A DNA stretch of 64,000 bases. Source: Rhodobacter sp. NTK016B (GTDB lineage Bacteria; Pseudomonadota; Alphaproteobacteria; Rhodobacterales; Rhodobacteraceae). Below are positions 1 through 64,000 of the stretch, one piece after another. The stretch is from positions 186,001 to 250,000 of the forward strand of contig NZ_JAFKOK010000002.1 of the NCBI RefSeq assembly GCF_017303295.1, read 5' to 3'. Both the position numbers and the translations under genes were made by a program. The stretch's first letter is position 1, and the number at the start of each line of letters is the position of its first letter. The notes beneath the pieces are model-generated. The model made no database searches, was not told the DNA's origin, and worked only from the letters and a program-made list of their open reading frames with translations.

Positions 1-410
1 ACCGCAAAGCCCTGCGCCAGCGCCGGGGTGCCGCTGACGCCATCCGCGCCAATGGCCGGACGCACCGCGCCGTCCAGACCGCCGCCGCCCTGGAACAGGA
101 AGCGGTGGCTCCAGTCCTGCGGCAACCGCAGCTCGAAGCCCGCACCATAGATCTTGCTGGGGCCGCCGGGCGCCGGGGTCCCCTGCCCCAGACGCGGCGC
201 CATAATCCCCTGCACAAGGCAATGTGGCGTGGCGCCGTCGGCCAGCGTCGCCATGCGTGCGGCGGTCACGATGCCGCCGGCAAGATCCGCCTGCATCAGC
301 GCCGTGCAGCGCTCGGCGAAATCGTCGGTGGTTGCGGGCGCGCTTTGCGCATGCGCGGCGCCAGCCAGCCCCAAGACAAGGGCAGAGGTCAGTCCGGTTA
401 TGGATCGCAT
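1..410 (-). CDS. Tannase/feruloyl esterase family protein, N-terminal part (cut by window edge)
   Basis: The first 136 residues of a secreted esterase are visible; the rest lies beyond base 1. The start at 410 gives a signal peptide (MRSITGLTSALVLGLAGAAHA) followed by CTALMQADLAGG, HCLVQGIMAPR and FELRLPQDWSHRFLFQGGGG. The Cys/HC pairing and the LP-W-RFLFQGGGGLDG block are typical of the tannase/feruloyl esterase family, which cleaves aromatic carboxylic esters outside the cytoplasm. The Ser-His-Asp triad would lie in the missing part. A palindrome at 503-530 just upstream matches one in the marR/ligase promoter, so the gene probably belongs to that regulon, freeing an aromatic or similar acid for import by the neighbouring TRAP system. 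The exact substrate cannot be read from this fragment. Confidence 0.8.
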   Translation of the reverse strand, partial: MRSITGLTSALVLGLAGAAHAQSAPATTDDFAERCTALMQADLAGGIVTAARMATLADGATPHCLVQGIMAPRLGQGTPAPGGPSKIYGAGFELRLPQDWSHRFLFQGGGGLDGAVRPAIGADGVSGTPALAQGFA

Positions 411-502
411 GTGTCGTCCTCCCGATGCGATGCCCGGCCGATGCGCACCTGATGCGGGCACCACCTCCCCGTGGGGCTCCACTGCGCAAAGTCCGGCTTG
501 AT

Positions 503-530
503 TCGAATTATTCGATATCGAACAATTCGA
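503..530. promoter_or_regulatory. 28-bp near-perfect palindrome, probable MarR operator upstream of the esterase gene
   Basis: The sequence from 503 to 530 reads almost identically on both strands, centred on GATATC at 514-519; one position pair differs. Its right half, TCGAACAATTCGA (518-530), recurs exactly at 4228-4240 in the intergenic region between the marR and acyl-CoA ligase genes. It sits about 95 bases before the esterase start at 410. MarR proteins bind palindromes of about this size. That the local MarR protein is the binder is inferred from the shared motif. Confidence 0.65.
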
Positions 531-680
531 GATCAGTATTCCGACGCAAGGGTGAAGCTGTCAAGCGGGACCGCGATGCGCGCGCCGGTTGCGGTGGGTC
601 GCCGGACAGGGCAGCGAAATCGCATCGCGCTGTGCCGCGCAACCGGGGATGCGCGGCACGGCAGATCGGGGATCGACGCC

Positions 681-1973
681 CTACATCGTCGAGGGCAGGA
701 ACAGCACCAGCGCCGGGAACATCACCAGAATGATCAGCCGCAGGATGTCGGTCACCACGAAGGGCAGCACGCCTTTGAAGATCGTGGTCAGCGAGACTTC
801 TTTGGCAATCGTGTTGATGACGAAGACATTGATGCCCACAGGCGGGGTGATCATACCCAGCTCGGCCACCATGACGATGATCACGCCGAACCAGATCGGG
901 TCGAAGCCCAGATGCATCACCACCGGGAACACGATCGGCACCAGCAGCAGGATCATCGCCATCGTATCGAGGATGCAACCGGCGATGATGAAGGCGATGA
1001 GGATCAGCGCCAGCGTGCCATGCGCCGAGAAATCGAGGCCCACCAGCCATTCGGTCAGCTTCTGCGGCGAACGGGTGATGGCAAGGAAATAGCCAAACAG
1101 CACCGCGCCGATCAGCACCGAGAACACCGATACCGATGTGCGCAGCGATTCCACGAGGCAATGCATGATCTTCGGCCCGTCGAGCTGACCGCGCACGACG
1201 CCGATCACCAGCGTGGCCATCGCGCCGATGGCCGAGGCCTCGGTCGGGGTGGCGACGCCCAGATAGATCGCGCCGACGACCGACACGAAGAGCAGCATCA
1301 CCGCCCAGACGCCGGACAACGCGCGCATCGCCTCGCCGAACCGGAAGGGCTGACCTTCGGGCAGGCCCTTGCGATGGGCGATCAGCACGGTGCCCATATA
1401 CATCAGGATGGCCAGCGTACCGGGGATGATACCGGCGATGAACAATTTGCTGACATCGGTTTCGGTGATGTAGGCATAGATCACCATCACCACCGAAGGC
1501 GGGATCATGATCCCCAGCGTGCCGCCGGCGGCGATGACGCCGGTCGCGGTTTCCTCGCGGTAGCCGAAGCGGCGCATTTCCGGCAGCGCGATGCGGGTCA
1601 TCGTCGCCGCGGTTGCCACGGACGAGCCGCAGATCGCGGCAAAGCCAGCACAGGCGGCGATGGTGGACATCGCCACCCCGCCCTTGAGCGCACCGAACCA
1701 CGCATTGGCAGCGCGGAACATTTCCCGGCTCATGCCCGAATGGGTGGCGAAAGAGCCCATCAGGATGAAGAACACCACCAACGACAGGTGGAAATCGGTC
1801 AGCACTCGGATCGGCGATGTGGCCAGCAGGTTTAAGGCGGGCGTCATGCCACGGATCGCGCCGTAGCCGAACACACCCACCAGCCCCAGCGCGACGCCGA
1901 TCGGCACCCGCAGAAGCAGCATGGCAAACAGGGCGACGAAGCCCGATACGGCGATAAGATCAGCGTAGGCCAC
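681..1973 (-). CDS. dctM: TRAP transporter large permease subunit (DctM family)
   Basis: This 430-residue, highly hydrophobic protein has the DctM features: an N-terminal RVPIGVALGLVGVFGYG segment, a central GGTLGIMIPPSVVMVIYAY loop and a C-terminal ITPPVGINVFV motif. DctM is the ion-driven 12-14 helix permease of tripartite ATP-independent periplasmic transporters, which import organic acids using a sodium gradient. The gene follows dctQ with a 14-base overlap (1960-1973), and dctP lies upstream of both, so the complete three-component system is one minus-strand operon. The length is normal. The neighbouring esterase and CoA ligase suggest a carboxylic acid released from an ester as substrate. 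Confidence 0.93.
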   Translation of the reverse strand: MAYADLIAVSGFVALFAMLLLRVPIGVALGLVGVFGYGAIRGMTPALNLLATSPIRVLTDFHLSLVVFFILMGSFATHSGMSREMFRAANAWFGALKGGVAMSTIAACAGFAAICGSSVATAATMTRIALPEMRRFGYREETATGVIAAGGTLGIMIPPSVVMVIYAYITETDVSKLFIAGIIPGTLAILMYMGTVLIAHRKGLPEGQPFRFGEAMRALSGVWAVMLLFVSVVGAIYLGVATPTEASAIGAMATLVIGVVRGQLDGPKIMHCLVESLRTSVSVFSVLIGAVLFGYFLAITRSPQKLTEWLVGLDFSAHGTLALILIAFIIAGCILDTMAMILLLVPIVFPVVMHLGFDPIWFGVIIVMVAELGMITPPVGINVFVINTIAKEVSLTTIFKGVLPFVVTDILRLIILVMFPALVLFLPSTM

Positions 1974-2487
1974 GCTTTGCCTCGTCCAATTCCTGATTGT
2001 CGGCCGAGGCGACCATATCCACCCCGGCGATGATACGAATGAGCTTGATGGCGATGGTCACGCAGCTTGCCGCAAGCCCGCCCCAGATAAGCGCAAGGAA
2101 CGGCCAGAGCGGCAGGCGCAGATCGAAGGTGGTCTCGCCCGAGGCGCGCACCGACAGGATGCGCCCCCAGATCTTCCACGCCAGCAGCACCGCGAACAGC
2201 AAGAGCGCCGCCCAGGCGAGCGCGTCGATTGCCCGGCGCAAACGCGGGCCGAGGCTTTCGGCCACCAGATCCACCTGAATATGGCCACCCTTGAGGCCGA
2301 TCACCGCGAAGCCCCAGGCGAGGCAGGCGCCCAAGATCAGCCGCGATATGTCGAAACTGTCGGGAACCGGCGTGGCGAACAGGTAGCGCCCAAGGGTCGA
2401 GACGACGACCAGCGCCGTCACCGCCACCAGAAGGATTGCCGCGATCCATTCGGTCACGCGGCAGAAGATATCGAGGAAGCGGGTCAT
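1960..2487 (-). CDS. dctQ: TRAP transporter small permease subunit (DctQ family)
   Basis: This 175-residue protein has four hydrophobic segments, beginning MTRFLDIFCRVTEWIAAILL, with the conserved region DISRLILGACLAWGFAV and the following GGHIQVDL motif. That is the pattern of DctQ, the small membrane subunit that helps dock the solute-binding protein onto DctM. It lies 62 bases after dctP and overlaps the dctM start. Size and arrangement are typical for the family. Confidence 0.9.
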   Translation of the reverse strand: MTRFLDIFCRVTEWIAAILLVAVTALVVVSTLGRYLFATPVPDSFDISRLILGACLAWGFAVIGLKGGHIQVDLVAESLGPRLRRAIDALAWAALLLFAVLLAWKIWGRILSVRASGETTFDLRLPLWPFLALIWGGLAASCVTIAIKLIRIIAGVDMVASADNQELDEAKRGLR

Positions 2488-2549
2488 GGAACCTCGCGAA
2501 TTGAAGAAAGGCAGGGCGGATGCACCGCCCTGCCGGTCACCGGATCGGA

Positions 2550-3596
2550 TCAGTTACCCCAGGCCGGGCTGTCCCAGCCGCCGCCCGCCGCGTCGAGGCG
2601 GTCGATCAGGTCGGCCAGAGCGCCCTCGGCATCGTCGAGACCGGCCTCGGTGGCGGTGGCGACCCACTCACCGCGAAGCTGGTCGGACAGTTCCATCCAC
2701 GCCGCCATCTGCTCGTCATTGGGCGTGTAGAAGTTGTGACCCTCTTCCTCGGTCTTGATGCGCTGATAGGCGGCAACGTCGACCGTGTCCCAGCCGGTGG
2801 CGATGCGCTCGGACCATTCGGGCGTGCAATGCTCGTCGATCACCGCGCGGTTTTCGTCCGACAGCGCGTCATAGCTGCCCTGATTGATCGCATAGACGAA
2901 GGCCACGCCGTAGAGCGGCATGTCGAGGTGATGGGTCACGACGTCTTCGACCCCGAACAGCTCGAGGCTCTGCCACGGCGACACGGTGGCATCGGCCCCG
3001 CCCGACGACAGGATCGCGCGCATCTCGGGCGCGGGAACCTGCACGGGGCTTGCGCCCATCAGGCTGATCATGCGGGCGATGGTGGCCTGCGGCGGGCGGA
3101 TATTCATGCCCGCGAAGTCCTCGGGCCCGGCAATCGGCCCCCGGATCGCGTGCAGCGTGCCGGGGTTGTGAAAGTGCACGAGGCACACTTTCACATCGGG
3201 CATCTCCTGCTCGGCGTATTGCGCGTACCATTCGTGCAGCGCGCGGCTGGCGCTGGTCGCGTTCGAGGTCAGGAACGGCAGTTCGGCAGCGGCGATGATC
3301 GGAAAGCGGCCGGCCTGATAGCCGGGATTGACGAAACCGATATCGACGATGCCGTCGCGGGCCATGTCGTAATGGTCAGGCGCGGCGCCGAGCTGCTGGG
3401 CCGGGAAGATGTCGATCTGGATGCGGCCTTCCGAGGCCTCGTTGATCGATTCGACCCACGGCACGAAGCCCGAGACCTGAACCTCGGATTGCGGGGGCAC
3501 CCAGTGCGAGAACGCCCAGGTGACGTCTTGCGCGGATGCGGCGGTGGCGACCGAAAGGGCCAGCGCGGTCCCGGCGGTCAGATGACGGATGGTCAT
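2550..3596 (-). CDS. dctP: TRAP transporter periplasmic solute-binding protein (DctP family)
   Basis: This 348-residue exported protein begins with a signal peptide (about residues 1-22, ending ATAASA before QDVTWAFSHW). The family pattern follows: VPPQSEVQVSGFVPWVESI, GRIQIDIFPAQQLG and a DMARDGIVDIGF segment. DctP proteins bind one organic-acid substrate in the periplasm and hand it to DctQM. The start has a clear GGGAGGAA ribosome site (3604-3611 on the minus strand). It is the first gene of the dctPQM operon and lies just downstream of marR. Substrate identity is not visible; the context suggests a hydroxycinnamate-like or other carboxylic acid. Confidence 0.92.
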   Translation of the reverse strand: MTIRHLTAGTALALSVATAASAQDVTWAFSHWVPPQSEVQVSGFVPWVESINEASEGRIQIDIFPAQQLGAAPDHYDMARDGIVDIGFVNPGYQAGRFPIIAAAELPFLTSNATSASRALHEWYAQYAEQEMPDVKVCLVHFHNPGTLHAIRGPIAGPEDFAGMNIRPPQATIARMISLMGASPVQVPAPEMRAILSSGGADATVSPWQSLELFGVEDVVTHHLDMPLYGVAFVYAINQGSYDALSDENRAVIDEHCTPEWSERIATGWDTVDVAAYQRIKTEEEGHNFYTPNDEQMAAWMELSDQLRGEWVATATEAGLDDAEGALADLIDRLDAAGGGWDSPAWGN

Positions 3597-3685
3597 GGTT
3601 CTTCCTCCCTGTTCTGCGACGCGGCCCTCCAGTTGCCGCGCCCTGCCCGACCGTCACCGCGACGGCGGGCGGTATCCGGCACCCT

Positions 3686-4171
3686 TCAGAGTGCGCGGAG
3701 ATTCGTGATGACCCGGTCGAGCATCTCGCGCAGCAGCACGATCTCTTCGTCCGAGAAACCGGCGAGCGTCTGCTCTTCGACCAGATTCGCCTTGTCCGAC
3801 AGATCGGCGACGATCGCCTCGCCATGCGGGGTGGCCCAGACGGCATTCGCCCGGCGGTCGCCATCGACCGCGCGACGCTCAAGCACGCCGTTCTTCTCCA
3901 TCCGGTCCAGAATCGGCACAAGGCTGGAACGCTGCAGGCCCACGGCCTCGGCCAGACGGTGCTGCGGCATGCCGGGATTTTCGCACACGATGGACAACAG
4001 CCCCAGATAGCGCGCGGCGCCGGAATGGTCGGGCGTCACCGCCTCGAAAGACTTGTAGGCAAGGATCTGCGCCATGCGCAGACGGAAGTTGATACTGGGT
4101 TCCAGCGCCGCCTGCAGCTTGAGGGGCGCCTCGACCGGCTCGTCGGCGATCTTAACCGCTGTGCTCTGCAT
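3686..4171 (-). CDS. MarR family transcriptional regulator
   Basis: The product is 161 residues. It contains a winged-helix core: ARYLGLLSIVCENPGMPQHR (helices before recognition), LAEAVGLQRSSLVPILDRME (recognition helix) and the wing ERRAVDGDRRANAVWATPHG. That is the standard MarR layout. I chose the ATG at 4171 because GGGAGGAG sits directly in front; an in-frame ATG at 4210 would add 13 residues. The gene is divergent from the CoA ligase, with a palindrome between them repeated before the esterase at 503. By analogy with MarR regulators of hydroxycinnamate catabolism, it may repress until a CoA-thioester inducer binds; this is inference. Confidence 0.9.
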   Translation of the reverse strand: MQSTAVKIADEPVEAPLKLQAALEPSINFRLRMAQILAYKSFEAVTPDHSGAARYLGLLSIVCENPGMPQHRLAEAVGLQRSSLVPILDRMEKNGVLERRAVDGDRRANAVWATPHGEAIVADLSDKANLVEEQTLAGFSDEEIVLLREMLDRVITNLRAL

Positions 4172-4213
4172 CTGCTCCTCCCGTGAACCGATCGGCATCT
4201 TACTGGTCATCGT

Positions 4214-4241
4214 CATATTGATTGACGTCGAACAATTCGAT
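4214..4241. promoter_or_regulatory. Probable MarR operator in the marR / CoA-ligase divergent promoter
   Basis: An imperfect palindrome centred on GACGTC (4224-4229) has the right half TCGAACAATTCGA (4228-4240), identical to the right half of the palindrome at 503-530. It lies about 45 bases upstream of the marR start (4171) and 55 bases upstream of the ligase start (4295), so one bound repressor could control both directions. Two matching sites flanking one set of genes make a chance match unlikely. Confidence 0.6.
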
Positions 4242-4294
4242 AACACTCCGGTTGCAGGCTGTCCAGCCATCTCGGGCAGCGACGGGAGGACATC

Positions 4295-6010
4295 ATGACG
4301 AACAACGCTCCGGCCATCTGGCCCGCGCGCGGGGACGGCCCCGCCCTTTGGGACATCACGCTCGGCGACCTTCTGGACCAGCAGGCCAGCGCCCATGGCG
4401 ACAGGCTGGCGGTTCTGGTCGATGAAACCGCGACGGACACCCAGACCCGCTGGAGCTACAGCGAACTCAAGGCCGATGCCGACGCGCTGGCACGCGGCAT
4501 GATCGACTGGGGGATCGAGGCTGGCGACCGCGTCGCCGTCATGGCCCAGAACTGCCCCGCCTGGGTGTTGCTGGAATACGCGCTGGCCAAGGCGGGCGTG
4601 GTTCTGGTGACGGTCAACCCGGCGCTGAAACCCGCCGAGCTGTCCTATCTGCTCGATCAGGGCAAGGTCGCCGCGCTGTTCTTCGCGCAGGGCTTCCGCG
4701 GCAGCGATATCGGCGGCGACCTGCTGTCGCTGATGCCCGATCTGGCCCATACGACGGGCGGCCTTCGCGACGCCGACGGCCCCTTCCCCGCGCTGCGCCG
4801 CCTTGCGCTGATCGGGGACAAGCCGCTAGGCTTTGCCCGGCCCTTCAACGACATCCTTGAAACCGGGCGCGGGCTGGACGACGCCGCGCGTGAAGCGCGG
4901 CAGGCGGCGGTGCAGCCCAAGGACGTGGCGCAGATCCAGTATACCAGCGGCACGACCGGCAAGCCCAAGGGCGCGATGCTGACCCACCATTCGACGGTCA
5001 ACAATGCCCGCCTGATGGCCGATAGCGGCGGCTATGTCGCCGAGGACGTGATGCTGTCGGCAATGCCGCTGTTCCATACCGCCGGCTGCGTGTGCAACGT
5101 GATGGCGATGGCGGCCTGCGGCGGCGCGCTGATCACCATGGACAGCTTCGACGCGGCGCGGATGCTGCAATTGTGGCACGAGCATCGGCCCACGCTGCTG
5201 AACGCGGTGCCGACGATGATGGTGCGGATGCTGGAACATCCCGATTATCCGCAGCGCGACACCCACACGCTTCGCCGGGTCATCAGCGGCGGCACTTCGA
5301 TCCCGCCCAGCCTGATGCTGCGGATGCGCGACGAGACCGGCGGCGAGCCGCTGATCATCATGGGCATGACCGAATGCAGCCCGATCATCACCCAGACCCG
5401 CGCTTCCGACCCGCTCGAGGTCCGCGTCTCGACCGCCGGGGTGCCACAGCCCCATACCGAACTGCGCATCGTCGATCCCGAAACCGGCGCGCCCGTGCCC
5501 TTCGGCCAGTCGGGCGAGCTGTGCATTCGCGGCTATCTGGTCATGAAGGGCTATTTCGACATGCCCGAGAAAACCGCCGAGACCATCGACGCCGACGGCT
5601 GGCTGCACTCGGGCGATCTGGCCGTGCTGGAAGAAAGCGGCCATCTGCGAATCGTCGGGCGGCTCAAGGACATGATCATCCGGGGCGGCGAGAACGTCTA
5701 TCCGGTCGAGATCGAGGACTGCCTGCTCGATCACCCTGCCGTCAGTCAGGCGCAGGTCGTGGGCGTCCCCGATCCCGATCTGGGCGAGGAAAACTACGCC
5801 TATGTCGTTCTGGTCGAGGGGGCCGAGGCCGATGCGCTTGCCCTGCAGACGCATTGCCGCGAAAAGATGGCACGCCACAAGCTGCCCAAATACGTCGAGA
5901 TCGTGAAGGAGATGCCGATGACGGCCAACGGCAAGATCCAGAAATTCGCCCTGCGCGAGGCCGCCACCGCCGCGATTGCCGAAGGCCGGGTCACGGCGGT
6001 GCGTCGATGA
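4295..6010 (+). CDS. Acyl-CoA synthetase / AMP-dependent ligase
   Basis: This 571-residue protein is a member of the adenylate-forming superfamily. The phosphate-binding loop YTSGTTGKPKGA begins at about residue 216, the adenine-binding motif GMTECSP at about 357, and the C-terminal hinge and lysine region (GRLKDMIIRGGENVYPVEIE and NGKIQKFALRE) is intact. It activates a carboxylic acid with ATP and CoA. It starts the plus-strand operon ligase-hydratase-SDR, divergent from marR, and its stop overlaps the hydratase start by 4 bases (ATGA). With the esterase and TRAP system next door, a hydroxycinnamic, aryl-alkanoic or medium-chain acid is plausible. The family is certain; the substrate is not. 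Confidence 0.9.
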   Translation: MTNNAPAIWPARGDGPALWDITLGDLLDQQASAHGDRLAVLVDETATDTQTRWSYSELKADADALARGMIDWGIEAGDRVAVMAQNCPAWVLLEYALAKAGVVLVTVNPALKPAELSYLLDQGKVAALFFAQGFRGSDIGGDLLSLMPDLAHTTGGLRDADGPFPALRRLALIGDKPLGFARPFNDILETGRGLDDAAREARQAAVQPKDVAQIQYTSGTTGKPKGAMLTHHSTVNNARLMADSGGYVAEDVMLSAMPLFHTAGCVCNVMAMAACGGALITMDSFDAARMLQLWHEHRPTLLNAVPTMMVRMLEHPDYPQRDTHTLRRVISGGTSIPPSLMLRMRDETGGEPLIIMGMTECSPIITQTRASDPLEVRVSTAGVPQPHTELRIVDPETGAPVPFGQSGELCIRGYLVMKGYFDMPEKTAETIDADGWLHSGDLAVLEESGHLRIVGRLKDMIIRGGENVYPVEIEDCLLDHPAVSQAQVVGVPDPDLGEENYAYVVLVEGAEADALALQTHCREKMARHKLPKYVEIVKEMPMTANGKIQKFALREAATAAIAEGRVTAVRR

Positions 6011-6819
6011 GCGCGCTGCCCCTGCTGCACGAGCGCGACGGCGCGGTCGCAATCCTGACGCTGAACCGCCCCGAAGCGCGCAACGCGCTTAGCCCGGAAC
6101 TGGCCTGCCGTCTGGCCGATACGCTGGACGAGATCGCGCAGGACAGCTCGGTCCGCGCGGTGGTGCTGACCGGCGCGGGCGACAAGGCCTTTTGCTCGGG
6201 CGGCGATCTGGCCCTGTCGCTGCCGCTTCTGTCGGGCGCGCGCCAGCCCGAGACCGAATGGGATCGCCGCTTCCTGGCCGATGACGGCATCAATGCCCGC
6301 ATCGCCCAGCGCGGCTTCGATCTGGGCAAACCGGTGATCGCGGCGGTCAATGGCCCCTGCATGGCGGGCGGCATGGAGACGCTGCTGGGCACCGATATCC
6401 GGCTGGCCGTGCCCCATGCCAAATTCGCCTTGCCCGAGGCCGCGCGCGGGGTGATCCCCTTTGCCGGTGCCTTGGTCCGGCTACCGCGCCAGATCCCTTA
6501 CGCCGTGGCGATGGAGATGATGCTGACGGGCCGCGCCATCAACGCCGAAACGGCGCTGAATGTGGGCCTGATCGGGCGCATCGTCCCGCCCGAGGCGCTG
6601 ATGGACACGGCGCTGGAAATCGCCCAGCAGATCGCCCGCAACGCGCCGGTCGCAGTGCAAGAGATCAAGCGCACGGTGATCGCCGCCAGCGGCGTCACGC
6701 TGGCCGAAGGCTACGAGATGGAAGACCGCGCCAAGGCTACGGTGATGGCGACCGACGATGCCCGCGAAGGGCCGCGTGCCTTCATGGAAAAGCGTCCGGC
6801 GGCATATCAGGGGAAATGA
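6007..6819 (+). CDS. Enoyl-CoA hydratase/isomerase family protein (crotonase fold)
   Basis: This 270-residue crotonase-fold enzyme has the oxyanion-hole segments AFCSGGDLAL (about 61-70) and NGPCMAGGMETLL (115-127). Both glutamates used by true hydratases are present: E124 in GGMETLL and E144 in LPEAARGVIP, with the 20-residue spacing of rat enoyl-CoA hydratase. It probably adds water to the 2-enoyl-CoA made from the product of the upstream ligase. A hydratase-lyase of the feruloyl-CoA type remains possible, because crotonases diverge functionally on one scaffold. Its start and stop overlap its neighbours by 4 bases each, indicating translational coupling. Confidence 0.88.
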   Translation: MSALPLLHERDGAVAILTLNRPEARNALSPELACRLADTLDEIAQDSSVRAVVLTGAGDKAFCSGGDLALSLPLLSGARQPETEWDRRFLADDGINARIAQRGFDLGKPVIAAVNGPCMAGGMETLLGTDIRLAVPHAKFALPEAARGVIPFAGALVRLPRQIPYAVAMEMMLTGRAINAETALNVGLIGRIVPPEALMDTALEIAQQIARNAPVAVQEIKRTVIAASGVTLAEGYEMEDRAKATVMATDDAREGPRAFMEKRPAAYQGK

Positions 6820-7715
6820 GCATGGATTTGCAGGGCAAGGTCGCGCTGATCACCGGCGCCGGGCTGGGCATTGGCCGCGCTACCGCACTGGCCATGGGCC
6901 GGGTGGGCGCGCGTGTCGTGGTCAACGATATCGACGGTGACGCGGCGCAGGCCGTGGTCGATGAGATTGTTGCGGCAGGGGGCGAAGCCGTCGCCGTCGC
7001 CGCCCCAATCGGCACCGACGGATCGGCCGAGGCCTGCGTGGGGGCGGCGGTCGAGGCTTTCGGGCGGCTCGATACGCTGTTCGCCTGCGCCGGAGTGCTG
7101 CGCGATTCGGTGCTGTGGAAGACCGGGGATGACACGTTCGATCTGGTCGTCGGCACGCATCTGAAGGGCACGTTCCAATGCGGTCGCGCCGCCGCGCGCC
7201 AGTTTCGCGCGCAGGGCGGGGGTGGCAGCCTGATCCTGACCGCCTCGCCCGCCGGGCAGCAGGGGAATTTCGGTCAGGGGGCCTATGCGGCGGCGAAATC
7301 GGGCATCGTCGGCATGATGCGCAGCTGGGCGCTGGAGCTGACGCGCGACCGGGTGACGGTCAACGCCATCGTGCCCACCGCGCTGACGCGGATGACCGCG
7401 ACGATCCCCGCGCTGGCCCCGCATGTCGCGGCGATGGAGCGGGGTGAAGCGCTGCCGCAGCCGCTGCGCGAGAAGGGCATCGGCATGCCCGAGGATGTCG
7501 CACCGCTGGTGGTGTTCCTGGCCTCGGACGCGGCGCGCGATGTAACCGGGCAGGCCTTGGGCATCGGCGGCGACCGGCTGAGCCTGTGGTCGCATCCCGC
7601 CGAGATCCGGGTGCTTCAGCAGGCGGGCGGCTGGAGCGCCGAGACCATCGCCGAAAGCTGGGACGAGGTCGCGGCCGAGGGCCTGCAGCCGGTCGGCGTA
7701 CCGCTCGATTTCTGA
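6816..7715 (+). CDS. Short-chain dehydrogenase/reductase (SDR family)
   Basis: This 299-residue classical SDR has the nucleotide-binding TGAGLGIGRA near residue 14, the CAGVLRDSVLW motif, the active-site serine region LTASPAGQQGN and the YAAAKSG catalytic Tyr-Lys motif. The N terminus (ALITGAGLGIGRATALAMGR) and the acid in VVNDIDGD suggest NAD preference. Length exceeds the usual 250 because of a C-terminal extension after the GQALGIGGD core, as in 3-hydroxyacyl-CoA dehydrogenases of the MaoC/HSD type. The gene order (ligase, hydratase, SDR) implies oxidation of a 3-hydroxyacyl-CoA. No thiolase is in the window. The ATG at 6822 is an alternative start. Confidence 0.88.
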   Translation: MSMDLQGKVALITGAGLGIGRATALAMGRVGARVVVNDIDGDAAQAVVDEIVAAGGEAVAVAAPIGTDGSAEACVGAAVEAFGRLDTLFACAGVLRDSVLWKTGDDTFDLVVGTHLKGTFQCGRAAARQFRAQGGGGSLILTASPAGQQGNFGQGAYAAAKSGIVGMMRSWALELTRDRVTVNAIVPTALTRMTATIPALAPHVAAMERGEALPQPLREKGIGMPEDVAPLVVFLASDAARDVTGQALGIGGDRLSLWSHPAEIRVLQQAGGWSAETIAESWDEVAAEGLQPVGVPLDF

Positions 7716-7737
7716 GCCATCGCAGGCGCCGCGCGTA

Positions 7738-7765
7738 AGCCCGCCGATTGTCCGGCGGGCTTTTT
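7738..7765 (+). terminator. Rho-independent terminator after the ligase-hydratase-SDR operon
   Basis: A 9-bp GC-rich stem (AGCCCGCCG at 7738-7746 with CGGCGGGCT at 7753-7761) encloses a 6-base loop and is followed by a run of T. It lies 22 bases after the SDR stop codon and separates the operon from the LysR gene. Confidence 0.88.
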
Positions 7766-7908
7766 CGTGCTGATCGGGTCTGCGGAACTTGGCTCAGCGC
7801 GGCAAAATGTATGCAAAACCGTGCGCGATCTGGTCTAGGATCGCGCCATGCCCGCTACTCCGGGGCGCGTCGCGGCGCCCCCGCAAGGATTGGGGCCGGA
7901 GGACTGTC

Positions 7909-8829
7909 ATGCGCGTCGATGTCTTGGGATTGCAGGCTTTCATCGCGATTGCCGATCACGGTACCTTCGGGGCCGCGGCCAAGGCGCTGAACCTGTCGCA
8001 GACCGCGCTGAGCCACCGGATCGCCAAGATCGAGACCGAGCTGGGCCTGCCGCTTTTCGTCCGCACGACCCGCAAGCTGGCGCTGACGCAAGAGGGGCTT
8101 GCGCTATTGCCCCGCGCGCGCCGGGCGCTGGTGGATCTGGAAAAGGCGATGACCGATCTGAAGCAACTCGGTCAGCTTCGGCGGCAAGAGGTCACGATGG
8201 GCTGCATCCCCTCGCTGGCGACCTCGGTTCTGGGTGAAACGCTGCCCGATTTCGCCCGCGTGATGCCCAATGTGCGCGTCCGGGTGATGGATGGCTACGC
8301 ACGGGTCATCGCCACGCAGGTCAATGGCGGCGAGGTGGAATTCGGCCTCGCGGTGCGGATGGGCACGCATTACGAGCTGGATTTCAAGCCCGTTATCTCG
8401 GAACGCTTCATCGCCGTGTGCCGCCACGACCACCCACTGGCCGACCGTGGCACGGTCACGTGGGACGAGCTGTCCGAACATTGCCTGATCGGCAACACGG
8501 TGATCAACAGCGCGTTGCGGATGAGCGCGAACCAGCCCTATTGGGATTTCGAGGCCGAGACGATCTCGACCGCGGTGAGCTTCGTCAAACACGGGCTGGG
8601 CGTGACGCTTCTGCCCGAATTCGAACAGCAGCAACCGGGCTATCAGAACCTGCGCACCCTGAAGGTCACCGGCCCCGAAGTCAGCCGCGAGGTGGGGTTC
8701 ATCGCCCGCCCGGACATGCCGCTATCGCGCCCAGCCTCGGTCCTGATGGACCTTATCGCCGCGCAATTTCAGGTGGTTGCGGGCCGCGCGGAAGATGGCG
8801 TCATCGGGGCTGCACAACGCCTCGCCTGA
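7909..8829 (+). CDS. LysR family transcriptional regulator
   Basis: The product is 306 residues. The N-terminal winged helix-turn-helix (LQAFIAIADHGTFGAAAKAL, NLSQTALSHRIAKIETELG) and following linker helix are canonical LysR. The remaining ~210 residues form the two-lobed periplasmic-binding-like effector domain. The start at 7909 is supported by GGAGGA at 7898-7903; an upstream in-frame start at 7789 would add 40 non-conserved residues. The gene follows the SDR operon after a terminator and precedes the tct operon, with a convergent GFA gene between. Which operon it controls cannot be decided by position alone. Confidence 0.92.
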   Translation: MRVDVLGLQAFIAIADHGTFGAAAKALNLSQTALSHRIAKIETELGLPLFVRTTRKLALTQEGLALLPRARRALVDLEKAMTDLKQLGQLRRQEVTMGCIPSLATSVLGETLPDFARVMPNVRVRVMDGYARVIATQVNGGEVEFGLAVRMGTHYELDFKPVISERFIAVCRHDHPLADRGTVTWDELSEHCLIGNTVINSALRMSANQPYWDFEAETISTAVSFVKHGLGVTLLPEFEQQQPGYQNLRTLKVTGPEVSREVGFIARPDMPLSRPASVLMDLIAAQFQVVAGRAEDGVIGAAQRLA

Positions 8830-8882
8830 GCGCGAGAAGGCGGCATGAACCCATGACCACGGGCCGGTCCGATGCCACATTG

Positions 8883-8897
8883 ATGCATCTTGTGCAT
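8883..8897. promoter_or_regulatory. T-N11-A inverted repeat, possible LysR-type binding site
   Basis: The 15-base repeat ATGCA-N5-TGCAT contains the T-N11-A spacing favoured by LysR regulators (T at 8884, A at 8896). It lies downstream of lysR and not directly before a recognised start, so its role is uncertain. A chance match is possible. Confidence 0.3.
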
Positions 8898-8956
8898 ATA
8901 TTATCCAAATCTTCGCGTTTGTCTTTCTGTATACATTGCCCGAGCCTGTCCCCAGG

Positions 8957-8985
8957 TCAGCGCCGCCCTTCCTTGGCGGCTCTGA
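8957..8985. terminator. Hairpin between convergent lysR and GFA genes
   Basis: GCCGCC (8962-8967) pairs with GGCGGC (8975-8980) around a 7-base loop, and the flanking TCAG/CTGA bases extend the stem. It sits in the 247-base space between the ends of two convergent genes, where a bidirectional terminator is expected. There is no T run on either strand, so this is only a candidate. Confidence 0.4.
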
Positions 8986-9076
8986 CGCAGCAACGGGGGA
9001 GAGCGACGTGGCACCAAGACCCGCCTATCCGACCATCGCCCGCGCATCGGCGCGGCGTGCCGCGATACCCGTCCGC

Positions 9077-9574
9077 TCAGCGGAAGCGCGGCGCCTTGGT
9101 GGCCTGCCAGTGCTGCACGATCGCGTCGAGCGAGGCGGGCTGGCCCGTCTCGACCAGCGTATCGGCGGGGGGCGTGAACCACGGCTGCGCGTGTTGGGTC
9201 CAGATATGGGCCGCCGGCCGCAACCACGAGGTATCGTCAAGCGTGCCGCCGCGCAGGTGACAGAAATCGGTGTCGGGCCGCATGTTGTAGATGCGCCCGC
9301 CGCAACCGGGGCAGAACACGCTTTCGGATCCGGTTCCGCGCTCGGTCACGCGGGTTCGGGTGACAATCTCGCCCTGAACATCGAGATCGGCACGCCGCAC
9401 GCGCAGCGACTGCCCGAAAGCGCTGCCGGATTGCCGCTGACAAAGCGTGCAATGGCAGGCGAACAGCGCAATCGGCGCGCTGCGCAGCGTGTAGCGGACA
9501 CCACCACAGGCGCAGCCACCATGCAGCGGCAGCGCGACTTCGGACCGGGAGGATTGGAGCGTTTCGGAGGGCAT
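9077..9574 (-). CDS. GFA family protein (CENP-V/GFA zinc-binding domain)
   Basis: This 165-residue protein has the GFA zinc-binding cysteine pattern: HGGCACGGVRY (C21, C23), ACHCTLCQRQSG (C40, C42, C45) and VFCPGCGGRIY. This fold was named from glutathione-dependent formaldehyde-activating enzyme, but most members have no proven reaction. The start at 9574 follows the first conserved segment by a normal distance. It is a single gene, antisense to and between lysR and the tct operon, with no visible link to either. Open reading continues far upstream in the same frame, but that is antisense to real genes. Confidence 0.85.
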   Translation of the reverse strand: MPSETLQSSRSEVALPLHGGCACGGVRYTLRSAPIALFACHCTLCQRQSGSAFGQSLRVRRADLDVQGEIVTRTRVTERGTGSESVFCPGCGGRIYNMRPDTDFCHLRGGTLDDTSWLRPAAHIWTQHAQPWFTPPADTLVETGQPASLDAIVQHWQATKAPRFR

Positions 9575-9733
9575 GAGGCATATCCTGTCTGCAGCTTCCG
9601 CGCCATCAGACCAGCTTAGTGCTGATCGAACAAGACACAATTTAATCAATGACTTGCCCCTCATTTCCGGTCGATCTGAGACCGCTCGGGCACGTCTGAT
9701 ATCCACCAAAATGTCAATCTGGGAGGAGACGAC

Positions 9734-10822
9734 ATGAACCATCAAACCCTGCGCAATCTGGTCGCGACCACGGCGCTTGTGCCGCTGCTGGGGCTTGCCC
9801 CCGCCGCCGCACAGGTGATCGATCTGGAAGGCCGCACCGTGACCATCGTGCATAACGCCTCGCCCGGCGGCTCGACCGGGCTTATCAGCCAGCTTGCCGC
9901 CGATGCGTGGTCGCAGACGATGGAGGGCAATCCGACCATCGTCGTGCAATCGGTCGAGGGCGGCGCGCTGTCGCGCGGCATCCTGCACGTAATGAATGCA
10001 CGGCCCGACGGGCGCACGCTGGGCTGGGTGGCATGGCAGGGCTCGACCCGCGTGCTGGACCCGGTCGAGCGTCAGATACCGTTTCAGGATTTCGGCCTGA
10101 TCGGCGGCGTCGGCGGCTCGGTCTTCATCGCCCATACCTCGACCGATCCCGAGCGCGGCATGAACTCGGCCGAGGATCTGCCGCAGCTCGACCATTACAC
10201 GTTCGGCGGCTATTCGCCCCGCAGCGGCCCGTCGATCCGCACGGCGGTGGCGATGGACATGCTGGGTGTCGACTGGACCTTCGTGTCGGGCATGTCGGGC
10301 GACACGCCGCTGGAAGCCGCCCGCCAGCGCGGCGAGATCGACGGCTACCCGGTGACGGCGGCCTATTATCTCAGCACGCTGGCGCCGGGCCCGGTGGCCG
10401 AGGGCACGGACATTCCGCTGTTCTATTTCACCGCGCCGAACGAGGACGGCACCGGCCTGTCGGTCGATCCCACGCTTGAGGGGATGCTCCCCTTCGACCA
10501 GTATTACGAACAGGTGACCGGGTCTGCGCCCGAAGGGCCGGGCTGGGACATGATCATGTATCATGCCCGCGTCACCGATCCGATCAACTGGCTGGTCGTG
10601 GCGCCTCCGGGCACGCCCGACGAGCATCTGCAGATGCTGCGTGAAAGCTTTGCCGAGGCGCTGGAAAGCGAGGAATTCCTTGCCGGTGCCGAAGAGCTTC
10701 TGGGGATGGTGCCGACGGTCTCGTACTACGACGACGTGCAGGCGATCGTCGACGAGATCGCCAACACGCCCGAAGCGATGCGCCAGCTGCAGCGCGACTA
10801 TATCGGCCGCATGGAGCGCTGA
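9734..10822 (+). CDS. tctC: Tripartite tricarboxylate transporter (TTT) solute-binding protein, TctC/Bug family
   Basis: This 362-residue exported protein has a signal peptide ending LGLAPAAA before QVIDLEGRTV. The segment VTIVHNASPGGSTGLISQLA is the ligand-carboxylate-binding loop of Bug proteins, and a C-terminal PPGTPDEHLQMLRESFAEAL helix is also typical. It sits about 50 bases upstream of the tctAB fusion, with a strong GGGAGGAG ribosome site at 9721. It captures a carboxylate in the periplasm for a proton- or sodium-driven permease. The amidohydrolases and Rieske protein downstream suggest an aromatic or cyclic acid. Confidence 0.85.
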   Translation: MNHQTLRNLVATTALVPLLGLAPAAAQVIDLEGRTVTIVHNASPGGSTGLISQLAADAWSQTMEGNPTIVVQSVEGGALSRGILHVMNARPDGRTLGWVAWQGSTRVLDPVERQIPFQDFGLIGGVGGSVFIAHTSTDPERGMNSAEDLPQLDHYTFGGYSPRSGPSIRTAVAMDMLGVDWTFVSGMSGDTPLEAARQRGEIDGYPVTAAYYLSTLAPGPVAEGTDIPLFYFTAPNEDGTGLSVDPTLEGMLPFDQYYEQVTGSAPEGPGWDMIMYHARVTDPINWLVVAPPGTPDEHLQMLRESFAEALESEEFLAGAEELLGMVPTVSYYDDVQAIVDEIANTPEAMRQLQRDYIGRMER

Positions 10823-10876
10823 GACCGGACGGAGAGCGGCACGGCCCGCTCTCTTCCTCCTCTGATCGGAGTTCAC

Positions 10877-12841
10877 ATGGAATCCCTGCTGGCAGGTCTG
10901 TCCCTCGCATTCGAGGGCACGACCCTTCTTTACCTCATGGGCGGCGTCTTGCTGGGCCTGTGGTTCGGGGCGATCCCCGGCCTTGGCGGTGTCACGGCGA
11001 TGATTCTGGTGCTGCCCTTCACCTTCGGGATGGAACCGCAGCAGGCCTTTGCGCTGCTGCTGGGCGCGCTGGCGATTTCGACCACGTCGGACACGATTTC
11101 CTCGGTGATGCTGGGCATCCCGGGCACCATCGCGTCGCAGGCCACGGTGCTGGACGGACACGAAATGGCCAAGCAGGGCCGTGTTCTGACCGCCTTTGGC
11201 GCGGCCTTTACCGTCTCGGCCATCGGCGGCGTGGTGGGGGGTATCGCGCTGGCGCTGAGCCTGCCGATCATGACGTGGCTGGTGCTGACCTTTGGCGCGC
11301 CCGAATTCTTCGTGCTGTCGCTGATCGGGCTGGTGATGGTCGGCGGTGTCAGCGGCAACGCGATCGGCAAGGGGATCTGCGCAGGCGCGCTGGGGCTGTT
11401 GATCTCGCAGATCGGCTATCCGGTCGCGGCCTCGGATCCGCGCTACTGGTTCGACAGCATGTTCCTGATCGACGGGCTGCCGCTGGTGCCGGTGGTGATC
11501 GGGCTGTTCGGCATCCCCGAGATGATGCAGCTGGGCAGTTCGGGCGGCGCGCTGGCGGCGAAGAATTTCGGACAGGCCGAGGATGACAGCCTGATGGCGG
11601 GCGTCCGCCATGCCTTCCGCAACCGCTGGCTGGCCTTTCGCTGCTCGCTCATGGGGACCTATGTGGGGATGCTGCCGGGGCTGGGCGCCTCGGTCGTGGA
11701 CTGGCTGGCCTATGGTCATGGCGTCCACAGCGCCAAGGACCGCAGCCAGTTCGGCAAGGGCGATGTGCGCGGCGTGATCGCGCCCGAGGCGGCCAACAAC
11801 GCCACGCTGGGCGGTTCGCTGATCCCGACGCTGGCCTTCGGCATTCCCGGTTCTGGGGCGATGGCGATCCTGCTGGGGGCGATGACCATCCACGGGCTGG
11901 TGCCCGGCCCCGCAATGCTGGATCAGCACCTGCCGCTGACGCTGAGCATGGTGGTCTGCATCATCCTCGCCAATATCGTCGGCGCGGGGGCGCTGATGAT
12001 CTGGTCCAGACAGGTGGCCAAGGCCGCTTTCATCAACGGCAACCTCGTCGTGCCCGCCGTTTTCGTCTTTCTCGTCATGGGGTCGTGGATCGGCCAGCCC
12101 GACATCCGCACGCTTGTCGCGCTGCTGGCCATCGGCTTCGCGGGTTTCGCGCTGCATGCCGCAGGCTGGCCGCGCCCGCCGCTGATCCTGGGTTTCGTGC
12201 TGGGTCCGGTGATGGAGAATTCGCTCGCCATCACCGCGCAGGCCTATACCTGGGGCGAGGTTTTCAGCCGCCCCACGATCCTGATCCTGCTTGCGCTCTT
12301 GGTGGTGATCTTCGTGGGCGCCGCGCGCGCCATCGCCAAGCGCAAGAGCGAGTTCAAGATCGAGATCGGCGGCGCGGCCAGCAAGGGCAGTCTGGCCCTG
12401 TCGCTGGTGCTGGCGCTGTCGGTGCTTGCGCTGTTCGTCTGGGCCTTCGCCGAAGCGCGCGACTGGACCTTCCTCAGCCGGGTTTTCCCGATGGCGATCT
12501 GTTCCGTCGGCGCGGTGGTGGCACTGGTCTGCGCCACGCAGGACATCCGCGCGCTGCGCCGTTACCAGCCCGTGGGCGACAGCGACACGCTGGCCGGGTT
12601 CGGCCGCCAGCACGCGCGCGAACTGCTGGTCTTCGCGATCTTCGCGCTGACCGTCGCGCTGATCCCGGTGGTCGGGCTGGCGGCGGCGATGGTCGGCTTC
12701 GTATTCCTTTACCTGCTGGGCTGGGGCCGGTTCCGCTGGCTGACCGGGCTCGTCTACGCGGCGGCGGTGGGGCTGTTTCTCTACGTCGTCTATCACCGGA
12801 TGCTGCACGTTCCCTTCGTGCCGCCGCTCTTCCTGAACTGA
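10877..12841 (+). CDS. TTT permease, TctA domain fused to a TctB-like domain
   Basis: The product is 654 residues, longer than the usual ~500 for TctA. Residues 1 to about 490 are a full TctA permease: WFGAIPGLGGVTAMILVLPF, LLGALAISTTSDTISSVMLG, GIPGSGAMAILLGAMTIHG and MLPGLGASVVDWLAYG. After a charged linker (RAIAKRKSEFKIEIG) come about 150 residues with four membrane segments resembling TctB, the small subunit normally encoded separately. No separate tctB is present near tctC, which supports a real fusion. Both halves are uninterrupted, so this is not a sequencing artefact of adjoining stop codons. It acts in the inner membrane with the upstream TctC. Confidence 0.85.
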   Translation: MESLLAGLSLAFEGTTLLYLMGGVLLGLWFGAIPGLGGVTAMILVLPFTFGMEPQQAFALLLGALAISTTSDTISSVMLGIPGTIASQATVLDGHEMAKQGRVLTAFGAAFTVSAIGGVVGGIALALSLPIMTWLVLTFGAPEFFVLSLIGLVMVGGVSGNAIGKGICAGALGLLISQIGYPVAASDPRYWFDSMFLIDGLPLVPVVIGLFGIPEMMQLGSSGGALAAKNFGQAEDDSLMAGVRHAFRNRWLAFRCSLMGTYVGMLPGLGASVVDWLAYGHGVHSAKDRSQFGKGDVRGVIAPEAANNATLGGSLIPTLAFGIPGSGAMAILLGAMTIHGLVPGPAMLDQHLPLTLSMVVCIILANIVGAGALMIWSRQVAKAAFINGNLVVPAVFVFLVMGSWIGQPDIRTLVALLAIGFAGFALHAAGWPRPPLILGFVLGPVMENSLAITAQAYTWGEVFSRPTILILLALLVVIFVGAARAIAKRKSEFKIEIGGAASKGSLALSLVLALSVLALFVWAFAEARDWTFLSRVFPMAICSVGAVVALVCATQDIRALRRYQPVGDSDTLAGFGRQHARELLVFAIFALTVALIPVVGLAAAMVGFVFLYLLGWGRFRWLTGLVYAAAVGLFLYVVYHRMLHVPFVPPLFLN

Positions 12842-12855
12842 AAGGACTTGCTTCC

Positions 12856-13938
12856 ATGACCACTGACGTGATGGACCGAAAGCCGGGCAAGGCCGGAACA
12901 CGCGATGTGCGGATCGATTGCGATATCCATCCGCGCCTGCCCCGGCTGCCCGATCTGGTCCCCCATGCCGCGCGCTACTGGGCCGAGATGTTTGACTACC
13001 GCAATATCGACCGGCAAGAGCTGATGACCTATCCCGTCAGCACCCTGCCCTACCGCCCCGAGGATCCCTCGGTTCAGGCCGATGCGGCGGGGCTGGCGGC
13101 GGCGCATCTGGACCCGATGGCGGTGGATGCGGGTATCCTCAACGTGCTGTCGGGCGCGCATGCGGCCTACGACCCCTATCTCGCGGCGGCGATGTGCGAA
13201 GCCACGAACCGCTGGCTGGCGGCAGAATGGCTGGAGCGCGATCCAAGGCTCAGGGCCTCGGCGCTGGTGCCGTTCCAGAACCCCGAAGCGGCGGTGGCAG
13301 AGATCGAGCGCCTCGCGCAGGATCGGCGCTTCGTGCAGATCCTTGCCGTTCTGGGGGGCGAGAAGCCTCTGGGCCGGCGCGAATACTGGCCTATCTACCG
13401 CGCCGCTGCCGACCATGGCTTCGCGCTGGCCATCCATCCCGGCGGCACCGCGCGCCACGCGCCGACGCAATCGGGTTTCGTCGCCACGCGGATCGAAGAA
13501 ACCGTCTTGCAGAACCAGACCTTCGCCAGTCAGGTCGCAAGCCTCGTGGCCGAGGGGGTGTTCAACGAGGTGCCCTCGCTGCGCGTGGTGCTGATGGAAA
13601 GCGGCATTTCATGGTTGCCGGGGCTTATGTGGCGGATGTCCAAGGACTGGAAGGGTGCCCGCATCGAGGTGCCGTGGCTCGACCGTCCGCCGATCGAATA
13701 CATGACGCGCCACCTGAGGCTGACCACGCAACCCTTCGACGGCCCGCAGGACGCGGTCATCGCCGCGAAGGTGCTAGACCAGCTTCCGGCGCCCGAGATG
13801 CTGATGTGGTCCTCGGATTTCCCGCACCGCCATGCCGAGCGCGGCCTGCCGCGCGGGCTGCCCGAGGCGATGCACAAGGCCGTCTGGGGGCAGAATGCCC
13901 TTGCCACCTATGAACGACTGGAGCTGTCCAATGTCTGA
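12856..13938 (+). CDS. Amidohydrolase family protein (amidohydrolase_2, ACMSD-like)
   Basis: The 360-residue TIM-barrel metal hydrolase carries the first metal motif IDCDIHP at residues 20-26 (D23, H25), the second histidine in ALAIHPGG, and the late aspartate in MWSSDFPHRH. This subgroup includes decarboxylases and hydratases of aromatic breakdown such as 2-amino-3-carboxymuconate semialdehyde decarboxylase and oxalomesaconate hydratase. The upstream reading frame is open far back, but the start at 12856 follows the permease by 14 bases with AAGGA in front. Its stop overlaps the next gene, a paralogue, by 8 bases. The precise reaction is not determinable. Confidence 0.85.
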   Translation: MTTDVMDRKPGKAGTRDVRIDCDIHPRLPRLPDLVPHAARYWAEMFDYRNIDRQELMTYPVSTLPYRPEDPSVQADAAGLAAAHLDPMAVDAGILNVLSGAHAAYDPYLAAAMCEATNRWLAAEWLERDPRLRASALVPFQNPEAAVAEIERLAQDRRFVQILAVLGGEKPLGRREYWPIYRAAADHGFALAIHPGGTARHAPTQSGFVATRIEETVLQNQTFASQVASLVAEGVFNEVPSLRVVLMESGISWLPGLMWRMSKDWKGARIEVPWLDRPPIEYMTRHLRLTTQPFDGPQDAVIAAKVLDQLPAPEMLMWSSDFPHRHAERGLPRGLPEAMHKAVWGQNALATYERLELSNV

Positions 13939-15052
13939 GCAGGTTTCCGATACGCTGACCCGCGATCTGAGCGGTGCGACCCCGGTCGCACGCACCGGCC
14001 AGCCGGTGGTCGATTGCGACATTCACCCCGTCTATCGCTCGCCCGAGGACATGGCCTCGTACCTGCCCGAACGCTGGCGCCAGCATGTGCGGGATTTCGG
14101 CGTTCAGACCGCGTCGCCGCTGGTGGGCGCGCTGCCCTATCCGCGCATTGCCAACGGGATGCGCCGTGACAGCTATCCGCCGACCGGCGGGCCGCCCGCC
14201 TCGGATCTGCCGTTTCTGCAAGAGCAGTTGCTCGATCCGCTGAACATCGCCCACGGCATTCTTCAGCCCCTGAGCGGCGCGCATACCGCGCTGCATCCCG
14301 GGCTGGCCGAGGCGATGGCGACCGGTACCAACGACTGGCAGCTGGACCGCTGGATCGAGCCCGACGCGCGGCTCAGGGGCTCGCTCGCCATCGCGCAAGA
14401 GGATGCCGAGGCGGCGCTGCGCGAGATCCGCAGGCGCGAAGGCGACCGGCGTTTCGTGCAGATCTCGGTTTCGCCACGCACGATGGAACCGGCCGGATCG
14501 AAACGCTACTGGCCGATCTTCGAGGCGGCCGAGGCGCTCGGTCTGCCGATCAGCATGCATTCGGCGGCGTTCGGCGCGCGCTCGAATACCGGGACCGGCT
14601 GGACCTCGTTCTACATCGAAGAGCATTTCGCGTTTTCGCATGGCGCGCAGGCGGCACTGGCCAGCATGATTTTCGGCGGTGTCTTCGACCGGTTCCCCAA
14701 GCTGAAGCTGATCCTTGTGGAAGGCGGATTCGGCTGGCTGCCGCCGACCGTCTGGCGAATGGAGCGTGAATTCGACCGCTACCGGACCGAACTGCCCGAT
14801 CTCAAGCGGCGCCCGGCGGAATATGTGCGCGACCATCTGTGGCTGACGACCCAGCCGGTGGAAGAGCCGCCGAAATCCTCGCAACTCTCGGATCTGATCG
14901 ACTGGATCGGCATCGACCGGCTGCTGTTCTCGACCGATTACCCGCACTGGGATTTCGACCACCCCGATTACGCCTTCCGCGTGCCGCTGACACCCGAGCA
15001 GCGCGCGAAGCTGATGCATGACAACGCGGTCGAGGTTTTCAACCTCGCCTGA
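13931..15052 (+). CDS. Amidohydrolase family protein, paralogue of the preceding gene
   Basis: This protein is 373 residues. It has VVDCDIHPVYR (D30, H32), the metal histidine in PISMHSAAFG and the catalytic aspartate in FSTDYPHWDF. It shares with its upstream neighbour the order ERW..H.., NVLSGAH/PLSGAH, RRFVQI and WRM, so the pair arose by an old duplication and then diverged (I see well under half of positions shared). Two copies in one operon may form a heteromer or perform successive steps. The start at 13931 gives an 8-base overlap with the previous stop. A Rieske protein follows 23 bases later. Confidence 0.85.
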   Translation: MSEQVSDTLTRDLSGATPVARTGQPVVDCDIHPVYRSPEDMASYLPERWRQHVRDFGVQTASPLVGALPYPRIANGMRRDSYPPTGGPPASDLPFLQEQLLDPLNIAHGILQPLSGAHTALHPGLAEAMATGTNDWQLDRWIEPDARLRGSLAIAQEDAEAALREIRRREGDRRFVQISVSPRTMEPAGSKRYWPIFEAAEALGLPISMHSAAFGARSNTGTGWTSFYIEEHFAFSHGAQAALASMIFGGVFDRFPKLKLILVEGGFGWLPPTVWRMEREFDRYRTELPDLKRRPAEYVRDHLWLTTQPVEEPPKSSQLSDLIDWIGIDRLLFSTDYPHWDFDHPDYAFRVPLTPEQRAKLMHDNAVEVFNLA

Positions 15053-15075
15053 CGGCCTGACAGGAGCACTATTCT

Positions 15076-15489
15076 ATGAGCGAGCATGTGGTTTGCCGGC
15101 TGGACGAGATTCCGGTCGGCACGTCGAAGCGCGTCAGCGTGGACAAGCGCGACATCGCCATCTTCAATGTCGGCGGGCGGCTCTCTGCCATCGCCAATCG
15201 CTGTCCGCATGAAGGCGCGCAGCTTTGCCTTGGCCGGGTAACCGGCGAGGTTCGCGCCGACCGCCCCGGCCAGCAGCGCATCGAGCGCGAAGGCGAGCTG
15301 GTGCGCTGCCCGTGGCATGGCTGGGAGTTCGATCTGAAAACCGGGCGGTCCTATTGCGACCCCGAGCGGCTGAAGGTGAAAGCGTTCGATGTCGCGGTGA
15401 AGCCGGGCGCCGAGCTGGTCGAAGGGCCCTATACGATCGAGACCTACGACGTTCAGGTACGCGACGACTATGTCGTGCTGACCGTCTGA
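15076..15489 (+). CDS. Rieske [2Fe-2S] ferredoxin-like protein
   Basis: The 137-residue protein contains both halves of a Rieske cluster site: CPHEGAQL (C43, H45) and CPWHGWEF (C78, H81). The loop between the halves is about 32 residues, roughly twice that of dioxygenase ferredoxins, and includes a DRPGQQRIEREGELVR stretch seen in a soluble Rieske subgroup that accompanies amidohydrolases. It is short, with no signal peptide, so a cytoplasmic electron carrier or an oxygenase partner is likely. No oxygenase alpha subunit or reductase is in the window, so its partner is unknown. It is the last gene of the tct-amidohydrolase operon. Confidence 0.85.
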   Translation: MSEHVVCRLDEIPVGTSKRVSVDKRDIAIFNVGGRLSAIANRCPHEGAQLCLGRVTGEVRADRPGQQRIEREGELVRCPWHGWEFDLKTGRSYCDPERLKVKAFDVAVKPGAELVEGPYTIETYDVQVRDDYVVLTV

Positions 15490-15506
15490 GACCAGCGCCA
15501 TCACAG

Positions 15507-15540
15507 GAACGGCCCGCCGGCACAGCCTCGCGGGCCGTTC
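15507..15540 (+). terminator. Probable terminator of the tct-amidohydrolase-Rieske operon
   Basis: An 11-bp stem (GAACGGCCCGC at 15507-15517 with GCGGGCCGTTC at 15530-15540) starts 18 bases after the Rieske stop. The downstream T run is poor (TGGCCTTTCC), so efficiency is uncertain, but the stem is long and well placed. Confidence 0.65.
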
Positions 15541-15604
15541 TGGCCTTTCCAGAAGGCGAAACTTCCGCGCCGGTGGTCCGATGTGGCGACGCCTTGCGAC
15601 CGCG

Positions 15605-16285
15605 TCAGGACAGCGGGGGTTTGCCCCGCCGCGTCGGTCGGCCCATTTCGTGTGACGCAGGGCGGGCGAACATCGGTGCGACGACGCTGACGAAGTGATC
15701 GAGCAGGCGCTCGGGCTCATCACGGCAGAACCCGTCGCCGACGGCTGCGTTTACGCGCTCGGGTTCGCGCAGCACGAGCGTTCTGATGGCAAGCGCCGAA
15801 TAGACCCGCCACGCCGTTTCTTCGCGCGTGAGCCAAGGCGCCAGCTGTTGAAAGAGGTCCACGAACTCATCGAACTGCGCGCGTTCAAGCCCGGTATAGG
15901 CGCTGACCTCGGGGTCGTCGGTCAGGGTCCGGATGACGGTGTAGTGCCGAAAGACCGCGTAGCGCGACGGATCGCCACCGAAGGCCAGACGCAGCGACGG
16001 GCCGATCATTGCGCGGATCACGGCCTCGAGCGGCGGCAGATCGGGCGCGTGGCTTTCCACGAGTTGCTGAAGCTCGACACGCCGCTGTCCGTTGAAGCGC
16101 TTGTAGCTGCGCACCATCACCTCGCGCAGAAGCCGGTCTCGGCTTCCGAAACGGTAGACCAGCGCGGAATGGCTGGTATGGGCTTCGCTGGCGATGCGCC
16201 GAAGCGTGACCTGATCGACGCTGCGCGCGGCGCATAAAAGCTGTTCGGTGGTGTCGAGGATCTGTTTGTCGGAAGGCACGGACAT
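15605..16285 (-). CDS. TetR/AcrR family transcriptional regulator
   Basis: The 226-residue protein has an N-terminal TetR helix-turn-helix (QILDTTEQLLCA, TLRRIASEAHTSHSALVYRF, GSRDRLLREVMVRSYKRF) and an all-helical effector domain. The start at 16285 places the HTH normally; an upstream open frame to 16438 adds nothing recognisable. It is divergent from the ABC transporter operon starting at 16431, so that operon is its likely target, possibly with autoregulation. I found no clear palindrome in the 145-base intergenic region. Confidence 0.88.
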   Translation of the reverse strand: MSVPSDKQILDTTEQLLCAARSVDQVTLRRIASEAHTSHSALVYRFGSRDRLLREVMVRSYKRFNGQRRVELQQLVESHAPDLPPLEAVIRAMIGPSLRLAFGGDPSRYAVFRHYTVIRTLTDDPEVSAYTGLERAQFDEFVDLFQQLAPWLTREETAWRVYSALAIRTLVLREPERVNAAVGDGFCRDEPERLLDHFVSVVAPMFARPASHEMGRPTRRGKPPLS

Positions 16286-16430
16286 GGCGGGCTCTCTGGT
16301 CGTCGCCGCACCGTAACGAACGGATGTGTCAGCCGGATGGCACTTTACCAGTGGTTCAATCCTGTCACGCGGCGGCCATGCCCGGGGCTTAGGACGGGCG
16401 GCAACAGAAACCCGACCACAGGACATCACC

Positions 16431-18002
16431 ATGCCCACCCGCCGCCAGACCCTGACCTATCTTGCCGCCGCCTTCGGCGCGCCCGCTGCGCTGATGGCCC
16501 CCGCCCGGGTCTTTGCCCAGGACGGACGCCCCGTCCTGCGCGTGGCCGTTCAGGCGCTGAATGCCAGCCTTGAACCCTTCGAATCGGCAAACAATGTCGG
16601 CCTGCGCGCCGTTGATGCGCTGTTCGACCGCCCGCTGCGCCGCAACTTCGTCGAAGAGGCCGCCAATCCCGGTACCACCGTCATCGATCCGCAGCTGGCG
16701 CTGTCGGTCGAACAGATCGAGCCGCTGATCTGGGAAATGCGCCTGCGCCCGGACGTGATTCTGCACGACGGCCGCACCTTTTCGGCCGATGACGTGCTGG
16801 CGACGCTGTCGCCCGCCCGCGTCGGACCTGATTCCCCCTATGCCGATGGCCGCGTGCTGTTCAGCTTCCTCGACCGTGTCGAGAAGATCGACGACCTGAC
16901 CGTCCATCTGCACACCGTTCAGGAAGACGTGGTTCTGCCGCACCGCATGGCTGGTTACGGCCCGTGGATCGTGTCGGGCGCGGCGCTGGACGAGATGGGC
17001 GCCGATGCGTTCCGCCTGTCGCCGGTCGGCTCGGGCCCCTACAAAATGAACAGCTTCGAGCGGGACGCGCGTCTGGTTCTCGATTCGCATGACGAGTACT
17101 GGATGGGGCAGCCCGCCGCCGCGCAGGTGATCTTCACCGTCGTCCCCGAAGTCTCGACCCGGATCGCCGGCCTGATCTCGGGCGAATACGACATCGTCAC
17201 CAATGTTCTGCCCGATCAGGTCAGCCAGCTCGCCAGCTATGACGATATCGAGGTGCAGAGCGCCGCGATGGACCTGCTGCATATCCTGACCTTCGATACG
17301 TCGCGCCCCGTCATGCAGAACAAGTTGCTGCGTCAGGCGCTGGCGACCGCGATCGATTACGACGCGATCGGGCAGGCCGTCTGGGGCGAGAACTATCAGC
17401 GTCCGCGCAACTTCCAGATCCCGTCCTTCGGCCCGTTCTACGATCCCGAGCGCGCCTATTTCCAATACGACCCCGAAGCCGCGCGCGCCCTGTTGGTGCA
17501 GTCCGGGTATGACGGGGCCGAGATCGTCCTGCGCGTGCCGCCGACCTATTATCTCGGGTCGGGCGACATGGCGCAGATCGTTCAGGCGATGTGGCAGGAG
17601 ATCGGCGTCAATGTCCGTCTTGAGATGTCGGAAAGCGCGTTGACCGCGGCCGAGCCGGGCGCGGATGTGCGGATGGTGTCGACCTCGTTCCGCTATCCCG
17701 ATCCGCTTTCGGGCGGGGTCGGCGTCCACATGGGCCCGAACAGCTTCGTGCAGCAGCGCGGCTTCTGGCAGCCCGAAGGCGATTACAACGATGTTCTGGC
17801 CGCGTTCGAGGCCGAGACTGAGCAATCGCGCCGCGTCGAGCTGTTCCACCGGCTTCTGGACATTCTGGAAGACGAGGCGCCGGTCACCATCCTGTATTCG
17901 GTCAACGAGAATGTCGGCGTCAGCACCGAGGTCAACTGGACGCAATACCCGCTCTATTATTTCGACCTGCGCCCCGATGTCTTTTCGTTCCGGAGCGTCT
18001 GA
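16431..18002 (+). CDS. ABC transporter substrate-binding protein (family 5, peptide/nickel/opine type)
   Basis: The 523-residue exported protein begins MPTRRQTLTYLAAAFG, with a twin-arginine motif and cleavage near RVFAQD, so Tat export is likely. It then has the SBP_bac_5 pattern: LEPFESANNVGLRAVDALFD, LRPDVILHDGRTFSADDVLA, SPVGSGPYKMNSFERD, and LLRQALATAIDYDAI. Family-5 proteins bind oligopeptides, but also nickel, sugars and opines. It begins a seven-gene operon containing two phosphoesterase-type proteins, which argues against a plain peptide substrate. The ATG at 16431 matches the signal peptide; the open frame from 16326 has none. Confidence 0.9.
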   Translation: MPTRRQTLTYLAAAFGAPAALMAPARVFAQDGRPVLRVAVQALNASLEPFESANNVGLRAVDALFDRPLRRNFVEEAANPGTTVIDPQLALSVEQIEPLIWEMRLRPDVILHDGRTFSADDVLATLSPARVGPDSPYADGRVLFSFLDRVEKIDDLTVHLHTVQEDVVLPHRMAGYGPWIVSGAALDEMGADAFRLSPVGSGPYKMNSFERDARLVLDSHDEYWMGQPAAAQVIFTVVPEVSTRIAGLISGEYDIVTNVLPDQVSQLASYDDIEVQSAAMDLLHILTFDTSRPVMQNKLLRQALATAIDYDAIGQAVWGENYQRPRNFQIPSFGPFYDPERAYFQYDPEAARALLVQSGYDGAEIVLRVPPTYYLGSGDMAQIVQAMWQEIGVNVRLEMSESALTAAEPGADVRMVSTSFRYPDPLSGGVGVHMGPNSFVQQRGFWQPEGDYNDVLAAFEAETEQSRRVELFHRLLDILEDEAPVTILYSVNENVGVSTEVNWTQYPLYYFDLRPDVFSFRSV

Positions 18003-18003
18003 G

Positions 18004-18894
18004 ATGCGGATTGTCCAGATTTCCGACCTGCATCTGTCGCCCAAACACGGGTTCTTCATCAACAATTGGCGACGCGCTGCGCGTCGCCTGCAACAGATGG
18101 CGCCCGATCTGGTAATCGTCACCGGCGACCTTGCGATCAACGGTCCTGACGATGCCGGGGAACTGGCCTTCGCGCGGGCCGAGCTGGACAAGCTCGGCCT
18201 TCCGTGGCGGGCCGTGCCGGGCAATCACGATATCGGCGACGAGCCGCCGGGTCAGGATCCCACGCAATTGGTCAATGCCGCGCGCCTCGATGCGTGGCGC
18301 ACGCATTTCGGTGCGGATTGGTGGTCGCAGGATGTGCCGGGCTGGCGTCTGATCGGGCTCGATTCGCAGGTCTTCGGCAGCGGCCTGCCCGACGAAGCCG
18401 CGCAATGGGATTTCCTGCGCGACGCGCTGGACGGGGCCACGGGCGATATCGGCGTGTTCATGCACAAGCCGCTGACCATCGACGATCCCGATGAGCCCGC
18501 CTCGACCCGCTGCATCGTCCCCGCCCCGCGCAAGGCCCTGACCGAGCTGTTCGATGCCTATCCGGTGCGTTTTCTGGCCACCGGGCATCTGCACGCCGCC
18601 AAGCATCAGAGTGCCGCCGAAAGCGGTCACGGCTTTGACCGGATCTGGGCCCCGCCGCTGGCTTTCGTGCTGACCAAACCCACCGCGCAGAATGCCGATC
18701 ACATCCTGCCCGGTACGCGGCGCGAAGTGGGCATGGTTGTCTACGATCTGCAGGAAAGCGGCTGGAACGCCGGGTTCGACGCCGTCGCGGATGCCGAGAT
18801 CTTTGATCTCGATGACATCAAGCAGGGGCGCTACGCCTTCCTGCGCGACATGCCCGCCTATTTCCCCGAAGATCTGGTGGAGTTGGCGGAATGA
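18004..18894 (+). CDS. Metallophosphoesterase (calcineurin-like, cyclic-nucleotide phosphodiesterase type)
   Basis: This 296-residue cytoplasmic protein has all five blocks of the di-metal phosphoesterase fold: DLH (D8, H10), GDLAING (D42), GNHD (N74, H75), H154 in MHKPL and GHLH (H195, H197). These are the metal ligands of class III cyclic-nucleotide phosphodiesterases and related phosphodiesterases. It lies one base after the substrate-binding protein and overlaps the first ATPase gene by four bases, so it is co-translated with an importer. The likely role is cleaving a phosphodiester or phosphomonoester as it enters; the substrate is not known. Confidence 0.88.
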   Translation: MRIVQISDLHLSPKHGFFINNWRRAARRLQQMAPDLVIVTGDLAINGPDDAGELAFARAELDKLGLPWRAVPGNHDIGDEPPGQDPTQLVNAARLDAWRTHFGADWWSQDVPGWRLIGLDSQVFGSGLPDEAAQWDFLRDALDGATGDIGVFMHKPLTIDDPDEPASTRCIVPAPRKALTELFDAYPVRFLATGHLHAAKHQSAAESGHGFDRIWAPPLAFVLTKPTAQNADHILPGTRREVGMVVYDLQESGWNAGFDAVADAEIFDLDDIKQGRYAFLRDMPAYFPEDLVELAE

Positions 18895-19838
18895 ACGAAC
18901 CGGCGCTGGAAGCCCGCGACCTGAAGGTGCGCACGCCCGACGGGCTGGCTGTCGAGGGGCTCGACCTGATCCTCGAGCGGGGGCGCACGCATTGCCTCGT
19001 CGGGGAATCGGGCTGCGGCAAGAGCCTGACCTCGCTGGCGATGGCGGGGCTTCTGGCGCCGGGCCTTTCGGCATCGGGGCGGCTGTCGCTGGAGGGCCGC
19101 CCCGTCTCCCTGCCCGCGCGGCGACCGCCGCAGGGGCTGGCGATGATCTATCAGGATGCCACCGCCGCGCTGAACCCGATCCAGCGGATCGGCCCGCAGG
19201 TGGCCGAGGCGATGCCGCGCGGCACCAAACGCAAGGCCGAGACGCTGCGCCTGCTCGCGCGCGTGGGTCTGCCCGACCCCGCCGCGATCGCCCGGCGCTA
19301 TCCGCATGAATTGTCGGGCGGCATGAACCAGCGCGTGACCATCGCCATGGCGCTGGCCGCGCGGCCTTCGGTGCTGATCGCGGACGAGCCGACGACGGCG
19401 CTCGATGTCTCGGTACAGGCGCAGATCCTGACGCTTCTGCGGGAAGTGCAGGACGAAACGGGCGCGGCGCTGTTGTTCATCACCCACGACCTGAGCGTGG
19501 TGGCCGAGATCGGCGACAGCCTGTCGGTAATGTATGCCGGTCGCATCGTCGAAACCGGACCGGTCGCCCGCCTCTTCGATGCGCCCCGTCACCCCTATAC
19601 CGCCGCGCTGATGGCCTGCCGCCCGCGTCTTGCCCCGCGCAACGCCGGTGGGTTCGCCGGCATTCCCGGACGCGTCCCGCCGGTCGGGGCGCGGCCCGCC
19701 GGCTGTGGCTTTGCACCGCGCTGTGCCCATGCCAGCAGCGCCTGCCACGCCACGCGGCCCGTATTGGACGATGACGGCGTGGCCTGCCTGCACCCGCTGC
19801 CTGCCTTCACCGATGCGAGCGAACGGAGATCCGCATGA
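18891..19838 (+). CDS. ABC transporter ATP-binding protein (OppD/DppD type)
   Basis: The 315-residue ATPase has Walker A GESGCGKS (about 38-45), the signature LSGGMNQRV, Walker [13 protein letters not shown] and the switch histidine in [14 protein letters not shown]. The C-terminal extension contains [12 protein letters not shown] and CHAT cysteines, the oligopeptide/dipeptide family tail. It partners with the OppF-type ATPase that overlaps its end by 4 bases. The two ATPases power the permeases encoded downstream. Confidence 0.93.
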
Positions 19839-20683
19839 CCACGCCGCTTCTCAGCCTCAAGGGGATCGGCAAGACCTATGCCGCGCGCGGTGCCACCCCG
19901 GCTTTCCGCGCGCTCGCGGGTATCGACCTGACGGTGATGCCGGGCGAGGCGCTGGGGATCGTCGGCGAAAGCGGCTCGGGCAAGACGACGCTCGGACGGA
20001 TCGTGACAGCCGCCCTGCCCCCGAGCGAGGGCGAGGTGCTCTATCGCGGCACGCCCTACCGCGCGCCGATGCCGCTGCCGCGCCGCGCTCAGGTCCAGGC
20101 CGTTCTGCAAGACACGCTGGGTGCGCTAAATCCGCGCCTGTCGATCCGCCGCCAGATGCTCGAGCCCTTCGCTATCCATCGCAATGTCCCGCGCGCCGCG
20201 CGGGGCGCGCGCATTCACGAGGCGCTGGCCGAGGTCGGGCTTGACGAAAGCGTGCTGACCCGGTTCCCCGGCGGCGTCTCGGGCGGGCAGCGTCAGCGTT
20301 TGCTGATCGCCCGTGCGCTGCTGCTCGATCCTGAGCTTCTGGTCGCCGACGAGCCGGTCTCGGCGCTCGACGTGTCGGTGCAGGCGCAGGTGATGACGCT
20401 GCTCGACCGGCTCCGGCGCGAGCGTGGCATGGCGATGATCTTCATCTCGCACGATCTGCGCGTGGTGCGTCAGCTTTGCGACCGCGTCGCGGTGATGAAC
20501 AATGGCCGGATCGTCGAGATCGGGCCGACCGCCGAGGTGCTGGAACATCCCACCCACGACTACACCCGCGCCCTGATGGCCGCCCTGCCGCGCGACCATC
20601 CCCGCGCACGCCCCTCCCCTTCCCCTGAGAGTACCACCATGGCGCAACCCCTTCGGCCCCACCGGCTGCGGAGCCCCGCATGA
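19835..20683 (+). CDS. ABC transporter ATP-binding protein (OppF/DppF type)
   Basis: This protein has 282 residues. It has Walker A GESGSGKTTLGRI, the signature VSGGQRQRLLIARAL, Walker B LLVADEPVSALD and the switch region IFISHDLRVVRQLCD. The C-terminal family tail is shorter than in the OppD partner and lacks the cysteine cluster; this is ordinary for OppF-type partners. Its last ~20 residues are Pro/Arg-rich and probably unstructured. It overlaps the next permease gene by 4 bases. Confidence 0.92.
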   Translation: MTTPLLSLKGIGKTYAARGATPAFRALAGIDLTVMPGEALGIVGESGSGKTTLGRIVTAALPPSEGEVLYRGTPYRAPMPLPRRAQVQAVLQDTLGALNPRLSIRRQMLEPFAIHRNVPRAARGARIHEALAEVGLDESVLTRFPGGVSGGQRQRLLIARALLLDPELLVADEPVSALDVSVQAQVMTLLDRLRRERGMAMIFISHDLRVVRQLCDRVAVMNNGRIVEIGPTAEVLEHPTHDYTRALMAALPRDHPRARPSPSPESTTMAQPLRPHRLRSPA

Positions 20684-21612
20684 GACAATTGCTGCTCTCG
20701 CGCGGAATCCGCGCCGCGCTGACGCTGTTCCTTTGCCTCGTTCTGGCCTTTGTCATCCTGCGCCTGTCGGGCGATCCGATGATGGCACTGGTCCCCGGTG
20801 AGGTCCCGCCTGTGCTCCTCGACGAATACCGGGTGCGCTGGGGTCTCGACCGGCCGCTGCCCGAACAGTTCCTGCGCTATGTCCTCGCCGCGATGCGGGG
20901 CGATTTCGGTCTGTCGCTGATCGACGGGCGTCCGGCGATCGAGCTGGTGACCGAACGCATCGGGGCCACGCTGAAACTGGGGCTGGCGTCGCTGTTGCTG
21001 GCGCTCGTCATCGGTCTGCCCGCCGGAACCTATGCCGCGCTTAACCGTGACAAGCTGGGCGACCGGCTGGTCATGAGCACGGCGATCTTCGGCTATGCGA
21101 TGCCGAATTTCTTCCTTGGACTGCTGATGATCCTGCTGTTCGCGTTGCAGCTTCGGCTGCTGCCCTCGTCGGGCTACGGCACACCCGCACATCTGGTGCT
21201 GCCCGCGCTGACGCTGGGCACGGCGCTGGCCGCGAAGCTTGCGCGGTTTACCCGCACCTCGGTGCTTGATGTGCTGGGCCAGCCGCATGTGCGCACCGCG
21301 CGCGGCAAGCGGCTGTCGGGTTTCGCGGTGCTGATCCGCCACGTCCTGCCCAATGCGGCGATCCCGGTGATTACTTTCCTCGGCTTCGAGATCGGCCTGC
21401 TGATCGGCGGCGCGGTGGTGACCGAGACCGTTTTCGGCTGGCCCGGCATCGGACAGCTTCTGGTGATGTCCGTCACCCGCCGCGATCTGGCCGTAGTGCA
21501 GGCGATCGTGCTGATGATCGCGCTGGCCATCGTCGTCGTGAACCTTCTTGTCGATCTGAGCTATGGCCGGATCGACCCGCGTGTCCGGGGGACCCATGGC
21601 AAACGCGTCTGA
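20680..21612 (+). CDS. ABC transporter permease (OppB/DppB type)
   Basis: The 310-residue membrane protein has about six hydrophobic helices and the DppB hallmarks: N-terminal ALTLFLCLVLAFVILRLSGD, RWGLDRPLPEQFLRYV, and the EAA-loop region ending with GAVVTETVFGWPGIGQLL. It forms the translocation channel with the OppC-type protein. The order of substrate-binding protein, two ATPases, then two permeases is unusual (permeases usually come second), but the parts are complete. Confidence 0.92.
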   Translation: MRQLLLSRGIRAALTLFLCLVLAFVILRLSGDPMMALVPGEVPPVLLDEYRVRWGLDRPLPEQFLRYVLAAMRGDFGLSLIDGRPAIELVTERIGATLKLGLASLLLALVIGLPAGTYAALNRDKLGDRLVMSTAIFGYAMPNFFLGLLMILLFALQLRLLPSSGYGTPAHLVLPALTLGTALAAKLARFTRTSVLDVLGQPHVRTARGKRLSGFAVLIRHVLPNAAIPVITFLGFEIGLLIGGAVVTETVFGWPGIGQLLVMSVTRRDLAVVQAIVLMIALAIVVVNLLVDLSYGRIDPRVRGTHGKRV

Positions 21613-22480
21613 CCTGATGACCTCGTCCGCATCCCTGCCCCGCCAGCGCCGTCGCGCCGTTCCGGTGGTGGTGGTGACCAGCGCGGCGGTGCTGGCGCTG
21701 ATCGCGCTGGCGGGACTTCTGGCGCCATGGATCGCGCCGCATGGCTATGCCGAACAGGACCTGCTGAACCGCCTTGCCCCGCCGGTCTTTCTGGACGGCA
21801 GCTGGGACTATCCGCTGGGCACCGACAATCTGGGCCGCGATCTGCTCAGCCGGCTGCTCTATGGTATCCGGACCTCGGTTCTGATCGCGTTGACGGCAAC
21901 CGTGCTGGGTTTCGTCTTCGGCACCACGCTGGGCTTTCTGGCCGCGCTGCGCCGGGGTGTCGTGGAAGAGGGCGTGATGATGCTGGCCGATGTGCAGGCG
22001 GCGATCCCGACGCTGATCCTTGCGCTGGCGGTGCTGGCCTTTGTCGGCAACTCGCTCGGCATCTTGATCGTTCTGGTCGCCCTCGACGGGTGGGAGCGCT
22101 ATGCCCGCCTCGCCCGCGCGCAGGTTCTGGCGGCAAAGGAAAGCGGCTATGTCGCGGCGATGCAGGTGATCGGCGCGCCGGGCTGGCGGCTTGCACTGGT
22201 GCATATCCTGCCTAACGTTCTGGGCGCGCTGGTGGTGCAGGCAACGCTGAATTTTCCGGGGACGATCATGCTGGAAACCGCACTCAGCTTCTTCGGGCTG
22301 GGCGTCCAGCCGCCCGAGACCTCGCTTGGCCAGATGCTGGGCACCGGACGAAATTATCTGCTGGGCGCATGGTGGATCGCGGTTTTGCCCGGCACAGTGA
22401 TCTTCGTCACCACGCTGGCCGCCTGTCTGCTTGGCGACTGGCTGCGCGACCGCATCGACCCCACGCTGGAAAGGCCCTGA
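21596..22480 (+). CDS. ABC transporter permease (OppC/DppC type)
   Basis: The 294-residue protein shows the OppC pattern: LAPWIAPHGYAEQDLLNRLA, PLGTDNLGRDLLSRLLYGIR, the EAA motif region YVAAMQVIGAPGWRL and a LSFFGLGVQPPETSLGQML segment. I chose ATG 21596, preceded by a GGGGGA stretch, which overlaps the previous gene by 17 bases; ATG 21617 is an alternative without a ribosome site. It completes the importer with the upstream OppB-type permease. Confidence 0.9.
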   Translation: MANASDLMTSSASLPRQRRRAVPVVVVTSAAVLALIALAGLLAPWIAPHGYAEQDLLNRLAPPVFLDGSWDYPLGTDNLGRDLLSRLLYGIRTSVLIALTATVLGFVFGTTLGFLAALRRGVVEEGVMMLADVQAAIPTLILALAVLAFVGNSLGILIVLVALDGWERYARLARAQVLAAKESGYVAAMQVIGAPGWRLALVHILPNVLGALVVQATLNFPGTIMLETALSFFGLGVQPPETSLGQMLGTGRNYLLGAWWIAVLPGTVIFVTTLAACLLGDWLRDRIDPTLERP

Positions 22481-22484
22481 CCCG

Positions 22485-23225
22485 ATGACGCAAAACGAAA
22501 CCACCTGCCGGGCCGAGGGCCTGATCAACCTGCGCGACCTTGGCGGTATCCCGGTCGAAGGCGGGCATCTGCGCTCGGGCCGTCTGTTTCGCAGCGCCCA
22601 TCCCGGCGCGCTGACCGTCTCGGGCGCCGAAAGCCTGCGCGCGCTCGGTATCCGGACGATCTGCGATCTGCGCTCGCATGCAGAGCGGGCGGAACGGCCC
22701 TTTGCCCATCCATGGTACGGCGTGCTGCTGCATCTTCCCATCGAACCCCGGGTGAAGGCCCGGCTCGATGCGCTGTCGGGCGAGACGCCTGATCCTGCCG
22801 ACAGCCCCGATGCGCTGATGCGACAGGCCTATCGCGTGTTCATCGCCGAACATGCGCAGGTCCTTGGCGCCTTCGTGACCCGGCTGGCCGATAGCGGCGA
22901 GGGGCGTGGCGTGCTGGTGCATTGCACCGCTGGCAAGGACCGCACCGGGCTGGCCGTGGCGGTGGTTCTGGCGCTTCTCGGGGCGGACCGTGCAGCGATC
23001 GAGACCGATTATCTTGAGACCAACCGCCACTGGCGCGGGACGGGCCGTCTGGACAACAGCCCCGCCGAGGTTCGCGCCGCGCTGACCGAAGCGCGCCTTC
23101 CCTATCTCGCCGCCGCGATGGACGAGATTGCAACGCGCCACGGCTCTGTCGCCGCTTTCGCGCGGGACGGTATGGGGCTGGACGACGAAACGCTGGACCG
23201 CCTGCGGACAGCGCTTGTGGCTTAG
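22485..23225 (+). CDS. Tyrosine-phosphatase-like protein (Y_phosphatase3 type)
   Basis: The 246-residue protein contains the protein-tyrosine-phosphatase P-loop HCTAGKDRTG (H146, C147, R153) and the N-terminal LINLRDLGG block characteristic of the bacterial Y_phosphatase3 group. The invariant Cys and Arg are both present, so it should be active. These enzymes act on phosphotyrosine, phosphoinositides or small phosphomonoesters. It lies 4 bases after the OppC-type permease and ends the operon, giving a second phosphatase in one importer operon. The start at 22485 follows directly after the permease stop. Confidence 0.88.
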   Translation: MTQNETTCRAEGLINLRDLGGIPVEGGHLRSGRLFRSAHPGALTVSGAESLRALGIRTICDLRSHAERAERPFAHPWYGVLLHLPIEPRVKARLDALSGETPDPADSPDALMRQAYRVFIAEHAQVLGAFVTRLADSGEGRGVLVHCTAGKDRTGLAVAVVLALLGADRAAIETDYLETNRHWRGTGRLDNSPAEVRAALTEARLPYLAAAMDEIATRHGSVAAFARDGMGLDDETLDRLRTALVA

Positions 23226-23393
23226 CGCCGGGCGGCTTTTCAGGATGGCTGAGGGGTCTGACTGAATGCGGAAAACGGGGCCGCCGCTGCGCCGGACGCG
23301 GGGCCGCACCCTTCAGTATTATCAAACCGGATTTGTTGACCGGTGACAGGAATCCTGATACCCCTTCCAAAGGGAAACGCTTGGGAGGGCGCC

Positions 23394-24374
23394 ATGAAGT
23401 CAGCAAGAGATTTTCTGTCAGGAATCGTAATGACCGCTGCGATGCTGGGGGCCAGTGCGCCCGCTGTCATGGCGCAAGACAGCTACCCCAGTCAGACCAT
23501 CAACCTGATCACCGGCTTTCCCGCCGGATCGGGTGCCGATGTTCTGGTGCGCTATTTCGGCACGGAACTGGCCGAGCTGACCGGCGAGACCGTGGTGGTC
23601 GTCAACCGCGCCGGGGCGGCGGGTAATATCGGTGCTGAATTCGTCGCCCGGTCGGACCCGGACGGCTATACCATGTATATCCACGCTGCGAGCTCGATTG
23701 CCGGGAACATGCATCTGTTCCGCAACCCGCCGATCAACGTGGCCGAGGATATCCGCATTGCCGCGACGCTCAACCAGCAGGCCTTCATGCTGATTGTCCC
23801 GGCCTCGAGCCCCTATGAAACCATCGCGGAGCTGGTCGAAGGGCTGCGCGCCGAGGGGGCCGAAGGTTCTTACGCCACGTCGAACACCACGGGCCGCGTC
23901 ATGGGCCGCATCTTCACCGATGCCGCCGAGTTGGAAACGGTCGAGATCCCCTACCGCACGGATACCGACATCATTCCCGATCTGGCCGCTGGCGTGCTGG
24001 ATTTCTCCATGATGAACCCGGTCTTCTCGCTGGCTCAGGTGGCCGAGGGGCGCGCGCGCATTCTTGCGGTCAGCACGCCGGAGCGGCTGCAGGCGGCGCC
24101 CGATTACCCCACTTTCGCCGAAGCCGGCATGCCCGAGCTGGTGATGCTGAGCTGGTTCGCGGTGATGGTGCCCTCGGCTACGCCCGATGACGTGGTCAAC
24201 ACGATCAACGGCTATTTCAACGAGATTCTGGCACGCGAGGAAACCGCGGAGTTCCTGAACTCGAATGGCGGCGATCCTTTCATCTCGACGCCCGAGGAAG
24301 GCCAGGCGCTGCTGCTTCAGCAGATCGAGGATTGGGAGCGTTACGTGGCGATCGCCAATATCGAACCGATCTGA
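23394..24374 (+). CDS. TTT solute-binding protein, TctC/Bug family (second copy, no linked permease)
   Basis: The 326-residue exported protein has a signal peptide ending APAVMAQ. It then has the Bug pattern SQTINLITGFPAGSGADVLV, the ligand loop, VVVNRAGAAGNIGAEFVAR and a VSTPERLQAAPDYPTFAEAG segment. GGGAGG precedes the ATG at 23394. No tctA or tctB lies near, which is common in organisms that carry many Bug proteins; it might share the TctAB fusion at 10877-12841. It is followed within 3 bases by a CoA ligase, so its ligand is probably a carboxylic acid that is activated after uptake. Confidence 0.88.
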   Translation: MKSARDFLSGIVMTAAMLGASAPAVMAQDSYPSQTINLITGFPAGSGADVLVRYFGTELAELTGETVVVVNRAGAAGNIGAEFVARSDPDGYTMYIHAASSIAGNMHLFRNPPINVAEDIRIAATLNQQAFMLIVPASSPYETIAELVEGLRAEGAEGSYATSNTTGRVMGRIFTDAAELETVEIPYRTDTDIIPDLAAGVLDFSMMNPVFSLAQVAEGRARILAVSTPERLQAAPDYPTFAEAGMPELVMLSWFAVMVPSATPDDVVNTINGYFNEILAREETAEFLNSNGGDPFISTPEEGQALLLQQIEDWERYVAIANIEPI

Positions 24375-24377
24375 CGC

Positions 24378-25982
24378 ATGAGCCTGCACGACACGATGCC
24401 CGCGAACGGCCTGTCGCCCTTCGCGGGCATGGATGCCGCCTCGTTTCTGGTACAACGCACGCGCCACTATGGCGACCGGCCCCTGATCCTGTGGGCGCCC
24501 TTTGACGGGCCCGAGCGCAGCTGGACCTATGCGGCCTTTCTGAACGATGTACAGAAACTGGCCGGCGGGCTCAGCGCGCGCGGCATCGGGCCCGGCGACA
24601 GGCTGCTGATCCATCTCGAGAATTGTCCCGAAACATTGCTGGCGCGCTTTGCCTGCGTCTGGCTGGGCGCGGTGGCGGTGATCAGCAACGCTATGGCCTC
24701 GGCCACCGAACTGCGCGACATGATCGACCAGACCGGCGCGCGCGCGGCAATCACGCAGCCCCGTCTGTCATCAACCGTGGACAGCGCCGGGGCGCGCCTG
24801 CTGGACTGGATCGCCGTCACATCGACCGATGCGGGCGACCCCGCAAGCGCCGAAACCCTGCCCGCGCCCGCCGACAGGTTCGACGCGCTGATGGGCGACC
24901 CCGCACCGCAGCGCGCGCCCGATCCCACACAACCCGCGCTGATCCTCTTCACCACCGGCACCACGGCCCGCGCCAAGGCGGTGCTCTGGACCCATGAGAA
25001 CCTGCTGTGGGCCTCAAGCCTTGGCGCGCAGCAACAGGGGTTCCGCGACGGTGATGTGGCGCAGGTCTTTCTGCCGCTGTTCCACGTCGTCGGCTTTTCA
25101 TGGACCTTTCTGCCCCTTCTGTGGGTCGGCGGCGCGGCGTTGTTGCAGCCCCGCTTCTCGGCCTCGCGGTTCTGGAGCGCCGCGCAACGCCACCGCGCGA
25201 CCATCAGCCCGCAAGTGCCCTTCACGCTGGGCGCGCTGGCCGGGCATCCGGTGCCGGACCGGCACGATTTCCGGTTCTGGATCGTCAATCGCCAGATCCC
25301 CGAGGAACAGGCGCGGTTCCGCGTGCCGGGGATCGTTTCGGCCTGGGGCATGACGGAAATGGTCTCGCAGCCGATCGTCGGCGTGCAGGGGAACGGCGAT
25401 CTGCCCGCGCAGGCAATGGGCAGGCCCTCGGCGGGCTACACGATCCGCGTCGTCGCCGAAGACGGCACGCCCGTCGCGCCGGGCGAGATCGGGGAATTGC
25501 TGGTTGGCGGCGTGCGGGGGCGGTCGATCTTTCTGGAATACGACCGCAACCCCGACGCCAATGCCGAAGCCTTCACCCCGGACGGCTTTTTCCGCACCGG
25601 CGACCGCGTGCGTCAGCTCGATTGCGGCGTGCTGGTCTTCGTGGACCGGATCAAGGACGTGCTGAAGGTCGGGGGCGAGGGCGTCTCGTCGGCCGAGATC
25701 GAAGCCGTGATCCGCCGCGCCGCCGGGGTGCAGGACGTCGCCGTCGTCCCCCGCCCCGACGCGCTGCGCGGCGAGGTTCCCGTGGCTTTCGTCGTGGCCG
25801 ATCCCGACAGGCCCTCCGCCGATGACGCGCTGCGCGAGGCTATTCTGGCGCATTGCACGGCAGAAATGGCGCGCTTCAAGGTGCCGCGCGAAATCCGGTT
25901 TCTGGAGGCCCTGCCCCGCGTTGGCTTTGGCAAGATCGCCAAGGGCAAGCTGCGCGCGATGGCGGCGGAGGGACAGCCATGA
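24378..25982 (+). CDS. AMP-dependent CoA ligase (CaiC-like)
   Basis: The 534-residue adenylate-forming enzyme has the P-loop FTTGTTARAKAVLWTHE (about 190-206), the GMTEM motif near residue 325, and hinge and lysine motifs DRIKDVLKVGGEGVSSAEIE and GKIAKGKLR. Sequence character is closest to carnitine/crotonobetaine-CoA ligase (CaiC) and related short acid ligases; this is a family resemblance, not a substrate call. It differs clearly from the ligase at 4295. It overlaps the next gene by 4 bases (ATGA). Confidence 0.85.
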   Translation: MSLHDTMPANGLSPFAGMDAASFLVQRTRHYGDRPLILWAPFDGPERSWTYAAFLNDVQKLAGGLSARGIGPGDRLLIHLENCPETLLARFACVWLGAVAVISNAMASATELRDMIDQTGARAAITQPRLSSTVDSAGARLLDWIAVTSTDAGDPASAETLPAPADRFDALMGDPAPQRAPDPTQPALILFTTGTTARAKAVLWTHENLLWASSLGAQQQGFRDGDVAQVFLPLFHVVGFSWTFLPLLWVGGAALLQPRFSASRFWSAAQRHRATISPQVPFTLGALAGHPVPDRHDFRFWIVNRQIPEEQARFRVPGIVSAWGMTEMVSQPIVGVQGNGDLPAQAMGRPSAGYTIRVVAEDGTPVAPGEIGELLVGGVRGRSIFLEYDRNPDANAEAFTPDGFFRTGDRVRQLDCGVLVFVDRIKDVLKVGGEGVSSAEIEAVIRRAAGVQDVAVVPRPDALRGEVPVAFVVADPDRPSADDALREAILAHCTAEMARFKVPREIRFLEALPRVGFGKIAKGKLRAMAAEGQP

Positions 25983-26635
25983 GCGGCGCTCCGGTCGACT
26001 TCTATTTCGATCCCGTCTCGCCCTATTCCTATCTTGCCACGACGCAGATCGAGAAACTCGTCACCCGCCACGGACGCCGCGTGATCTGGCATCCTGTGCT
26101 GGTCGGCGTCACCGTGGTCAAGGTGATGGGGCTGAAACCCGTGCCCCTAACGCCGCTGAAATCCGACTATTCGCGCCGCGATCTTGCGCGGCAGGCCGAG
26201 ATTTTCGGCGTGCCACTGAACCGCCACGGGCTTAAGGGCGTGACCTCGGTCGCCGCGTGCCGGGCTTTCCTGTGGCTGACCGACCGCGATGCATCGATGG
26301 CCAAGGCCCTGATCACCCGGCTCTCGGCTCGGCTCTGGGTCGAGGGGATGGATCTGAGCGCCCCCGAAACGGTGGTGGCCGAGGCACAGGCGCTGGGGGC
26401 AGGCCCCGATGCGCTGCGGGACGCGCTGCAGGATCCGGCGCTCAAGCAGCGGCTCGATCAGGCGGTGCAGGACGCCATTGACCGCGGCGTGTTCGGGGTG
26501 CCGTTCTTCTTTGTCGACGGCCAGCCGCTCTGGGGCTGCGACCGGCTGTGGATGCTGGATTACTGGCTGACGCACGGCCAGTGGCCCGGCCCGGCCGCGC
26601 TGCCCTGGAACCCCACGCCCAATCCCAGCCCGTAG
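25979..26635 (+). CDS. 2-hydroxychromene-2-carboxylate isomerase family protein (DsbA-like fold)
   Basis: The 218-residue protein starts with the family motif FYFDPVSPYSYLA and ends with GVFGVPFFFVDGQPLWGCDR, the thioredoxin-fold cis-proline and substrate loop. HCCA isomerase uses glutathione in naphthalene breakdown, but the family also includes kappa-type glutathione transferases and unknown reactions. Co-translation with a CoA ligase hints at an acid or thioester substrate in the same pathway. The start at 25979 is fixed by the ATGA overlap. Confidence 0.85.
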   Translation: MSGAPVDFYFDPVSPYSYLATTQIEKLVTRHGRRVIWHPVLVGVTVVKVMGLKPVPLTPLKSDYSRRDLARQAEIFGVPLNRHGLKGVTSVAACRAFLWLTDRDASMAKALITRLSARLWVEGMDLSAPETVVAEAQALGAGPDALRDALQDPALKQRLDQAVQDAIDRGVFGVPFFFVDGQPLWGCDRLWMLDYWLTHGQWPGPAALPWNPTPNPSP

Positions 26636-26655
26636 CCAGCCTTGCGGCGCAGCCT

Positions 26656-27486
26656 CTAGTCCGCCCGCGCATACAGGCCATGGATCTGATGCGTCGGATC
26701 GGCCAGCGCGTCGCAGATGTCGAAATGGTGCCGGTCGGGCTCTTCCCAGATCGCCACCTCGGCCCCGAGACCGGTCCAGACCGAGCCCAGCAGCCGGTTC
26801 TGGCGCAAGAACTCGCCGCGTTCGCTGGCCCCCACCCAACAGAAGACGCGCAGCCCCTCGGGCGGGTGCAGCAGCGCCGGGCTTTCGCGCACAGCTTCCT
26901 CGGCATCCAGACGCAGGCTCTCGTTCATCTTCAGACGCAGGAAGGGCCGCAGGTCGCTCAGCCCGGAAATCGGCATCACCAGCTTCAGCCTGTCGCGCGT
27001 GGTCTCCGACAGCGCCGAGCCCTGCGCCGCGACCCGCGCGACCAGATGCCCGCCGGCGGAATGCCCGGCCAGCACGACAGGCCCGTCGATGCGCGCGGCG
27101 GCGGTGTCAATGGCCGCAGCGATTTCCCGACCGATATCGGTGATGCGGACCTCGGGGCACAGCGTATAGCCCGGCATCGCCACCGCATAGCCATGCGCCA
27201 GTGGACCGGCGGCCAGATGCGACCAATAGCTGTTGTCGAGCGTGTGCCAATAGCCGCCATGCACGAAGACGAACAGACCGCGCGGCGTGCCTTCGGGCAG
27301 GAACAGGTCGAACCGCTGGCGCGCGCCCTCACCATAGGGCTGGTCCAGCTCGGCCCGGCCCTGCGCGGACAGCGCGTCGCGGAACGCGGCAGCGGGCCCA
27401 ACCCAGGCTTCGGGCCAGCGGTCGCTGCGGTGGATATGCGACGCGTTGGAATAGGCGCTGTCCCAATCCTTGATCTTGTGAAACAC
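26656..27486 (-). CDS. Alpha/beta hydrolase (esterase / kynurenine-formamidase-like)
   Basis: With a GTG start at 27486 the protein is 276 residues, beginning MFHKIKDWDSAYSNASHI, which matches how this family begins. The oxyanion motif VFVHGGYW, the nucleophile elbow AGHSAGG and the C-terminal histidine in DRHHFDI form the hydrolase core. An upstream ATG at 27588 would run through the terminator hairpin at 27547-27580, so I reject it. It converges on the preceding CoA ligase/isomerase operon with 20 bases between stops. It probably hydrolyses a carboxylic ester or amide feeding one of the nearby pathways. Confidence 0.8.
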   Translation of the reverse strand: MFHKIKDWDSAYSNASHIHRSDRWPEAWVGPAAAFRDALSAQGRAELDQPYGEGARQRFDLFLPEGTPRGLFVFVHGGYWHTLDNSYWSHLAAGPLAHGYAVAMPGYTLCPEVRITDIGREIAAAIDTAAARIDGPVVLAGHSAGGHLVARVAAQGSALSETTRDRLKLVMPISGLSDLRPFLRLKMNESLRLDAEEAVRESPALLHPPEGLRVFCWVGASERGEFLRQNRLLGSVWTGLGAEVAIWEEPDRHHFDICDALADPTHQIHGLYARAD

Positions 27487-27546
27487 GCTCTCGGCTCCGC
27501 TTTGCGTGTCAGTGGCCTGCGACAATGTCGCCAGAAACGGGTGGGG

Positions 27547-27580
27547 AAAAGGGGCAGAACCCTGCGGCCCGCCCCCTTTT
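27547..27580 (-). terminator. Terminator of the TIGR04076-AKR-TRAP operon
   Basis: AAAAGGGGC at 27547-27555 pairs with GCCCCTTTT inside 27571-27580 (one bulged C), giving an A/T-flanked GC stem that ends in four T on either strand. It lies 22 bases downstream of the dctP stop at 27602, and is therefore suited to end the minus-strand TRAP operon. Transcription in the other direction could also be stopped. Confidence 0.75.
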
Positions 27581-27601
27581 GGTGTCATGACCTTTCGGTC
27601 G

Positions 27602-28642
27602 TCAGTTGCGCTCGACGCCCAGCTCTTCGGCGACAGCGTCCAGTTGCTCCTGATAGAAGGCGATGGCCGCTTCGGCATCGACGCCGCGTTCATTGGCATC
27701 GGCGATCCACTGGTCCCAGATCGGCGCAAGGCGCTCCTGCATCATTTCCAGATCCGTGCCCGACAGCTCGATCTGGGTCAGACCGCCCTCGACCAGCTCG
27801 CCAACCGCCGCCGCGTTCTGCGCCTGCCAGACCTCGGCGAACTGGCGGACCATCGTCTCACCCGACAGCGCGTCGATGGCGGCCTGATCCTCGGGGCTGA
27901 TCCGGTCCCAGGCGGCGTCGCTGATGACCAGGAACTGGCTGGACGCGGCGAAACCGCCGGGCACGGCCATCACCACCGGCATATGCTCGGCCATGTTGAA
28001 GTCGCGCACGGTGCTGTAGGTCTGGAACATGCCGTCGATGATCCCGCGCGAGATCTGGTCATAGGCTTCGGTCAGCGGCGACGAGATCGACACCATACCC
28101 AGCTCGGTCGCGATCCGCTCGACGGTGGAGCCGGGAACGCGGATGCGCAGACCGTCGAGATCCTCGACCGTTTCCACCCCGGCGCGGGTGAACAGCTGGT
28201 ACGAACCCGGCACCCACAGGCCCAGCAGATGCGTGCCCTCGTGCTCGTTCGCATCCATGAAGAACTGCTGGTAGGTGCGCCAGTTGGCGATCGAGTTGAC
28301 CTGTGCGTTTTCCGAGGTGAAGGGCAGCTCGACCATCTCGGTCAGCTTGAAGCGCTCGGGCGTGTAGCCGTGGACACCGAACGCGATATCGGCCACGCCG
28401 TTGCGCACCATATCGAAATGCGCGCCCGGCGCGCCCAGCGCGGGCAGGATCTGCAGCGAAACGCGGCCCTCGGTCGCGGCCTCGACCTCGGCGGCCCACG
28501 GCTCGATCATCTGGGTGATGATCGGATGGGTCGGCGGCAGCCAGTTGGAAAAGCGCAGCACGACATCCTCGGCCAGCGCGCCTGCGGCGCTGCTGAGCAA
28601 CGCCAGTCCCGAGACGGCGGCGAACAGGGTCTGTTTCATCAT
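27602..28642 (-). CDS. dctP: TRAP transporter solute-binding protein (DctP family), second system
   Basis: The 346-residue exported protein has a signal peptide ending SAAGALA, then EDVVLRFSNWLPPTHPIITQ and GRVSLQILPALG, DMVRNGVADIAFG, and the ligand-arginine region RIRVPGSTVERIA. It resembles the DctP at 2550 in layout but not closely in sequence, so it has a different ligand. It is the last gene of the operon, after dctM, which is a less common order. There are adjacent ATG codons at 28642 and 28639. Confidence 0.92.
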   Translation of the reverse strand: MMKQTLFAAVSGLALLSSAAGALAEDVVLRFSNWLPPTHPIITQMIEPWAAEVEAATEGRVSLQILPALGAPGAHFDMVRNGVADIAFGVHGYTPERFKLTEMVELPFTSENAQVNSIANWRTYQQFFMDANEHEGTHLLGLWVPGSYQLFTRAGVETVEDLDGLRIRVPGSTVERIATELGMVSISSPLTEAYDQISRGIIDGMFQTYSTVRDFNMAEHMPVVMAVPGGFAASSQFLVISDAAWDRISPEDQAAIDALSGETMVRQFAEVWQAQNAAAVGELVEGGLTQIELSGTDLEMMQERLAPIWDQWIADANERGVDAEAAIAFYQEQLDAVAEELGVERN

Positions 28643-28688
28643 GATTTTCTCTCCGTGTTGGTCTTTGTGTTGGTTTTGGTTGGTTGGC

Positions 28689-29978
28689 TCACATCATCCC
28701 GGGCAGCCACAGGGCCAGACCGGGAATGAGGATGAGGATCAGGATGCGGATCGCATCGGCGATGACGAAGGGGGTGACGCCCATGAACATCTTGCGCAGC
28801 GAGACCTTGGGCAGCACGCCCTGCAGAACGTAGATGTTCATCCCCACAGGCGGCGTGATCAGCGCGACCTCGACCAGCGTGACGACGAGGATGCCGAACC
28901 AGATCGGGTCGTAACCCAGATGCAGGATCAGCGGGAAGGTGATCGGGATCGTCAGCAGCAGCATCGACATGCTTTCCAGCACGCAGCCAAGGATCAGGTA
29001 CATCACCACGATCACCAGCATCATCGCCCAGGCCGGCAGATCGAGCCCGTTGACGAAGCTGTTGAGCGCGGCGGTGAAGCCCGCGACATTGATGAAATTG
29101 CCGAAGATCTGCGCGCCCACGAGGACGAAGAAGATCGACGCGCTCATGATCGCGGTCTGGCCCAGCGTCTCCAGCAGGATGCGCGGTGTCAGCTTGCGCC
29201 GCCACGCGGCGATCACCAGCGCGCCGACGGCGCCCACGCCCGCCGCCTCCGTCGGCGTGAAGACATTGCCGTAGATGCCGCCGATCACCAGCCCGAACAG
29301 CAGGATCACCGATCCGACCGAACGCAGCGCGACGATCCGCTCGCGCCATGAACTGCTCTCACCCGCCGGCCCCGCAGACGGATTGATGGCGGTGGTCACG
29401 ACGACCGCGCCGACATAAAGCACCGCGCCAAGAAGCCCGGGCAGGATGCCGGCGATGAACAGCTTGCCGATATCGCTCTGGGTCAGGATGCCGTAGACGA
29501 TCAGCACGACCGAGGGCGGGATCATGATCCCCAGTGTGCCCGCCGCCGCGATGGAGCCTGCAGCCAGCGAATCGTCGTAGCGGTAGCGCTTCATCGACGG
29601 ATAGGCGACCCGCCCCATCGTCGCCGAAGAGGCAAGGCTCGACCCGCAGACCGCCGCGAACATGCCGCCCGCGATAATGGTCGAGATCGCCAGCCCGCCG
29701 CGCCGGTGTCCGACGAAGCGATAAGCCAGATCGAACAATTCCCGCGAAATCTCGGCCCGGCTGATGAGATTGCCCATCAGCATGAACAGCGGGATCACCG
29801 ACATGTTGAAGTTATGGACGGTGCGATAGGCGGTATCGGCCGCCATATAACCCGCAGGCCCCCAGTCGACGATCCATGCGAAGCCCCCGACACCGATGGC
29901 CAGCATCGCCAGCGCGATCGGCACTTCGAGGAACAGCAGCAGGAACAATAGTGCCAGCGCGCAAAGCATGACGGTCAT
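28689..29978 (-). CDS. dctM: TRAP transporter large permease subunit (DctM family), second system
   Basis: The 429-residue permease has DctM landmarks: LLFLEVPIALAMLAIGVGGF, AAGTLGIMIPPSVVLIVYG, FTPTEAAGVGAVGALV and LITPPVGMNIYVLQG. ATG 29978 overlaps the dctQ stop by a single base (TGATG). It is homologous to the DctM at 681 along its length. Together with dctQ and dctP it makes a complete TRAP importer linked to an aldo/keto reductase. Confidence 0.92.
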   Translation of the reverse strand: MTVMLCALALLFLLLFLEVPIALAMLAIGVGGFAWIVDWGPAGYMAADTAYRTVHNFNMSVIPLFMLMGNLISRAEISRELFDLAYRFVGHRRGGLAISTIIAGGMFAAVCGSSLASSATMGRVAYPSMKRYRYDDSLAAGSIAAAGTLGIMIPPSVVLIVYGILTQSDIGKLFIAGILPGLLGAVLYVGAVVVTTAINPSAGPAGESSSWRERIVALRSVGSVILLFGLVIGGIYGNVFTPTEAAGVGAVGALVIAAWRRKLTPRILLETLGQTAIMSASIFFVLVGAQIFGNFINVAGFTAALNSFVNGLDLPAWAMMLVIVVMYLILGCVLESMSMLLLTIPITFPLILHLGYDPIWFGILVVTLVEVALITPPVGMNIYVLQGVLPKVSLRKMFMGVTPFVIADAIRILILILIPGLALWLPGMM

Positions 29979-30478
29979 CAGATTTCCCCCATGCCGTCGG
30001 CGGCTTCCTCGGTTTCGGGCGCCTTGCGGCTGACGATCGTGGCGAACGCCGAGACAAGGCACATCGCCGCCGCGAACCATGCGAAGGGGGCCAGCGGAAA
30101 GCCCGCGAAGATCGCCCGCGCGCCGCTCGCGCTCATCTGGTTGCCCAGCCGCAGCAGGTGCCACGCGAAAAAGACATAGACCGCGATGGCCACGCCCCGG
30201 CTGACCAGCGTGAACAGCAGGTCCACCCAGCGATAGCGGTCGGCCAGCACCCGAAACAGGGTCACGCGCACGTGCTCCTGTCTCAGCGTGACGACGGGCA
30301 GCGCCGCGAAGACCATCGCGCCCACCGCGATCTCGGTGATCTCATAGGCGCCCGGGATCGGCCGGTTCAGGCTGCGCAGGATCACGTCCGAGAACGACAC
30401 CCCCATCAGGAGGACGATGCACAAGGACGTCAGCACATAGAGCGGAAACAGCACTTTCGAGGCGATCGAATAGGCCAT
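29978..30478 (-). CDS. dctQ: TRAP transporter small permease subunit (DctQ family), second system
   Basis: The 166-residue protein has four hydrophobic segments and the DctQ pattern NRPIPGAYEITEIAVGAMVF followed by LRQEHVRVTLF. It lies between the aldo/keto reductase and dctM in one operon. The stop codon overlaps the dctM start by one base, so the subunits are translated together. Confidence 0.88.
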   Translation of the reverse strand: MAYSIASKVLFPLYVLTSLCIVLLMGVSFSDVILRSLNRPIPGAYEITEIAVGAMVFAALPVVTLRQEHVRVTLFRVLADRYRWVDLLFTLVSRGVAIAVYVFFAWHLLRLGNQMSASGARAIFAGFPLAPFAWFAAAMCLVSAFATIVSRKAPETEEAADGMGEI

Positions 30479-30512
30479 CAGCGGCCCTTTCCTGCAGGAG
30501 ATGTCTGGCCGG

Positions 30513-31586
30513 TCATGCCCCGTGAACCTTGTCCGCCGGATTGGTGTTGAGGTTGTATTTCATGATCTTGCCGTGACGCCCCTCGCGGTCGCCTTCCAGC
30601 CCGTAGACCGGCCCGTTCGGCCCCGCCGCCTGCGCCAGCACCGCGTCGATGGCCGCGCGATCCTCGGCATCAAGTGTGACGTTGAACACTTCCAGCGTCT
30701 GCGGCAGGTGGCGGGCATAGCGCGCGCCGACGATGGCACCGGCGACCTGCGGCTGGTCCAGCACCCAGCGCGTGGCAATCGACGACAGCGCCACGCCATG
30801 CTTGTCGCCCACCGCCTTGAGCGTTTGCAAAAGCTGCTGGAACAGGTCCCACGAGCCGAATTCGTCGATGATAAGGCGGTACTTGATCAGGCTGCGATTC
30901 TCGAAGGAAAAGCCCGGATCCTCCTTGCCCAGCCAGTTTTCGGTCAGGAAGCCGCCCGCCAGCGTACCGTAGCACAGGATCTGCACGTCGCGCCGCGCGC
31001 CCCATTCGGCAAAGGCCCCGGCCGGGCGCCGGTCCAGCAGCGAATACTGCACCTGCGCCGAAACCACATCGAAGCCCGCATCGATAAAGCGGTCCATGAC
31101 CGGCGCGTCCCAGTTGGTGGTGCCAAGATTGGCGATCTTGCCCTTGCTCTGGCACTCCTTGAGGACCTCGAGCTGCTCGACCGCGTTGCCCAGCCCCATG
31201 TCCCACCAAAAGAATTGCACCAGCGGAATGCGCTCGATCTGCAGGCGTTTCAGCGACCGGTCGACGATCGCTTCGATTTCGTCGGGGCGGATATCGGCCA
31301 GCCGCGACAGGTCGGGCACCAGCTTGGTATGGACGACGACGCGGTCAGCCATCTCGGCCCCCCGGCGGCGACGCACATCGGCGATGAAATGGCCGATCAT
31401 CTCTTCCACGCCGGTATAGATATCGGCGCAGTCAAAAGTGGTGATCCCGGCGTCGAGAAAGGCCTCCATATCGGCGATCGCGTCCTGCTGGCGCACTTCG
31501 CCATGGCCGCCGGCCAGCTGCCAGCCGCCCTTGATGACGCGGGACATCCGGTGGCCGGGGCGCAGATCTGCGGTTTCGACGGTCAT
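30513..31586 (-). CDS. Aldo/keto reductase family protein
   Basis: The 357-residue TIM-barrel protein has the aldo/keto reductase signatures: ITTFDCADIYTGVEEMIGH (catalytic Asp-Tyr), HTKLVPDL, a GLGNAVEQLEVLKECQSKGK region followed by LGTTNW, and the C-terminal cofactor segment AIVGARYARHLP. The usual catalytic Lys of HTKL is present. It would reduce or oxidise a carbonyl with NAD(P)H. The ATG at 31586 overlaps the stop of the TIGR04076-type gene by 4 bases, and the TRAP importer follows, so the substrate is probably imported by that system. Confidence 0.88.
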   Translation of the reverse strand: MTVETADLRPGHRMSRVIKGGWQLAGGHGEVRQQDAIADMEAFLDAGITTFDCADIYTGVEEMIGHFIADVRRRRGAEMADRVVVHTKLVPDLSRLADIRPDEIEAIVDRSLKRLQIERIPLVQFFWWDMGLGNAVEQLEVLKECQSKGKIANLGTTNWDAPVMDRFIDAGFDVVSAQVQYSLLDRRPAGAFAEWGARRDVQILCYGTLAGGFLTENWLGKEDPGFSFENRSLIKYRLIIDEFGSWDLFQQLLQTLKAVGDKHGVALSSIATRWVLDQPQVAGAIVGARYARHLPQTLEVFNVTLDAEDRAAIDAVLAQAAGPNGPVYGLEGDREGRHGKIMKYNLNTNPADKVHGA

Positions 31587-31954
31587 TTCTCTTCCTTCCA
31601 GTAGGGCGTGCCACGCTGATCGGGCAGACCGGTGGTCGCGGCATGCGAGAACCAGCGTCGGCCCTCGCGAACGATGCGCAGCCGCCCGCCGCAATGAGGG
31701 TCGGGGCAGGCCACTTCGGCATCGGTGGTCATCCAGTCATCGGCGTCGGTTTCGCGCTGCTTGGCGGCCAGCAGCGGCAGGACCGAGGCCAGCGCGAACA
31801 TCGAGATTTTCGTGTCTGCGTCGAACACCAGCGCCTCGCCGATCACGCGAAACGACTCGCCTTCGACATGGCGGCAGACGGGTGTGCGCCCCTCCAGAAC
31901 GGTTTCGACGCGCAGGTCATAGAGCCAGAAACCGCGCTCTTCCTTCTTCTCCAT
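31583..31954 (-). CDS. TIGR04076-family small protein
   Basis: The 123-residue protein resembles the uncharacterised TIGR04076 family: LYDLRVETVLEGRTPVCRHV, a central ISMFALASVLPLLAAKQRET and the late CPDP motif (VACPDPHCGGRLRIV). Cysteines in PVC and CPDPHC could bind metal. The family often neighbours aldo/keto reductases; no reaction is known to me. It is the first gene of the operon. ATG 31954 gives the family length; an upstream in-frame ATG at 32008 lies inside the regulator operator. Confidence 0.75.
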   Translation of the reverse strand: MEKKEERGFWLYDLRVETVLEGRTPVCRHVEGESFRVIGEALVFDADTKISMFALASVLPLLAAKQRETDADDWMTTDAEVACPDPHCGGRLRIVREGRRWFSHAATTGLPDQRGTPYWKEEK

Positions 31955-31994
31955 TCCGGGCCTTTCCGTGCTTGACCGAGTCGACTGTGATGTG

Positions 31995-32007
31995 TGATAT
32001 TTTATCA
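31995..32007. promoter_or_regulatory. Inverted repeat TGATATTTTATCA, probable GntR operator
   Basis: The 13-base repeat (arms TGATA and TATCA) lies in the 84-base space between the divergent TIGR04076-AKR-TRAP operon and the GntR gene. It sits in the most AT-rich part of that space, where promoters would be. Binding by the adjacent GntR protein is the simplest inference. Confidence 0.5.
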
Positions 32008-32038
32008 AAGATATGATTTGGAGCTGTCAAGAGCCAAC

Positions 32039-32686
32039 ATGAGCACCCCGATCATCGCCCGCATCGACCCGTTGAAATTGCGCGAAAATGTCTATTTCGC
32101 GCTCCGCGATGCCTTCACCCGTGGCGCCTTCGCGCCGGGCGATGTGCTGAGCCTTCGCACGCTGGCCGATCAGCTGGGTGTGTCGATGACCCCTGTGCGC
32201 GAAGCGGTGCGCCGACTCGTGGCCGAAGGCGCGCTGGTCGATACGCCGTCGCGCACGCTGATGGTGCCCGCCTTCGATGCCCGCCGGGCCGCCGATCTGA
32301 AAGCCGCGCGTCTGGCCTTAGAGAAGCTGGTGCTGGATCTGGCGATGACGCGCATGACCTCTGCGGATATCGACACGCTCGAAGAGATCCTGACGCGCCC
32401 AAAGACGGGCCCCGCCGCGCTGCCTGATCTGGTCGCCAATCACGATTTCCATCACAAGCTTTACGGCTTCAGTGAATCCGCGATCCTGCTGCCGATGATC
32501 GAGGCCCTGTGGCTGCAATATGGCGCCTATCTGAACCTGATCATCAACCGCCCCGCAGCCGGGCAGATCGACGAACACGCCCATCATCACGAGATCATCG
32601 CCGCCCTGCGCGCAGGGGACCGGGCCAAGGCCCATGCCGCGCTCGAGGACGACATCACCCGCTCGTTCCACTTCCTGCTGCCCTAG
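32039..32686 (+). CDS. GntR family transcriptional regulator (FadR/FCD subfamily)
   Basis: The 215-residue regulator has a GntR winged helix (LRENVYFALRDAFTRGAFAP, LADQLGVSMTPVREAVRRLV, EGALVDTP) and a C-terminal all-helical FCD domain with metal-type residues (NHDFH, HAHHHEII). FCD regulators generally sense small organic acids. It is divergent from the TRAP operon. An open frame from 31994 adds 15 residues, but those codons overlap the operator, so I use 32039. Confidence 0.9.
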   Translation: MSTPIIARIDPLKLRENVYFALRDAFTRGAFAPGDVLSLRTLADQLGVSMTPVREAVRRLVAEGALVDTPSRTLMVPAFDARRAADLKAARLALEKLVLDLAMTRMTSADIDTLEEILTRPKTGPAALPDLVANHDFHHKLYGFSESAILLPMIEALWLQYGAYLNLIINRPAAGQIDEHAHHHEIIAALRAGDRAKAHAALEDDITRSFHFLLP

Positions 32687-33014
32687 GCCCTCGCCTCACG
32701 CACGACGGGCTCTTGAGGCGCCCGCGCGGGGAAAGATCGGCCCGGTGCCGCCTTGGAAGGCCCCTGTCAGGACAAGATGCGTGCCCGTCCCGCAGCACCG
32801 CCATGCGGCGCATTGCTGTGAGATGCAGACAACAAGCGCCAAGAACCTGCGTCCCGACAGAGCAGAGACCGGCCATGCAATAATATTCAAGTTGGACTAC
32901 TTGTTGGGGCACTCCACACCAAGGTCGGTTGTGTTAACGGCGCCAAGCCGCACACCTCTGACGGTGTGCGGCGAGTTTGCTTGTGCTTCCGATCAAAAGA
33001 CCGGGGCGAGCGAG
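32687..33014. other. Intergenic stretch between gntR and yqiK
   Basis: These 328 bases contain no convincing gene on either strand; short open frames have no ribosome site or recognisable pattern. The only structured element is the hairpin at 32947-32972 listed separately. A run of AT-rich sequence at about 32875-32905 has no start downstream of it that I would call. Confidence 0.5.
32947..32972 (-). terminator. Strong hairpin downstream of yqiK
   Basis: GCCGCACACC at 32947-32956 pairs perfectly with GGTGTGCGGC at 32963-32972 around a 6-base loop. It starts about 43 bases after the flotillin-like gene stop at 33015. No T run follows on either strand, so termination would be weak or Rho-assisted. 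Confidence 0.45.
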
Positions 33015-34697
33015 TCAGTTTTCCGAACTGCTCGCCGCACCGTCTACTGGACGGACTTTGGCTGACTCAGAATTAGCCTTTGCCGGTACGTCCATCGCGT
33101 CGTTGACGACCCCCGAAAGCCCGTTCTCCAGACTGATGCCAAGCTCTTTCCCCAAAGCCTGCATCGCGGGCATTTGAAGCGCCATGCCAAGCACTGAATC
33201 GAGCGCCTGATTGACCGGGGTTCCCCCGTTTGACGCGGTATCTTTGCCCCCGGCGCCCCCTAGCCCCGTGACCTGATGGATCTTGATGGAATCGATCTTC
33301 TCAGCGGGTTTCACCATTTCTGCAATGATCGCAGGCATGGCTTCCAGCTGCGCAAGGCGCACCTTCATCGCGATGATCTCGGCGCTCAACTCGTTCTCCG
33401 AATTCGCGATCGCCTTCTGGCCTTCTGCCGTTGCCAGCAAGTCGGCTTTCTTGGCTTCGGCTCGGATCGTGATCGCGCTGGCGTCTGCCTGCGCTTCTTC
33501 CAGCTTGGCGGCGGCACGGTCGCTTGCGGCTTCCTTTTCCGCTTTTGCAGCCAAACGGATGGCCGTTGCCTGACGTTCCGCTTCTTTCTGCGCTTCGATC
33601 AACGCGATCTGTTTGGCGCGTTCCGCTTCTGCAACGGCCCGGGCGGTTTCGATCGCCTCCGAGGCTTTCTTGGCTTCTGCCCGGGCATTGTCAGCAGAGG
33701 CTCGGGCCTGACTTTCTTCCTCGGACTTGCGGGCCACGATGATCTGACGTTCCTGATCAGCGACCTCCAGTTCCCGTTCCTTGGCGATCTCTGCTTCGCG
33801 AATGGTGCGCTCACGCTCAATTTCTGCTGCGCGGACGGCCTTTTCACGCTCAATGCGTGCTTCGTTCTTGGCCCGGTCCGAGGCTTCCTGATTGCGCGCG
33901 ATCTGCGCCTCCTGCTGAGCCTGCAGGGTCTGGATTTCTTCGATCTGTTTGATCTCGGCCTGCTTTTTCTCGCGCTCGATCTGGTACTTGCGCTTTTCGG
34001 CTTCCATCTCGGACTGAGCGACGGACACATCCGCCTCGGCCGTGATCTCGGCCCGTTGCTTGCGAGAGGTTGCGATAACCGCCGCGAGTCTCTGCATGCC
34101 GACGGCATTGAACGCGTTGTTTTCGTCGAGCGATTCGAAGGGCGTCTGGTCCAGCGCAGTCAACGAGACAGCTTCCAGCTCCAAGCCGTTCTTCAGAAGG
34201 TCCTCGGAGATCGCGTTCTGCACCTCCTGGACAAAGCTGGCGCGGTTTTCGTGCAGTTCATCCATTGTCATCTGCGCGGCGACAGCCCGCAGACCATCGA
34301 CCAGCTTGCCCTCGATCATCTCGCGCAGTTGTTCGACGTGGAACGTCCGATCGCCCAGCGTTTGCGCCGCACGCGAAATACCATCTTCGGTGGCATTCAC
34401 CGACACATAGAACTCAACCCCGACATCAACGCGCATCCGATCCTTTGTGATCAAGGATTGTTCATTCACGCGCGACACTTCGAGGCGCAACGTCTTCATG
34501 TTGACCTTTGAAATTTCGTGCAGGAAGGGAACGACGATTGTCCCTCCGTCCATGATGACTTTGCGTCCGCCAGACCCGGTTTTCACCAAAGACGTCTCGC
34601 GCGTTGCGCGCTTGTAGAGACGCGCCATGATAAGACCGATAAAGACCAGAAGGGCAACGATGACCCCTGCGATCGTGAGGATTTCAACCAATTGCAT
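33015..34697 (-). CDS. yqiK: Flotillin/SPFH-domain membrane protein (YqiK-like)
   Basis: The product is 560 residues. An N-terminal membrane anchor (about 5-28, ILTIAGVIVALLVFIGLIMA) is followed by an SPFH domain (LVKTGSGGRKVIMDGGTIVV to about 200), then a long charged coiled coil rich in E, A, K and R (about 225-450), and a C-terminal tail with GGAGGKDTASNG. This is the YqiK/flotillin layout: oligomeric scaffold proteins of membrane microdomains. The gene lies 41 bases downstream of the NfeD-like yqiJ gene, the same pairing as E. coli yqiJ-yqiK, where the two proteins probably act together in membrane organisation. Confidence 0.88.
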   Translation of the reverse strand: MQLVEILTIAGVIVALLVFIGLIMARLYKRATRETSLVKTGSGGRKVIMDGGTIVVPFLHEISKVNMKTLRLEVSRVNEQSLITKDRMRVDVGVEFYVSVNATEDGISRAAQTLGDRTFHVEQLREMIEGKLVDGLRAVAAQMTMDELHENRASFVQEVQNAISEDLLKNGLELEAVSLTALDQTPFESLDENNAFNAVGMQRLAAVIATSRKQRAEITAEADVSVAQSEMEAEKRKYQIEREKKQAEIKQIEEIQTLQAQQEAQIARNQEASDRAKNEARIEREKAVRAAEIERERTIREAEIAKERELEVADQERQIIVARKSEEESQARASADNARAEAKKASEAIETARAVAEAERAKQIALIEAQKEAERQATAIRLAAKAEKEAASDRAAAKLEEAQADASAITIRAEAKKADLLATAEGQKAIANSENELSAEIIAMKVRLAQLEAMPAIIAEMVKPAEKIDSIKIHQVTGLGGAGGKDTASNGGTPVNQALDSVLGMALQMPAMQALGKELGISLENGLSGVVNDAMDVPAKANSESAKVRPVDGAASSSEN

Positions 34698-34738
34698 TTA
34701 ATACTCCTTGGGTTTTGAAAACTCGTTTGGGGGGCCGT

Positions 34739-35425
34739 TCAGATCACAAAGAACTTGTCGCCCCGCTTGCGGATCAGGGTTACATCGCTGCCCTGTTCAA
34801 AAGTTTCGTCGTCGCGCAAAGGCTCCACACGCAGGTAGTGGATGTTGCCGTGGCGATCTCTTATCTTGACCTCGGCCGGTTTCCCACGCGACGCCGTGCC
34901 CTGTGTCACGGTCCCATGGCAGCCCCCCAGATGGCGCGCCCTAACAGCGGTGGTTTCCGTCTTCGGCATGATCAGGGCAACCCAGTTCGCAATCACGCGC
35001 GTGACTCCGAGTGCGGGCACAAAGGCGATGACGCAGGCCAGGATGGCCGGTAATGGCGCGCCGAAGATACCGGTACTCAGGGATTGAAGGATCAAACCAA
35101 ACAGCCCGAAAGTCGTCAGAAATGACACCAGCCAGATCAGAAACGGGACATCCCGCGCGCCGATCCAGGTGAATAGTCCCGACGTCCCGGCACCGCCGGT
35201 TTCGAGATCAGGTCCCACATCATCCACCGCCAGACCGCCGCCATCCGCAACTTCGGCAGAAAAGTCAAAATCCGCGTCGAGATCGAGATCCGGCGCATCG
35301 CTGCCGATCCCCAGTAGCGTACCGCCCAAAAGCGCCGTCAGAATTTCAAGAATGAACAGCCCTGCGACAACTGCAAGACAGACTGCAAAAACCATCGCTT
35401 CGGGCATAAGAAATGTAGAAAGCAT
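34739..35425 (-). CDS. yqiJ: YqiJ-like NfeD-family membrane protein
   Basis: The 228-residue protein has membrane segments near 10-35 and two around 100-145 (IWLVSFLTTFGLFGLIL, ILACVIAFVPALGVTRV), an acidic loop (PDLDLDADFDFSAEV) and a C-terminal OB-fold-like region (GTVTQGTASRGKPAEVKIRD). It matches YqiJ in layout and always precedes a flotillin partner in such pairs. Probable role: NfeD partner of YqiK in membrane integrity. The upstream intergenic AT-rich region probably holds divergent promoters for this pair and for the HTH gene. Confidence 0.82.
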   Translation of the reverse strand: MLSTFLMPEAMVFAVCLAVVAGLFILEILTALLGGTLLGIGSDAPDLDLDADFDFSAEVADGGGLAVDDVGPDLETGGAGTSGLFTWIGARDVPFLIWLVSFLTTFGLFGLILQSLSTGIFGAPLPAILACVIAFVPALGVTRVIANWVALIMPKTETTAVRARHLGGCHGTVTQGTASRGKPAEVKIRDRHGNIHYLRVEPLRDDETFEQGSDVTLIRKRGDKFFVI

Positions 35426-35510
35426 AGGCGTCCTCTCGATTCCTATATGGGCACATTTTCAGAAAATGTTAGGTATATATATGCAAATAGTCTGTTAGTC
35501 TGAAAAATAT

Positions 35511-35525
35511 CTAAGCATGGCTTAG
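35511..35525. promoter_or_regulatory. Perfect inverted repeat before the HTH gene
   Basis: CTAAGC-ATG-GCTTAG (35511-35525) is a perfect 6-bp inverted repeat. It lies 40 bases before the start of the HTH protein and just downstream of an AT-rich stretch (35468-35510) that looks like a promoter. It is a candidate operator for autoregulation; binding is inferred. Confidence 0.4.
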
Positions 35526-35565
35526 GGTGGACCTACGGATTTCCTCATGCACCGAGAGGATGCAG

Positions 35566-36012
35566 ATGCCCGACTTCATGAAAAGACGCCGCCTGGCGCG
35601 TATGATCGACGCGACAACCAAGCAGATAGCGGATGTCGAGATGCCCGAAAAGGGTTGGATTGCCTCTGTGCGCTATGCGTTGGGCATGTCTGCCGAACAG
35701 GTCGCAAAGCGCCGGGGGGTCAGCCGCAATGCAGTCTATCAGGCGGAACGGAGCGAGCTTGACGGCGGTGTGTCCATCAAACAGATGCAAAGTCTCGCGG
35801 CGGCAATGGGCGGGCGCTTTGTCTATGCCATCGTGCCGGATGCGCGCATAGAAGACATGCTGTACCGTCAGGCAATCAAGAAGTCCAAGCACCTTCTTTT
35901 GGAAGAACCCGACAGCCGGTCGTGGTCCAGCGATGACCGACAGGATTGGATCGAGGACAAGGCTGCGGAACTTTTGCATGATTTTCCAACAGACTTCTGG
36001 GAAGACCCTTAG
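35566..36012 (+). CDS. HTH protein resembling mobile mystery protein A
   Basis: The 148-residue protein has the pattern GWIASVRYALGMSAEQVAKR, RGVSRNAVYQAERSELDGGV and IKQMQSLAAAMGGRFVYAIV, a Cro/C1-type HTH typical of mobile mystery protein A (TIGR02612). GAGAGGA lies five bases before the ATG at 35566. In typical cases the gene is followed by mobile mystery protein B, a Fic-domain protein. I looked through 36013-36400 in all frames and saw no Fic motif, so the partner is missing here. Such pairs act like toxin-antitoxin units on mobile DNA, so this gene may mark the border of a mobile region. Confidence 0.7.
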   Translation: MPDFMKRRRLARMIDATTKQIADVEMPEKGWIASVRYALGMSAEQVAKRRGVSRNAVYQAERSELDGGVSIKQMQSLAAAMGGRFVYAIVPDARIEDMLYRQAIKKSKHLLLEEPDSRSWSSDDRQDWIEDKAAELLHDFPTDFWEDP

Positions 36013-36399
36013 ACCTCGGAAGGCGATCCAACTCCGGGTCCAACGGTTTGAACCCGTGACCAAAAGTGACTTGGCTCAAGATGCTGAAGCTATCGACAAA
36101 TTTCGGGCCACAAGCGTTGAAGGCAAGACCCCTCACTCGCCGCTGCAACAGCGCCACCACCGGACGCGGAGGCACGGCGATCACTACCACTCGCAAGAGA
36201 CTCCGACCACCAGACTGCCGAAATCCACATCCGCATCGACCTCATGAACCGCGTCAACGCACTCAGTACCGCCGGGATCGTCCGCGTGGCCTGACGGCGG
36301 TGAGGAAAGGAAGAGTCGCGCCGCAGGCGGCATTCCTGCAACTACGCCGGTCATCATACGAACTGCGACCGCAAGCACTACAATTTCAGGGCTGTAAGG
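36013..36399. other. Gene-poor stretch between the HTH gene and the tRNA fragment
   Basis: About 390 bases contain no reading frame that I would call a gene. A segment near 36041-36060 contains GGTTTGAACCCG, which resembles a tRNA T-loop, but no cloverleaf can be built around it. The remainder looks like decayed sequence next to a mobile-element border. Confidence 0.4.
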
Positions 36400-36444
36400 T
36401 GGTAGCGGAGGAGGGACTTGAACCCCCGACACGCGGATTATGAT
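36400..36444 (-). other. 3' fragment of a tRNA gene ending in CCA, probable attachment site
   Basis: Read on the minus strand from 36444 to 36400, the sequence runs through ATCATAA (anticodon-loop-like), a stem half TCCGC, a variable loop, a T-arm (GGGGG-TTCAAGT-CCCTC), the 3' acceptor half CTCCGCT, then A and CCA. The 5' half of a tRNA is absent: no D-arm or matching acceptor strand lies upstream. If the loop is correctly placed the anticodon would be CAU (Met or Ile-2). A 3' tRNA half with a sharp break in the anticodon region is the classic footprint of tyrosine-recombinase integration. Geometry puts the element to the right of this site. Confidence 0.65.
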
Positions 36445-36610
36445 ACAGCCGCAACTATTTGTTTCTAAACGACTTCACTGAAAAACTCCCTGTTTTCAGC
36501 CTCAGGAAGATCAATAACTTACCGGCTAAATGCAAAACGCAGCGGACGCTCTTTCGCGCAGGGTATCAGCACCATCGGTTCTGGACGGCACCAGCTTACA
36601 GCCCTAGACA

Positions 36611-36979
36611 ATGCCGACGTCACCGCGCGGCGAATCCATCATCCGGGTAGATTGCGCCTGTGGTCATCGCGCGGTGTTGCGGACTGCTGATCTGGGTGAG
36701 GCAGCCGCGACCTTTCGCGACATCCACCGACTGCGATGCAGCGTTTGCGGACGGAAGGGGCGGCCCGATGTGATGATCTGCAGTTGGTCGCCCGCGTCGG
36801 TGCAGGCTGCCTATCGGGGCAACTATCGGCCCTTAGCAGACCTTGGCCAGGATCACCGTCGCCGCGCCGCAGCTTCCCCAAAGCGTTCGTTCGTGCGTCG
36901 CGCAGCATTTTCGGAGTGTGAAGGTCGGCAGCGCGGACGAAGCTGCCGTTGGTTTGTTCGACAAATACCGTGGAGTTAG
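36611..36979 (+). CDS. Small protein with two CxxC-type pairs, zinc-ribbon-like
   Basis: The 122-residue reading frame has VDCACGHRAVLRTADLGEAA and RLRCSVCGRKGRPDVMICSW, two Cys pairs as in small zinc-ribbon proteins that I recall as hypothetical genes in Rhodobacterales. The C-terminal part (after about residue 85) looks less protein-like and Arg-rich, so the gene may be degraded at its end. No ribosome site is obvious at 36611. Function unknown. Confidence 0.45.
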   Translation: MPTSPRGESIIRVDCACGHRAVLRTADLGEAAATFRDIHRLRCSVCGRKGRPDVMICSWSPASVQAAYRGNYRPLADLGQDHRRRAAASPKRSFVRRAAFSECEGRQRGRSCRWFVRQIPWS

Positions 36980-37022
36980 ATAAGAGTGTCGGTGACGATG
37001 ACGCCAAAGGAACCAGCGACCG

Positions 37023-37481
37023 ATGCCAATGCCGTGGACATATCGGCACGCCTCCAAGGAATGGCGCGCTTTCCTCGATGACGTGAAAGAGCGCATGTCC
37101 CTCGAGTCAGACAACATGGCTTACACGGCGGTCGATGCGGTCTTTCAGGTGTTCCGGCGTCGTCTGACCGCTCAGGAGGGCTTGAACTTCGCAAGTATCT
37201 TGCCAAGCGTGCTTCGCTCGATCTTTCTTCAAAACTGGGATGTTACGGAGCCTCGCGCAGCGTTTGACGACCGAGAGACGCTCATCTCGGAAGTCAAGGA
37301 GGTGCGGGTAAACCACAACCTAACGCCGGACAATGCGATTGAGGCGACGGCATGGGCGGTTCGGCGCTGCACCAATGGAAGAGACTTCGAGCGCGTTTTG
37401 GCAAAGCTTCCGGCTGAAGCGCGCGCCTTCTGGCATGTCGACGTTGCGGATCCTGCCGAGCTGGAGCAACGGATCATTTAG
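37023..37481 (+). CDS. DUF2267 domain protein
   Basis: The 152-residue protein has the pattern PWTYRHASKEWRAFLDDVKE, SDNMAYTAVDAVFQVFRRRL, TAQEGLNFASILPSVLRSIF, as in DUF2267 proteins. AAAGGAA at about 37009 fits either ATG 37023 or 37029. DUF2267 proteins are small helical proteins with no agreed function. It is not part of an operon with the SIR2 gene; 230 bases separate them, in which I see no gene. Confidence 0.75.
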   Translation: MPMPWTYRHASKEWRAFLDDVKERMSLESDNMAYTAVDAVFQVFRRRLTAQEGLNFASILPSVLRSIFLQNWDVTEPRAAFDDRETLISEVKEVRVNHNLTPDNAIEATAWAVRRCTNGRDFERVLAKLPAEARAFWHVDVADPAELEQRII

Positions 37482-37711
37482 CGGCTTTACACCATTCGGA
37501 AGGTTTGGGCTCGGAGCGGTCATGCGGCGGCGCAGCGGGTCGTGCGCCGGCCAGACAGCAGCGGGCGTCGCTCCCGGCCCAGAGCTGTCGCTCAAGACAT
37601 ATCGAAGCGCCGCAGTGCAGCCACGCGTTAGATACAGAATGCGCTTCATTTTGTATTGTATTCCGTCATAGTCAAATAATCGGGGAACTTTGCAAATAAC
37701 GGGTATTGACT

Positions 37712-40700
37712 ATGAGATTCTTTGCGGATGGCCCTGCCATCCCTGATGTCCTCATGGAGCGTTGCGACGCTGGTCGGGTCGTCTTCCTCTGCGGTGCTGG
37801 AGTTTCATTTAACTCGGGCATGCCAACGTTTCTTGGGCTTACGAAGCATGTGATCGACTTCTTCGATCCACCTCAATATTCAGAGATCATGAAGGCTTTC
37901 GACCCTTGGCGAGCCGATCCAACCGCAGCAAATGTGCCCCTCGATCAGATATTCAATCTTCTACACCAGGAGTATGGTCGGGATGAGGTCAATGCGCTGG
38001 TAACAGAACGTTTGCTGATCCCATCGACATCAGAAACCGTCGGCTATGAACATGGCTTGATTAAGAGAATTTCATCGAACCAGCGTGGTGTCCCTCAGAT
38101 CGTAACAACCAACTTCGATCACCTTTTCGAATTTGGCGACGAAGCGGGCGGCATTCCAACCCATATTCCCCCGGCATTCCCTGACTTAACATTCGGATCG
38201 CCGATCGACGGTATTACCTATCTGCACGGTCGGCTCGTTGCGCGAAATGCAACCCAACACCCCTATGTGTTGAGCAGTGCAGACTTCGGTAGAGCGTATC
38301 TGTCCGAGGCATGGGCCACAAAGTTCATCAGCGGCCTGCTGGAACGATACACTGTCGTTCTTGTCGGGTATCAGGCTGAAGATCCACCCGTGAAATACCT
38401 TCTTCAAGGGCTCAACCACGACGGTCAGTTCGATCGAACTCGACTCTATGCCTTCGACCGAGGGGAGCCGGAAGCGATTGAAGCCAAGTGGCGAGATCGA
38501 GGCGTCACCGCCATCGCCTATCAAGATCATCCCCATCTATGGCGGTCCATGGAAGCCTGGGCAGAACGGGCTGACGACCCACGTGCTTGGCGGAGCCGGG
38601 TCGTCGCTTCTGCGCAACTCGACCCGAAGGAGATGTCACCTCACGAGCGTGGGCAAGTCGCTCATATCCTGCGTTCTGTTCCTGGAGCCAAGGCGTTTGC
38701 TAACGCCGAACCGTCGCCACACCCAGAGTGGGTTTGTGTTCTCGATGCATTCGTCCGCAATGCGAAGAAAAGCAGTGGATACCATGAAGAGGCCGAGGAA
38801 TTCGATCCTGTCCTAGCATATGGCCTCGACGATGACCTTGGTCCGATCAGCGATGAAGATTCCAGGCGAGGGATCAGAAACGACAATCTGCTCGAATGGC
38901 GGAATGGCGATGACAACCCACCAGATTTTCACCGCCTAGGAAGTCGCCAGCTAGAAGGCCATGAGGCGATGCCAACCCGCTTGTGGCATCTCATCCGCTG
39001 GATCGGCAAGTCATCTCAATCGCCAGTGATCGCATGGTGGGCGGCTCGTCAACTTGGCCTGCATCCTCGCCTCATCGATCAGATCGCTCGACACCTCGAC
39101 CAAGCGAAGGACCTTGACGAGAACTGCCGACGAATTTGGAACCTTATACTGGAACACCACCGTGACCCTCGAAACCGCAGGTGGCACGGGCGCTGGTACG
39201 ATCTAAAGAAACGCGTTGCCGAAGAGGGCTGGGTTCCGAGCGTCCTGCGTGACTTCCAAAACGCCGCCACACCATGCTTGCACAAAAAGGGCCCCATGGG
39301 CCTGCATGAAAACAAGCCGCCGACATCGGAATGGGGGGAACTCTGTATCGAAGAGATCGCTCGGTTCGAGGTCAAATATCTGGAGCGGCATGGCGAAGAC
39401 CTCGGCGTGCCAGATGAGGCCGTGCCTGCAGTTTTTGGTCTTCTGGAAAACCAATTAATTATAGCGGCAGGACTACTTTCCGACCTTGGTGTATCCTACT
39501 TCACCACGCCTACATGCTTCCCGGATCGGGAAACAGACGGTGGCGAGCAGTACCATGATTCTGCTGAGCAGTTTCTTCTGTTCATTGAGTTCTTCAACCG
39601 GCTTGTGGCACTCGCCCCCCAACGGGCGACGGCCCATGCAATGTTCTGGGACGAACGCGACGAGTACTTCTTTCGTAAACTGAAGCTCTATGCGCTGTCG
39701 AAGCCTGAACTGTTCGACGCGAACGACGCCGCCGGCATCATCGCCGGGTTCGATCAGGCGACGTTCTGGGACAATGACGTGGTGCGTGAACTTCTCTTCA
39801 CCCTAGTAGATCGATGGCAAGAACTCTCCGACGAGAGCAAGGAAGCCTTGGCTGAGCGTATCGTCGCGGGGCCCGACCAAAGGGACTATTGGTCAGACGA
39901 GGAATACCCTTCGCTTCGTGATCGGACTGCCGCCAGATATGGTCGTTACCTTCAATTGAATGGTTGCGATCTTCCCGATGCCGCTGCCACCAGATTGGCG
40001 CAAATCATCACTGAGATTCCGGATTGGACCGACGGTCGCGCTACTGCAACGGTAATAGAACACGGCATCCACGCAGGGTTTGTCGAAACGGACGAAACGC
40101 CGGATGAGATAATTGATCTACCAGTCGATGAAATCGTGGATCGAGCACAAGCCGATTCGCCACGACGCTTTCCCGATCTTACCGAGAGGAGACCTTTCAC
40201 TGGTCTAGTGAAGGCAAACCCTCGCAAGGCCCTTTCTTCTCTCTCGGTCGCGGCCAAAAAGGGCGACTATCCCAAGGCACTCTGGGCGGTAATGATCGTC
40301 GAGTTGCCCGTAAACATCGCTCCCCGTCTCAGAAGAGCCTTTCTGCTTCGTGTTGCTGGCCTCCCCCACCCAACCGTTATACAACTCCGTCATACATTGG
40401 GTCGTTGGCTGGAACAGAACCTAGTCAGGGTTCTTGAGTTCGACCATGACCTGGGCTGGATGGTTTTCGATCACGTTGTTGATGGTATCTTGAGCGGTGG
40501 AGCAAACGCCGCAGTAAGTGGTCTTGGAGAGGTCCGGCGGGCCGGAGAGGTTACCGGGCGATCCAGACGCACATATGGTCATGCAATCAACGGACCGTTG
40601 GGAATGTGCGCGAAGGCTTTGTTCCAAACTTTACCTGGGAAGAATCAGGAAGCCGGTTCTTTGGTTCCTGAGTACATCAAGGGACGGTTGGAACGCCTAT

Positions 40701-41521
40701 TCGCAGCACCAGGTGAAGGCTCAGATCACGCAGTGTCGATAACGACACGCCGGCTCAACTTGCTGATGCATATCGATCCCGACTGGACCAAAGAGCGCCT
40801 ATTGCCTCTGTTGGCATATGATCATCCGGCCTCGGAGCCAGCATGGAACGGTTTCCTTCACAGTCCGCGTGTCCCGTGGGCCCCGCTGGCCGAAGTTATA
40901 AAGCCCCTGATGCTCGATCTTTTTCCAAGGGTCGAAGACTTCTCATGGGACCGCAACCTCTCAAAAGTGGCCGCGCAATGGTTGGGTTTCATGCGGGTGT
41001 TTCATCCTGATGAACCAGGTGGTCTTACCAAAGTCGAGATGCGATCTGTTCTTCGGGCAATGTCAGACGGTTCACGCAATCAATTCATTTTCTGGTTAGG
41101 GCGCGTAGGGCAGAAAAACGAGGATGGTTGGGTCAAACACGTGGTCCCCTTCGTTCGTGAAAACTGGCCCCGAGAACGCCAGTCCCGAACTTCCGGGTCG
41201 GTGAGAGCTTGGATTAGTATGCTTGACCACACAGGCAATGACTTGCCCGCCGTTTATGAAGTTGTGAAGGAGTTCTTGGTGTCAGTGGATGAAGATAACC
41301 TTCCATTTTATCGTTTCTTCCGAGAGCAGGGAGAACAAGAACCTCTCGGTACTCAGTTTCCTGAGGTGACGTTGGATTTATTGCACAGGGTCACCCCAAG
41401 TGAGCTCGCTCGGCCCCATTATGATCTACCAAAAATGCTTGCGCTGATTTGCGAAGCTGAACCGTCTCTTGCCGCAGACTATCGCTATTTGCGCCTAATT
41501 GACTTGCTGGAGCGAAGCTGA
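37712..41521 (+). CDS. Large SIR2-domain protein, candidate NAD-depleting anti-phage defence protein
   Basis: The 1,269-residue protein starts with a SIR2 domain (about 1-300): the NAD-binding GAGVSFNSGMP (28-38), TTNFDHLFE (N134, D136) and the catalytic-type histidine in YLHGR (H172). The remaining ~950 residues are helical, without transmembrane segments; the last ~200 resemble the DUF4020 region seen in other SIR2 proteins (recollection, not a search). SIR2 proteins of this size, such as DSR1 and DSR2, degrade NAD when a phage protein is sensed, stopping phage growth. GC content is visibly lower than in both flanks, suggesting transfer. TTG at 37706 is an alternative start; ATG 37712 is preferred. 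Confidence 0.85.
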   Translation: MRFFADGPAIPDVLMERCDAGRVVFLCGAGVSFNSGMPTFLGLTKHVIDFFDPPQYSEIMKAFDPWRADPTAANVPLDQIFNLLHQEYGRDEVNALVTERLLIPSTSETVGYEHGLIKRISSNQRGVPQIVTTNFDHLFEFGDEAGGIPTHIPPAFPDLTFGSPIDGITYLHGRLVARNATQHPYVLSSADFGRAYLSEAWATKFISGLLERYTVVLVGYQAEDPPVKYLLQGLNHDGQFDRTRLYAFDRGEPEAIEAKWRDRGVTAIAYQDHPHLWRSMEAWAERADDPRAWRSRVVASAQLDPKEMSPHERGQVAHILRSVPGAKAFANAEPSPHPEWVCVLDAFVRNAKKSSGYHEEAEEFDPVLAYGLDDDLGPISDEDSRRGIRNDNLLEWRNGDDNPPDFHRLGSRQLEGHEAMPTRLWHLIRWIGKSSQSPVIAWWAARQLGLHPRLIDQIARHLDQAKDLDENCRRIWNLILEHHRDPRNRRWHGRWYDLKKRVAEEGWVPSVLRDFQNAATPCLHKKGPMGLHENKPPTSEWGELCIEEIARFEVKYLERHGEDLGVPDEAVPAVFGLLENQLIIAAGLLSDLGVSYFTTPTCFPDRETDGGEQYHDSAEQFLLFIEFFNRLVALAPQRATAHAMFWDERDEYFFRKLKLYALSKPELFDANDAAGIIAGFDQATFWDNDVVRELLFTLVDRWQELSDESKEALAERIVAGPDQRDYWSDEEYPSLRDRTAARYGRYLQLNGCDLPDAAATRLAQIITEIPDWTDGRATATVIEHGIHAGFVETDETPDEIIDLPVDEIVDRAQADSPRRFPDLTERRPFTGLVKANPRKALSSLSVAAKKGDYPKALWAVMIVELPVNIAPRLRRAFLLRVAGLPHPTVIQLRHTLGRWLEQNLVRVLEFDHDLGWMVFDHVVDGILSGGANAAVSGLGEVRRAGEVTGRSRRTYGHAINGPLGMCAKALFQTLPGKNQEAGSLVPEYIKGRLERLFAAPGEGSDHAVSITTRRLNLLMHIDPDWTKERLLPLLAYDHPASEPAWNGFLHSPRVPWAPLAEVIKPLMLDLFPRVEDFSWDRNLSKVAAQWLGFMRVFHPDEPGGLTKVEMRSVLRAMSDGSRNQFIFWLGRVGQKNEDGWVKHVVPFVRENWPRERQSRTSGSVRAWISMLDHTGNDLPAVYEVVKEFLVSVDEDNLPFYRFFREQGEQEPLGTQFPEVTLDLLHRVTPSELARPHYDLPKMLALICEAEPSLAADYRYLRLIDLLERS

Positions 41522-41850
41522 CACCATTTTTGCGTTCCAGCTAACTGGGACACGTCGATATCTCTTCCTATCCGAACTGGTCGACTAATGCCTGCGACCC
41601 TGAGCCAACCTTCGTGCGTGGCTCGACGGCTTGTCGGCGTTTAGCATTAGGGCGCTTTAGTTGACACGCAGCGAACGACCGCTTCCCGCCCAGACCTGCC
41701 GTTCGTTGGTGGCGCAGCGGAGCACCGGTCCCGACCCGAAGCGGCCCCAAGGACCTTCGCCGCGAATTTACGATAGCCGACCAATGCCGTGCAGGTTACG
41801 AAAGGAAAAAAGGTCGCCGAGTAGCAGTCCAGTCGTGGAATGTCAGTGTA
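41522..41850. other. Intergenic stretch after the SIR2 gene
   Basis: These 329 bases hold no gene I can support. At about 41660-41760 there are imperfectly repeated phrases (CAGCGAACGACCGCTTCCC and CAGCGGAGCACCGGTCCC) reminiscent of non-coding intergenic repeats in Rhodobacteraceae. No clear terminator follows the SIR2 stop. Confidence 0.4.
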
Positions 41851-42342
41851 ATGGAACCTGAGACGTATCGCGCATCCCCCATCCTCGGACCCGTCATCGG
41901 CGGAATGCTCGGGGTCATTTATCTTGTGATGTACTTCGGCATTCCGCTTGTCGCGTCGGACATGCCCGACGGCTTTGGCGTCGGTGGCGCCGTTGCCTTC
42001 ATCGTGTCCTGGATAGCCGTGACCGCCATAGCGGCCCTTATCGGCATGCGTGTTGTCCTGCGGGTCAACGAATACGGGATCGAGTCGCGCGGGCGCAAGC
42101 TGGCCTGGAGCGATATTGCGAGTATCGAGCGCGAGAACCGGACCGTCGTGACACACGGCTACAACAGCGCGTCCGGCATCACCACGCGACGAACGCAGCA
42201 CGATCTGGTGATTTTTCATCCAAAGGCCAAAAACGCCCCGGCGCTGGAGATCAACGCTGCTTTGATGAATTCGGGCGCGGACGTGTTGGCGGAGAAGATG
42301 CGGCGCTATCTCGCTTCTTATCGCACGCCCGACACGCGCTGA
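41851..42342 (+). CDS. Membrane protein of unknown function
   Basis: The 163-residue protein has two membrane segments (about 10-32, PVIGGMLGVIYLVMYFGIPL, and 45-68, VGGAVAFIVSWIAVTAIAAL), then a cytoplasmic part with VLRVNEYGIESRGRKLAWSD and IASIERENRTVV that resembles a bacterial PH-like beta domain. I do not recognise a specific function. It stands alone between the SIR2 gene and the lipoprotein gene. Confidence 0.6.
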   Translation: MEPETYRASPILGPVIGGMLGVIYLVMYFGIPLVASDMPDGFGVGGAVAFIVSWIAVTAIAALIGMRVVLRVNEYGIESRGRKLAWSDIASIERENRTVVTHGYNSASGITTRRTQHDLVIFHPKAKNAPALEINAALMNSGADVLAEKMRRYLASYRTPDTR

Positions 42343-42673
42343 CCTGCTCCTGATACGCGCACCGACCGCCTGTACGCGCGCCAGAGCCACGTCCAGCGGG
42401 TCCTCTGGGGCGACGGGTGTTCCATGCTCTTGCCGACACAATTCCAGCAGCTAGCGCAGCTCTCGTGCCTCTGCCTTGCGCGCCATTGCATCGCGACACT
42501 CGGCGCGAGCACCTTCGCGAGAGCAGGCTGAACAAGCTACACACGCCTTGAGCGCTGACCGGCAAGCGCAAACAACAACGTGCGCCTTCGGTCGCACCTA
42601 AGTACCAAAATTCTATAGAAACTGCGTTCGGCGAGGACCCGAAAGCCGCATGCGCTGATATCAGCGCGGCGCC
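42343..42673. other. Gene-poor stretch with a degraded reading frame on the minus strand
   Basis: A minus-strand frame here reads MARKAEARELR, a stop, then LLELCRQEHGTPVAPEDPLD. It may be the remains of a gene but cannot be assigned. The 16-bp palindrome at 42652-42667 is listed separately. Otherwise nothing is visible. Confidence 0.35.
42652..42667. repeat. Perfect 16-bp palindrome GCGCTGATATCAGCGC
   Basis: The sequence is identical on both strands with no loop. It lies 6 bases beyond the stop of the lipoprotein gene (42674). With no spacer it is a better protein-binding site than a terminator; its role is unknown. Confidence 0.5.
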
Positions 42674-43126
42674 TTAGGCATTGAACCACCGCGTTGTTGT
42701 CGGCGCGCAGCTTTCCGTGCGCCCACGCCCGTTTCCGAATTCCACGCGGCAGAGATAACCGCTGTCAGTCTCGAAAACCTGAAGGCAACTGCCGGTCCAA
42801 CTGCCTTGCGGGGCAACGCAAAGCCCACGCCCCTCGGCGCTCGCGACGGTGCTGCGCGTGACGATCATCCGTGAGCCGCGGCTAATCCAAAAAGCCGTGC
42901 CGTCGGGTTCAAACCAGAAGCCCTCTTCTCGGTCAAAAAGCCAGCCGCGCGCGGCAGCCATATCGCCGCGCATTACCTCGGGTGTTACCGGGGTTCCGCT
43001 GATCTCGGATGCGCTTTGCACGCAGCCGCTTACACCCAAGGCCAAGGCGAGGACGGGCGCCATCAGCCAGTGCAGGGCACCCGAACGTGCCGCCATTTTG
43101 TCCGCGCTCACTTGCGATAGTTCCAT
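42674..43126 (-). CDS. Small predicted lipoprotein of unknown function
   Basis: The 150-residue product has a hydrophobic segment followed by LGVSGC, a lipobox placing an acylated cysteine near residue 32. The mature part contains FWFEPDGTAFWISRGSRMIV and cysteines in LCVAPQGSWTGSC and YLCRVEFGNGR. ATG 43126 is used; upstream ATG 43144 is possible. It may be a prophage-carried gene at the attachment-site end or a host gene. Confidence 0.6.
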   Translation of the reverse strand: MELSQVSADKMAARSGALHWLMAPVLALALGVSGCVQSASEISGTPVTPEVMRGDMAAARGWLFDREEGFWFEPDGTAFWISRGSRMIVTRSTVASAEGRGLCVAPQGSWTGSCLQVFETDSGYLCRVEFGNGRGRTESCAPTTTRWFNA

Positions 43127-43321
43127 ATGCTCGTCGCCTTTCATAATGGCTCTGCTGTTCGACGGTTTCTGCAGGAAACAAGCTACTCGCAGGGATCGCG
43201 CTTTCGTCGAAACCACAGCCCCTTTGTCGGACACGCCGGTGTCGATGACTAGGCTACTGGCACGGAAAGCAACGATCCAGACAATTATCAACCAAAAGAG
43301 TATATTACTGAAAATTGGGAT

Positions 43322-43351
43322 CATTGAGGTGTTGTTAAACATCCCTCAATG
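43322..43351 (-). terminator. Candidate terminator after the lysis cassette
   Basis: CATTGAGG at 43322-43329 pairs with CCTCAATG at 43344-43351. It lies just downstream (minus strand) of the o-spanin stop at 43358, followed by a short T run (AATTTT), as expected at the end of a phage late operon. Confidence 0.6.
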
Positions 43352-43357
43352 CAGATG

Positions 43358-43615
43358 TTAGTCATTTGCCGCTTCAGTAATGCCAACCATGTTGCGCGCC
43401 ACAGCTACCACACAGGTGACGTTCTCGGAAGCCACAAGGCCCGATACGAAGCTGTCGTGGAGATCCAGCGCACAGACGGCCAGCCGTTCGATCTCAGGCT
43501 CTAGGGCATCCAGAACAGGGTGCTCGATAAGCAGAGGATCACTGGTGCAAGCGCTCAAATCGATCACGCAGGAAATCAAGATCGTCAGCTGTGTCACCAA
43601 TCGAGATAGGGGCAT
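43358..43615 (-). CDS. Rz1-like outer-membrane spanin lipoprotein
   Basis: The 85-residue protein starts MPLSRLVTQLTILISCVIDL and has the lipobox LSAC at about residues 21-24, so it is exported and acylated. Its start lies inside the Rz-like gene (43539-43808) in a different frame, overlapping by 77 bases. Nested or overlapping Rz/Rz1 is the classic two-component spanin arrangement, whose products fuse inner and outer membranes in the final lysis step. The low-complexity, unconserved mature part is typical. Confidence 0.7.
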   Translation of the reverse strand: MPLSRLVTQLTILISCVIDLSACTSDPLLIEHPVLDALEPEIERLAVCALDLHDSFVSGLVASENVTCVVAVARNMVGITEAAND

Positions 43616-43808
43616 CGCCAATCCTTTCACGGGTTTCTTCGGTCGCTCGATCAAGGACAGCTTGGGCATCAGACCAGCCCGCCGCGTAACCTTGGTCATA
43701 CATGCGCCAGCTGAAGCCCAGCCCGGCGGTGAATAGCGCTCCGCCCAGCAAGCCAAATACGACAAGGGCGTATGGCCATGTGAAGCGGGTAAGAATTGCG
43801 GCGATCAC
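43539..43808 (-). CDS. Rz-like inner-membrane spanin
   Basis: With a GTG start at 43808 the product is 89 residues: an N-terminal membrane anchor (WPYALVVFGLLGGALFTAGL), then a charged periplasmic helix (WSDAQAVLDRATEETRERIG) and DTADDLDFLRDRFERLHQ. It overlaps the endolysin stop by 4 bases (GTGA). Small size, one anchor and a coiled helix fit an i-spanin. Its partner lipoprotein starts inside it in another frame. Confidence 0.7.
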   Translation of the reverse strand: MIAAILTRFTWPYALVVFGLLGGALFTAGLGFSWRMYDQGYAAGWSDAQAVLDRATEETRERIGDAPISIGDTADDLDFLRDRFERLHQ

Positions 43809-44830
43809 GTCCGCCACGCCCCTCTGACGCGCCTCAGCACCACCGGCGCGATCCACACGAGCGCCAGCCCGAACGCCACCCACAGCCCGACCTGCCAGAG
43901 CACCGGGGGCAGCGTGGGTTGCAGGGCGACCACGGCCGGGACCGCCGCCGCGACGGGCGCGACGTAGCCCGCCGCTGTTGCGGCAAGTGCGGTGCGACGC
44001 TCGGCCGTCGAGCGCTGCGCGGGGGCATCGGCCGCGACCGGGGCCTCGACGCCGAGCGCTTCCCACGTCCGCCGCCCGACCACCCCATCGACGGGCAGGC
44101 CCGCCGCGCGCTGGAAGGCTTCGACGGTTTCGAGCGTCAAGGGACCGAAGGCGCGATCCGAGGGAATACCAAGGGCCTCTTGAAGCACCGCCACGGCCGG
44201 GCCGCGATCGCCCACGCGTAGCACCACGGGCGAGCGTGCGCCGCCGGAATGACGCCGGAATGCCGCCTCGATCCGCGCCGCATAAACCTCGGGTTGCCCG
44301 CTACCGTTGTAGCGGCGGGCAAAGCTCAGCCAGTCATGCGCGCGCAAAGCGGCATCCAGCCCCCACGCCGTCACCAGCGCAACGAAGGCGTCCAGATGCG
44401 CGGGCGCGCCGCGTGCCATCGCCTCGACCATGTCTCGCGCCGATGCCGACCCGGCCGCGCCATGGTTAAAGCCCATGATCTGCGGGCCGCCCCAGCTCGA
44501 CGCCATCAGCGCGGCGTCCATGTCGAGTTGCGCGGCGGTCGAGAACATCCGCGCGCGGGCGGATTGCGACAGCGCCAGCGAGGCCCGCCACGGGGCCTGA
44601 CCCGCGCGCGGTGCGAAGCCCATCGCGGACCAGAGCGCGCGCGGGACGTGATGCGGCTCGAAGCGACGCAGGACGCCGCCCGAGGCATCAAAGCACCGGC
44701 CCGAGGCTTCGACCTCCCAGACCGCGCGCAGAGCGGCCGGGTCGCAGCCGAGCCGCGCGGCGGCGCGCTGGAAATCGGCGGAGGACAGGTCGCGGGGCAT
44801 CGCGGCCCCGATCCAAGGTGTCGCGGTCAT
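43805..44830 (-). CDS. Phage endolysin: N-acetylmuramidase domain, peptidoglycan-binding domain, C-terminal membrane segments
   Basis: The 341-residue lysin has an N-acetylmuramidase (DUF3380-type) domain at about 18-195 with E41 in WEVEASG, FEPHH, SWGGPQIMG and RYNGSG, followed by a peptidoglycan-binding domain (about 202-260, LRVGDRGPAVAVLQEALG). The last 60 residues form two hydrophobic segments (about 283-303 and 310-332) and an RR-rich tail. C-terminal membrane segments are unusual for an endolysin and may tether it, or fuse a holin-like part. It is followed by the spanin pair and preceded by a small membrane protein. Confidence 0.85.
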   Translation of the reverse strand: MTATPWIGAAMPRDLSSADFQRAAARLGCDPAALRAVWEVEASGRCFDASGGVLRRFEPHHVPRALWSAMGFAPRAGQAPWRASLALSQSARARMFSTAAQLDMDAALMASSWGGPQIMGFNHGAAGSASARDMVEAMARGAPAHLDAFVALVTAWGLDAALRAHDWLSFARRYNGSGQPEVYAARIEAAFRRHSGGARSPVVLRVGDRGPAVAVLQEALGIPSDRAFGPLTLETVEAFQRAAGLPVDGVVGRRTWEALGVEAPVAADAPAQRSTAERRTALAATAAGYVAPVAAAVPAVVALQPTLPPVLWQVGLWVAFGLALVWIAPVVLRRVRGAWRT

Positions 44831-45114
44831 CGGATGCGCTCCAAGCTGGTGATCAATCGGTTGATGTCGGTGCGGACGCCCTCAAGCCCTTCCTCGATGC
44901 GGCCGAGCTGGACGGCCTGCGAGGCGGCTTGGCCGCGCATGATCTCGACGCGCTGCTCCATCGCGGTCAGCCGCGCGGCATTGCCGGTGACGGTGTTGCG
45001 CAGCGTCGTTATGAACATTGCCACGAGGACAATTTGCGTCACCAGAACCACCAGAGTGGCAATCGGGATACGCTTGTCGAAATGCCAAGGCTCGGGGCGG
45101 TCAGGCTGCGGCAT
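44827..45114 (-). CDS. Small membrane protein with coiled coil, lysis-region
   Basis: The 95-residue product has one membrane segment (about 17-38, IPIATLVVLVTQIVLVAMFI) and a C-terminal helix with heptads (LTAMEQRVEIMRGQAASQAV). It overlaps the endolysin start by 4 bases. A holin or holin-accessory role is possible, but one transmembrane helix and a coiled coil fit better as an endolysin partner or anti-holin-like protein. Confidence 0.6.
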   Translation of the reverse strand: MPQPDRPEPWHFDKRIPIATLVVLVTQIVLVAMFITTLRNTVTGNAARLTAMEQRVEIMRGQAASQAVQLGRIEEGLEGVRTDINRLITSLERIR

Positions 45115-45150
45115 GGCGGGGTCCTTCGGTCAGAATGGCGGTTTGCAGGG

Positions 45151-45570
45151 TCATGCAGCCGCCCCCGGCAGGGTGGCGATCGCGGCGGCGACCTCGGCCT
45201 CGGTCGTGGCGGCGTCGATCGCTGCGCCCGTCGCCATACGCAGGGCTTCCAGCGTCGCGGCGGTCGCGCGCCAATCGGCCGACAGCGAGATCCAGAGCGC
45301 GGCCAGCGCGGCGGCATCGGGGGCGGTGATTCCGATCTCGGCCGACAGCAGCGGATAGTCGGCGAGATCGGGCGACGGGTCGGCGACATAGGCGCGCGCC
45401 TCGGCTTCCTTGGCCTGATAGATCAGGTCCTGCCCCGGCAGATCGGTGATCGCAGCGCGCCGGGCAGCGGCCATCCAGTCATGCAGATGGCGCTTTGCCT
45501 CGGTCTTGGCACCGGCCAGTGCAGCGGCGGCAATGTCTTCGGCCGTTTCGATGGTTTCAAAGGTGATCAT
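45151..45570 (-). CDS. Prophage protein, probably tail-fibre-assembly-like
   Basis: The 139-residue helical protein begins MITFETIETAEDIAAAALAG and is Ala-rich. It follows the tail-fibre gene and a beta-rich protein in the late operon, overlapping the latter by 4 bases. Position suggests a tail-fibre chaperone, but no family motif is clear. Confidence 0.6.
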   Translation of the reverse strand: MITFETIETAEDIAAAALAGAKTEAKRHLHDWMAAARRAAITDLPGQDLIYQAKEAEARAYVADPSPDLADYPLLSAEIGITAPDAAALAALWISLSADWRATAATLEALRMATGAAIDAATTEAEVAAAIATLPGAAA

Positions 45571-45887
45571 ACGGCGGGTTCCTCGATGCGGTCGGCGGGG
45601 ATGGTGACAGGCCCGTCTGCGACGGTGACGGCCCACGGGCTGGCAAGCTGATCTGGCGCGGCGGTGTCATCCAGCACGACGCGGATCGTCGCGTGGATCA
45701 CCCCGCCTTCGCGGGTGATGGGGCCGACGAAAGGATGATCGCCCGGCGCGGGCGTGGCGCGGCCGCCCTCGGGCACGGGGGCGAGGTCATAGGCCACGCC
45801 GTCGATGATTAGCACGTCACCCGCGACGGAGATCACGGTCTCGACTTGGCCCGGCAGGCCGCGAATAGGGGAAAGGATCAGATGCAT
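45567..45887 (-). CDS. Prophage hypothetical protein
   Basis: The 106-residue beta-rich product begins MHLILSPIRGLPGQVETVIS with DVLIIDGVAYDLAPVPEGG, a pattern seen in hypothetical genes beside phage tail fibres. It lies 10 bases after the tail-fibre gene on the minus strand. Function unknown. Confidence 0.6.
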   Translation of the reverse strand: MHLILSPIRGLPGQVETVISVAGDVLIIDGVAYDLAPVPEGGRATPAPGDHPFVGPITREGGVIHATIRVVLDDTAAPDQLASPWAVTVADGPVTIPADRIEEPAV

Positions 45888-45897
45888 AGGGATCTCC

Positions 45898-47016
45898 TCA
45901 GAACCAGCGGCCGATGAACATGAGCGTTATGGCAACCTCGGCGGCAGAGCCGCCCGGCCCACTTCCATCTCGCGTGATGAACCAACCCGTCGGCGATGAC
46001 GGCCCCCAGCTCGATAGCGATTGCAGATTGTCCCGTGCGGCAGAGCTCCCCGACCGGATGCTCGGTGAGCCGCCCGCTGGGGTACTCACGAATGCCGCAG
46101 GGAAAGAGCCGCCATAATTGCCCGCCACGGCGAAATTAGGCGACGCATAGATCCAACAGAACTGCGTCCCATCCGGGAGACGCAGATACTCGCCATTGCT
46201 GTTGCTGCCGCGCTCGAACAACCCGCCCGTCGGGACACCGCCTGACTGCGAGACGAGGCCGAGAACGGAATGCTGCGTGTAATCCTTGACCCATTCCCCC
46301 CAGGACGATCCGCTGTAGCGCCTTGACCAGCGCTCGCGTGTGCCAGCGGCCCGCTCGGCGGTCTGGATCAATGCTGTGGCGCTGAAGCGCGTCAACCGGA
46401 CAAAGCCGTAGTTCCCTGCGACCCAGCCGGGTGGTGTACTGGTGCCGTTGCCCGTCGTTGTCACGGAGAACACATAGTCACCCGACGGGGTATCGATCGC
46501 GTCCCAATTGCCGAGATTTGGCGGAAAGCCCGTTACTCCAAGGCCGAAGTCTCCGACCTTCAGCAAACGATCTTCGGTAGCGTCCAGCGCGCTTGCCGTC
46601 ATCACCGGGTCAGCCGCCAGAAACGCCCGCGCCGCCGCGCCGAAGTCGGTCAGCCCCATGACATTCTCGCCCGTGAAGTAGGGCAGTTTGTTCGCTACGC
46701 CCGGCAGGTCCGCGAGCGAGGTCAGCGTGCCGCCATCGAGCGCCTGCAAGAGCGTGTTCGCGGCAATGAGCGCGCGCAGCCCGTCGTCGAGTTGCAGGAT
46801 GGCGTAATTGACTGCCGCCTGCGTTGCGGCGGGCCACGCATTCGCCAGCGTGATCCCGGCGGCCGAGGTCACTGAGGCGATCTCGGCGACCGCGCCGCCC
46901 GCGATCAGCAGATCCCCCGGCCGCGTGCCGCTGGTGGTCCATGCGGTGCCCGACCCGGTCACGTTCGTGGACCCGGCCCCGATCGAGATCGCGCCGGTTT
47001 TGTAGAGTGTCGTCAT
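45898..47016 (-). CDS. Phage tail fibre protein
   Basis: This 372-residue protein begins MTTLYKTGAISIGAGSTNVT, continues GSGTAWTTSGTRPGDLLIAG (a fibre N-terminal module that attaches to the baseplate) and ends in a beta-rich Gly/Ser domain finishing ITLMFIGRWF, a C-terminal signature of tail fibres and tail collar proteins. It would bind the host surface. Host range is probably determined by the last 200 residues. Confidence 0.75.
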   Translation of the reverse strand: MTTLYKTGAISIGAGSTNVTGSGTAWTTSGTRPGDLLIAGGAVAEIASVTSAAGITLANAWPAATQAAVNYAILQLDDGLRALIAANTLLQALDGGTLTSLADLPGVANKLPYFTGENVMGLTDFGAAARAFLAADPVMTASALDATEDRLLKVGDFGLGVTGFPPNLGNWDAIDTPSGDYVFSVTTTGNGTSTPPGWVAGNYGFVRLTRFSATALIQTAERAAGTRERWSRRYSGSSWGEWVKDYTQHSVLGLVSQSGGVPTGGLFERGSNSNGEYLRLPDGTQFCWIYASPNFAVAGNYGGSFPAAFVSTPAGGSPSIRSGSSAARDNLQSLSSWGPSSPTGWFITRDGSGPGGSAAEVAITLMFIGRWF

Positions 47017-47047
47017 GCGACCGTCCTTTGTTTAAGGGAAAGGGCGC

Positions 47048-47953
47048 CTAACCCACGTTGCGCGCGAGATAGGCGATGATGTCGTGGCTGTAGCTGTAGT
47101 AAGGCTGCGGGTTCTGGCTGGCCGGGTTCTCGTACTCGACCGCCGCGCCGGTATTGCGCGAGACCCGGATGGTGCTGGCGTCGATCTGTTGCAGCTCGAC
47201 CCGGTCCATGCGCCAGGTATCAATCCGCCGCGTGCCACTGCCCGCAAAGCGGCGTCCGAGGAACACGACGTTGAAACAACTCAGGATCGGCACCGAGACC
47301 CACGAATTGGGCATCGGTTCGGGCAAGGTCACGTCGCGCGTGGCGCCGTTATAAAGGACGTCGTCGGCAACGGCCTTCGGCACGATGAAGGCAAAGCGCA
47401 CCGCAAGGAACGTGTCGCGGCTATCGAAGATCACCGCGCCAGAGGCATCCCTGATCTGCATCCCGTAATCGCTCGCATAACCCCCCGGTGTCGGGATGGG
47501 CGCAAGGATGCGGTACTGCCGCACGCCGTTGACCAGACAGAAGGTGCCGCCCGGTACACCGGGGACGTTGATCTCGGTCTCGATCGCGCGATTGATGGGC
47601 TGCGCCGTCCAGCGATAGAAGGCCGAGAACCCGCCGCCCGCCGCATCGAAGACGGGCCGCACGGCATAGACCTTGGCCTCGGGGAAGCCCGGATAGCCGG
47701 TGCCCATGAGCTGCAAGGCGAACCCGCTATGCGGCATCGCGGTTGCGCCCGGCCCTTCGAAGCTGCGGGCCTGCCCGAAAGACAATTGATGCAGCCGCTT
47801 GGGGCTGGGCAAAGCCTGATATTCTTGGAACGCCGCTTCGGCCGCCGCGTCCGCGTCAATCGTGGCGCCGCTGGCGACGACGCGCAGGCAGCGCGACGCC
47901 TGATCGAAGACCGGCACGCCCGCGCTGTTGGTCAACTCAATCCCATAGGCCAT
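47048..47953 (-). CDS. Prophage structural protein of unknown function
   Basis: The 301-residue protein starts MAYGIELTNSAGVPVFDQAS and contains YGMQIRDASGAVIFDSR; such openings occur in phage proteins between the tail hub and fibres. It is beta-rich with no catalytic motif. Probably a baseplate or fibre-linked component. Confidence 0.6.
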   Translation of the reverse strand: MAYGIELTNSAGVPVFDQASRCLRVVASGATIDADAAAEAAFQEYQALPSPKRLHQLSFGQARSFEGPGATAMPHSGFALQLMGTGYPGFPEAKVYAVRPVFDAAGGGFSAFYRWTAQPINRAIETEINVPGVPGGTFCLVNGVRQYRILAPIPTPGGYASDYGMQIRDASGAVIFDSRDTFLAVRFAFIVPKAVADDVLYNGATRDVTLPEPMPNSWVSVPILSCFNVVFLGRRFAGSGTRRIDTWRMDRVELQQIDASTIRVSRNTGAAVEYENPASQNPQPYYSYSHDIIAYLARNVG

Positions 47954-47956
47954 GGC

Positions 47957-48340
47957 TCAGACCTCGAAGCGCGCGTTGAGACCCAGGAACACCAGCCAGT
48001 AGAAGCGCGGCGGCTGGACGGGCCAGCCGTCGGGCAGCGTGGCCGGGGCGATACTCATCGCCTTGGTGGCGTTGTTCCAATTGAGCGTCGGGAAGGGCGT
48101 CGCGGGCACGCTCGGGCGCACTGTCTGCGCCTGCCACCATTCTTGCCCGGCTGAGGGCGTCGCTATGCGCAGCTCGGGGCTGACATAGAACATCCCGTAT
48201 TGGTCATCGAAGCCCGGCACCCAGATCGTGCCCGAGAAGCCCCAAGCAAGGCGCTGCTCATCAATGACGCGCGGCATCGCCTCATCAATCGTCAGCGTTT
48301 CATTGCCCGCCGCGTCGCGGAATTCGAACCCGAACGCCAT
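47957..48340 (-). CDS. Prophage structural protein of unknown function (small)
   Basis: The 127-residue product starts MAFGFEFRDAAGNETLTIDE, a relative of the opening of the next gene (MAYGIELTNSAG), suggesting they share a module. It overlaps the tail-hub stop by one base. No further function can be seen. Confidence 0.6.
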   Translation of the reverse strand: MAFGFEFRDAAGNETLTIDEAMPRVIDEQRLAWGFSGTIWVPGFDDQYGMFYVSPELRIATPSAGQEWWQAQTVRPSVPATPFPTLNWNNATKAMSIAPATLPDGWPVQPPRFYWLVFLGLNARFEV

Positions 48341-51300
48341 CAGGACAGATCCCCGATGCGCACCCGCGCGATGCCGTTCTCATCGAAGACCCGCATGCCC
48401 GAGGTGTCCATCTCGACGCGCGCGCCGGTCCAGCCCGAGCGAATGGCGAACGTGCCGTCAACCGTGGTCGCGCCGGTCAGACGGATAGCCTCCCCGGTGA
48501 CATAGACATTGCCGCCGTCCACGATGAACGGCGTTCGCACGCCGCTGCCGGTGGCGATGACGAATTGATCGGCAAAGACACCTATGCGCGAGGGCGTGTT
48601 CCAGTCCGACGACACGTCAATAAAGAGCCCGGCTTCCTTGAAGCCGTAGCCATCCGCATAGCGCGCAGACATGGCGATGCGGGCGTAACCGCCCGGCCCG
48701 GCGAGGGTTTCCATCTTGAAGTTTGCGCCCGCCGTCGCGGCATCAACACTGCTTTCCAGCGCGGTCACCGAGGATGCCAGCGCCGACAGCTCGCCGTCGA
48801 TTTCCGAGACCTCGAGCGAAAGCGCATTCAGCGCCCATGCACTGGCGCGGGTCGCCAGCTCATCGTCCAGCTCGGACAGGTCAGCGTTGATCTGCGTGAT
48901 CGCGTTGGCATTGGCCGTGATCTGCCCCTCGGCCGTCGTCACGCGCGCGGTCAGGGCATTGAGGGCCGAGGCACTGGCGCGGGTGGCAACATCGCCTTCC
49001 AGCGCATCGAGACTGCTTTCGAGCGAGGTGACCGCGCTCGAAAGGCTTTCGACTTCATCCTCGGTCGCGGTGACACGGGCCGTCAGCGTGCTAACGGCGC
49101 TGGCGCTGGCCTTGGTCGCGAGGCCGCTTTCCAGATCCTCGATGTCGGCCTCAAGTCCGGTGACCGCGCTCGACACTGCGTCGATCTCGCCCTCGGCCGT
49201 GGTCACGCGCGCGCCCAGACTATTGAGCGCCGAGGCGCTGGCCTTGGCGGCAAGGTCATTCTCAAGCCCGCCGACGCTGGCCTCCAACGCGGTCAGGGCG
49301 GTGACAGCGGCATTGAGCGCGTTGCCCTGATCGACAACCTCGACCGTCAGCGCATCGAGCGCCCCGGCATTGGCGAGGACGGCGCCCTCGGCATCCAGCA
49401 CCTGCGCGCCGAGCTTGGTGATCGCCTCGGCAATGATCGTGACCTGCCCGTCCGTCGCATCCACGCGCGTGTTGAGCGCCTGCGTGGCCGAGGCGACATA
49501 GTCCCGCACGCGGCGGCGCTCGATCTCATCGCGGGCGGCAGCGTTCAGCCCTTCCAGCGCCACCCCGCGCAGGCTGCTTTGCAGATCCCGGATCGCGGCC
49601 GCGTAGGAATATTGCGAGCCATCCGACAGCAGCCCCACCTCGGCCGCGATGCTATCGACGGCACTCGCCAGCGCGTCCAGCCCGGTTGCGTCGTCATTCA
49701 CCGAGGCTTCCAGTGCCTCAATCGACGTGGCGGCGGCTTCCAGCCCGGCCTCGGTTTCCCCGACGCGCGCATCCAGCGCGTTGATCGCATTCGCGTTGCC
49801 GGTGATCTGACCATCGGCGGCGGTCAATTCCGCTTCCAGAGCGACGATAGATGAGGCCAGCGCACTATCGGCCGAGATCCGCGCCTGTTGCTCGGTCAGC
49901 AGCTCGGCCGAGGACGCCCCCGGCGACGGTCGGCCGATCGCGATCCAGTCGAGCTCGTAGTAATTCGCGGCATCGGTGCCGTCGCCCAGATCAAGCCGCA
50001 TCGCATCAATCGCGCCCGACCAGCCGGGGGTAAAGGTGATCTCGGCCACCCCTTCCGAGCTGAAGGCCGGTTCATCGAGCGTCACGCGGCGGGCTGCATC
50101 CCAACCCTGACCAGCACCGGCCCACCACAGATGACCCGCCCAGACCGGCGCCCCAATGGCGCGGATACGGGCGCGCACCTGCGCATACATCGCGGCCTCG
50201 ACACCAAGGCCCGAGGGCGAGACCGCCGAGGACCCGAGGCCCGGCCGCAACCATCCGTCCGACGCGGTCGGCGCCACGGGCGCGCCGGTCCAGCCCTCGG
50301 TCGTCGTGTCGAAATACCAGATCGCCGCATGGTCGAATTGCTGCGCCGTGCCCACCGCCACCGCCGCGACCAGCGAGGCGAGCGCGTTGTCCCCGTCGAT
50401 CCGGGCCTGATCCACTTGGTTGATGGATGCCGACAGGTCGTCGCTTGTCGCCTCGACACTGGTCAGCCGCGCGGCCAGCGCGAAGTCCGCATCGGCCAGC
50501 GTCAGGACCTGTTCGTCAAAGCTGGCTTCCAGATCTCCGAGCTGGACCTGCACCGAGCGGCGGATCTCTTCGCGCGCGGCATGGTCATTGGCAGCCAGCT
50601 CGACCACTTCGGCCGCGACTTGCCGGATGCGATCGCGCTCGGCCCGCAACGCCTCGGCCGCCGCCTGCGTCTCGGCCGAGCGCGCGTCAGCTTCCTCGGC
50701 CAGCTCATCGGCCACCGCCTGCACCGCATCTGCGCGGGCCTGTGCTTCGTCGGCGAGCGCTTGCGCAAGATCGCGGACCTCGGGAATGCCGTCGTCGATC
50801 CAATCGCGCATCGTGCCCAGCCAGTCGACCAGCGCGGGCGCCAGATCATCGAGACCGAAGCCCACGGCGGGAACCGCGACCGAGGTCCAGTCTGTCCAAT
50901 CCGTCGGGCGATCGGCGTCATACTGCGCGCGGACTTCGTACACCCCCGCGAGAATGCCATCGGTGATCGCCGCGCCCCCGGTTGCGACCGGATACAGCGG
51001 TTGCTCGACGCCGTCGCCGGCATCGCCCTGCCGGCGGACGGCCACGCGGACGCCGCGCGCATCCTCGGCCCCATCCGCCTCCCAGCGGGCGAGGATGCCC
51101 GCGCGGCGGGGCTTGCCCTCAATCGTGATCGTGTAGGGGTCGGCCTGCCATCCTTCGACGGCTTGCGCGGCGGGCCTGACCGGACCCGGCGCGGGCGGTG
51201 TCGGGCGGATGATCCCCTCGGGGATCTCGTAATCCTCGGGCTCGACCTCGCGCAGCGACACCCGCACAAGCTGGGTGCGCAGATCGCGGATCGCCTCGGT

Positions 51301-52740
51301 GACCTCGAAGAGCTTCGCGGAATAGCTGTTCTCGGCCGAGGTCCAAGAGACCACGTCCAGCGCTTCCAGCGCGGCGGCTTCCATCGGCAGGGTCAGGACG
51401 TGCCGCCGCATGCGCCGGTGATCGGCGATCAGCGCGCGGGTAACGCGCTGCACCTGCGCGGGATAAGGTACGACGGGCAGCGACAGCGAGGCGGTCAGGC
51501 GGCGATTGCCGTCCTCGGCTTCCCATTCGGCATTCGTGACCAGCTCACTTTCCGCACTTTCCCAATTCTGCGCCGGATCGGGATAGGTGGCCGAGATCGC
51601 GTTGAAGATCTGATCGAGCGGCGGGAAGGGCCGGAAGTCCTCGGCCTCATCCGCGATGATGTCGGCATCCTCGAAGAACAGGACCGGCAGACGCGGTGCG
51701 CCGAGGCGCAGCGACCAGACGCCGCCGGTCTCGCTCACCTGACCGTTGCAACCCTTGAGCAGTTCCTCAATGACCGAGAACGGCTCATCATCGGCCCGGA
51801 CTTCGACACCAGCGCGATAGCGCGGCTCGGTGCCGCCGTCGCCGTCATCGACCGCTTCGTCGGCGCGGTCCATTTCCGCCATCCAGTCGGCGATCGGCAG
51901 ATCCTCGGCCGGGATACTGCCGCCCCAAACATCGCCACCCGGCAGCGCGATCCCGCGCTTGGCGTTATAGGCGAGTACGGCCGCGTTGTTCGACGGCTCA
52001 TAGGTGGACGCATCGCCCCAGCGATGCGGGCCATCGCCCCCAACCGAGCTATCCTTGCGCGGGTCATAGACCGGGGCCGAGGACAGCACGAAGCGGCATT
52101 GCGGCCAGCCCGACCAGACCTTGCGGTCATAGCGGAAGGTGAGGACGGCATAGCAGATCCCTTCACCCACCATGTCCGCCGTCCACGGCCGCACATAAGG
52201 CGCGGGATAGGTCGCGACCAGCATCGGGTCGGCGACAGTTTGCGTGCCGTCGTAATACTTCACCCACGCCCGGCCGTCGTAGTCCCCGCCGATCCGCTGC
52301 CCGTAATCGGGATGCGGATCATCCGGCAGGATCTCGACCGCCTCGCCATTGAGGCTGAGACCGTCGAGCTGGTGACCGGGGACGCCTGCCAGCTCAATCA
52401 CATAGGTCAGAAACGCATTCGGCGTCTTGCCCGGCAGGTCATGCGCCATAGGCGGGCAGACCATCGTCCCGCCCGTGGCGCTGCGCCCGAGCAAGAAGAC
52501 CTCGGGAACCGTGCCACCGCGCAAGGTGGTTTCGGTGCGCAGGCCCGCCGCTTTCGGCGTCGGCTGCAATGCCATCGACAGCGCGGACAGCGCGACCGAT
52601 GACAGCAGGTTGAGCGCGATACCCCCGAGCGCCGACGCGGCGAAGGTCGCGCCCGCCGCCACGCCCGCCGACAGAGCGGCGGGAACAGCAATTCCGGCCC
52701 CGCCGAACGCGCCCAGAAGGAAGCCACCGACATAAGGCAT
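48340..52740 (-). CDS. Phage central tail hub / tail-tip protein (lambda J-type role)
   Basis: The 1,466-residue protein starts MPYVGGFLLGAFGGAGIAVP with a hydrophobic start of about 60 residues, then hub-type sequence: GGTVPEVFLLGRSATGGTMV, LNGEAVEILPDDPHPDYGQR and VLSSAPVYDPRKD. A long helical part follows (about 830-1330) with five tandem 44-residue repeats, and a short beta-rich tip (FAIRSGWTGARVEMD). This matches a tail-hub protein that both caps the tube and carries a coiled-coil stalk. The ATG at 52740 overlaps the preceding peptidase stop by one base (TAATG). The open frame to 53238 runs antisense-like through other genes. Confidence 0.8.
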   Translation of the reverse strand: MPYVGGFLLGAFGGAGIAVPAALSAGVAAGATFAASALGGIALNLLSSVALSALSMALQPTPKAAGLRTETTLRGGTVPEVFLLGRSATGGTMVCPPMAHDLPGKTPNAFLTYVIELAGVPGHQLDGLSLNGEAVEILPDDPHPDYGQRIGGDYDGRAWVKYYDGTQTVADPMLVATYPAPYVRPWTADMVGEGICYAVLTFRYDRKVWSGWPQCRFVLSSAPVYDPRKDSSVGGDGPHRWGDASTYEPSNNAAVLAYNAKRGIALPGGDVWGGSIPAEDLPIADWMAEMDRADEAVDDGDGGTEPRYRAGVEVRADDEPFSVIEELLKGCNGQVSETGGVWSLRLGAPRLPVLFFEDADIIADEAEDFRPFPPLDQIFNAISATYPDPAQNWESAESELVTNAEWEAEDGNRRLTASLSLPVVPYPAQVQRVTRALIADHRRMRRHVLTLPMEAAALEALDVVSWTSAENSYSAKLFEVTEAIRDLRTQLVRVSLREVEPEDYEIPEGIIRPTPPAPGPVRPAAQAVEGWQADPYTITIEGKPRRAGILARWEADGAEDARGVRVAVRRQGDAGDGVEQPLYPVATGGAAITDGILAGVYEVRAQYDADRPTDWTDWTSVAVPAVGFGLDDLAPALVDWLGTMRDWIDDGIPEVRDLAQALADEAQARADAVQAVADELAEEADARSAETQAAAEALRAERDRIRQVAAEVVELAANDHAAREEIRRSVQVQLGDLEASFDEQVLTLADADFALAARLTSVEATSDDLSASINQVDQARIDGDNALASLVAAVAVGTAQQFDHAAIWYFDTTTEGWTGAPVAPTASDGWLRPGLGSSAVSPSGLGVEAAMYAQVRARIRAIGAPVWAGHLWWAGAGQGWDAARRVTLDEPAFSSEGVAEITFTPGWSGAIDAMRLDLGDGTDAANYYELDWIAIGRPSPGASSAELLTEQQARISADSALASSIVALEAELTAADGQITGNANAINALDARVGETEAGLEAAATSIEALEASVNDDATGLDALASAVDSIAAEVGLLSDGSQYSYAAAIRDLQSSLRGVALEGLNAAARDEIERRRVRDYVASATQALNTRVDATDGQVTIIAEAITKLGAQVLDAEGAVLANAGALDALTVEVVDQGNALNAAVTALTALEASVGGLENDLAAKASASALNSLGARVTTAEGEIDAVSSAVTGLEADIEDLESGLATKASASAVSTLTARVTATEDEVESLSSAVTSLESSLDALEGDVATRASASALNALTARVTTAEGQITANANAITQINADLSELDDELATRASAWALNALSLEVSEIDGELSALASSVTALESSVDAATAGANFKMETLAGPGGYARIAMSARYADGYGFKEAGLFIDVSSDWNTPSRIGVFADQFVIATGSGVRTPFIVDGGNVYVTGEAIRLTGATTVDGTFAIRSGWTGARVEMDTSGMRVFDENGIARVRIGDLS
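48739..49398 (-). repeat. Five tandem 132-bp repeats encoding 44-residue coiled-coil units
   Basis: The encoded protein contains five successive 44-residue units, with starts such as LENDLAAKASASALNSLGAR, LESGLATKASASAVSTLTAR and LEGDVATRASASALNALTAR. Boundaries are exact: five times 132 bases from 49398 to 48739. Forty-four is four hendecads, so the units fit an 11-residue coiled-coil period. The first unit (LDAEGAVLANAGALDALTVE) and the fifth are more diverged. Repeat number could vary between related phages. Confidence 0.85.
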
Positions 52741-53150
52741 TAGCGCACCTCCAAGACGGTGACGGCCTGTGCCAACGGCACAAGCGCCAGCCGATCCGGC
52801 GTCAGCACATAGACCGCCGCGCCCTGCACCACGCCGAGCGCGGGGCCGGTCTCGGTCGGGATGACAGCGAGATCGCCGGGCCGGGCACGTTCCCCATCCG
52901 CCCGCGTACGCAGATGCGCCGCCGCGAGGGCGACATGGTCGTGGTATCCGTCCTTGCGCAGAATGCGGATCCCGCCGCGCTCGGTCGTGTAGCGGCCGCG
53001 ATAGGGCGCGGCGAGATCCACGCCCGTCATCGCCGCCAGCGCGCCCGAGGCGAACAGCGCGCAATCGTGCTGCCCCGGCACAAACCTCTCCCGCCCGGCG
53101 GCTGCGAGATACGCAACCAGCCGGTTTTGCCAGCCCGGTGTTTTGTGCAT
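52740..53150 (-). CDS. Phage tail-associated cysteine peptidase-like protein (NlpC/P60-like, DUF6950-type)
   Basis: The 136-residue protein begins MHKTPGWQNRLVAYLAAAGR, with FVPGQHDCALFASGALAAMT (Cys in HDCALF as likely nucleophile), and a histidine in DHVALAAAHL. It lies directly before the tail hub, where GTA and siphoviruses encode an NlpC/P60-type cell-wall peptidase. It may cut peptidoglycan during DNA entry. Confidence 0.7.
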   Translation of the reverse strand: MHKTPGWQNRLVAYLAAAGRERFVPGQHDCALFASGALAAMTGVDLAAPYRGRYTTERGGIRILRKDGYHDHVALAAAHLRTRADGERARPGDLAVIPTETGPALGVVQGAAVYVLTPDRLALVPLAQAVTVLEVR

Positions 53151-53822
53151 TTACCTGTCCTGCCAGCCCGTGTTCGGACCATCGACGGGCGGGCGCGGCC
53201 TGCCGCCGCCCGCATCCGTGGCCGATCTCTCGCCCCACCAGACATTGATGCCGACGAGGCTGTTGTAGCGCCGGAACCGATCGGCCCCGCCGCTGCGCGC
53301 TTTGAGCGCTTCATCGCTGCGCTTGAGGGTCAGCCCTTGCGTGAGCCGCCATGCGTCCGAGACCACCTTGAGCGTCGCGGCACTCTCCTGCCCGTCGGGC
53401 GGTGTGGGAATGTCCAGCTCCATCAGCGTCCCGCGCACGACGCGCACCGGCTCAGCCAAGGGCAGATGCGTCAGCGGGTCGTGGTGCCACTCATGGACCT
53501 CGACCGGCGCGAGGCGGGCGTCATAGGCGCGCACGGCCTCGGCGATCTGCGCATCCAGAGGCGAAACAGACAGGGACCAAACCCGCTTCTGGGCGGCGGA
53601 CACCGACGCCACTGGCTCGAAGCCCAGCAAGGCGCCCACGCCGTAATACGTGCGCAGCTCGCCCTCGACCTCGATCTCTTGATGATCGGCCCCGGACCAG
53701 AAGCCCAGCGAGTGCGGCGCGCCCGTCACCCGGTCGCGCGCCGTGATCCAGACCAGCACCTGCACATCGGCATGACCGCCCGCCGCGTAATGCGCGGCGA
53801 CGACTGATGGAAGGAAACGCAT
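53151..53822 (-). CDS. Phage tail protein upstream of the peptidase
   Basis: The 223-residue protein starts MRFLPSVVAAHYAAGGHADV and contains WSGADHQEIEVEGELRTYYG and EVHEWHHDPLTHLPLAEPVR. In Rhodobacterales phages and GTAs a tail protein of about this size (DUF2163-type) sits between the distal tail protein and the peptidase, so the position fits. A sequence match to a named family is not certain. Confidence 0.6.
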   Translation of the reverse strand: MRFLPSVVAAHYAAGGHADVQVLVWITARDRVTGAPHSLGFWSGADHQEIEVEGELRTYYGVGALLGFEPVASVSAAQKRVWSLSVSPLDAQIAEAVRAYDARLAPVEVHEWHHDPLTHLPLAEPVRVVRGTLMELDIPTPPDGQESAATLKVVSDAWRLTQGLTLKRSDEALKARSGGADRFRRYNSLVGINVWWGERSATDAGGGRPRPPVDGPNTGWQDR

Positions 53823-53925
53823 TATATCTCCTTTAGAGGCTTGGAAAAGCGCCTGCGTGCTTCACATAATCATGTGGGCGGCACTCAGATAGATTTGAGC
53901 CACCAACATCTAGGAGACTGTTTTC

Positions 53926-54144
53926 ATGGTTGAAAAGCTCACGACGCCTTCACCCAAAGAGTTGAGAGACGCCCTGATTTCTGTGTTGACGCTGCAAGAA
54001 ATGACCCTGTCATTGCTCTTGAGGAAAGGCGTCTTCCATCAAGCAGATATCGACTTCATGGAAAGCGTTTTGGGAGCATCGCCAGAGCTTGCATACGCCC
54101 TTGACGTTGTCGAGCAAGCAAAGAACTCAATTCCCGAAGCGTAG
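53926..54144 (+). CDS. Small plus-strand protein of unknown function (accessory gene in the prophage)
   Basis: The 72-residue product (MVEKLTTPSPKELRDALISV) is encoded on the opposite strand to the tail operon. A TAGGAG ribosome site stands before the ATG. Its base composition is less GC-rich than the neighbouring tail genes. Accessory genes that insert into phage late operons with their own signals are called morons. Function unknown. Confidence 0.6.
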   Translation: MVEKLTTPSPKELRDALISVLTLQEMTLSLLLRKGVFHQADIDFMESVLGASPELAYALDVVEQAKNSIPEA

Positions 54145-54202
54145 CTTCGAGAGATTTCGCTTCGACCCAAACCAGCACTCAATGCTTGTGGTCAATGCGG
54201 CA

Positions 54203-54493
54203 TCAATTGTTTGCCGCAGCAGGCTCGGCGGCTTGGCCTTCCGACGGCTGACCGAGGGCCGCGCGCATCGCGTCGAGACTGGCGCGTGCCAGCATCCCGA
54301 CCAGATCGGGCGTCAGCACCGCCTCGACCCGCGCGCCGCCCGTGGCAACGACCATGCGGACGATGCCGGTTTTGGGGTCGCCGTGAAACGTCGCCGCACC
54401 TTCAAGCATCGCCTTGTCGAGATCGGCGGGGGCGGTGTCACCGGGGAACAAAGGCGCAAACGAGCGCCGCGCCGTGGGGGCGTGGTTGATCAT
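54203..54493 (-). CDS. Small prophage protein of unknown function
   Basis: The 96-residue product begins MINHAPTARRSFAPLFPGDT and has DLVGMLARASLDAMRAALGQ helices. GC-rich codon use matches the phage tail genes, unlike the flanking accessory genes. Position among tail genes does not give a role. Confidence 0.5.
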   Translation of the reverse strand: MINHAPTARRSFAPLFPGDTAPADLDKAMLEGAATFHGDPKTGIVRMVVATGGARVEAVLTPDLVGMLARASLDAMRAALGQPSEGQAAEPAAANN

Positions 54494-54800
54494 GGGGAAG
54501 TCCTTTCTTGGGGGATGATACCGGGTCAGACCAGCGAAGGAAGGAGGCAAACGGGAAGCCCGAGGGCCCAAAGGGCTACAATTCGGATCAAAATAGAAAA
54601 GACAGCCGACGCTTACGCCGAGCGTTCTTTCCTCGCCCTAGGGAGGTCAAGCAATACTAGCGCCGAGGACCTACTCGGCTTTCGTCAAGGGCACGGGACG
54701 ATCTCGCCGCAATCCTCAATGTTGTTGCTCTTACGCCCAAGCCAATTCGAGCCATAAGCCATGAACAACCAAGAGACGGCAGAAGCGCTCCCGCGCCCAA

Positions 54801-55613
54801 TCAAAAGTCGAGAGCTCGAAAAGCAGCAACATCATATAATGCAGACTTCCTAACGGGGGTCTCAATCGAAAGTTTCGCATTGGTCTCTTTAATCATCCGC
54901 TCGAACCAAGGGGGTGCATCAGGGCCAATCAGAATCTCTTCAACACAAGCATTTACATCAAACGGAATAGTCAGACCGAAATCTGTCAACTCATGTGCCG
55001 CACTAAAAGCCTCATCAGAATCAAAGCCATAAAACTCATTAGGAAACTTATTAATTACTGCCCGAATTTCTTTTTCGTGCTCAAATGACTTTCTTTTATG
55101 CATCGCGGGATTGAAAACATTCTTCAAGTCGAAAAACTGCTTATCGAAGTCTATGTAATTCACCATGCCAAGATACGCGTAATCTGGCAGGCAATCTCTG
55201 AATCTCTGATATGACGTCTTGAACGCGATCGCAGAGCCATCACGGCCAAACAAATCCCACATAGCAGCTGACTCAGCTGAGTTCATATGCCAGCAACTAA
55301 TATAATTCTCCCGCCTAACATTGCGGAGATAATCTAAAAAATGCCCTTCCAAAGCTCTTGCACCAGGATTAGGCCGAATGTTCGGATTTTCTTTGAGCTG
55401 CTTTGCCTCCGATTCTCTGAACTGCATGGCTATTCCATAGCGGGAAAGTCTCGGAATCTCGCCCTCGAACGTATCCCTGAACTTGTCTTGACGACTAAAA
55501 AAAAGCCGCCCCCGCGCCGCAATATCTAGATATCGTGGAAGGTCCATGAATCTCCACACAAGTGTCGGCTCTACTGGCTGCGGGAAGCTAGGATGATTCG
55601 TTTGCGCGGGCAT
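54801..55613 (-). CDS. DUF2971-like protein, AT-rich accessory gene in the prophage
   Basis: The 270-residue protein has PTLVWRFMDLPRYLDIAARG, FFSRQDKFRDTFEGEIPR, NYISCWHMNSAESAAMWDLF and KRKSFEHEKEIRAVI, the layout of DUF2971 proteins. Its GC content is strikingly lower than the surrounding tail genes, so it was acquired separately. It lies between the distal tail gene and small genes, interrupting the operon. DUF2971 has no established reaction; occurrence in prophages makes phage exclusion or host modification plausible. Confidence 0.75.
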   Translation of the reverse strand: MPAQTNHPSFPQPVEPTLVWRFMDLPRYLDIAARGRLFFSRQDKFRDTFEGEIPRLSRYGIAMQFRESEAKQLKENPNIRPNPGARALEGHFLDYLRNVRRENYISCWHMNSAESAAMWDLFGRDGSAIAFKTSYQRFRDCLPDYAYLGMVNYIDFDKQFFDLKNVFNPAMHKRKSFEHEKEIRAVINKFPNEFYGFDSDEAFSAAHELTDFGLTIPFDVNACVEEILIGPDAPPWFERMIKETNAKLSIETPVRKSALYDVAAFRALDF

Positions 55614-55775
55614 GCCAGCACCTTTTTTATTGACATAACACTACAACCTTAAAGCCAACAATAAACGGAGATCCGCCAATTCCAAGTTATATCTTCTGAA
55701 GCACCCACATCGTCGTCAGCTTCATCATGCGGCAACAAACTCGTGCATAGCATAATACATATGATGGAACTGCCT

Positions 55776-56426
55776 TCACCCCAGCGTTTGCACAAAGTCG
55801 AGCAACAGGGCCGACGTCGTCAGGATCTCGGAAATCGGCGCCATCGGCGGCGCCAACACGGCTTTCATGTACGGTCGCACAAGGGTTACCGGCGCGGCCG
55901 CTGCGGCGCCCGGTCGGATCGGGGGCGTGACTTCGACCATCGGCGTCAGACCCGACGCATTCGCCGCCGCGCCCGCGACCACGCGGTGCAGGCCGTAGCG
56001 CACCGGGTTTGAGCCATAGGCGAAGGACAGGAAGTCACCCGCTGAAATCACATAGGCGGGTGGCAGGCCCGCGATCCGCAACTCGCGCCCGCCATCTGCG
56101 ACACTCTCAATTCCGGGCGTTGCCCCGCCCAGACCGGCCCCCGTCGGGTCAAGGCGCGGCGCGAAAAGCGGACGCGGATGGACGAAGAAAGAGCGGCCCG
56201 GCTCGCACAGGACAGAAATCAGCGCCTCGATTCGCGCGGCCTCGGCATGACGCTGCACGGGCAGTGTGATCTGCCCTTGCCAGAGCCGTTCCGAGACCCG
56301 CGCCGTCTTGATCGCGCCGCCGCGCGTGCGACTTATCGCCAGCGAGGCGGGCAAGTGAAACGTGCTGGTGCGCACGGGAAGCCCGCCGAAGAACGCATCC
56401 AGCCCGAGGGGGAAGGAAAGGGCCAT
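55776..56426 (-). CDS. Phage distal tail protein-like (tail tip, Dit-type)
   Basis: The 216-residue beta-rich protein (MALSFPLGLDAFFGGLPVRT, then RTSTFHLPASLAISRTRGG and WQGQITLPVQRHAEAARIEA) lies in the position of Dit/DUF2460-type distal tail proteins, following the tape measure in transcription order. It links the tube to the hub. Assignment is mainly by position and general pattern. Confidence 0.65.
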   Translation of the reverse strand: MALSFPLGLDAFFGGLPVRTSTFHLPASLAISRTRGGAIKTARVSERLWQGQITLPVQRHAEAARIEALISVLCEPGRSFFVHPRPLFAPRLDPTGAGLGGATPGIESVADGGRELRIAGLPPAYVISAGDFLSFAYGSNPVRYGLHRVVAGAAANASGLTPMVEVTPPIRPGAAAAAPVTLVRPYMKAVLAPPMAPISEILTTSALLLDFVQTLG

Positions 56427-56486
56427 CTACTTCACCCCCGAATTGAAACGTTGAAAAATCACTCGCGCCGCTGCCAAGATCGTCCG

Positions 56487-56924
56487 ATGAAGCATAGAGC
56501 GCGCATTCGGTTCATGGACGACGGCGGCATCACTTATGCCCGCCCCTCCAAGTCCGCTTACATCCCGGTCGTCGATCTCATTGTCTCGTCGAAAGACGGA
56601 ACCCTGCGGGAACTCGCGCTGATCGATACCGGTGCGCGGCACAATTTCATCGAGATTACCCTGGCTGAACGCCTCGGACTCCCCGTCACAGGGGGGCCAT
56701 TCGACGTCTCTGCTGTGGGGACTAGCTTTCCGGCCTACGCTCGCCACCTGAAAGCCACCTTTGGCGGCACTAAGCTCGCAATCGAGAGCGGTTTCCTCGC
56801 TGTCGACATGATAAACTCTGGTCGCAAATACAGCTTCATACTCGGGATCGCCGGGATAGAAAATTTTCGTCTCACCCTCAATTTCAAGCGTCATAAATAC
56901 TTCCTCGACACCGGCGCCACATAA
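56487..56924 (+). CDS. Retropepsin-like aspartic protease family protein
   Basis: The 145-residue plus-strand product carries the aspartic-protease motif ALIDTGARHNFIEITLAERL (DTG with hydrophobic flanks) and a C-terminal ILGIAGIENFRLTLNFKR, matching the ILGxDxL block of retropepsin-like single-domain enzymes, which act as dimers. It lies between distal tail and tape measure genes on the opposite strand. An antisense frame fills exactly the same interval (56427-56939) between its neighbours, but its amino-acid pattern looks like a shadow. ATG 56487 has a weak ribosome site. Confidence 0.65.
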   Translation: MKHRARIRFMDDGGITYARPSKSAYIPVVDLIVSSKDGTLRELALIDTGARHNFIEITLAERLGLPVTGGPFDVSAVGTSFPAYARHLKATFGGTKLAIESGFLAVDMINSGRKYSFILGIAGIENFRLTLNFKRHKYFLDTGAT

Positions 56925-56938
56925 GGGACAACAGGCCA

Positions 56939-59137
56939 TCAGCGCTGCCTCGGGTTGCGGTTGATCTCGCGCACGCGACCGGGAAGCGCGTTGTTCATTT
57001 GCTGGAACCCCTGCGCCATCATCGCCCCCGCCTCGGACAAGACACTGGCTTTGAAGCCGCCCGTGGTTTCATCGAACCCGATCGACACATGAAGCCGGCC
57101 ACCGGCCCCACCACGCGCCGCCTCGCGAGCAAGGCGGGCCGTTTCCAGAGCGGGCGTCACCTGCGCGCCCGTGGGCAGGTTGATCAGCTCGGGGCCTTCC
57201 TCGCCCACCAGCGACAGACCGCCGCGCCAGCTTTCCGTCCCGCGCGCGTTCTTTCCGAGACCGATGCCAAGCACCTGCAACAGACTGCCGAAGATACCGC
57301 CGCTGGACGCCAGCCCCTGAAACGCGCGCATGGCCTGCATCCGCGCCAGCTCCATGATCAGCCGCGCGATCGCCGCGCGGCCCGCGTCCGCCCCATCCAT
57401 TGCCGCCATAAAGACGTCGGTGAGCGCAGACGCCCCGCGCTGACCCGCCTCGTGCTGGCGCTCCAATGCCTCGGTCAAATCCTCGACCCGCTGACCGGCA
57501 GAGACATAGGCTTGCGCCATGCCGTCGATTTCGGCGCGCAGCTCGGGCGTGATCTCGCGACCCTCGGCCTGTGCCTCGGCCAGCATTTCGGCGCGGACAG
57601 CGGCGTATTCGGCCGCGTCGCCATAGTCCTGCCCCGAGGCGGCAACCTCGGCCAGCGCCACAGCCTCGGCCTGCAATGCCTCGGTGCGCGCGCGAATGTC
57701 GGCAACGGCCCCGGCGTAGCCCGAGGGCGAGGCACTTCCACCGCCGCCCGATCCGGTACTCGACAGCGAGTCATAGGCGGAATGGCCCTCGTTCGGCGCG
57801 GGGGGCGGCGCGCTGGCGCGACGGCCGCCCAGATAGTCCTGCGGCATCAAGGGAGTGTCCTGGTCGAAAAGCGGAACCCCCTGATCCATGCCCGGCGCGC
57901 GACCGCCCGGCATTGCCTCGCGAGCCTCGGCTGCTCGCTCGCCGAGCCGGGTCACGGCTTCCGTTAGCGTGTTGATGCGCCCGATCAGCCCCGACAGGCT
58001 GACACCATCCATGTCTTCGAATTGATCGGCGATTGCCTTGATACGATTAGCGAGGCGCTCGGCCTCATCGCTGTATTCACCGGCGGAGATCGTACCAGCC
58101 GCGAATCTCTCTTGTAGCGTGTCCGCCTCGGTGATCAGATCGCGCAAGACCTGTTCCGCGCCGATCTCATTGGCATTGCGCAAAGCTCGCGCAAAATACT
58201 CAAGCTCGGGGCGGGCGTCGGCGACCGCATTCCTGACCGCTGCAAAGGCCATGGCAGCGTCGCCGACTCCCTCACTTGCTTCCTCGGCGAATTCTTCAAC
58301 ATCCGCCGTCAAGCGTTCGACCCAGTCATCGCCGAGAATCGAACGGGCGTTCTCGATCGAACCGAACATACGCTCAAGCGCGTCAGTTGTCGTTTCGAAG
58401 CCGCCCATGAACACATTGACGGCCATCGTTTGCACGAAACCGCCCGCGCGGTCTGCCAACTCGCTGAACTTGCGTTCAAGGATCGTGGCGCGGGTGATCG
58501 CCTCGTTTTCCAAGACGTTGCCAAACTCATGGGCCTCCGAAATCAGCTCTCGGATCCCGTCGCCACCCATGTTGATCAATTGGACGAAGCGCTCGCCCGC
58601 CGCCCCACCGAAAAGCTCATCCGCAACCCGGATGCGGCCCGCCGTATCCAGCCCCTGCATCCGCTCGGTGATTTCCAGCAGCAGCTCGGACGGGTCTTCG
58701 AGACGCCGCGCGACGTCCCCAGCATCGAAGCCCAGACGGCGCAAAGCATCGGCAGCCGATCCGCCGCCTGTGACCGCGAATTCGTCGGCGCGCAGGTTCA
58801 ATTCCTTGAACGCCTCAGTCATCAGCTCGACAGGGATGCGATTGGCTTCGAACACATGCGCCCATTCCTGCCAGCTCTCGGCGTCAACACCAGCCATAGC
58901 GGCCTGATCCCCGATTGCGGCCACGTCACGCAGGAAGTTGCGCACGGCAACGCCTGCGCCGACGGCTGCCGTTCCGATGGCCGTCACTCCCAGCGCCGTG
59001 CTGGTCAGCCGCCGCATCGACGCGGCGACCCTCGGCCCGAAGCCGTCGGCTTGCTGTTGCGCGCCGCGCAGGCCCCGGCTGAAATCCGCCGTGTCCAACC
59101 CCAGCCGGGCCTGCAACCGCCCCATAAATCCGGTCAT
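56939..59137 (-). CDS. Phage tail tape measure protein
   Basis: The 732-residue protein has a helical N terminus (MGRLQARLGLDTADFSRGLR), hydrophobic segments (LTSTALGVTAIGTAAVGAGV and LQVLGIGLGKN), long alpha-helical stretches and the C-terminal GGLSLVGEEGPELINLPTGA, a common end motif of tape measures. Its position after the tail chaperones confirms it. It sets tail length; 732 residues predict a rather short tail of about 100 nm (about 1.5 A per residue). Confidence 0.9.
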   Translation of the reverse strand: MTGFMGRLQARLGLDTADFSRGLRGAQQQADGFGPRVAASMRRLTSTALGVTAIGTAAVGAGVAVRNFLRDVAAIGDQAAMAGVDAESWQEWAHVFEANRIPVELMTEAFKELNLRADEFAVTGGGSAADALRRLGFDAGDVARRLEDPSELLLEITERMQGLDTAGRIRVADELFGGAAGERFVQLINMGGDGIRELISEAHEFGNVLENEAITRATILERKFSELADRAGGFVQTMAVNVFMGGFETTTDALERMFGSIENARSILGDDWVERLTADVEEFAEEASEGVGDAAMAFAAVRNAVADARPELEYFARALRNANEIGAEQVLRDLITEADTLQERFAAGTISAGEYSDEAERLANRIKAIADQFEDMDGVSLSGLIGRINTLTEAVTRLGERAAEAREAMPGGRAPGMDQGVPLFDQDTPLMPQDYLGGRRASAPPPAPNEGHSAYDSLSSTGSGGGGSASPSGYAGAVADIRARTEALQAEAVALAEVAASGQDYGDAAEYAAVRAEMLAEAQAEGREITPELRAEIDGMAQAYVSAGQRVEDLTEALERQHEAGQRGASALTDVFMAAMDGADAGRAAIARLIMELARMQAMRAFQGLASSGGIFGSLLQVLGIGLGKNARGTESWRGGLSLVGEEGPELINLPTGAQVTPALETARLAREAARGGAGGRLHVSIGFDETTGGFKASVLSEAGAMMAQGFQQMNNALPGRVREINRNPRQR

Positions 59138-59493
59138 GCTTCCCCTCTCAGTCTTGCGCGGTAATCGTCCATCGAGATCACGGCCATCGAGCGGGCCATG
59201 CTTTCCAGCGCGTGGCGCTGCGCTTCGGGCGGTAGTGGCGGCTTCGGTCGATCATCCAGCCCGGCGAGGAAATCGCGCAGGCCCTCGTGATCAAGGTTTT
59301 CGCCGATCCATGCGGCGAGCGTCGCATCATACAGCGCCGCGCTGCGCCGCCGCGCAGCCCCCTTGAACACCCGCTGCAAGGAACGCGGTGTCTGTGACCA
59401 GAACGCCCCCGGATCGAACCCCGCCGCGATCCAATCCACGGCAAGGCTCTCGGCCCAATCTTTCAGGCTTCCGGGGGCGTCGGCTTTCCCGGC
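59134..59493 (-). CDS. Tail assembly chaperone GT extension, reached by -1 frameshift
   Basis: The frame is open from 59493, just after two TGA codons, to a stop at 59134. It carries DWIAAGFDPGAFWSQTPRSL and RALIDYDA-type helices (SMAVISMDDYRARLRGEA). A GTG at 59439 could start it alone, but it joins the G-like frame directly by a -1 shift at GGGAAAG (59484-59490). In lambda, G and GT chaperones are made this way and help build the tail around the tape measure. I expect a fusion of about 230 residues. Confidence 0.75.
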   Translation of the reverse strand, partial: AGKADAPGSLKDWAESLAVDWIAAGFDPGAFWSQTPRSLQRVFKGAARRRSAALYDATLAAWIGENLDHEGLRDFLAGLDDRPKPPLPPEAQRHALESMARSMAVISMDDYRARLRGEA

Positions 59494-59822
59494 TCATCAT
59501 CCTCGGACTTTTCCGGGGCCGCGCGTTCCATCGCCTCGGACAATCCAGCCATCAGCGCCGCGCCGTCGGTCTGCATCAGCGCGCCAACGTCGCGCGGGGT
59601 CAGACCCTCGTGGTGATCCTTGGCGCAAGCCCAGATCAGCGCGCGTTGCGCGGTCAGCGTGGCGCGCGCGCCGCCCTCGATGCGCGCCAGTTCGCGCAGC
59701 GGGTCGAGACCGGTGCGCGCGACCTCGGCCTCGAAGTCGCACAGCGCATTCACATCGGCACATAAGCGCAACGGAGTGCCATCGCGCAGCAACACCGCGA
59801 CCAGTTCGGGCGCGCGCATCAC
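59463..59822 (-). CDS. Tail assembly chaperone G-like protein
   Basis: The 119-residue protein has a beta-rich N-terminal part (MMRAPELVAVLLRDGTPLRL) and helices, ending EDDEPGKPTPPEA. It lies between the tail tube and tape measure genes, the place of gpG in lambda. Ribosomes that slip at GGGAAAG before its stop would make the GT extension. Confidence 0.75.
   Translation of the reverse strand: MMRAPELVAVLLRDGTPLRLCADVNALCDFEAEVARTGLDPLRELARIEGGARATLTAQRALIWACAKDHHEGLTPRDVGALMQTDGAALMAGLSEAMERAAPEKSEDDEPGKPTPPEA
59484..59490 (-). promoter_or_regulatory. Slippery heptamer GGGAAAG for programmed -1 frameshift
   Basis: On the minus strand the heptamer is in phase with the G-like frame: CCG GGA AAG, matching X XXY YYZ. 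The downstream frame opens only between the tandem TGA stops (59494-59499 area) and the G stop at 59463, and the heptamer lies within that 30-base window. GGGAAAG is the same heptamer used by lambda G-GT. Confidence 0.75.
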
Positions 59823-60283
59823 GCGCCGCCCCCGGCAGCGGCATTGGCGACGGTCGCCATAAGGCGCCAGGTCGTGCGCATCATCACGACGCCCTTGAGC
59901 TGCCCGACAGGCTTGTATTCCTTCACGTAGCCCATGCAGGTGACGGTCTTGCCGCCGACGCCGATCTCGACAAGGTGCAGCTCTTTCAGAGCCGTCACCG
60001 GGTCGCGCTCGGCCAGCTCGGTCAGCGCGGTATCGCCCGCCGACCCATCGTCAAGCAGATGGTCGATCGCGTAGTCGACGGCGGGCAGGATGCCGGGCAT
60101 GTTTTCTTCGGCGAAGCCGGGCGAGTCCTGATTGGTGATGTCGAGATCCGACGGCATGCGGTCGGGCCATTCGACATTCTGCAAGCCGGTGATCTTCGTC
60201 CAATCCGGGGACTCACCCCGGCCGACGCGGATCGTGGCGTTATGCGCCAGCTTCGGCGCGATCGAATAGGCGGGGGCAGGCAT
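59819..60283 (-). CDS. Major tail (tube) protein
   Basis: The 154-residue protein starts MPAPAYSIAPKLAHNATIRV, with WTKITGLQNVEWPDRMPSDL and ITNQDSPGFAEENMPGI, a typical tail tube beta-barrel pattern. It follows the tail terminator and precedes the chaperones, the standard order in siphoviruses. Its stop overlaps the G-like start by 4 bases. Confidence 0.8.
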   Translation of the reverse strand: MPAPAYSIAPKLAHNATIRVGRGESPDWTKITGLQNVEWPDRMPSDLDITNQDSPGFAEENMPGILPAVDYAIDHLLDDGSAGDTALTELAERDPVTALKELHLVEIGVGGKTVTCMGYVKEYKPVGQLKGVVMMRTTWRLMATVANAAAGGGA

Positions 60284-60294
60284 GGGCTATCCTT

Positions 60295-60756
60295 TCAAGG
60301 TTGCATCCGGGCGCACCAGCTCTGCACGCCGAATGTCAAAGTGAGGGTTCCGATGCGGGGCGACCCCGTACCGGAAATGTCGATGGCAGAGGATTGCAGC
60401 GCGACGTCGCGCGCCGGTCCCGTGCCGCGCATCAACGCGGCTTCGATCGGGTCGATCAGGGCGATAGCCGCGTCATCGAGCGCGTTCTCGGCCTCGGGGC
60501 CGTCCGTGCCGTTGAGGCCCTTGGCCTTCATCTTGACGACGACGACGGCGCGGAAATCCTGCGCCATCGTGTCCATGGTGGCCGGTTCGCGGCCTTCGGT
60601 CGGGACGGCGATCCCCACGATCGGCAGGGCGTCGGGCGAAATGTCCTGCGCCCAGGCCGATACGATCCTGGCCCCGGCGAGCGGCGCGTGCTCGGCGATC
60701 GCCGAGGCCACCGCCGCGCGCAGATCAGCGCGCAGCGCCTTGCGTTCGGCGCTCAT
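60295..60756 (-). CDS. Tail terminator / minor tail protein (gpU-like role)
   Basis: The 153-residue alpha/beta protein (MSAERKALRADLRAAVASAI, ISPDALPIVGIAVPTEGREP, RAVVVVKMKAKGLNGTDG) matches the tail-terminator pattern and position, directly upstream of the tail tube. It would cap the tube at the head end. It overlaps the next upstream gene by 4 bases. Confidence 0.7.
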   Translation of the reverse strand: MSAERKALRADLRAAVASAIAEHAPLAGARIVSAWAQDISPDALPIVGIAVPTEGREPATMDTMAQDFRAVVVVKMKAKGLNGTDGPEAENALDDAAIALIDPIEAALMRGTGPARDVALQSSAIDISGTGSPRIGTLTLTFGVQSWCARMQP

Positions 60757-61076
60757 GTCTCCAGCGCCTCAAGCTCGACCAGCAGATGCCCATCAATAGC
60801 GGGCGATCCCTGCGGCCAGACATTGGAGACGCGATAGGCGCCCGAAGCATCCGCGACGCGATCATCGCGCGCCACCTCGGGCACCAGATCGGCGCGCACG
60901 CGCCAGCTCGGCGACATGACGAGCATATCCACCCCGTCGGGACCGATCGCGCGCACTGGCGTGCGGCGCAGGATGGATTGCACCACCCGCGCCGCGCCGC
61001 CCTCGGGCGTGTAGGTCACAGGCCCGCCGATCACGGCAGCGGCGATACCGCTCAGACCGTCAGCGAGTCGCGTCAC
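60753..61076 (-). CDS. Head-tail joining (neck) protein
   Basis: The 107-residue beta-rich product (MTRLADGLSGIAAAVIGGPV, RRTPVRAIGPDGVDMLVMSP) sits between the DUF2190-like protein and the tail terminator, the place of FII-like neck proteins. Size and beta pattern agree; sequence identity to a named family is not certain. Confidence 0.65.
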   Translation of the reverse strand: MTRLADGLSGIAAAVIGGPVTYTPEGGAARVVQSILRRTPVRAIGPDGVDMLVMSPSWRVRADLVPEVARDDRVADASGAYRVSNVWPQGSPAIDGHLLVELEALET

Positions 61077-61405
61077 CGGATCGCGCCATCCAGAAGGACA
61101 GTTCCCTCGGCCGAGGGGCTCTCGGCCGAGGCGAGCGCCGCGCCAACCAGCGTGTTGCCCGAGGCGGTCGTGGTGAACACGAAATTCGTGTTATCCCAAT
61201 AGAGCGCCGCCCCGGCCGTCCAAGCCTGCGCCGCCGTCTTGGCATGCGTCGCAACACCCCGACGGCGGATTTCGACCGCGTCGCCGCTTTCGGCCGCATG
61301 CACGGCAAGGCCGAAGATCTTGCCCACCAGCACGCCCTCGCCCGAGGCGACCGCGCGCGGGGCAACCACCGAGACGACTTCGCCCGGCTGAATGAAGTTC
61401 TTCAT
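61073..61405 (-). CDS. DUF2190 family protein (capsid decoration / head-associated)
   Basis: The 110-residue protein (MKNFIQPGEVVSVVAPRAVA, SGEGVLVGKIFGLAVHAAES) has the DUF2190 pattern, also ending with GNTLVGAALASAESPSAEGT. In siphoviruses it lies next to the major capsid gene and decorates the head. The start at 61405 is supported by the GGGAAAGAG ribosome site. Confidence 0.75.
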   Translation of the reverse strand: MKNFIQPGEVVSVVAPRAVASGEGVLVGKIFGLAVHAAESGDAVEIRRRGVATHAKTAAQAWTAGAALYWDNTNFVFTTTASGNTLVGAALASAESPSAEGTVLLDGAIR

Positions 61406-61442
61406 CTCTTTCCCTTTCGGTTTCGGGCCGCGCCCGAATGTC

Positions 61443-61469
61443 AAAAGGGCGGCCCGATCGCCGCCCCTT
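61443..61469 (-). terminator. Terminator between the capsid fusion and DUF2190-like gene
   Basis: On the minus strand AAGGGGCGGC pairs with GCCGCCCTT (one unpaired G) and is followed by TT, giving a T run of four. It lies 28 bases after the capsid stop, in the 90-base gap. It may partly stop transcription so that the capsid is made in excess. Confidence 0.65.
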
Positions 61470-61496
61470 GCTTCACTGATTGTGTATCAGCGCGGG

Positions 61497-63566
61497 TTAC
61501 TGGCCCGGATTGAACCAGCCGCCGACGCGCCCCGCCGACCCGGCGGCGAAATCGTGTTCCAGGGACCACGACATGCCCGACCGGCCGAAGGGTTCTTCCA
61601 TCCGCATACGCGGGCCGCTCGCGCCTTCCAGGAAGCCGAACACGAATTGCGCGGCGTCGGCCGGGTCGGTCAGCAGATACCAGCCATTGCCCTTGAGTTC
61701 GGCCGAGGACAGCACCGTCAGCTTGCCCGCGAACGGGTTGACCTTGGCGGCGTCGGCGGGAACGAGCGGCGACACGACTTGCTCGGCCGCCGTTTCCTGA
61801 TCCGGCGACACCAGGAGGATACGCGCCGACAGGTTCAGGCTGGCCCCGCCGAGGGACTTGTGCTTGCGGATCGCGGCGCGTCCCGTGCCCAGGGTATCGA
61901 CACCGATCGCCGCGCCCGCGTTCGCCTTGGTGCCGTCGTTCGTGTTGAACACGGCGCGATTGTTCGACAGCGTCGGGCCATTCCCCGAATTGCCGAAGCA
62001 GACCGCGAAGAACGTCATTTCCTCGAACCGCGCGACCATGCGGCCCTGATCAGCGATCGCGTCGGCAATCGCGCCGGTGTCATCGTTGATCAGCACCTGC
62101 CGGGTCACGTCGAAGCGCACGGCATAGGGCACCAGCGTCACCGCTTCCGCCGATTCCCCGATCGTCCCCGCCTTGATCTCGCCGCCCTCGCCCAGCTTTT
62201 GCAGCATCGGGAAGTCACCGGGCCGGATGATCGAATGCGCTCGGAAATCCTTGAACGACTTCTCGCGGGCGATCTGGCGATAGATCGACGGGGCCTCGCG
62301 GTAACGGTCGGCCAGCGCCTTGTTGAGCGCGTTCGACAGCGCCAGCGGGAAATCCGAGGTCGAATGCATGTCCATGAAGACGCGCAGGCGGTCGTCGGCG
62401 GTGCGCAGCGAGCCGCGATAGCCCGAGGCATTCGCCGCCATTTCCACGAGCGACATGGACATGAACGGCCGCGCGCGATCGTCGGTCGGATCGCGGCGGG
62501 CAAACTGCGCCGCAAGCGCGGCCGTCATCCCCGCGCGGCGGGTTTCACGCTCATCGCGCAGAATGCGGGTCGAAGGCCCGCGCGTCGGTTTCGGCACGTT
62601 GTGTCCTTTCTGTTGGTAATGGGCGATCACGCCGCGCAGGCCGATCCCCTGGGCGATGAAGTCGCCCGCCTGGCTCAGACTGCCGCCGTTCATTTCGACA
62701 ATGGCGCAGATCGCCGACGCCTCGGCGGCGGGGCCGGTGTCGTCATCATCCTCGGCCGCGTCGTCGTCGCCCTGGGCGTCGTCGTCATCTTCGGGGGTAT
62801 CGCCACCGGCGGGCGGCGTGTCGTCGGCAGCGTCGCCGCCTTCGGTCGTGTCGTCACCCTGCCCCGTGGTCAGGTCGTCGTCGTCTTCCGGGTCCATGTC
62901 GGATTCCTTCATTTGCGGTGTTGCGGGCGGTGTCCCGCCAATCCAGGCCATGACGGCCTGCGGTGACGGGCTTGCAGCCCGTGGCCCCGCCAGCAGGTGC
63001 CGGGGGGAATGGTGATAGGTGGCATAGGCGAAGGCCGCGGCGTCCGACGCCACCGAGGCATCGGCGCGGGTCGCGAAACCGGCCGCGACCGCATCCTCGG
63101 CCGTGAACCACGTTTCCGCGCGCATGATCTCGCGCGCGGCCTCGGCGGTGATCCCGGCGCGGGTCGCGTAAACCTCGGCATAGCCCTGCGACATGAGCGC
63201 GAGCGAGTCGGCCATGTCGCGATGTTCGGCCTCGGTGCCGCGTCCTTCGATGAAGGGCACGGCCGGGTCGTGGATCATCATCATTGCGCCGGTCAGCATG
63301 ACGATGTCTTCGCCCGCCATCGCGACCAGACTGCCCGCGCTTGCGGCAATCCCCGACACCACGACCGAGACCTTGCCGGAATAGCCGCTCAGGGCGTGGA
63401 ACACGGCCAAGCCCTCGGTCGCGAGACCGCCGGGGCAGTTCAGATAGACCGTGACGTCATCCCCGCCCGCGCGCGCCAGCTCGGCCCGCACCGTCGCGGC
63501 GGTAAAATGCGGCTCATCGGGCCAAGGCGGCGCCCCGACCATCCCTTCCAGGTAAATTTCAGGCAT
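61497..63566 (-). CDS. ClpP-like prohead protease fused to major capsid protein
   Basis: The 689-residue protein has a ClpP-type protease domain (1 to about 215) with S76 in SGIAASAGSL and H99 in MMMIHDP. A very acidic, Asp-rich linker (about 221-278) follows, then a helical scaffold-like stretch and a capsid domain (about 380-689: LVEMAANASGYRGSLRTADD, FDVTRQVLINDDTGAIADAI). Protease and capsid are usually separate genes; fusions are known. The ATG at 63566 overlaps the portal stop by 8 bases; in-frame ATG codons at residues 219 and 224 could permit separate capsid translation. Confidence 0.85.
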   Translation of the reverse strand: MPEIYLEGMVGAPPWPDEPHFTAATVRAELARAGGDDVTVYLNCPGGLATEGLAVFHALSGYSGKVSVVVSGIAASAGSLVAMAGEDIVMLTGAMMMIHDPAVPFIEGRGTEAEHRDMADSLALMSQGYAEVYATRAGITAEAAREIMRAETWFTAEDAVAAGFATRADASVASDAAAFAYATYHHSPRHLLAGPRAASPSPQAVMAWIGGTPPATPQMKESDMDPEDDDDLTTGQGDDTTEGGDAADDTPPAGGDTPEDDDDAQGDDDAAEDDDDTGPAAEASAICAIVEMNGGSLSQAGDFIAQGIGLRGVIAHYQQKGHNVPKPTRGPSTRILRDERETRRAGMTAALAAQFARRDPTDDRARPFMSMSLVEMAANASGYRGSLRTADDRLRVFMDMHSTSDFPLALSNALNKALADRYREAPSIYRQIAREKSFKDFRAHSIIRPGDFPMLQKLGEGGEIKAGTIGESAEAVTLVPYAVRFDVTRQVLINDDTGAIADAIADQGRMVARFEEMTFFAVCFGNSGNGPTLSNNRAVFNTNDGTKANAGAAIGVDTLGTGRAAIRKHKSLGGASLNLSARILLVSPDQETAAEQVVSPLVPADAAKVNPFAGKLTVLSSAELKGNGWYLLTDPADAAQFVFGFLEGASGPRMRMEEPFGRSGMSWSLEHDFAAGSAGRVGGWFNPGQ

Positions 63567-64000
63567 CAAGGGTCCTTTCGCTTTCGGAATTTCCGAGCTG
63601 GACGGCCGCGCCGGGCTGTTTCAGCGCGGCCAGATCGCGGCGGCGCTGCATATCGGCGTCGATCTCGCGGTCGATTTCGTCAGGGTCATATCCCGAGGCG
63701 CGGATCTCGCCCCGGCGCGAGGCCAGACCGGCCTCGATGCGCTGCACGGCAACTTGCGTTTCGGTTTTGGGGTCTGCCATGACCGGAGGCGGCGGGGTCC
63801 AGTCGATCCGCGCCTTCGACAGCGCGCGGATCGCGGCGAAGCCGCCCGCGTTGAATGCCCAATCCTTCAAGATCCAGTTGCCAGTCGGGCGACACATGCC
63901 CGGCAAGGCCATGTGCCATTGCCAGCGCTCGACATTCTGGCCCATGTCGATCCGGCCGAGACGCCCCGAGGCGAAATTGACCCCGGTCAGGTCACCTGTC
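63559..64000 (-). CDS. Phage portal protein, C-terminal part (cut by window edge)
   Basis: About 146 residues are visible, from TGDLTGVNFASGRLGRIDMG on to WQWHMALPGMCRP and the end. This DLTGVNFxSGR motif and the Trp-rich helix are characteristic of lambda-type portal proteins. The N-terminal part lies beyond 64,000. It forms the ring through which DNA is packed. Confidence 0.8.
   Translation of the reverse strand, partial: TGDLTGVNFASGRLGRIDMGQNVERWQWHMALPGMCRPTGNWILKDWAFNAGGFAAIRALSKARIDWTPPPPVMADPKTETQVAVQRIEAGLASRRGEIRASGYDPDEIDREIDADMQRRRDLAALKQPGAAVQLGNSESERTLDA

What the first reader, a model, noticed from the sequence alone, without database searches (positions are those of the whole stretch)
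37712..41521. Large low-GC SIR2 protein as a possible single-gene anti-phage system
The SIR2 domain keeps the NAD-site residues (GAG at 28-30, N134, D136, H172) and is joined to about 950 residues unlike common partners. The base composition differs from both flanks. It lies near prophage genes and inside the presumed element border. Size and organisation resemble DSR-type defence, but the C-terminal part appears different, so it may sense a different phage trigger.
Basis: partly seen in the sequence, partly recalled or inferred. Interest (0 to 1): 0.7.

Follow-up and report, generated by a model that had tools for sequence, protein, structure and literature searches.

The report
Prophage-borne relative of Dsr1 sirtuin
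A dormant virus in the genome of a bacterium related to marine roseobacters carries one large protein, a distant relative of the known anti-virus protein Dsr1, that probably stops other infecting viruses by destroying the cell's NAD.

Summary
Window 37712-41521 (+) is one intact 1,269-residue gene: an N-terminal SIR2 domain with every named catalytic residue, then about 970 mostly helical residues that no Pfam family covers. The claim that the C-terminal part differs from DSR1 is not: it aligns along nearly its whole length with Dsr1 (profile-profile probability 100%, 802 columns). It does look different from DSR2. The protein lies outside narrow Dsr1 (365 bits; NCBI's cut-off is 1400), in a deep, widely spread neighbouring clade.

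The gene sits inside a 41-kb siphovirus-like prophage integrated at tRNA-Met, 1.3 kb from the distal attachment site. A related prophage at the same tRNA in one genus-mate carries a methylase plus McrBC-type genes in that slot. Relatives at 61-63% identity lie among phage genes in three IMG/VR contigs; none was found in 50,697 sequenced phages.

Best reading: a single-protein sensor-effector that protects prophage and host from superinfection by NAD+ loss. The trigger is unknown. Defence and NADase activity are inferred, not measured. Verdict: new variant of a known kind, moderate interest.

The parts
37712..41521 (+). Dsr1-like gene, 1269 aa (SIR2 effector plus helical C-terminal part)
37712..38611 (+). 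SIR2 domain, residues 1-300; GAG 28-30 at 37793-37801, N134 at 38111-38113, D136 at 38117-38119, H172 at 38225-38227
   Evidence: Pfam SIR2_2 129-268, E 1.4e-13; residues conserved in 28 proteins; fold matches the DSR2 SIR2 domain
38612..41518 (+). C-terminal part, residues 301-1269, mostly helical, proposed sensor
   Evidence: AF2 model mean pLDDT 88.7, pTM 0.63; homologous to the Dsr1 C-terminal part
36395..36444 (.). attL core: 50 bases identical to window-frame 77540-77589, of which 45 are the 3' part of the intact tRNA-Met (cat) at 77545-77621
36395..64000 (.). part inside the window of a prophage of about 41.2 kb (it ends at window-frame about 77589; portal 63559-65034, terminase 65231-67360, integrase 76344-77459)
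37023..37481 (+). DUF2267 gene between attL and the Dsr1-like gene
   Evidence: Pfam PF10025, E 1.6e-25
43805..44830 (-). endolysin, the recognised late-operon gene nearest to the cargo slot
   Evidence: PHROG 1224, E 1.2e-57
54801..55613 (-). second candidate cargo gene, inside the tail operon, similar to PADLOC PDC-S31
   Evidence: E 2.8e-13; G+C 45.5%

Best explanation
A prophage-encoded, single-protein anti-phage defence of the Dsr1 superfamily. The long helical C-terminal part holds the N-terminal SIR2 domain inactive and binds a component of an incoming phage. Binding frees the SIR2 domain, which hydrolyses NAD+ with N134 and H172, so the superinfecting phage cannot complete its cycle and the resident prophage keeps its host or its host population. 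Shown here: intact gene under purifying selection, catalytic residues, full-length homology to Dsr1, prophage location. Inferred: NADase activity, phage trigger, auto-inhibition, protection.
For: Dsr1 models are the best PADLOC and NCBIfam hits (E 4.8e-82 and 6.5e-109). tblastn to an annotated Dsr1 is end to end and comparison of the C-terminal parts alone gives probability 100. Catalytic residues are conserved and correspond to N133/H171, whose mutation lowers or removes DSR2 NADase activity (PMC10981675 and PMC10973363, passages seen). dN/dS 0.15. The gene sits 1.3 kb inside the attL of a prophage. The same slot of a related prophage at the same tRNA carries an N6/N4 methylase, a McrB-like AAA protein and McrC (PADLOC recognises the first two, not McrC). 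Orthologues at 61-63% lie among phage genes in 3 IMG/VR contigs. The genus-mate G187 carries a different Dsr1-family gene beside phage head genes.
Against: No experiment. Score far below NCBI's Dsr1 cut-off (365 of 1400 bits) and not inside the clade of annotated Dsr1. No match in 50,697 sequenced phage genomes, so it is not common cargo of isolated phages. The left prophage border rests on the repeat alone. No convincing sigma-70-type promoter (one promoter-like site, on the other strand, against 1.8 expected by chance). In 6 of 35 relatives with enough upstream sequence the gene overlaps a KAP NTPase gene, so not every member need act alone.
Confidence: 0.8

Rival explanations
1. A sharper version of the best explanation: the same NADase defence, with the tail tube protein of siphoviruses as trigger, as for DSR2.
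For: DSR2, the closest solved architecture, is switched on by the SPR tail tube protein (PMC10981675, passages). The best Foldseek hits of the model of residues 1-1200 are DSR2 chains.
Against: No sequence match to DSR2 outside SIR2 was found, and the C-terminal model alone does not bring DSR2 into the 50 rows shown of 1049. The carrier prophage looks siphoviral itself (tape measure and distal tail genes), so its own tail tube protein would have to escape recognition.
Confidence: 0.3
2. It is kept to stabilise the prophage, as an addiction or competitor-exclusion module, not as phage defence.
For: Its place next to attL with its own orientation, and different cargo in that slot of a related prophage.
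Against: No antidote-like partner family recurs beside the gene among 50 relatives (families shared by 4 or more loci, +/-8 kb, many flanks shorter); Dsr1 itself is described as an anti-phage protein (PMC10952713, passage).
Confidence: 0.1
3. A two-part system in which a KAP NTPase regulates the SIR2 protein, decayed to one gene in the window.
For: In 6 of 35 relatives (>=46% identity, >=2 kb upstream) a KAP NTPase gene, matched by PADLOC PDC-S49 (tested for L078), ends with an ATGA overlap at the SIR2 start.
Against: The three of these six that are in the tree form one branch, nested among members without it; the window has no KAP remnant, so gain in one lineage is simpler.
Confidence: 0.05
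4. An ordinary sirtuin-type protein deacylase with a cellular role.
For: SIR2 fold; weak NCBIfam deacylase matches confined to residues 19-51 (E 0.017 to 0.21).
Against: Pfam finds SIR2_2 only; residues 1-300 hold two cysteines, C18 and C27, and no CxxC pair; patchy distribution (24 of 292 genomes of the order, own genome included) and mobile location.
Confidence: 0.03

Closest known systems
Dsr1 (anti-phage defense-associated sirtuin, NCBIfam NF041818, PADLOC Dsr1)
   Same: Size, SIR2 domain first, homologous C-terminal part over nearly its whole length, shared invariant residues W340, W430, W476, W686, G964, W1152 and P1153.
   Different: 22-24% identity only, 365 bits against a cut-off of 1400, separate clade.
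DSR2 of Bacillus subtilis
   Same: SIR2 fold and catalytic pair; large helical C-terminal part.
   Different: About 1,005 aa; no sequence match outside SIR2; no C-terminal fold match among the 50 rows shown.
Thoeris ThsA
   Same: SIR2 domain (weak matches).
   Different: Far longer; matches confined to SIR2; no ThsB among the five other window ORFs scanned with PADLOC.
Avs5 and SIR2-HerA
   Same: SIR2 effector coupled to a sensor or ATPase (families named from PMC10952713).
   Different: No NTPase domain in the protein or in the seven other window ORFs scanned with Pfam.

Membership tests
Dsr1, narrow (NF041818 equivalog) | score at or above the curated 1400 bits | tested here: not met
   365.3 bits; a true member in the order, G045, scores 1560
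Dsr1, narrow (NF041818 equivalog) | lies within the clade of annotated Dsr1 | tested here: not met
   Five annotated rows and G045 fall in one clade with 100% support; the window is in a separate 40-row clade (FastTree, SH-like support, midpoint root, long-branch warning)
Dsr1 superfamily (broad) | homology over SIR2 and C-terminal part | tested here: met
   tblastn 1-1268 in one piece; hhalign of residues 340-1269, prob 100, E 5.3e-49, 802 columns
Dsr1 superfamily (broad) | SIR2 NAD-site residues GAG, N, D, H | tested here: met
Dsr1 superfamily (broad) | acts alone (single gene) | tested here: inconclusive
   KAP NTPase gene in 7 of 50 neighbourhoods, or 6 of 35 with >=2 kb upstream; no other family in more than 6 of 50. 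Co-location cannot show that a protein acts alone
Dsr1 superfamily (broad) | phage protection by NAD+ depletion | not testable with these tools
   needs experiment
DSR2 | DSR2-type C-terminal sensor | tested here: not met
   only SIR2 matches by profile; no DSR2 among the 50 C-terminal fold hits shown; a weak fold match further down is not excluded
Thoeris ThsA | SIR2 plus SLOG domain and a ThsB neighbour | tested here: not met
   Pfam finds only SIR2_2; PADLOC ThsA E 0.081, no ThsB in five neighbouring ORFs scanned
Avs5 | SIR2 plus STAND NTPase in one chain | tested here: not met
   no NTPase domain found
SIR2-HerA | HerA ATPase gene beside the SIR2 gene | tested here: not met
   no ATPase family in the neighbouring ORFs scanned (not every ORF of the window was scanned)
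Classical sirtuin deacylase | classical SIR2 family with zinc-binding cysteine pairs (recalled) | tested here: not met
   only SIR2_2 found; no CxxC in residues 1-300

The most novel reading that the evidence does not exclude
A third, unnamed branch of large defence sirtuins, next to Dsr1 and spread over several phyla, that temperate phages carry as superinfection defence; its sensor reads a phage component other than the one DSR2 reads (so the carrier prophage is spared), and one lineage has added a translationally coupled KAP NTPase as regulator.
Probability: 0.3. Interest if true: 0.6.

Novelty: new variant of a known kind. Interest (0 to 1): 0.4.

Why it matters
It extends the Dsr1 kind of immunity to a large clade that the NCBI Dsr1 model leaves below its cut-off, and ties it to temperate phages. 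That raises a direct, testable question: how can a siphovirus-like prophage carry a sensor of phage components without triggering it during its own induction? Identifying the trigger of a KAP-free and a KAP-linked member would show what the long helical part recognises. In the searches I made of held papers (listings, plus passages of five papers) I saw no structure or trigger for Dsr1; a direct look-up of Garb et al. 2022 by DOI found it not held, and most subscription papers are missing too.

Tried and rejected
Integrase as anchor for sister prophages: 15 of 390 genomes of the order, the own one included, had a strong match. I asked for the presumed far end of 7; 3 stretches did not exist, and the other 4 showed neither an att repeat nor this prophage's proteins; the integrase relatives lie beside tRNA-Trp or tRNA-Met (6 of 7). 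Tape measure as anchor: 19 of 390 genomes, own included; I followed only G187. Endolysin as anchor: 32 IMG/VR loci, of which I looked downstream in 13. Low-GC genes follow the endolysin in L252 and L254, but PADLOC knew only one of five such ORFs, weakly (PDC-S31, E 6e-4); in several others ordinary phage genes seem to follow (judged by eye), so the slot is not a defence slot in general. The case for a defence slot rests on G306 alone.

The att DNA against phages gave no match over 80% of the query; where a feature is annotated it is mostly a tRNA. Whole-chain Foldseek superpositions with DSR2 have TM 0.17-0.23 and rmsd 30-47, so only the SIR2-only matches (TM to target 0.62-0.66, rmsd 5.0-5.6) are meaningful. 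The viral structure library was not searched.

Rows dropped: of 106 ORFs of >=1000 aa in L072-L179, 95 matched and 92 were full length; I used 62 of the 92 in the C-terminal alignment, 50 in the N-terminal one and 38 in the tree. The dN/dS row of L097 was dropped because its stretch is not a multiple of three and loses frame. Two half-length rows (G095, Enterobacter) were left out of the invariant count. L176 and the start of L048 are identical over 11,005 bases and count once.
Full report
What is there. The ORF at 37712-41521 (+) encodes 1269 residues without interruption. Pfam finds only SIR2_2 at 129-268 (E 1.4e-13). PADLOC gives Dsr1 (E 4.8e-82), and NCBIfam gives Dsr1 NF041818 (E 6.5e-109, but 365 bits against a cut-off of 1400). 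The window lies in a 4.84-Mb genome in which I found one copy.

Homology. In the order, 24 of 292 genomes, the own one included, have a match at E <= 0.001: one at 80% identity, six at 60-62% over the full length, the rest weaker or partial. In plasmids 60 records match, 31 covering at least 80%. In the listing of all 60, 8 are annotated Dsr1, at 23-25% identity, while the closer annotated relatives are mostly called SIR2 family protein. In 50,697 phage genomes there is no match.

The C-terminal part is not unlike Dsr1. Taken alone (residues 340-1269, 9 sequences) against that of Dsr1 (8 sequences: five annotated, G045 above the cut-off, and two grouped with it) it gives hhalign probability 100, E 5.3e-49 over 802 columns. 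Across 28 full-length proteins, the window's included, W340, W430, W476, W686, G964, W1152, P1153, P1217 and L1262 are invariant outside SIR2. A FastTree tree of 57 rows puts the window in a 40-row clade separated with 100% support from the clade that holds the six annotated or above-cut-off Dsr1 rows. That tree warns of long branches and is midpoint-rooted, so 'sister clade' is provisional.

Active site. G30, S32, T132, T133, N134, D136, H172 and G173 are invariant in the 28 proteins; G28 and A29 nearly so. In DSR2 the corresponding pair N133/H171 is needed for NAD+ hydrolysis (PMC10981675 and PMC10973363, passages seen). Avs5, DSR, ThsA and Argonaute-linked Sir2 domains share the motifs GAGxS and TTNxD (PMC12931631, passages). 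Residues 1-300 hold two cysteines and no CxxC, so the zinc ribbon of deacylases (recalled) is absent.

Structure. AlphaFold2 models (C-terminal part: mean pLDDT 88.7, pTM 0.63; residues 1-1200: 87.0, 0.55) show an alternating helix-strand N-terminal domain followed by a long, mostly helical part. For the C-terminal part Foldseek lists generic HEAT-type proteins (importins, CAND1) with TM mostly below 0.3 and no DSR2 in the 50 rows shown. For residues 1-1200 the first 46 rows are DSR2, but the superposition is meaningful only for SIR2. The sequence profile reaches DSR2 only weakly and only in SIR2 (E 0.02); its best PDB match is another SIR2-like protein, 8w9l (E 4.5e-5).

Selection. Against the two closest intact orthologues (L072, L095), dN/dS is 0.15 overall, 0.08-0.09 in SIR2 and 0.12-0.22 in pieces of the C-terminal part. 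Identity falls likewise: 90% SIR2 against 77% C-terminal part with G097, 73-75% against 56-57% with the next seven. This fits a constrained effector and a faster-changing sensor.

Where it sits. Window 36354-36452 is repeated, 86% identical with a 50-base identical core (36395-36444), at contig position 263499-263597. That second copy overlaps the 3' end of an intact tRNA-Met, and a tyrosine integrase lies beside it (Pfam E 6.6e-12). Between the two copies lie endolysin, tail fibre, tail-tip, distal tail, tape measure and protease/major capsid genes (PHROGs), portal and terminase. The element is about 41.2 kb and the gene starts 1.27 kb inside the left copy. All 18 genomes of the genus, own included, have some match to the right flank. 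I fetched 5: in 4 homology begins at window-frame 77541, the predicted border; the fifth, G306, carries a related prophage there. The left border is shown by the repeat alone: most of the sequence left of it (34.7-36.4 kb) is not conserved in the genus.

Cargo slot. In G306 the slot between attL and the tail genes holds, on the same strand as the window gene, an N6/N4 methylase, a McrB-like AAA protein and McrC (PADLOC recognises the first two). A genus-mate, G187, carries a different Dsr1-family gene (21% identity) beside head genes of a prophage; an IMG/VR record identical to it over 11,005 bases holds an endolysin 94% identical to the window's. Of 28 IMG/VR relatives, three are 61-63% identical: L154 lies between a baseplate assembly gene and a tail completion gene, L153 near spanin and endolysin genes, and L152 beside an integrase. 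These are signs of carriage by temperate phages. The absence from sequenced phages says that this is not frequent in isolates.

Partners. Among 50 relatives (>=46% identity or their full-length matches; +/-8 kb, many flanks shorter) four gene families are shared by 4 or more loci, the widest by 7. That one is a KAP NTPase gene (L078: Pfam E 1.8e-15, PADLOC PDC-S49 E 1e-133) whose end overlaps the SIR2 start (ATGA) in 6 of 35 loci with >=2 kb upstream; in L084 its frame has two stops. The window has no trace of it. The other three are shared by 6, 4 and 4 loci; two of them look like recombinases (by eye).

How it probably works. By analogy with DSR2, where a phage tail tube protein opens the SIR2 pocket (PMC10973363, PMC10981675, passages), the helical part should hold SIR2 inactive until a phage component binds; NAD+ is then hydrolysed. 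One review states that Dsr1, unlike other SIR2 systems, inhibits phage without cell death (PMC10952713, passage). The primary paper is not held. The trigger of this clade is unknown. Since the carrier looks like a siphovirus, recognition of its own tail tube must be avoided, which makes a different or narrow trigger plausible but unproven. I assume from gene order that the own tail tube gene is 59819-60283; neither PHROGs nor Pfam names it.

Verdict. The finding is real, its interpretation mostly right, and its 'different C-terminal part' wrong for Dsr1. I class it as a new variant of a known kind.

Noticed in passing
window 54801-55613: ORF of 45.5% G+C inside the tail operon, similar to the PADLOC defence candidate PDC-S31 (E 2.8e-13) and weakly to DUF2971 (E 0.046): a second possible defence cargo of the same prophage.
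   Followed up: partly
L078:8019-10001 and the same place in L079, L080, L081, L084, L133: KAP NTPase gene (PDC-S49 in L078) overlapping the start of the Dsr1-like gene; in L084 the KAP frame has two stops.
   Followed up: partly
window 33015-36350: Flotillin and YqiJ-like genes and a 'mobile mystery protein A'-like gene (104.6 bits, cut-off 122.6), low G+C; 34.7-36.4 kb is mostly not conserved in the genus, and a segment at about 36193-36350 recurs in several genus-mates. Perhaps a second insertion beside the prophage.
   Followed up: no
L048:129-3740: Different Dsr1-family gene (21% identity) beside phage head genes in the same genus.
   Followed up: partly
L051:8001-11419: C-terminal half at 51% identity on an Enterobacter hormaechei plasmid, with an IS3-family transposase gene inside the match.
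   Followed up: no
G000:C24:376-2532: A second tape measure gene, 57% identical, at a contig edge of the same genome: probably another related prophage.
   Followed up: no
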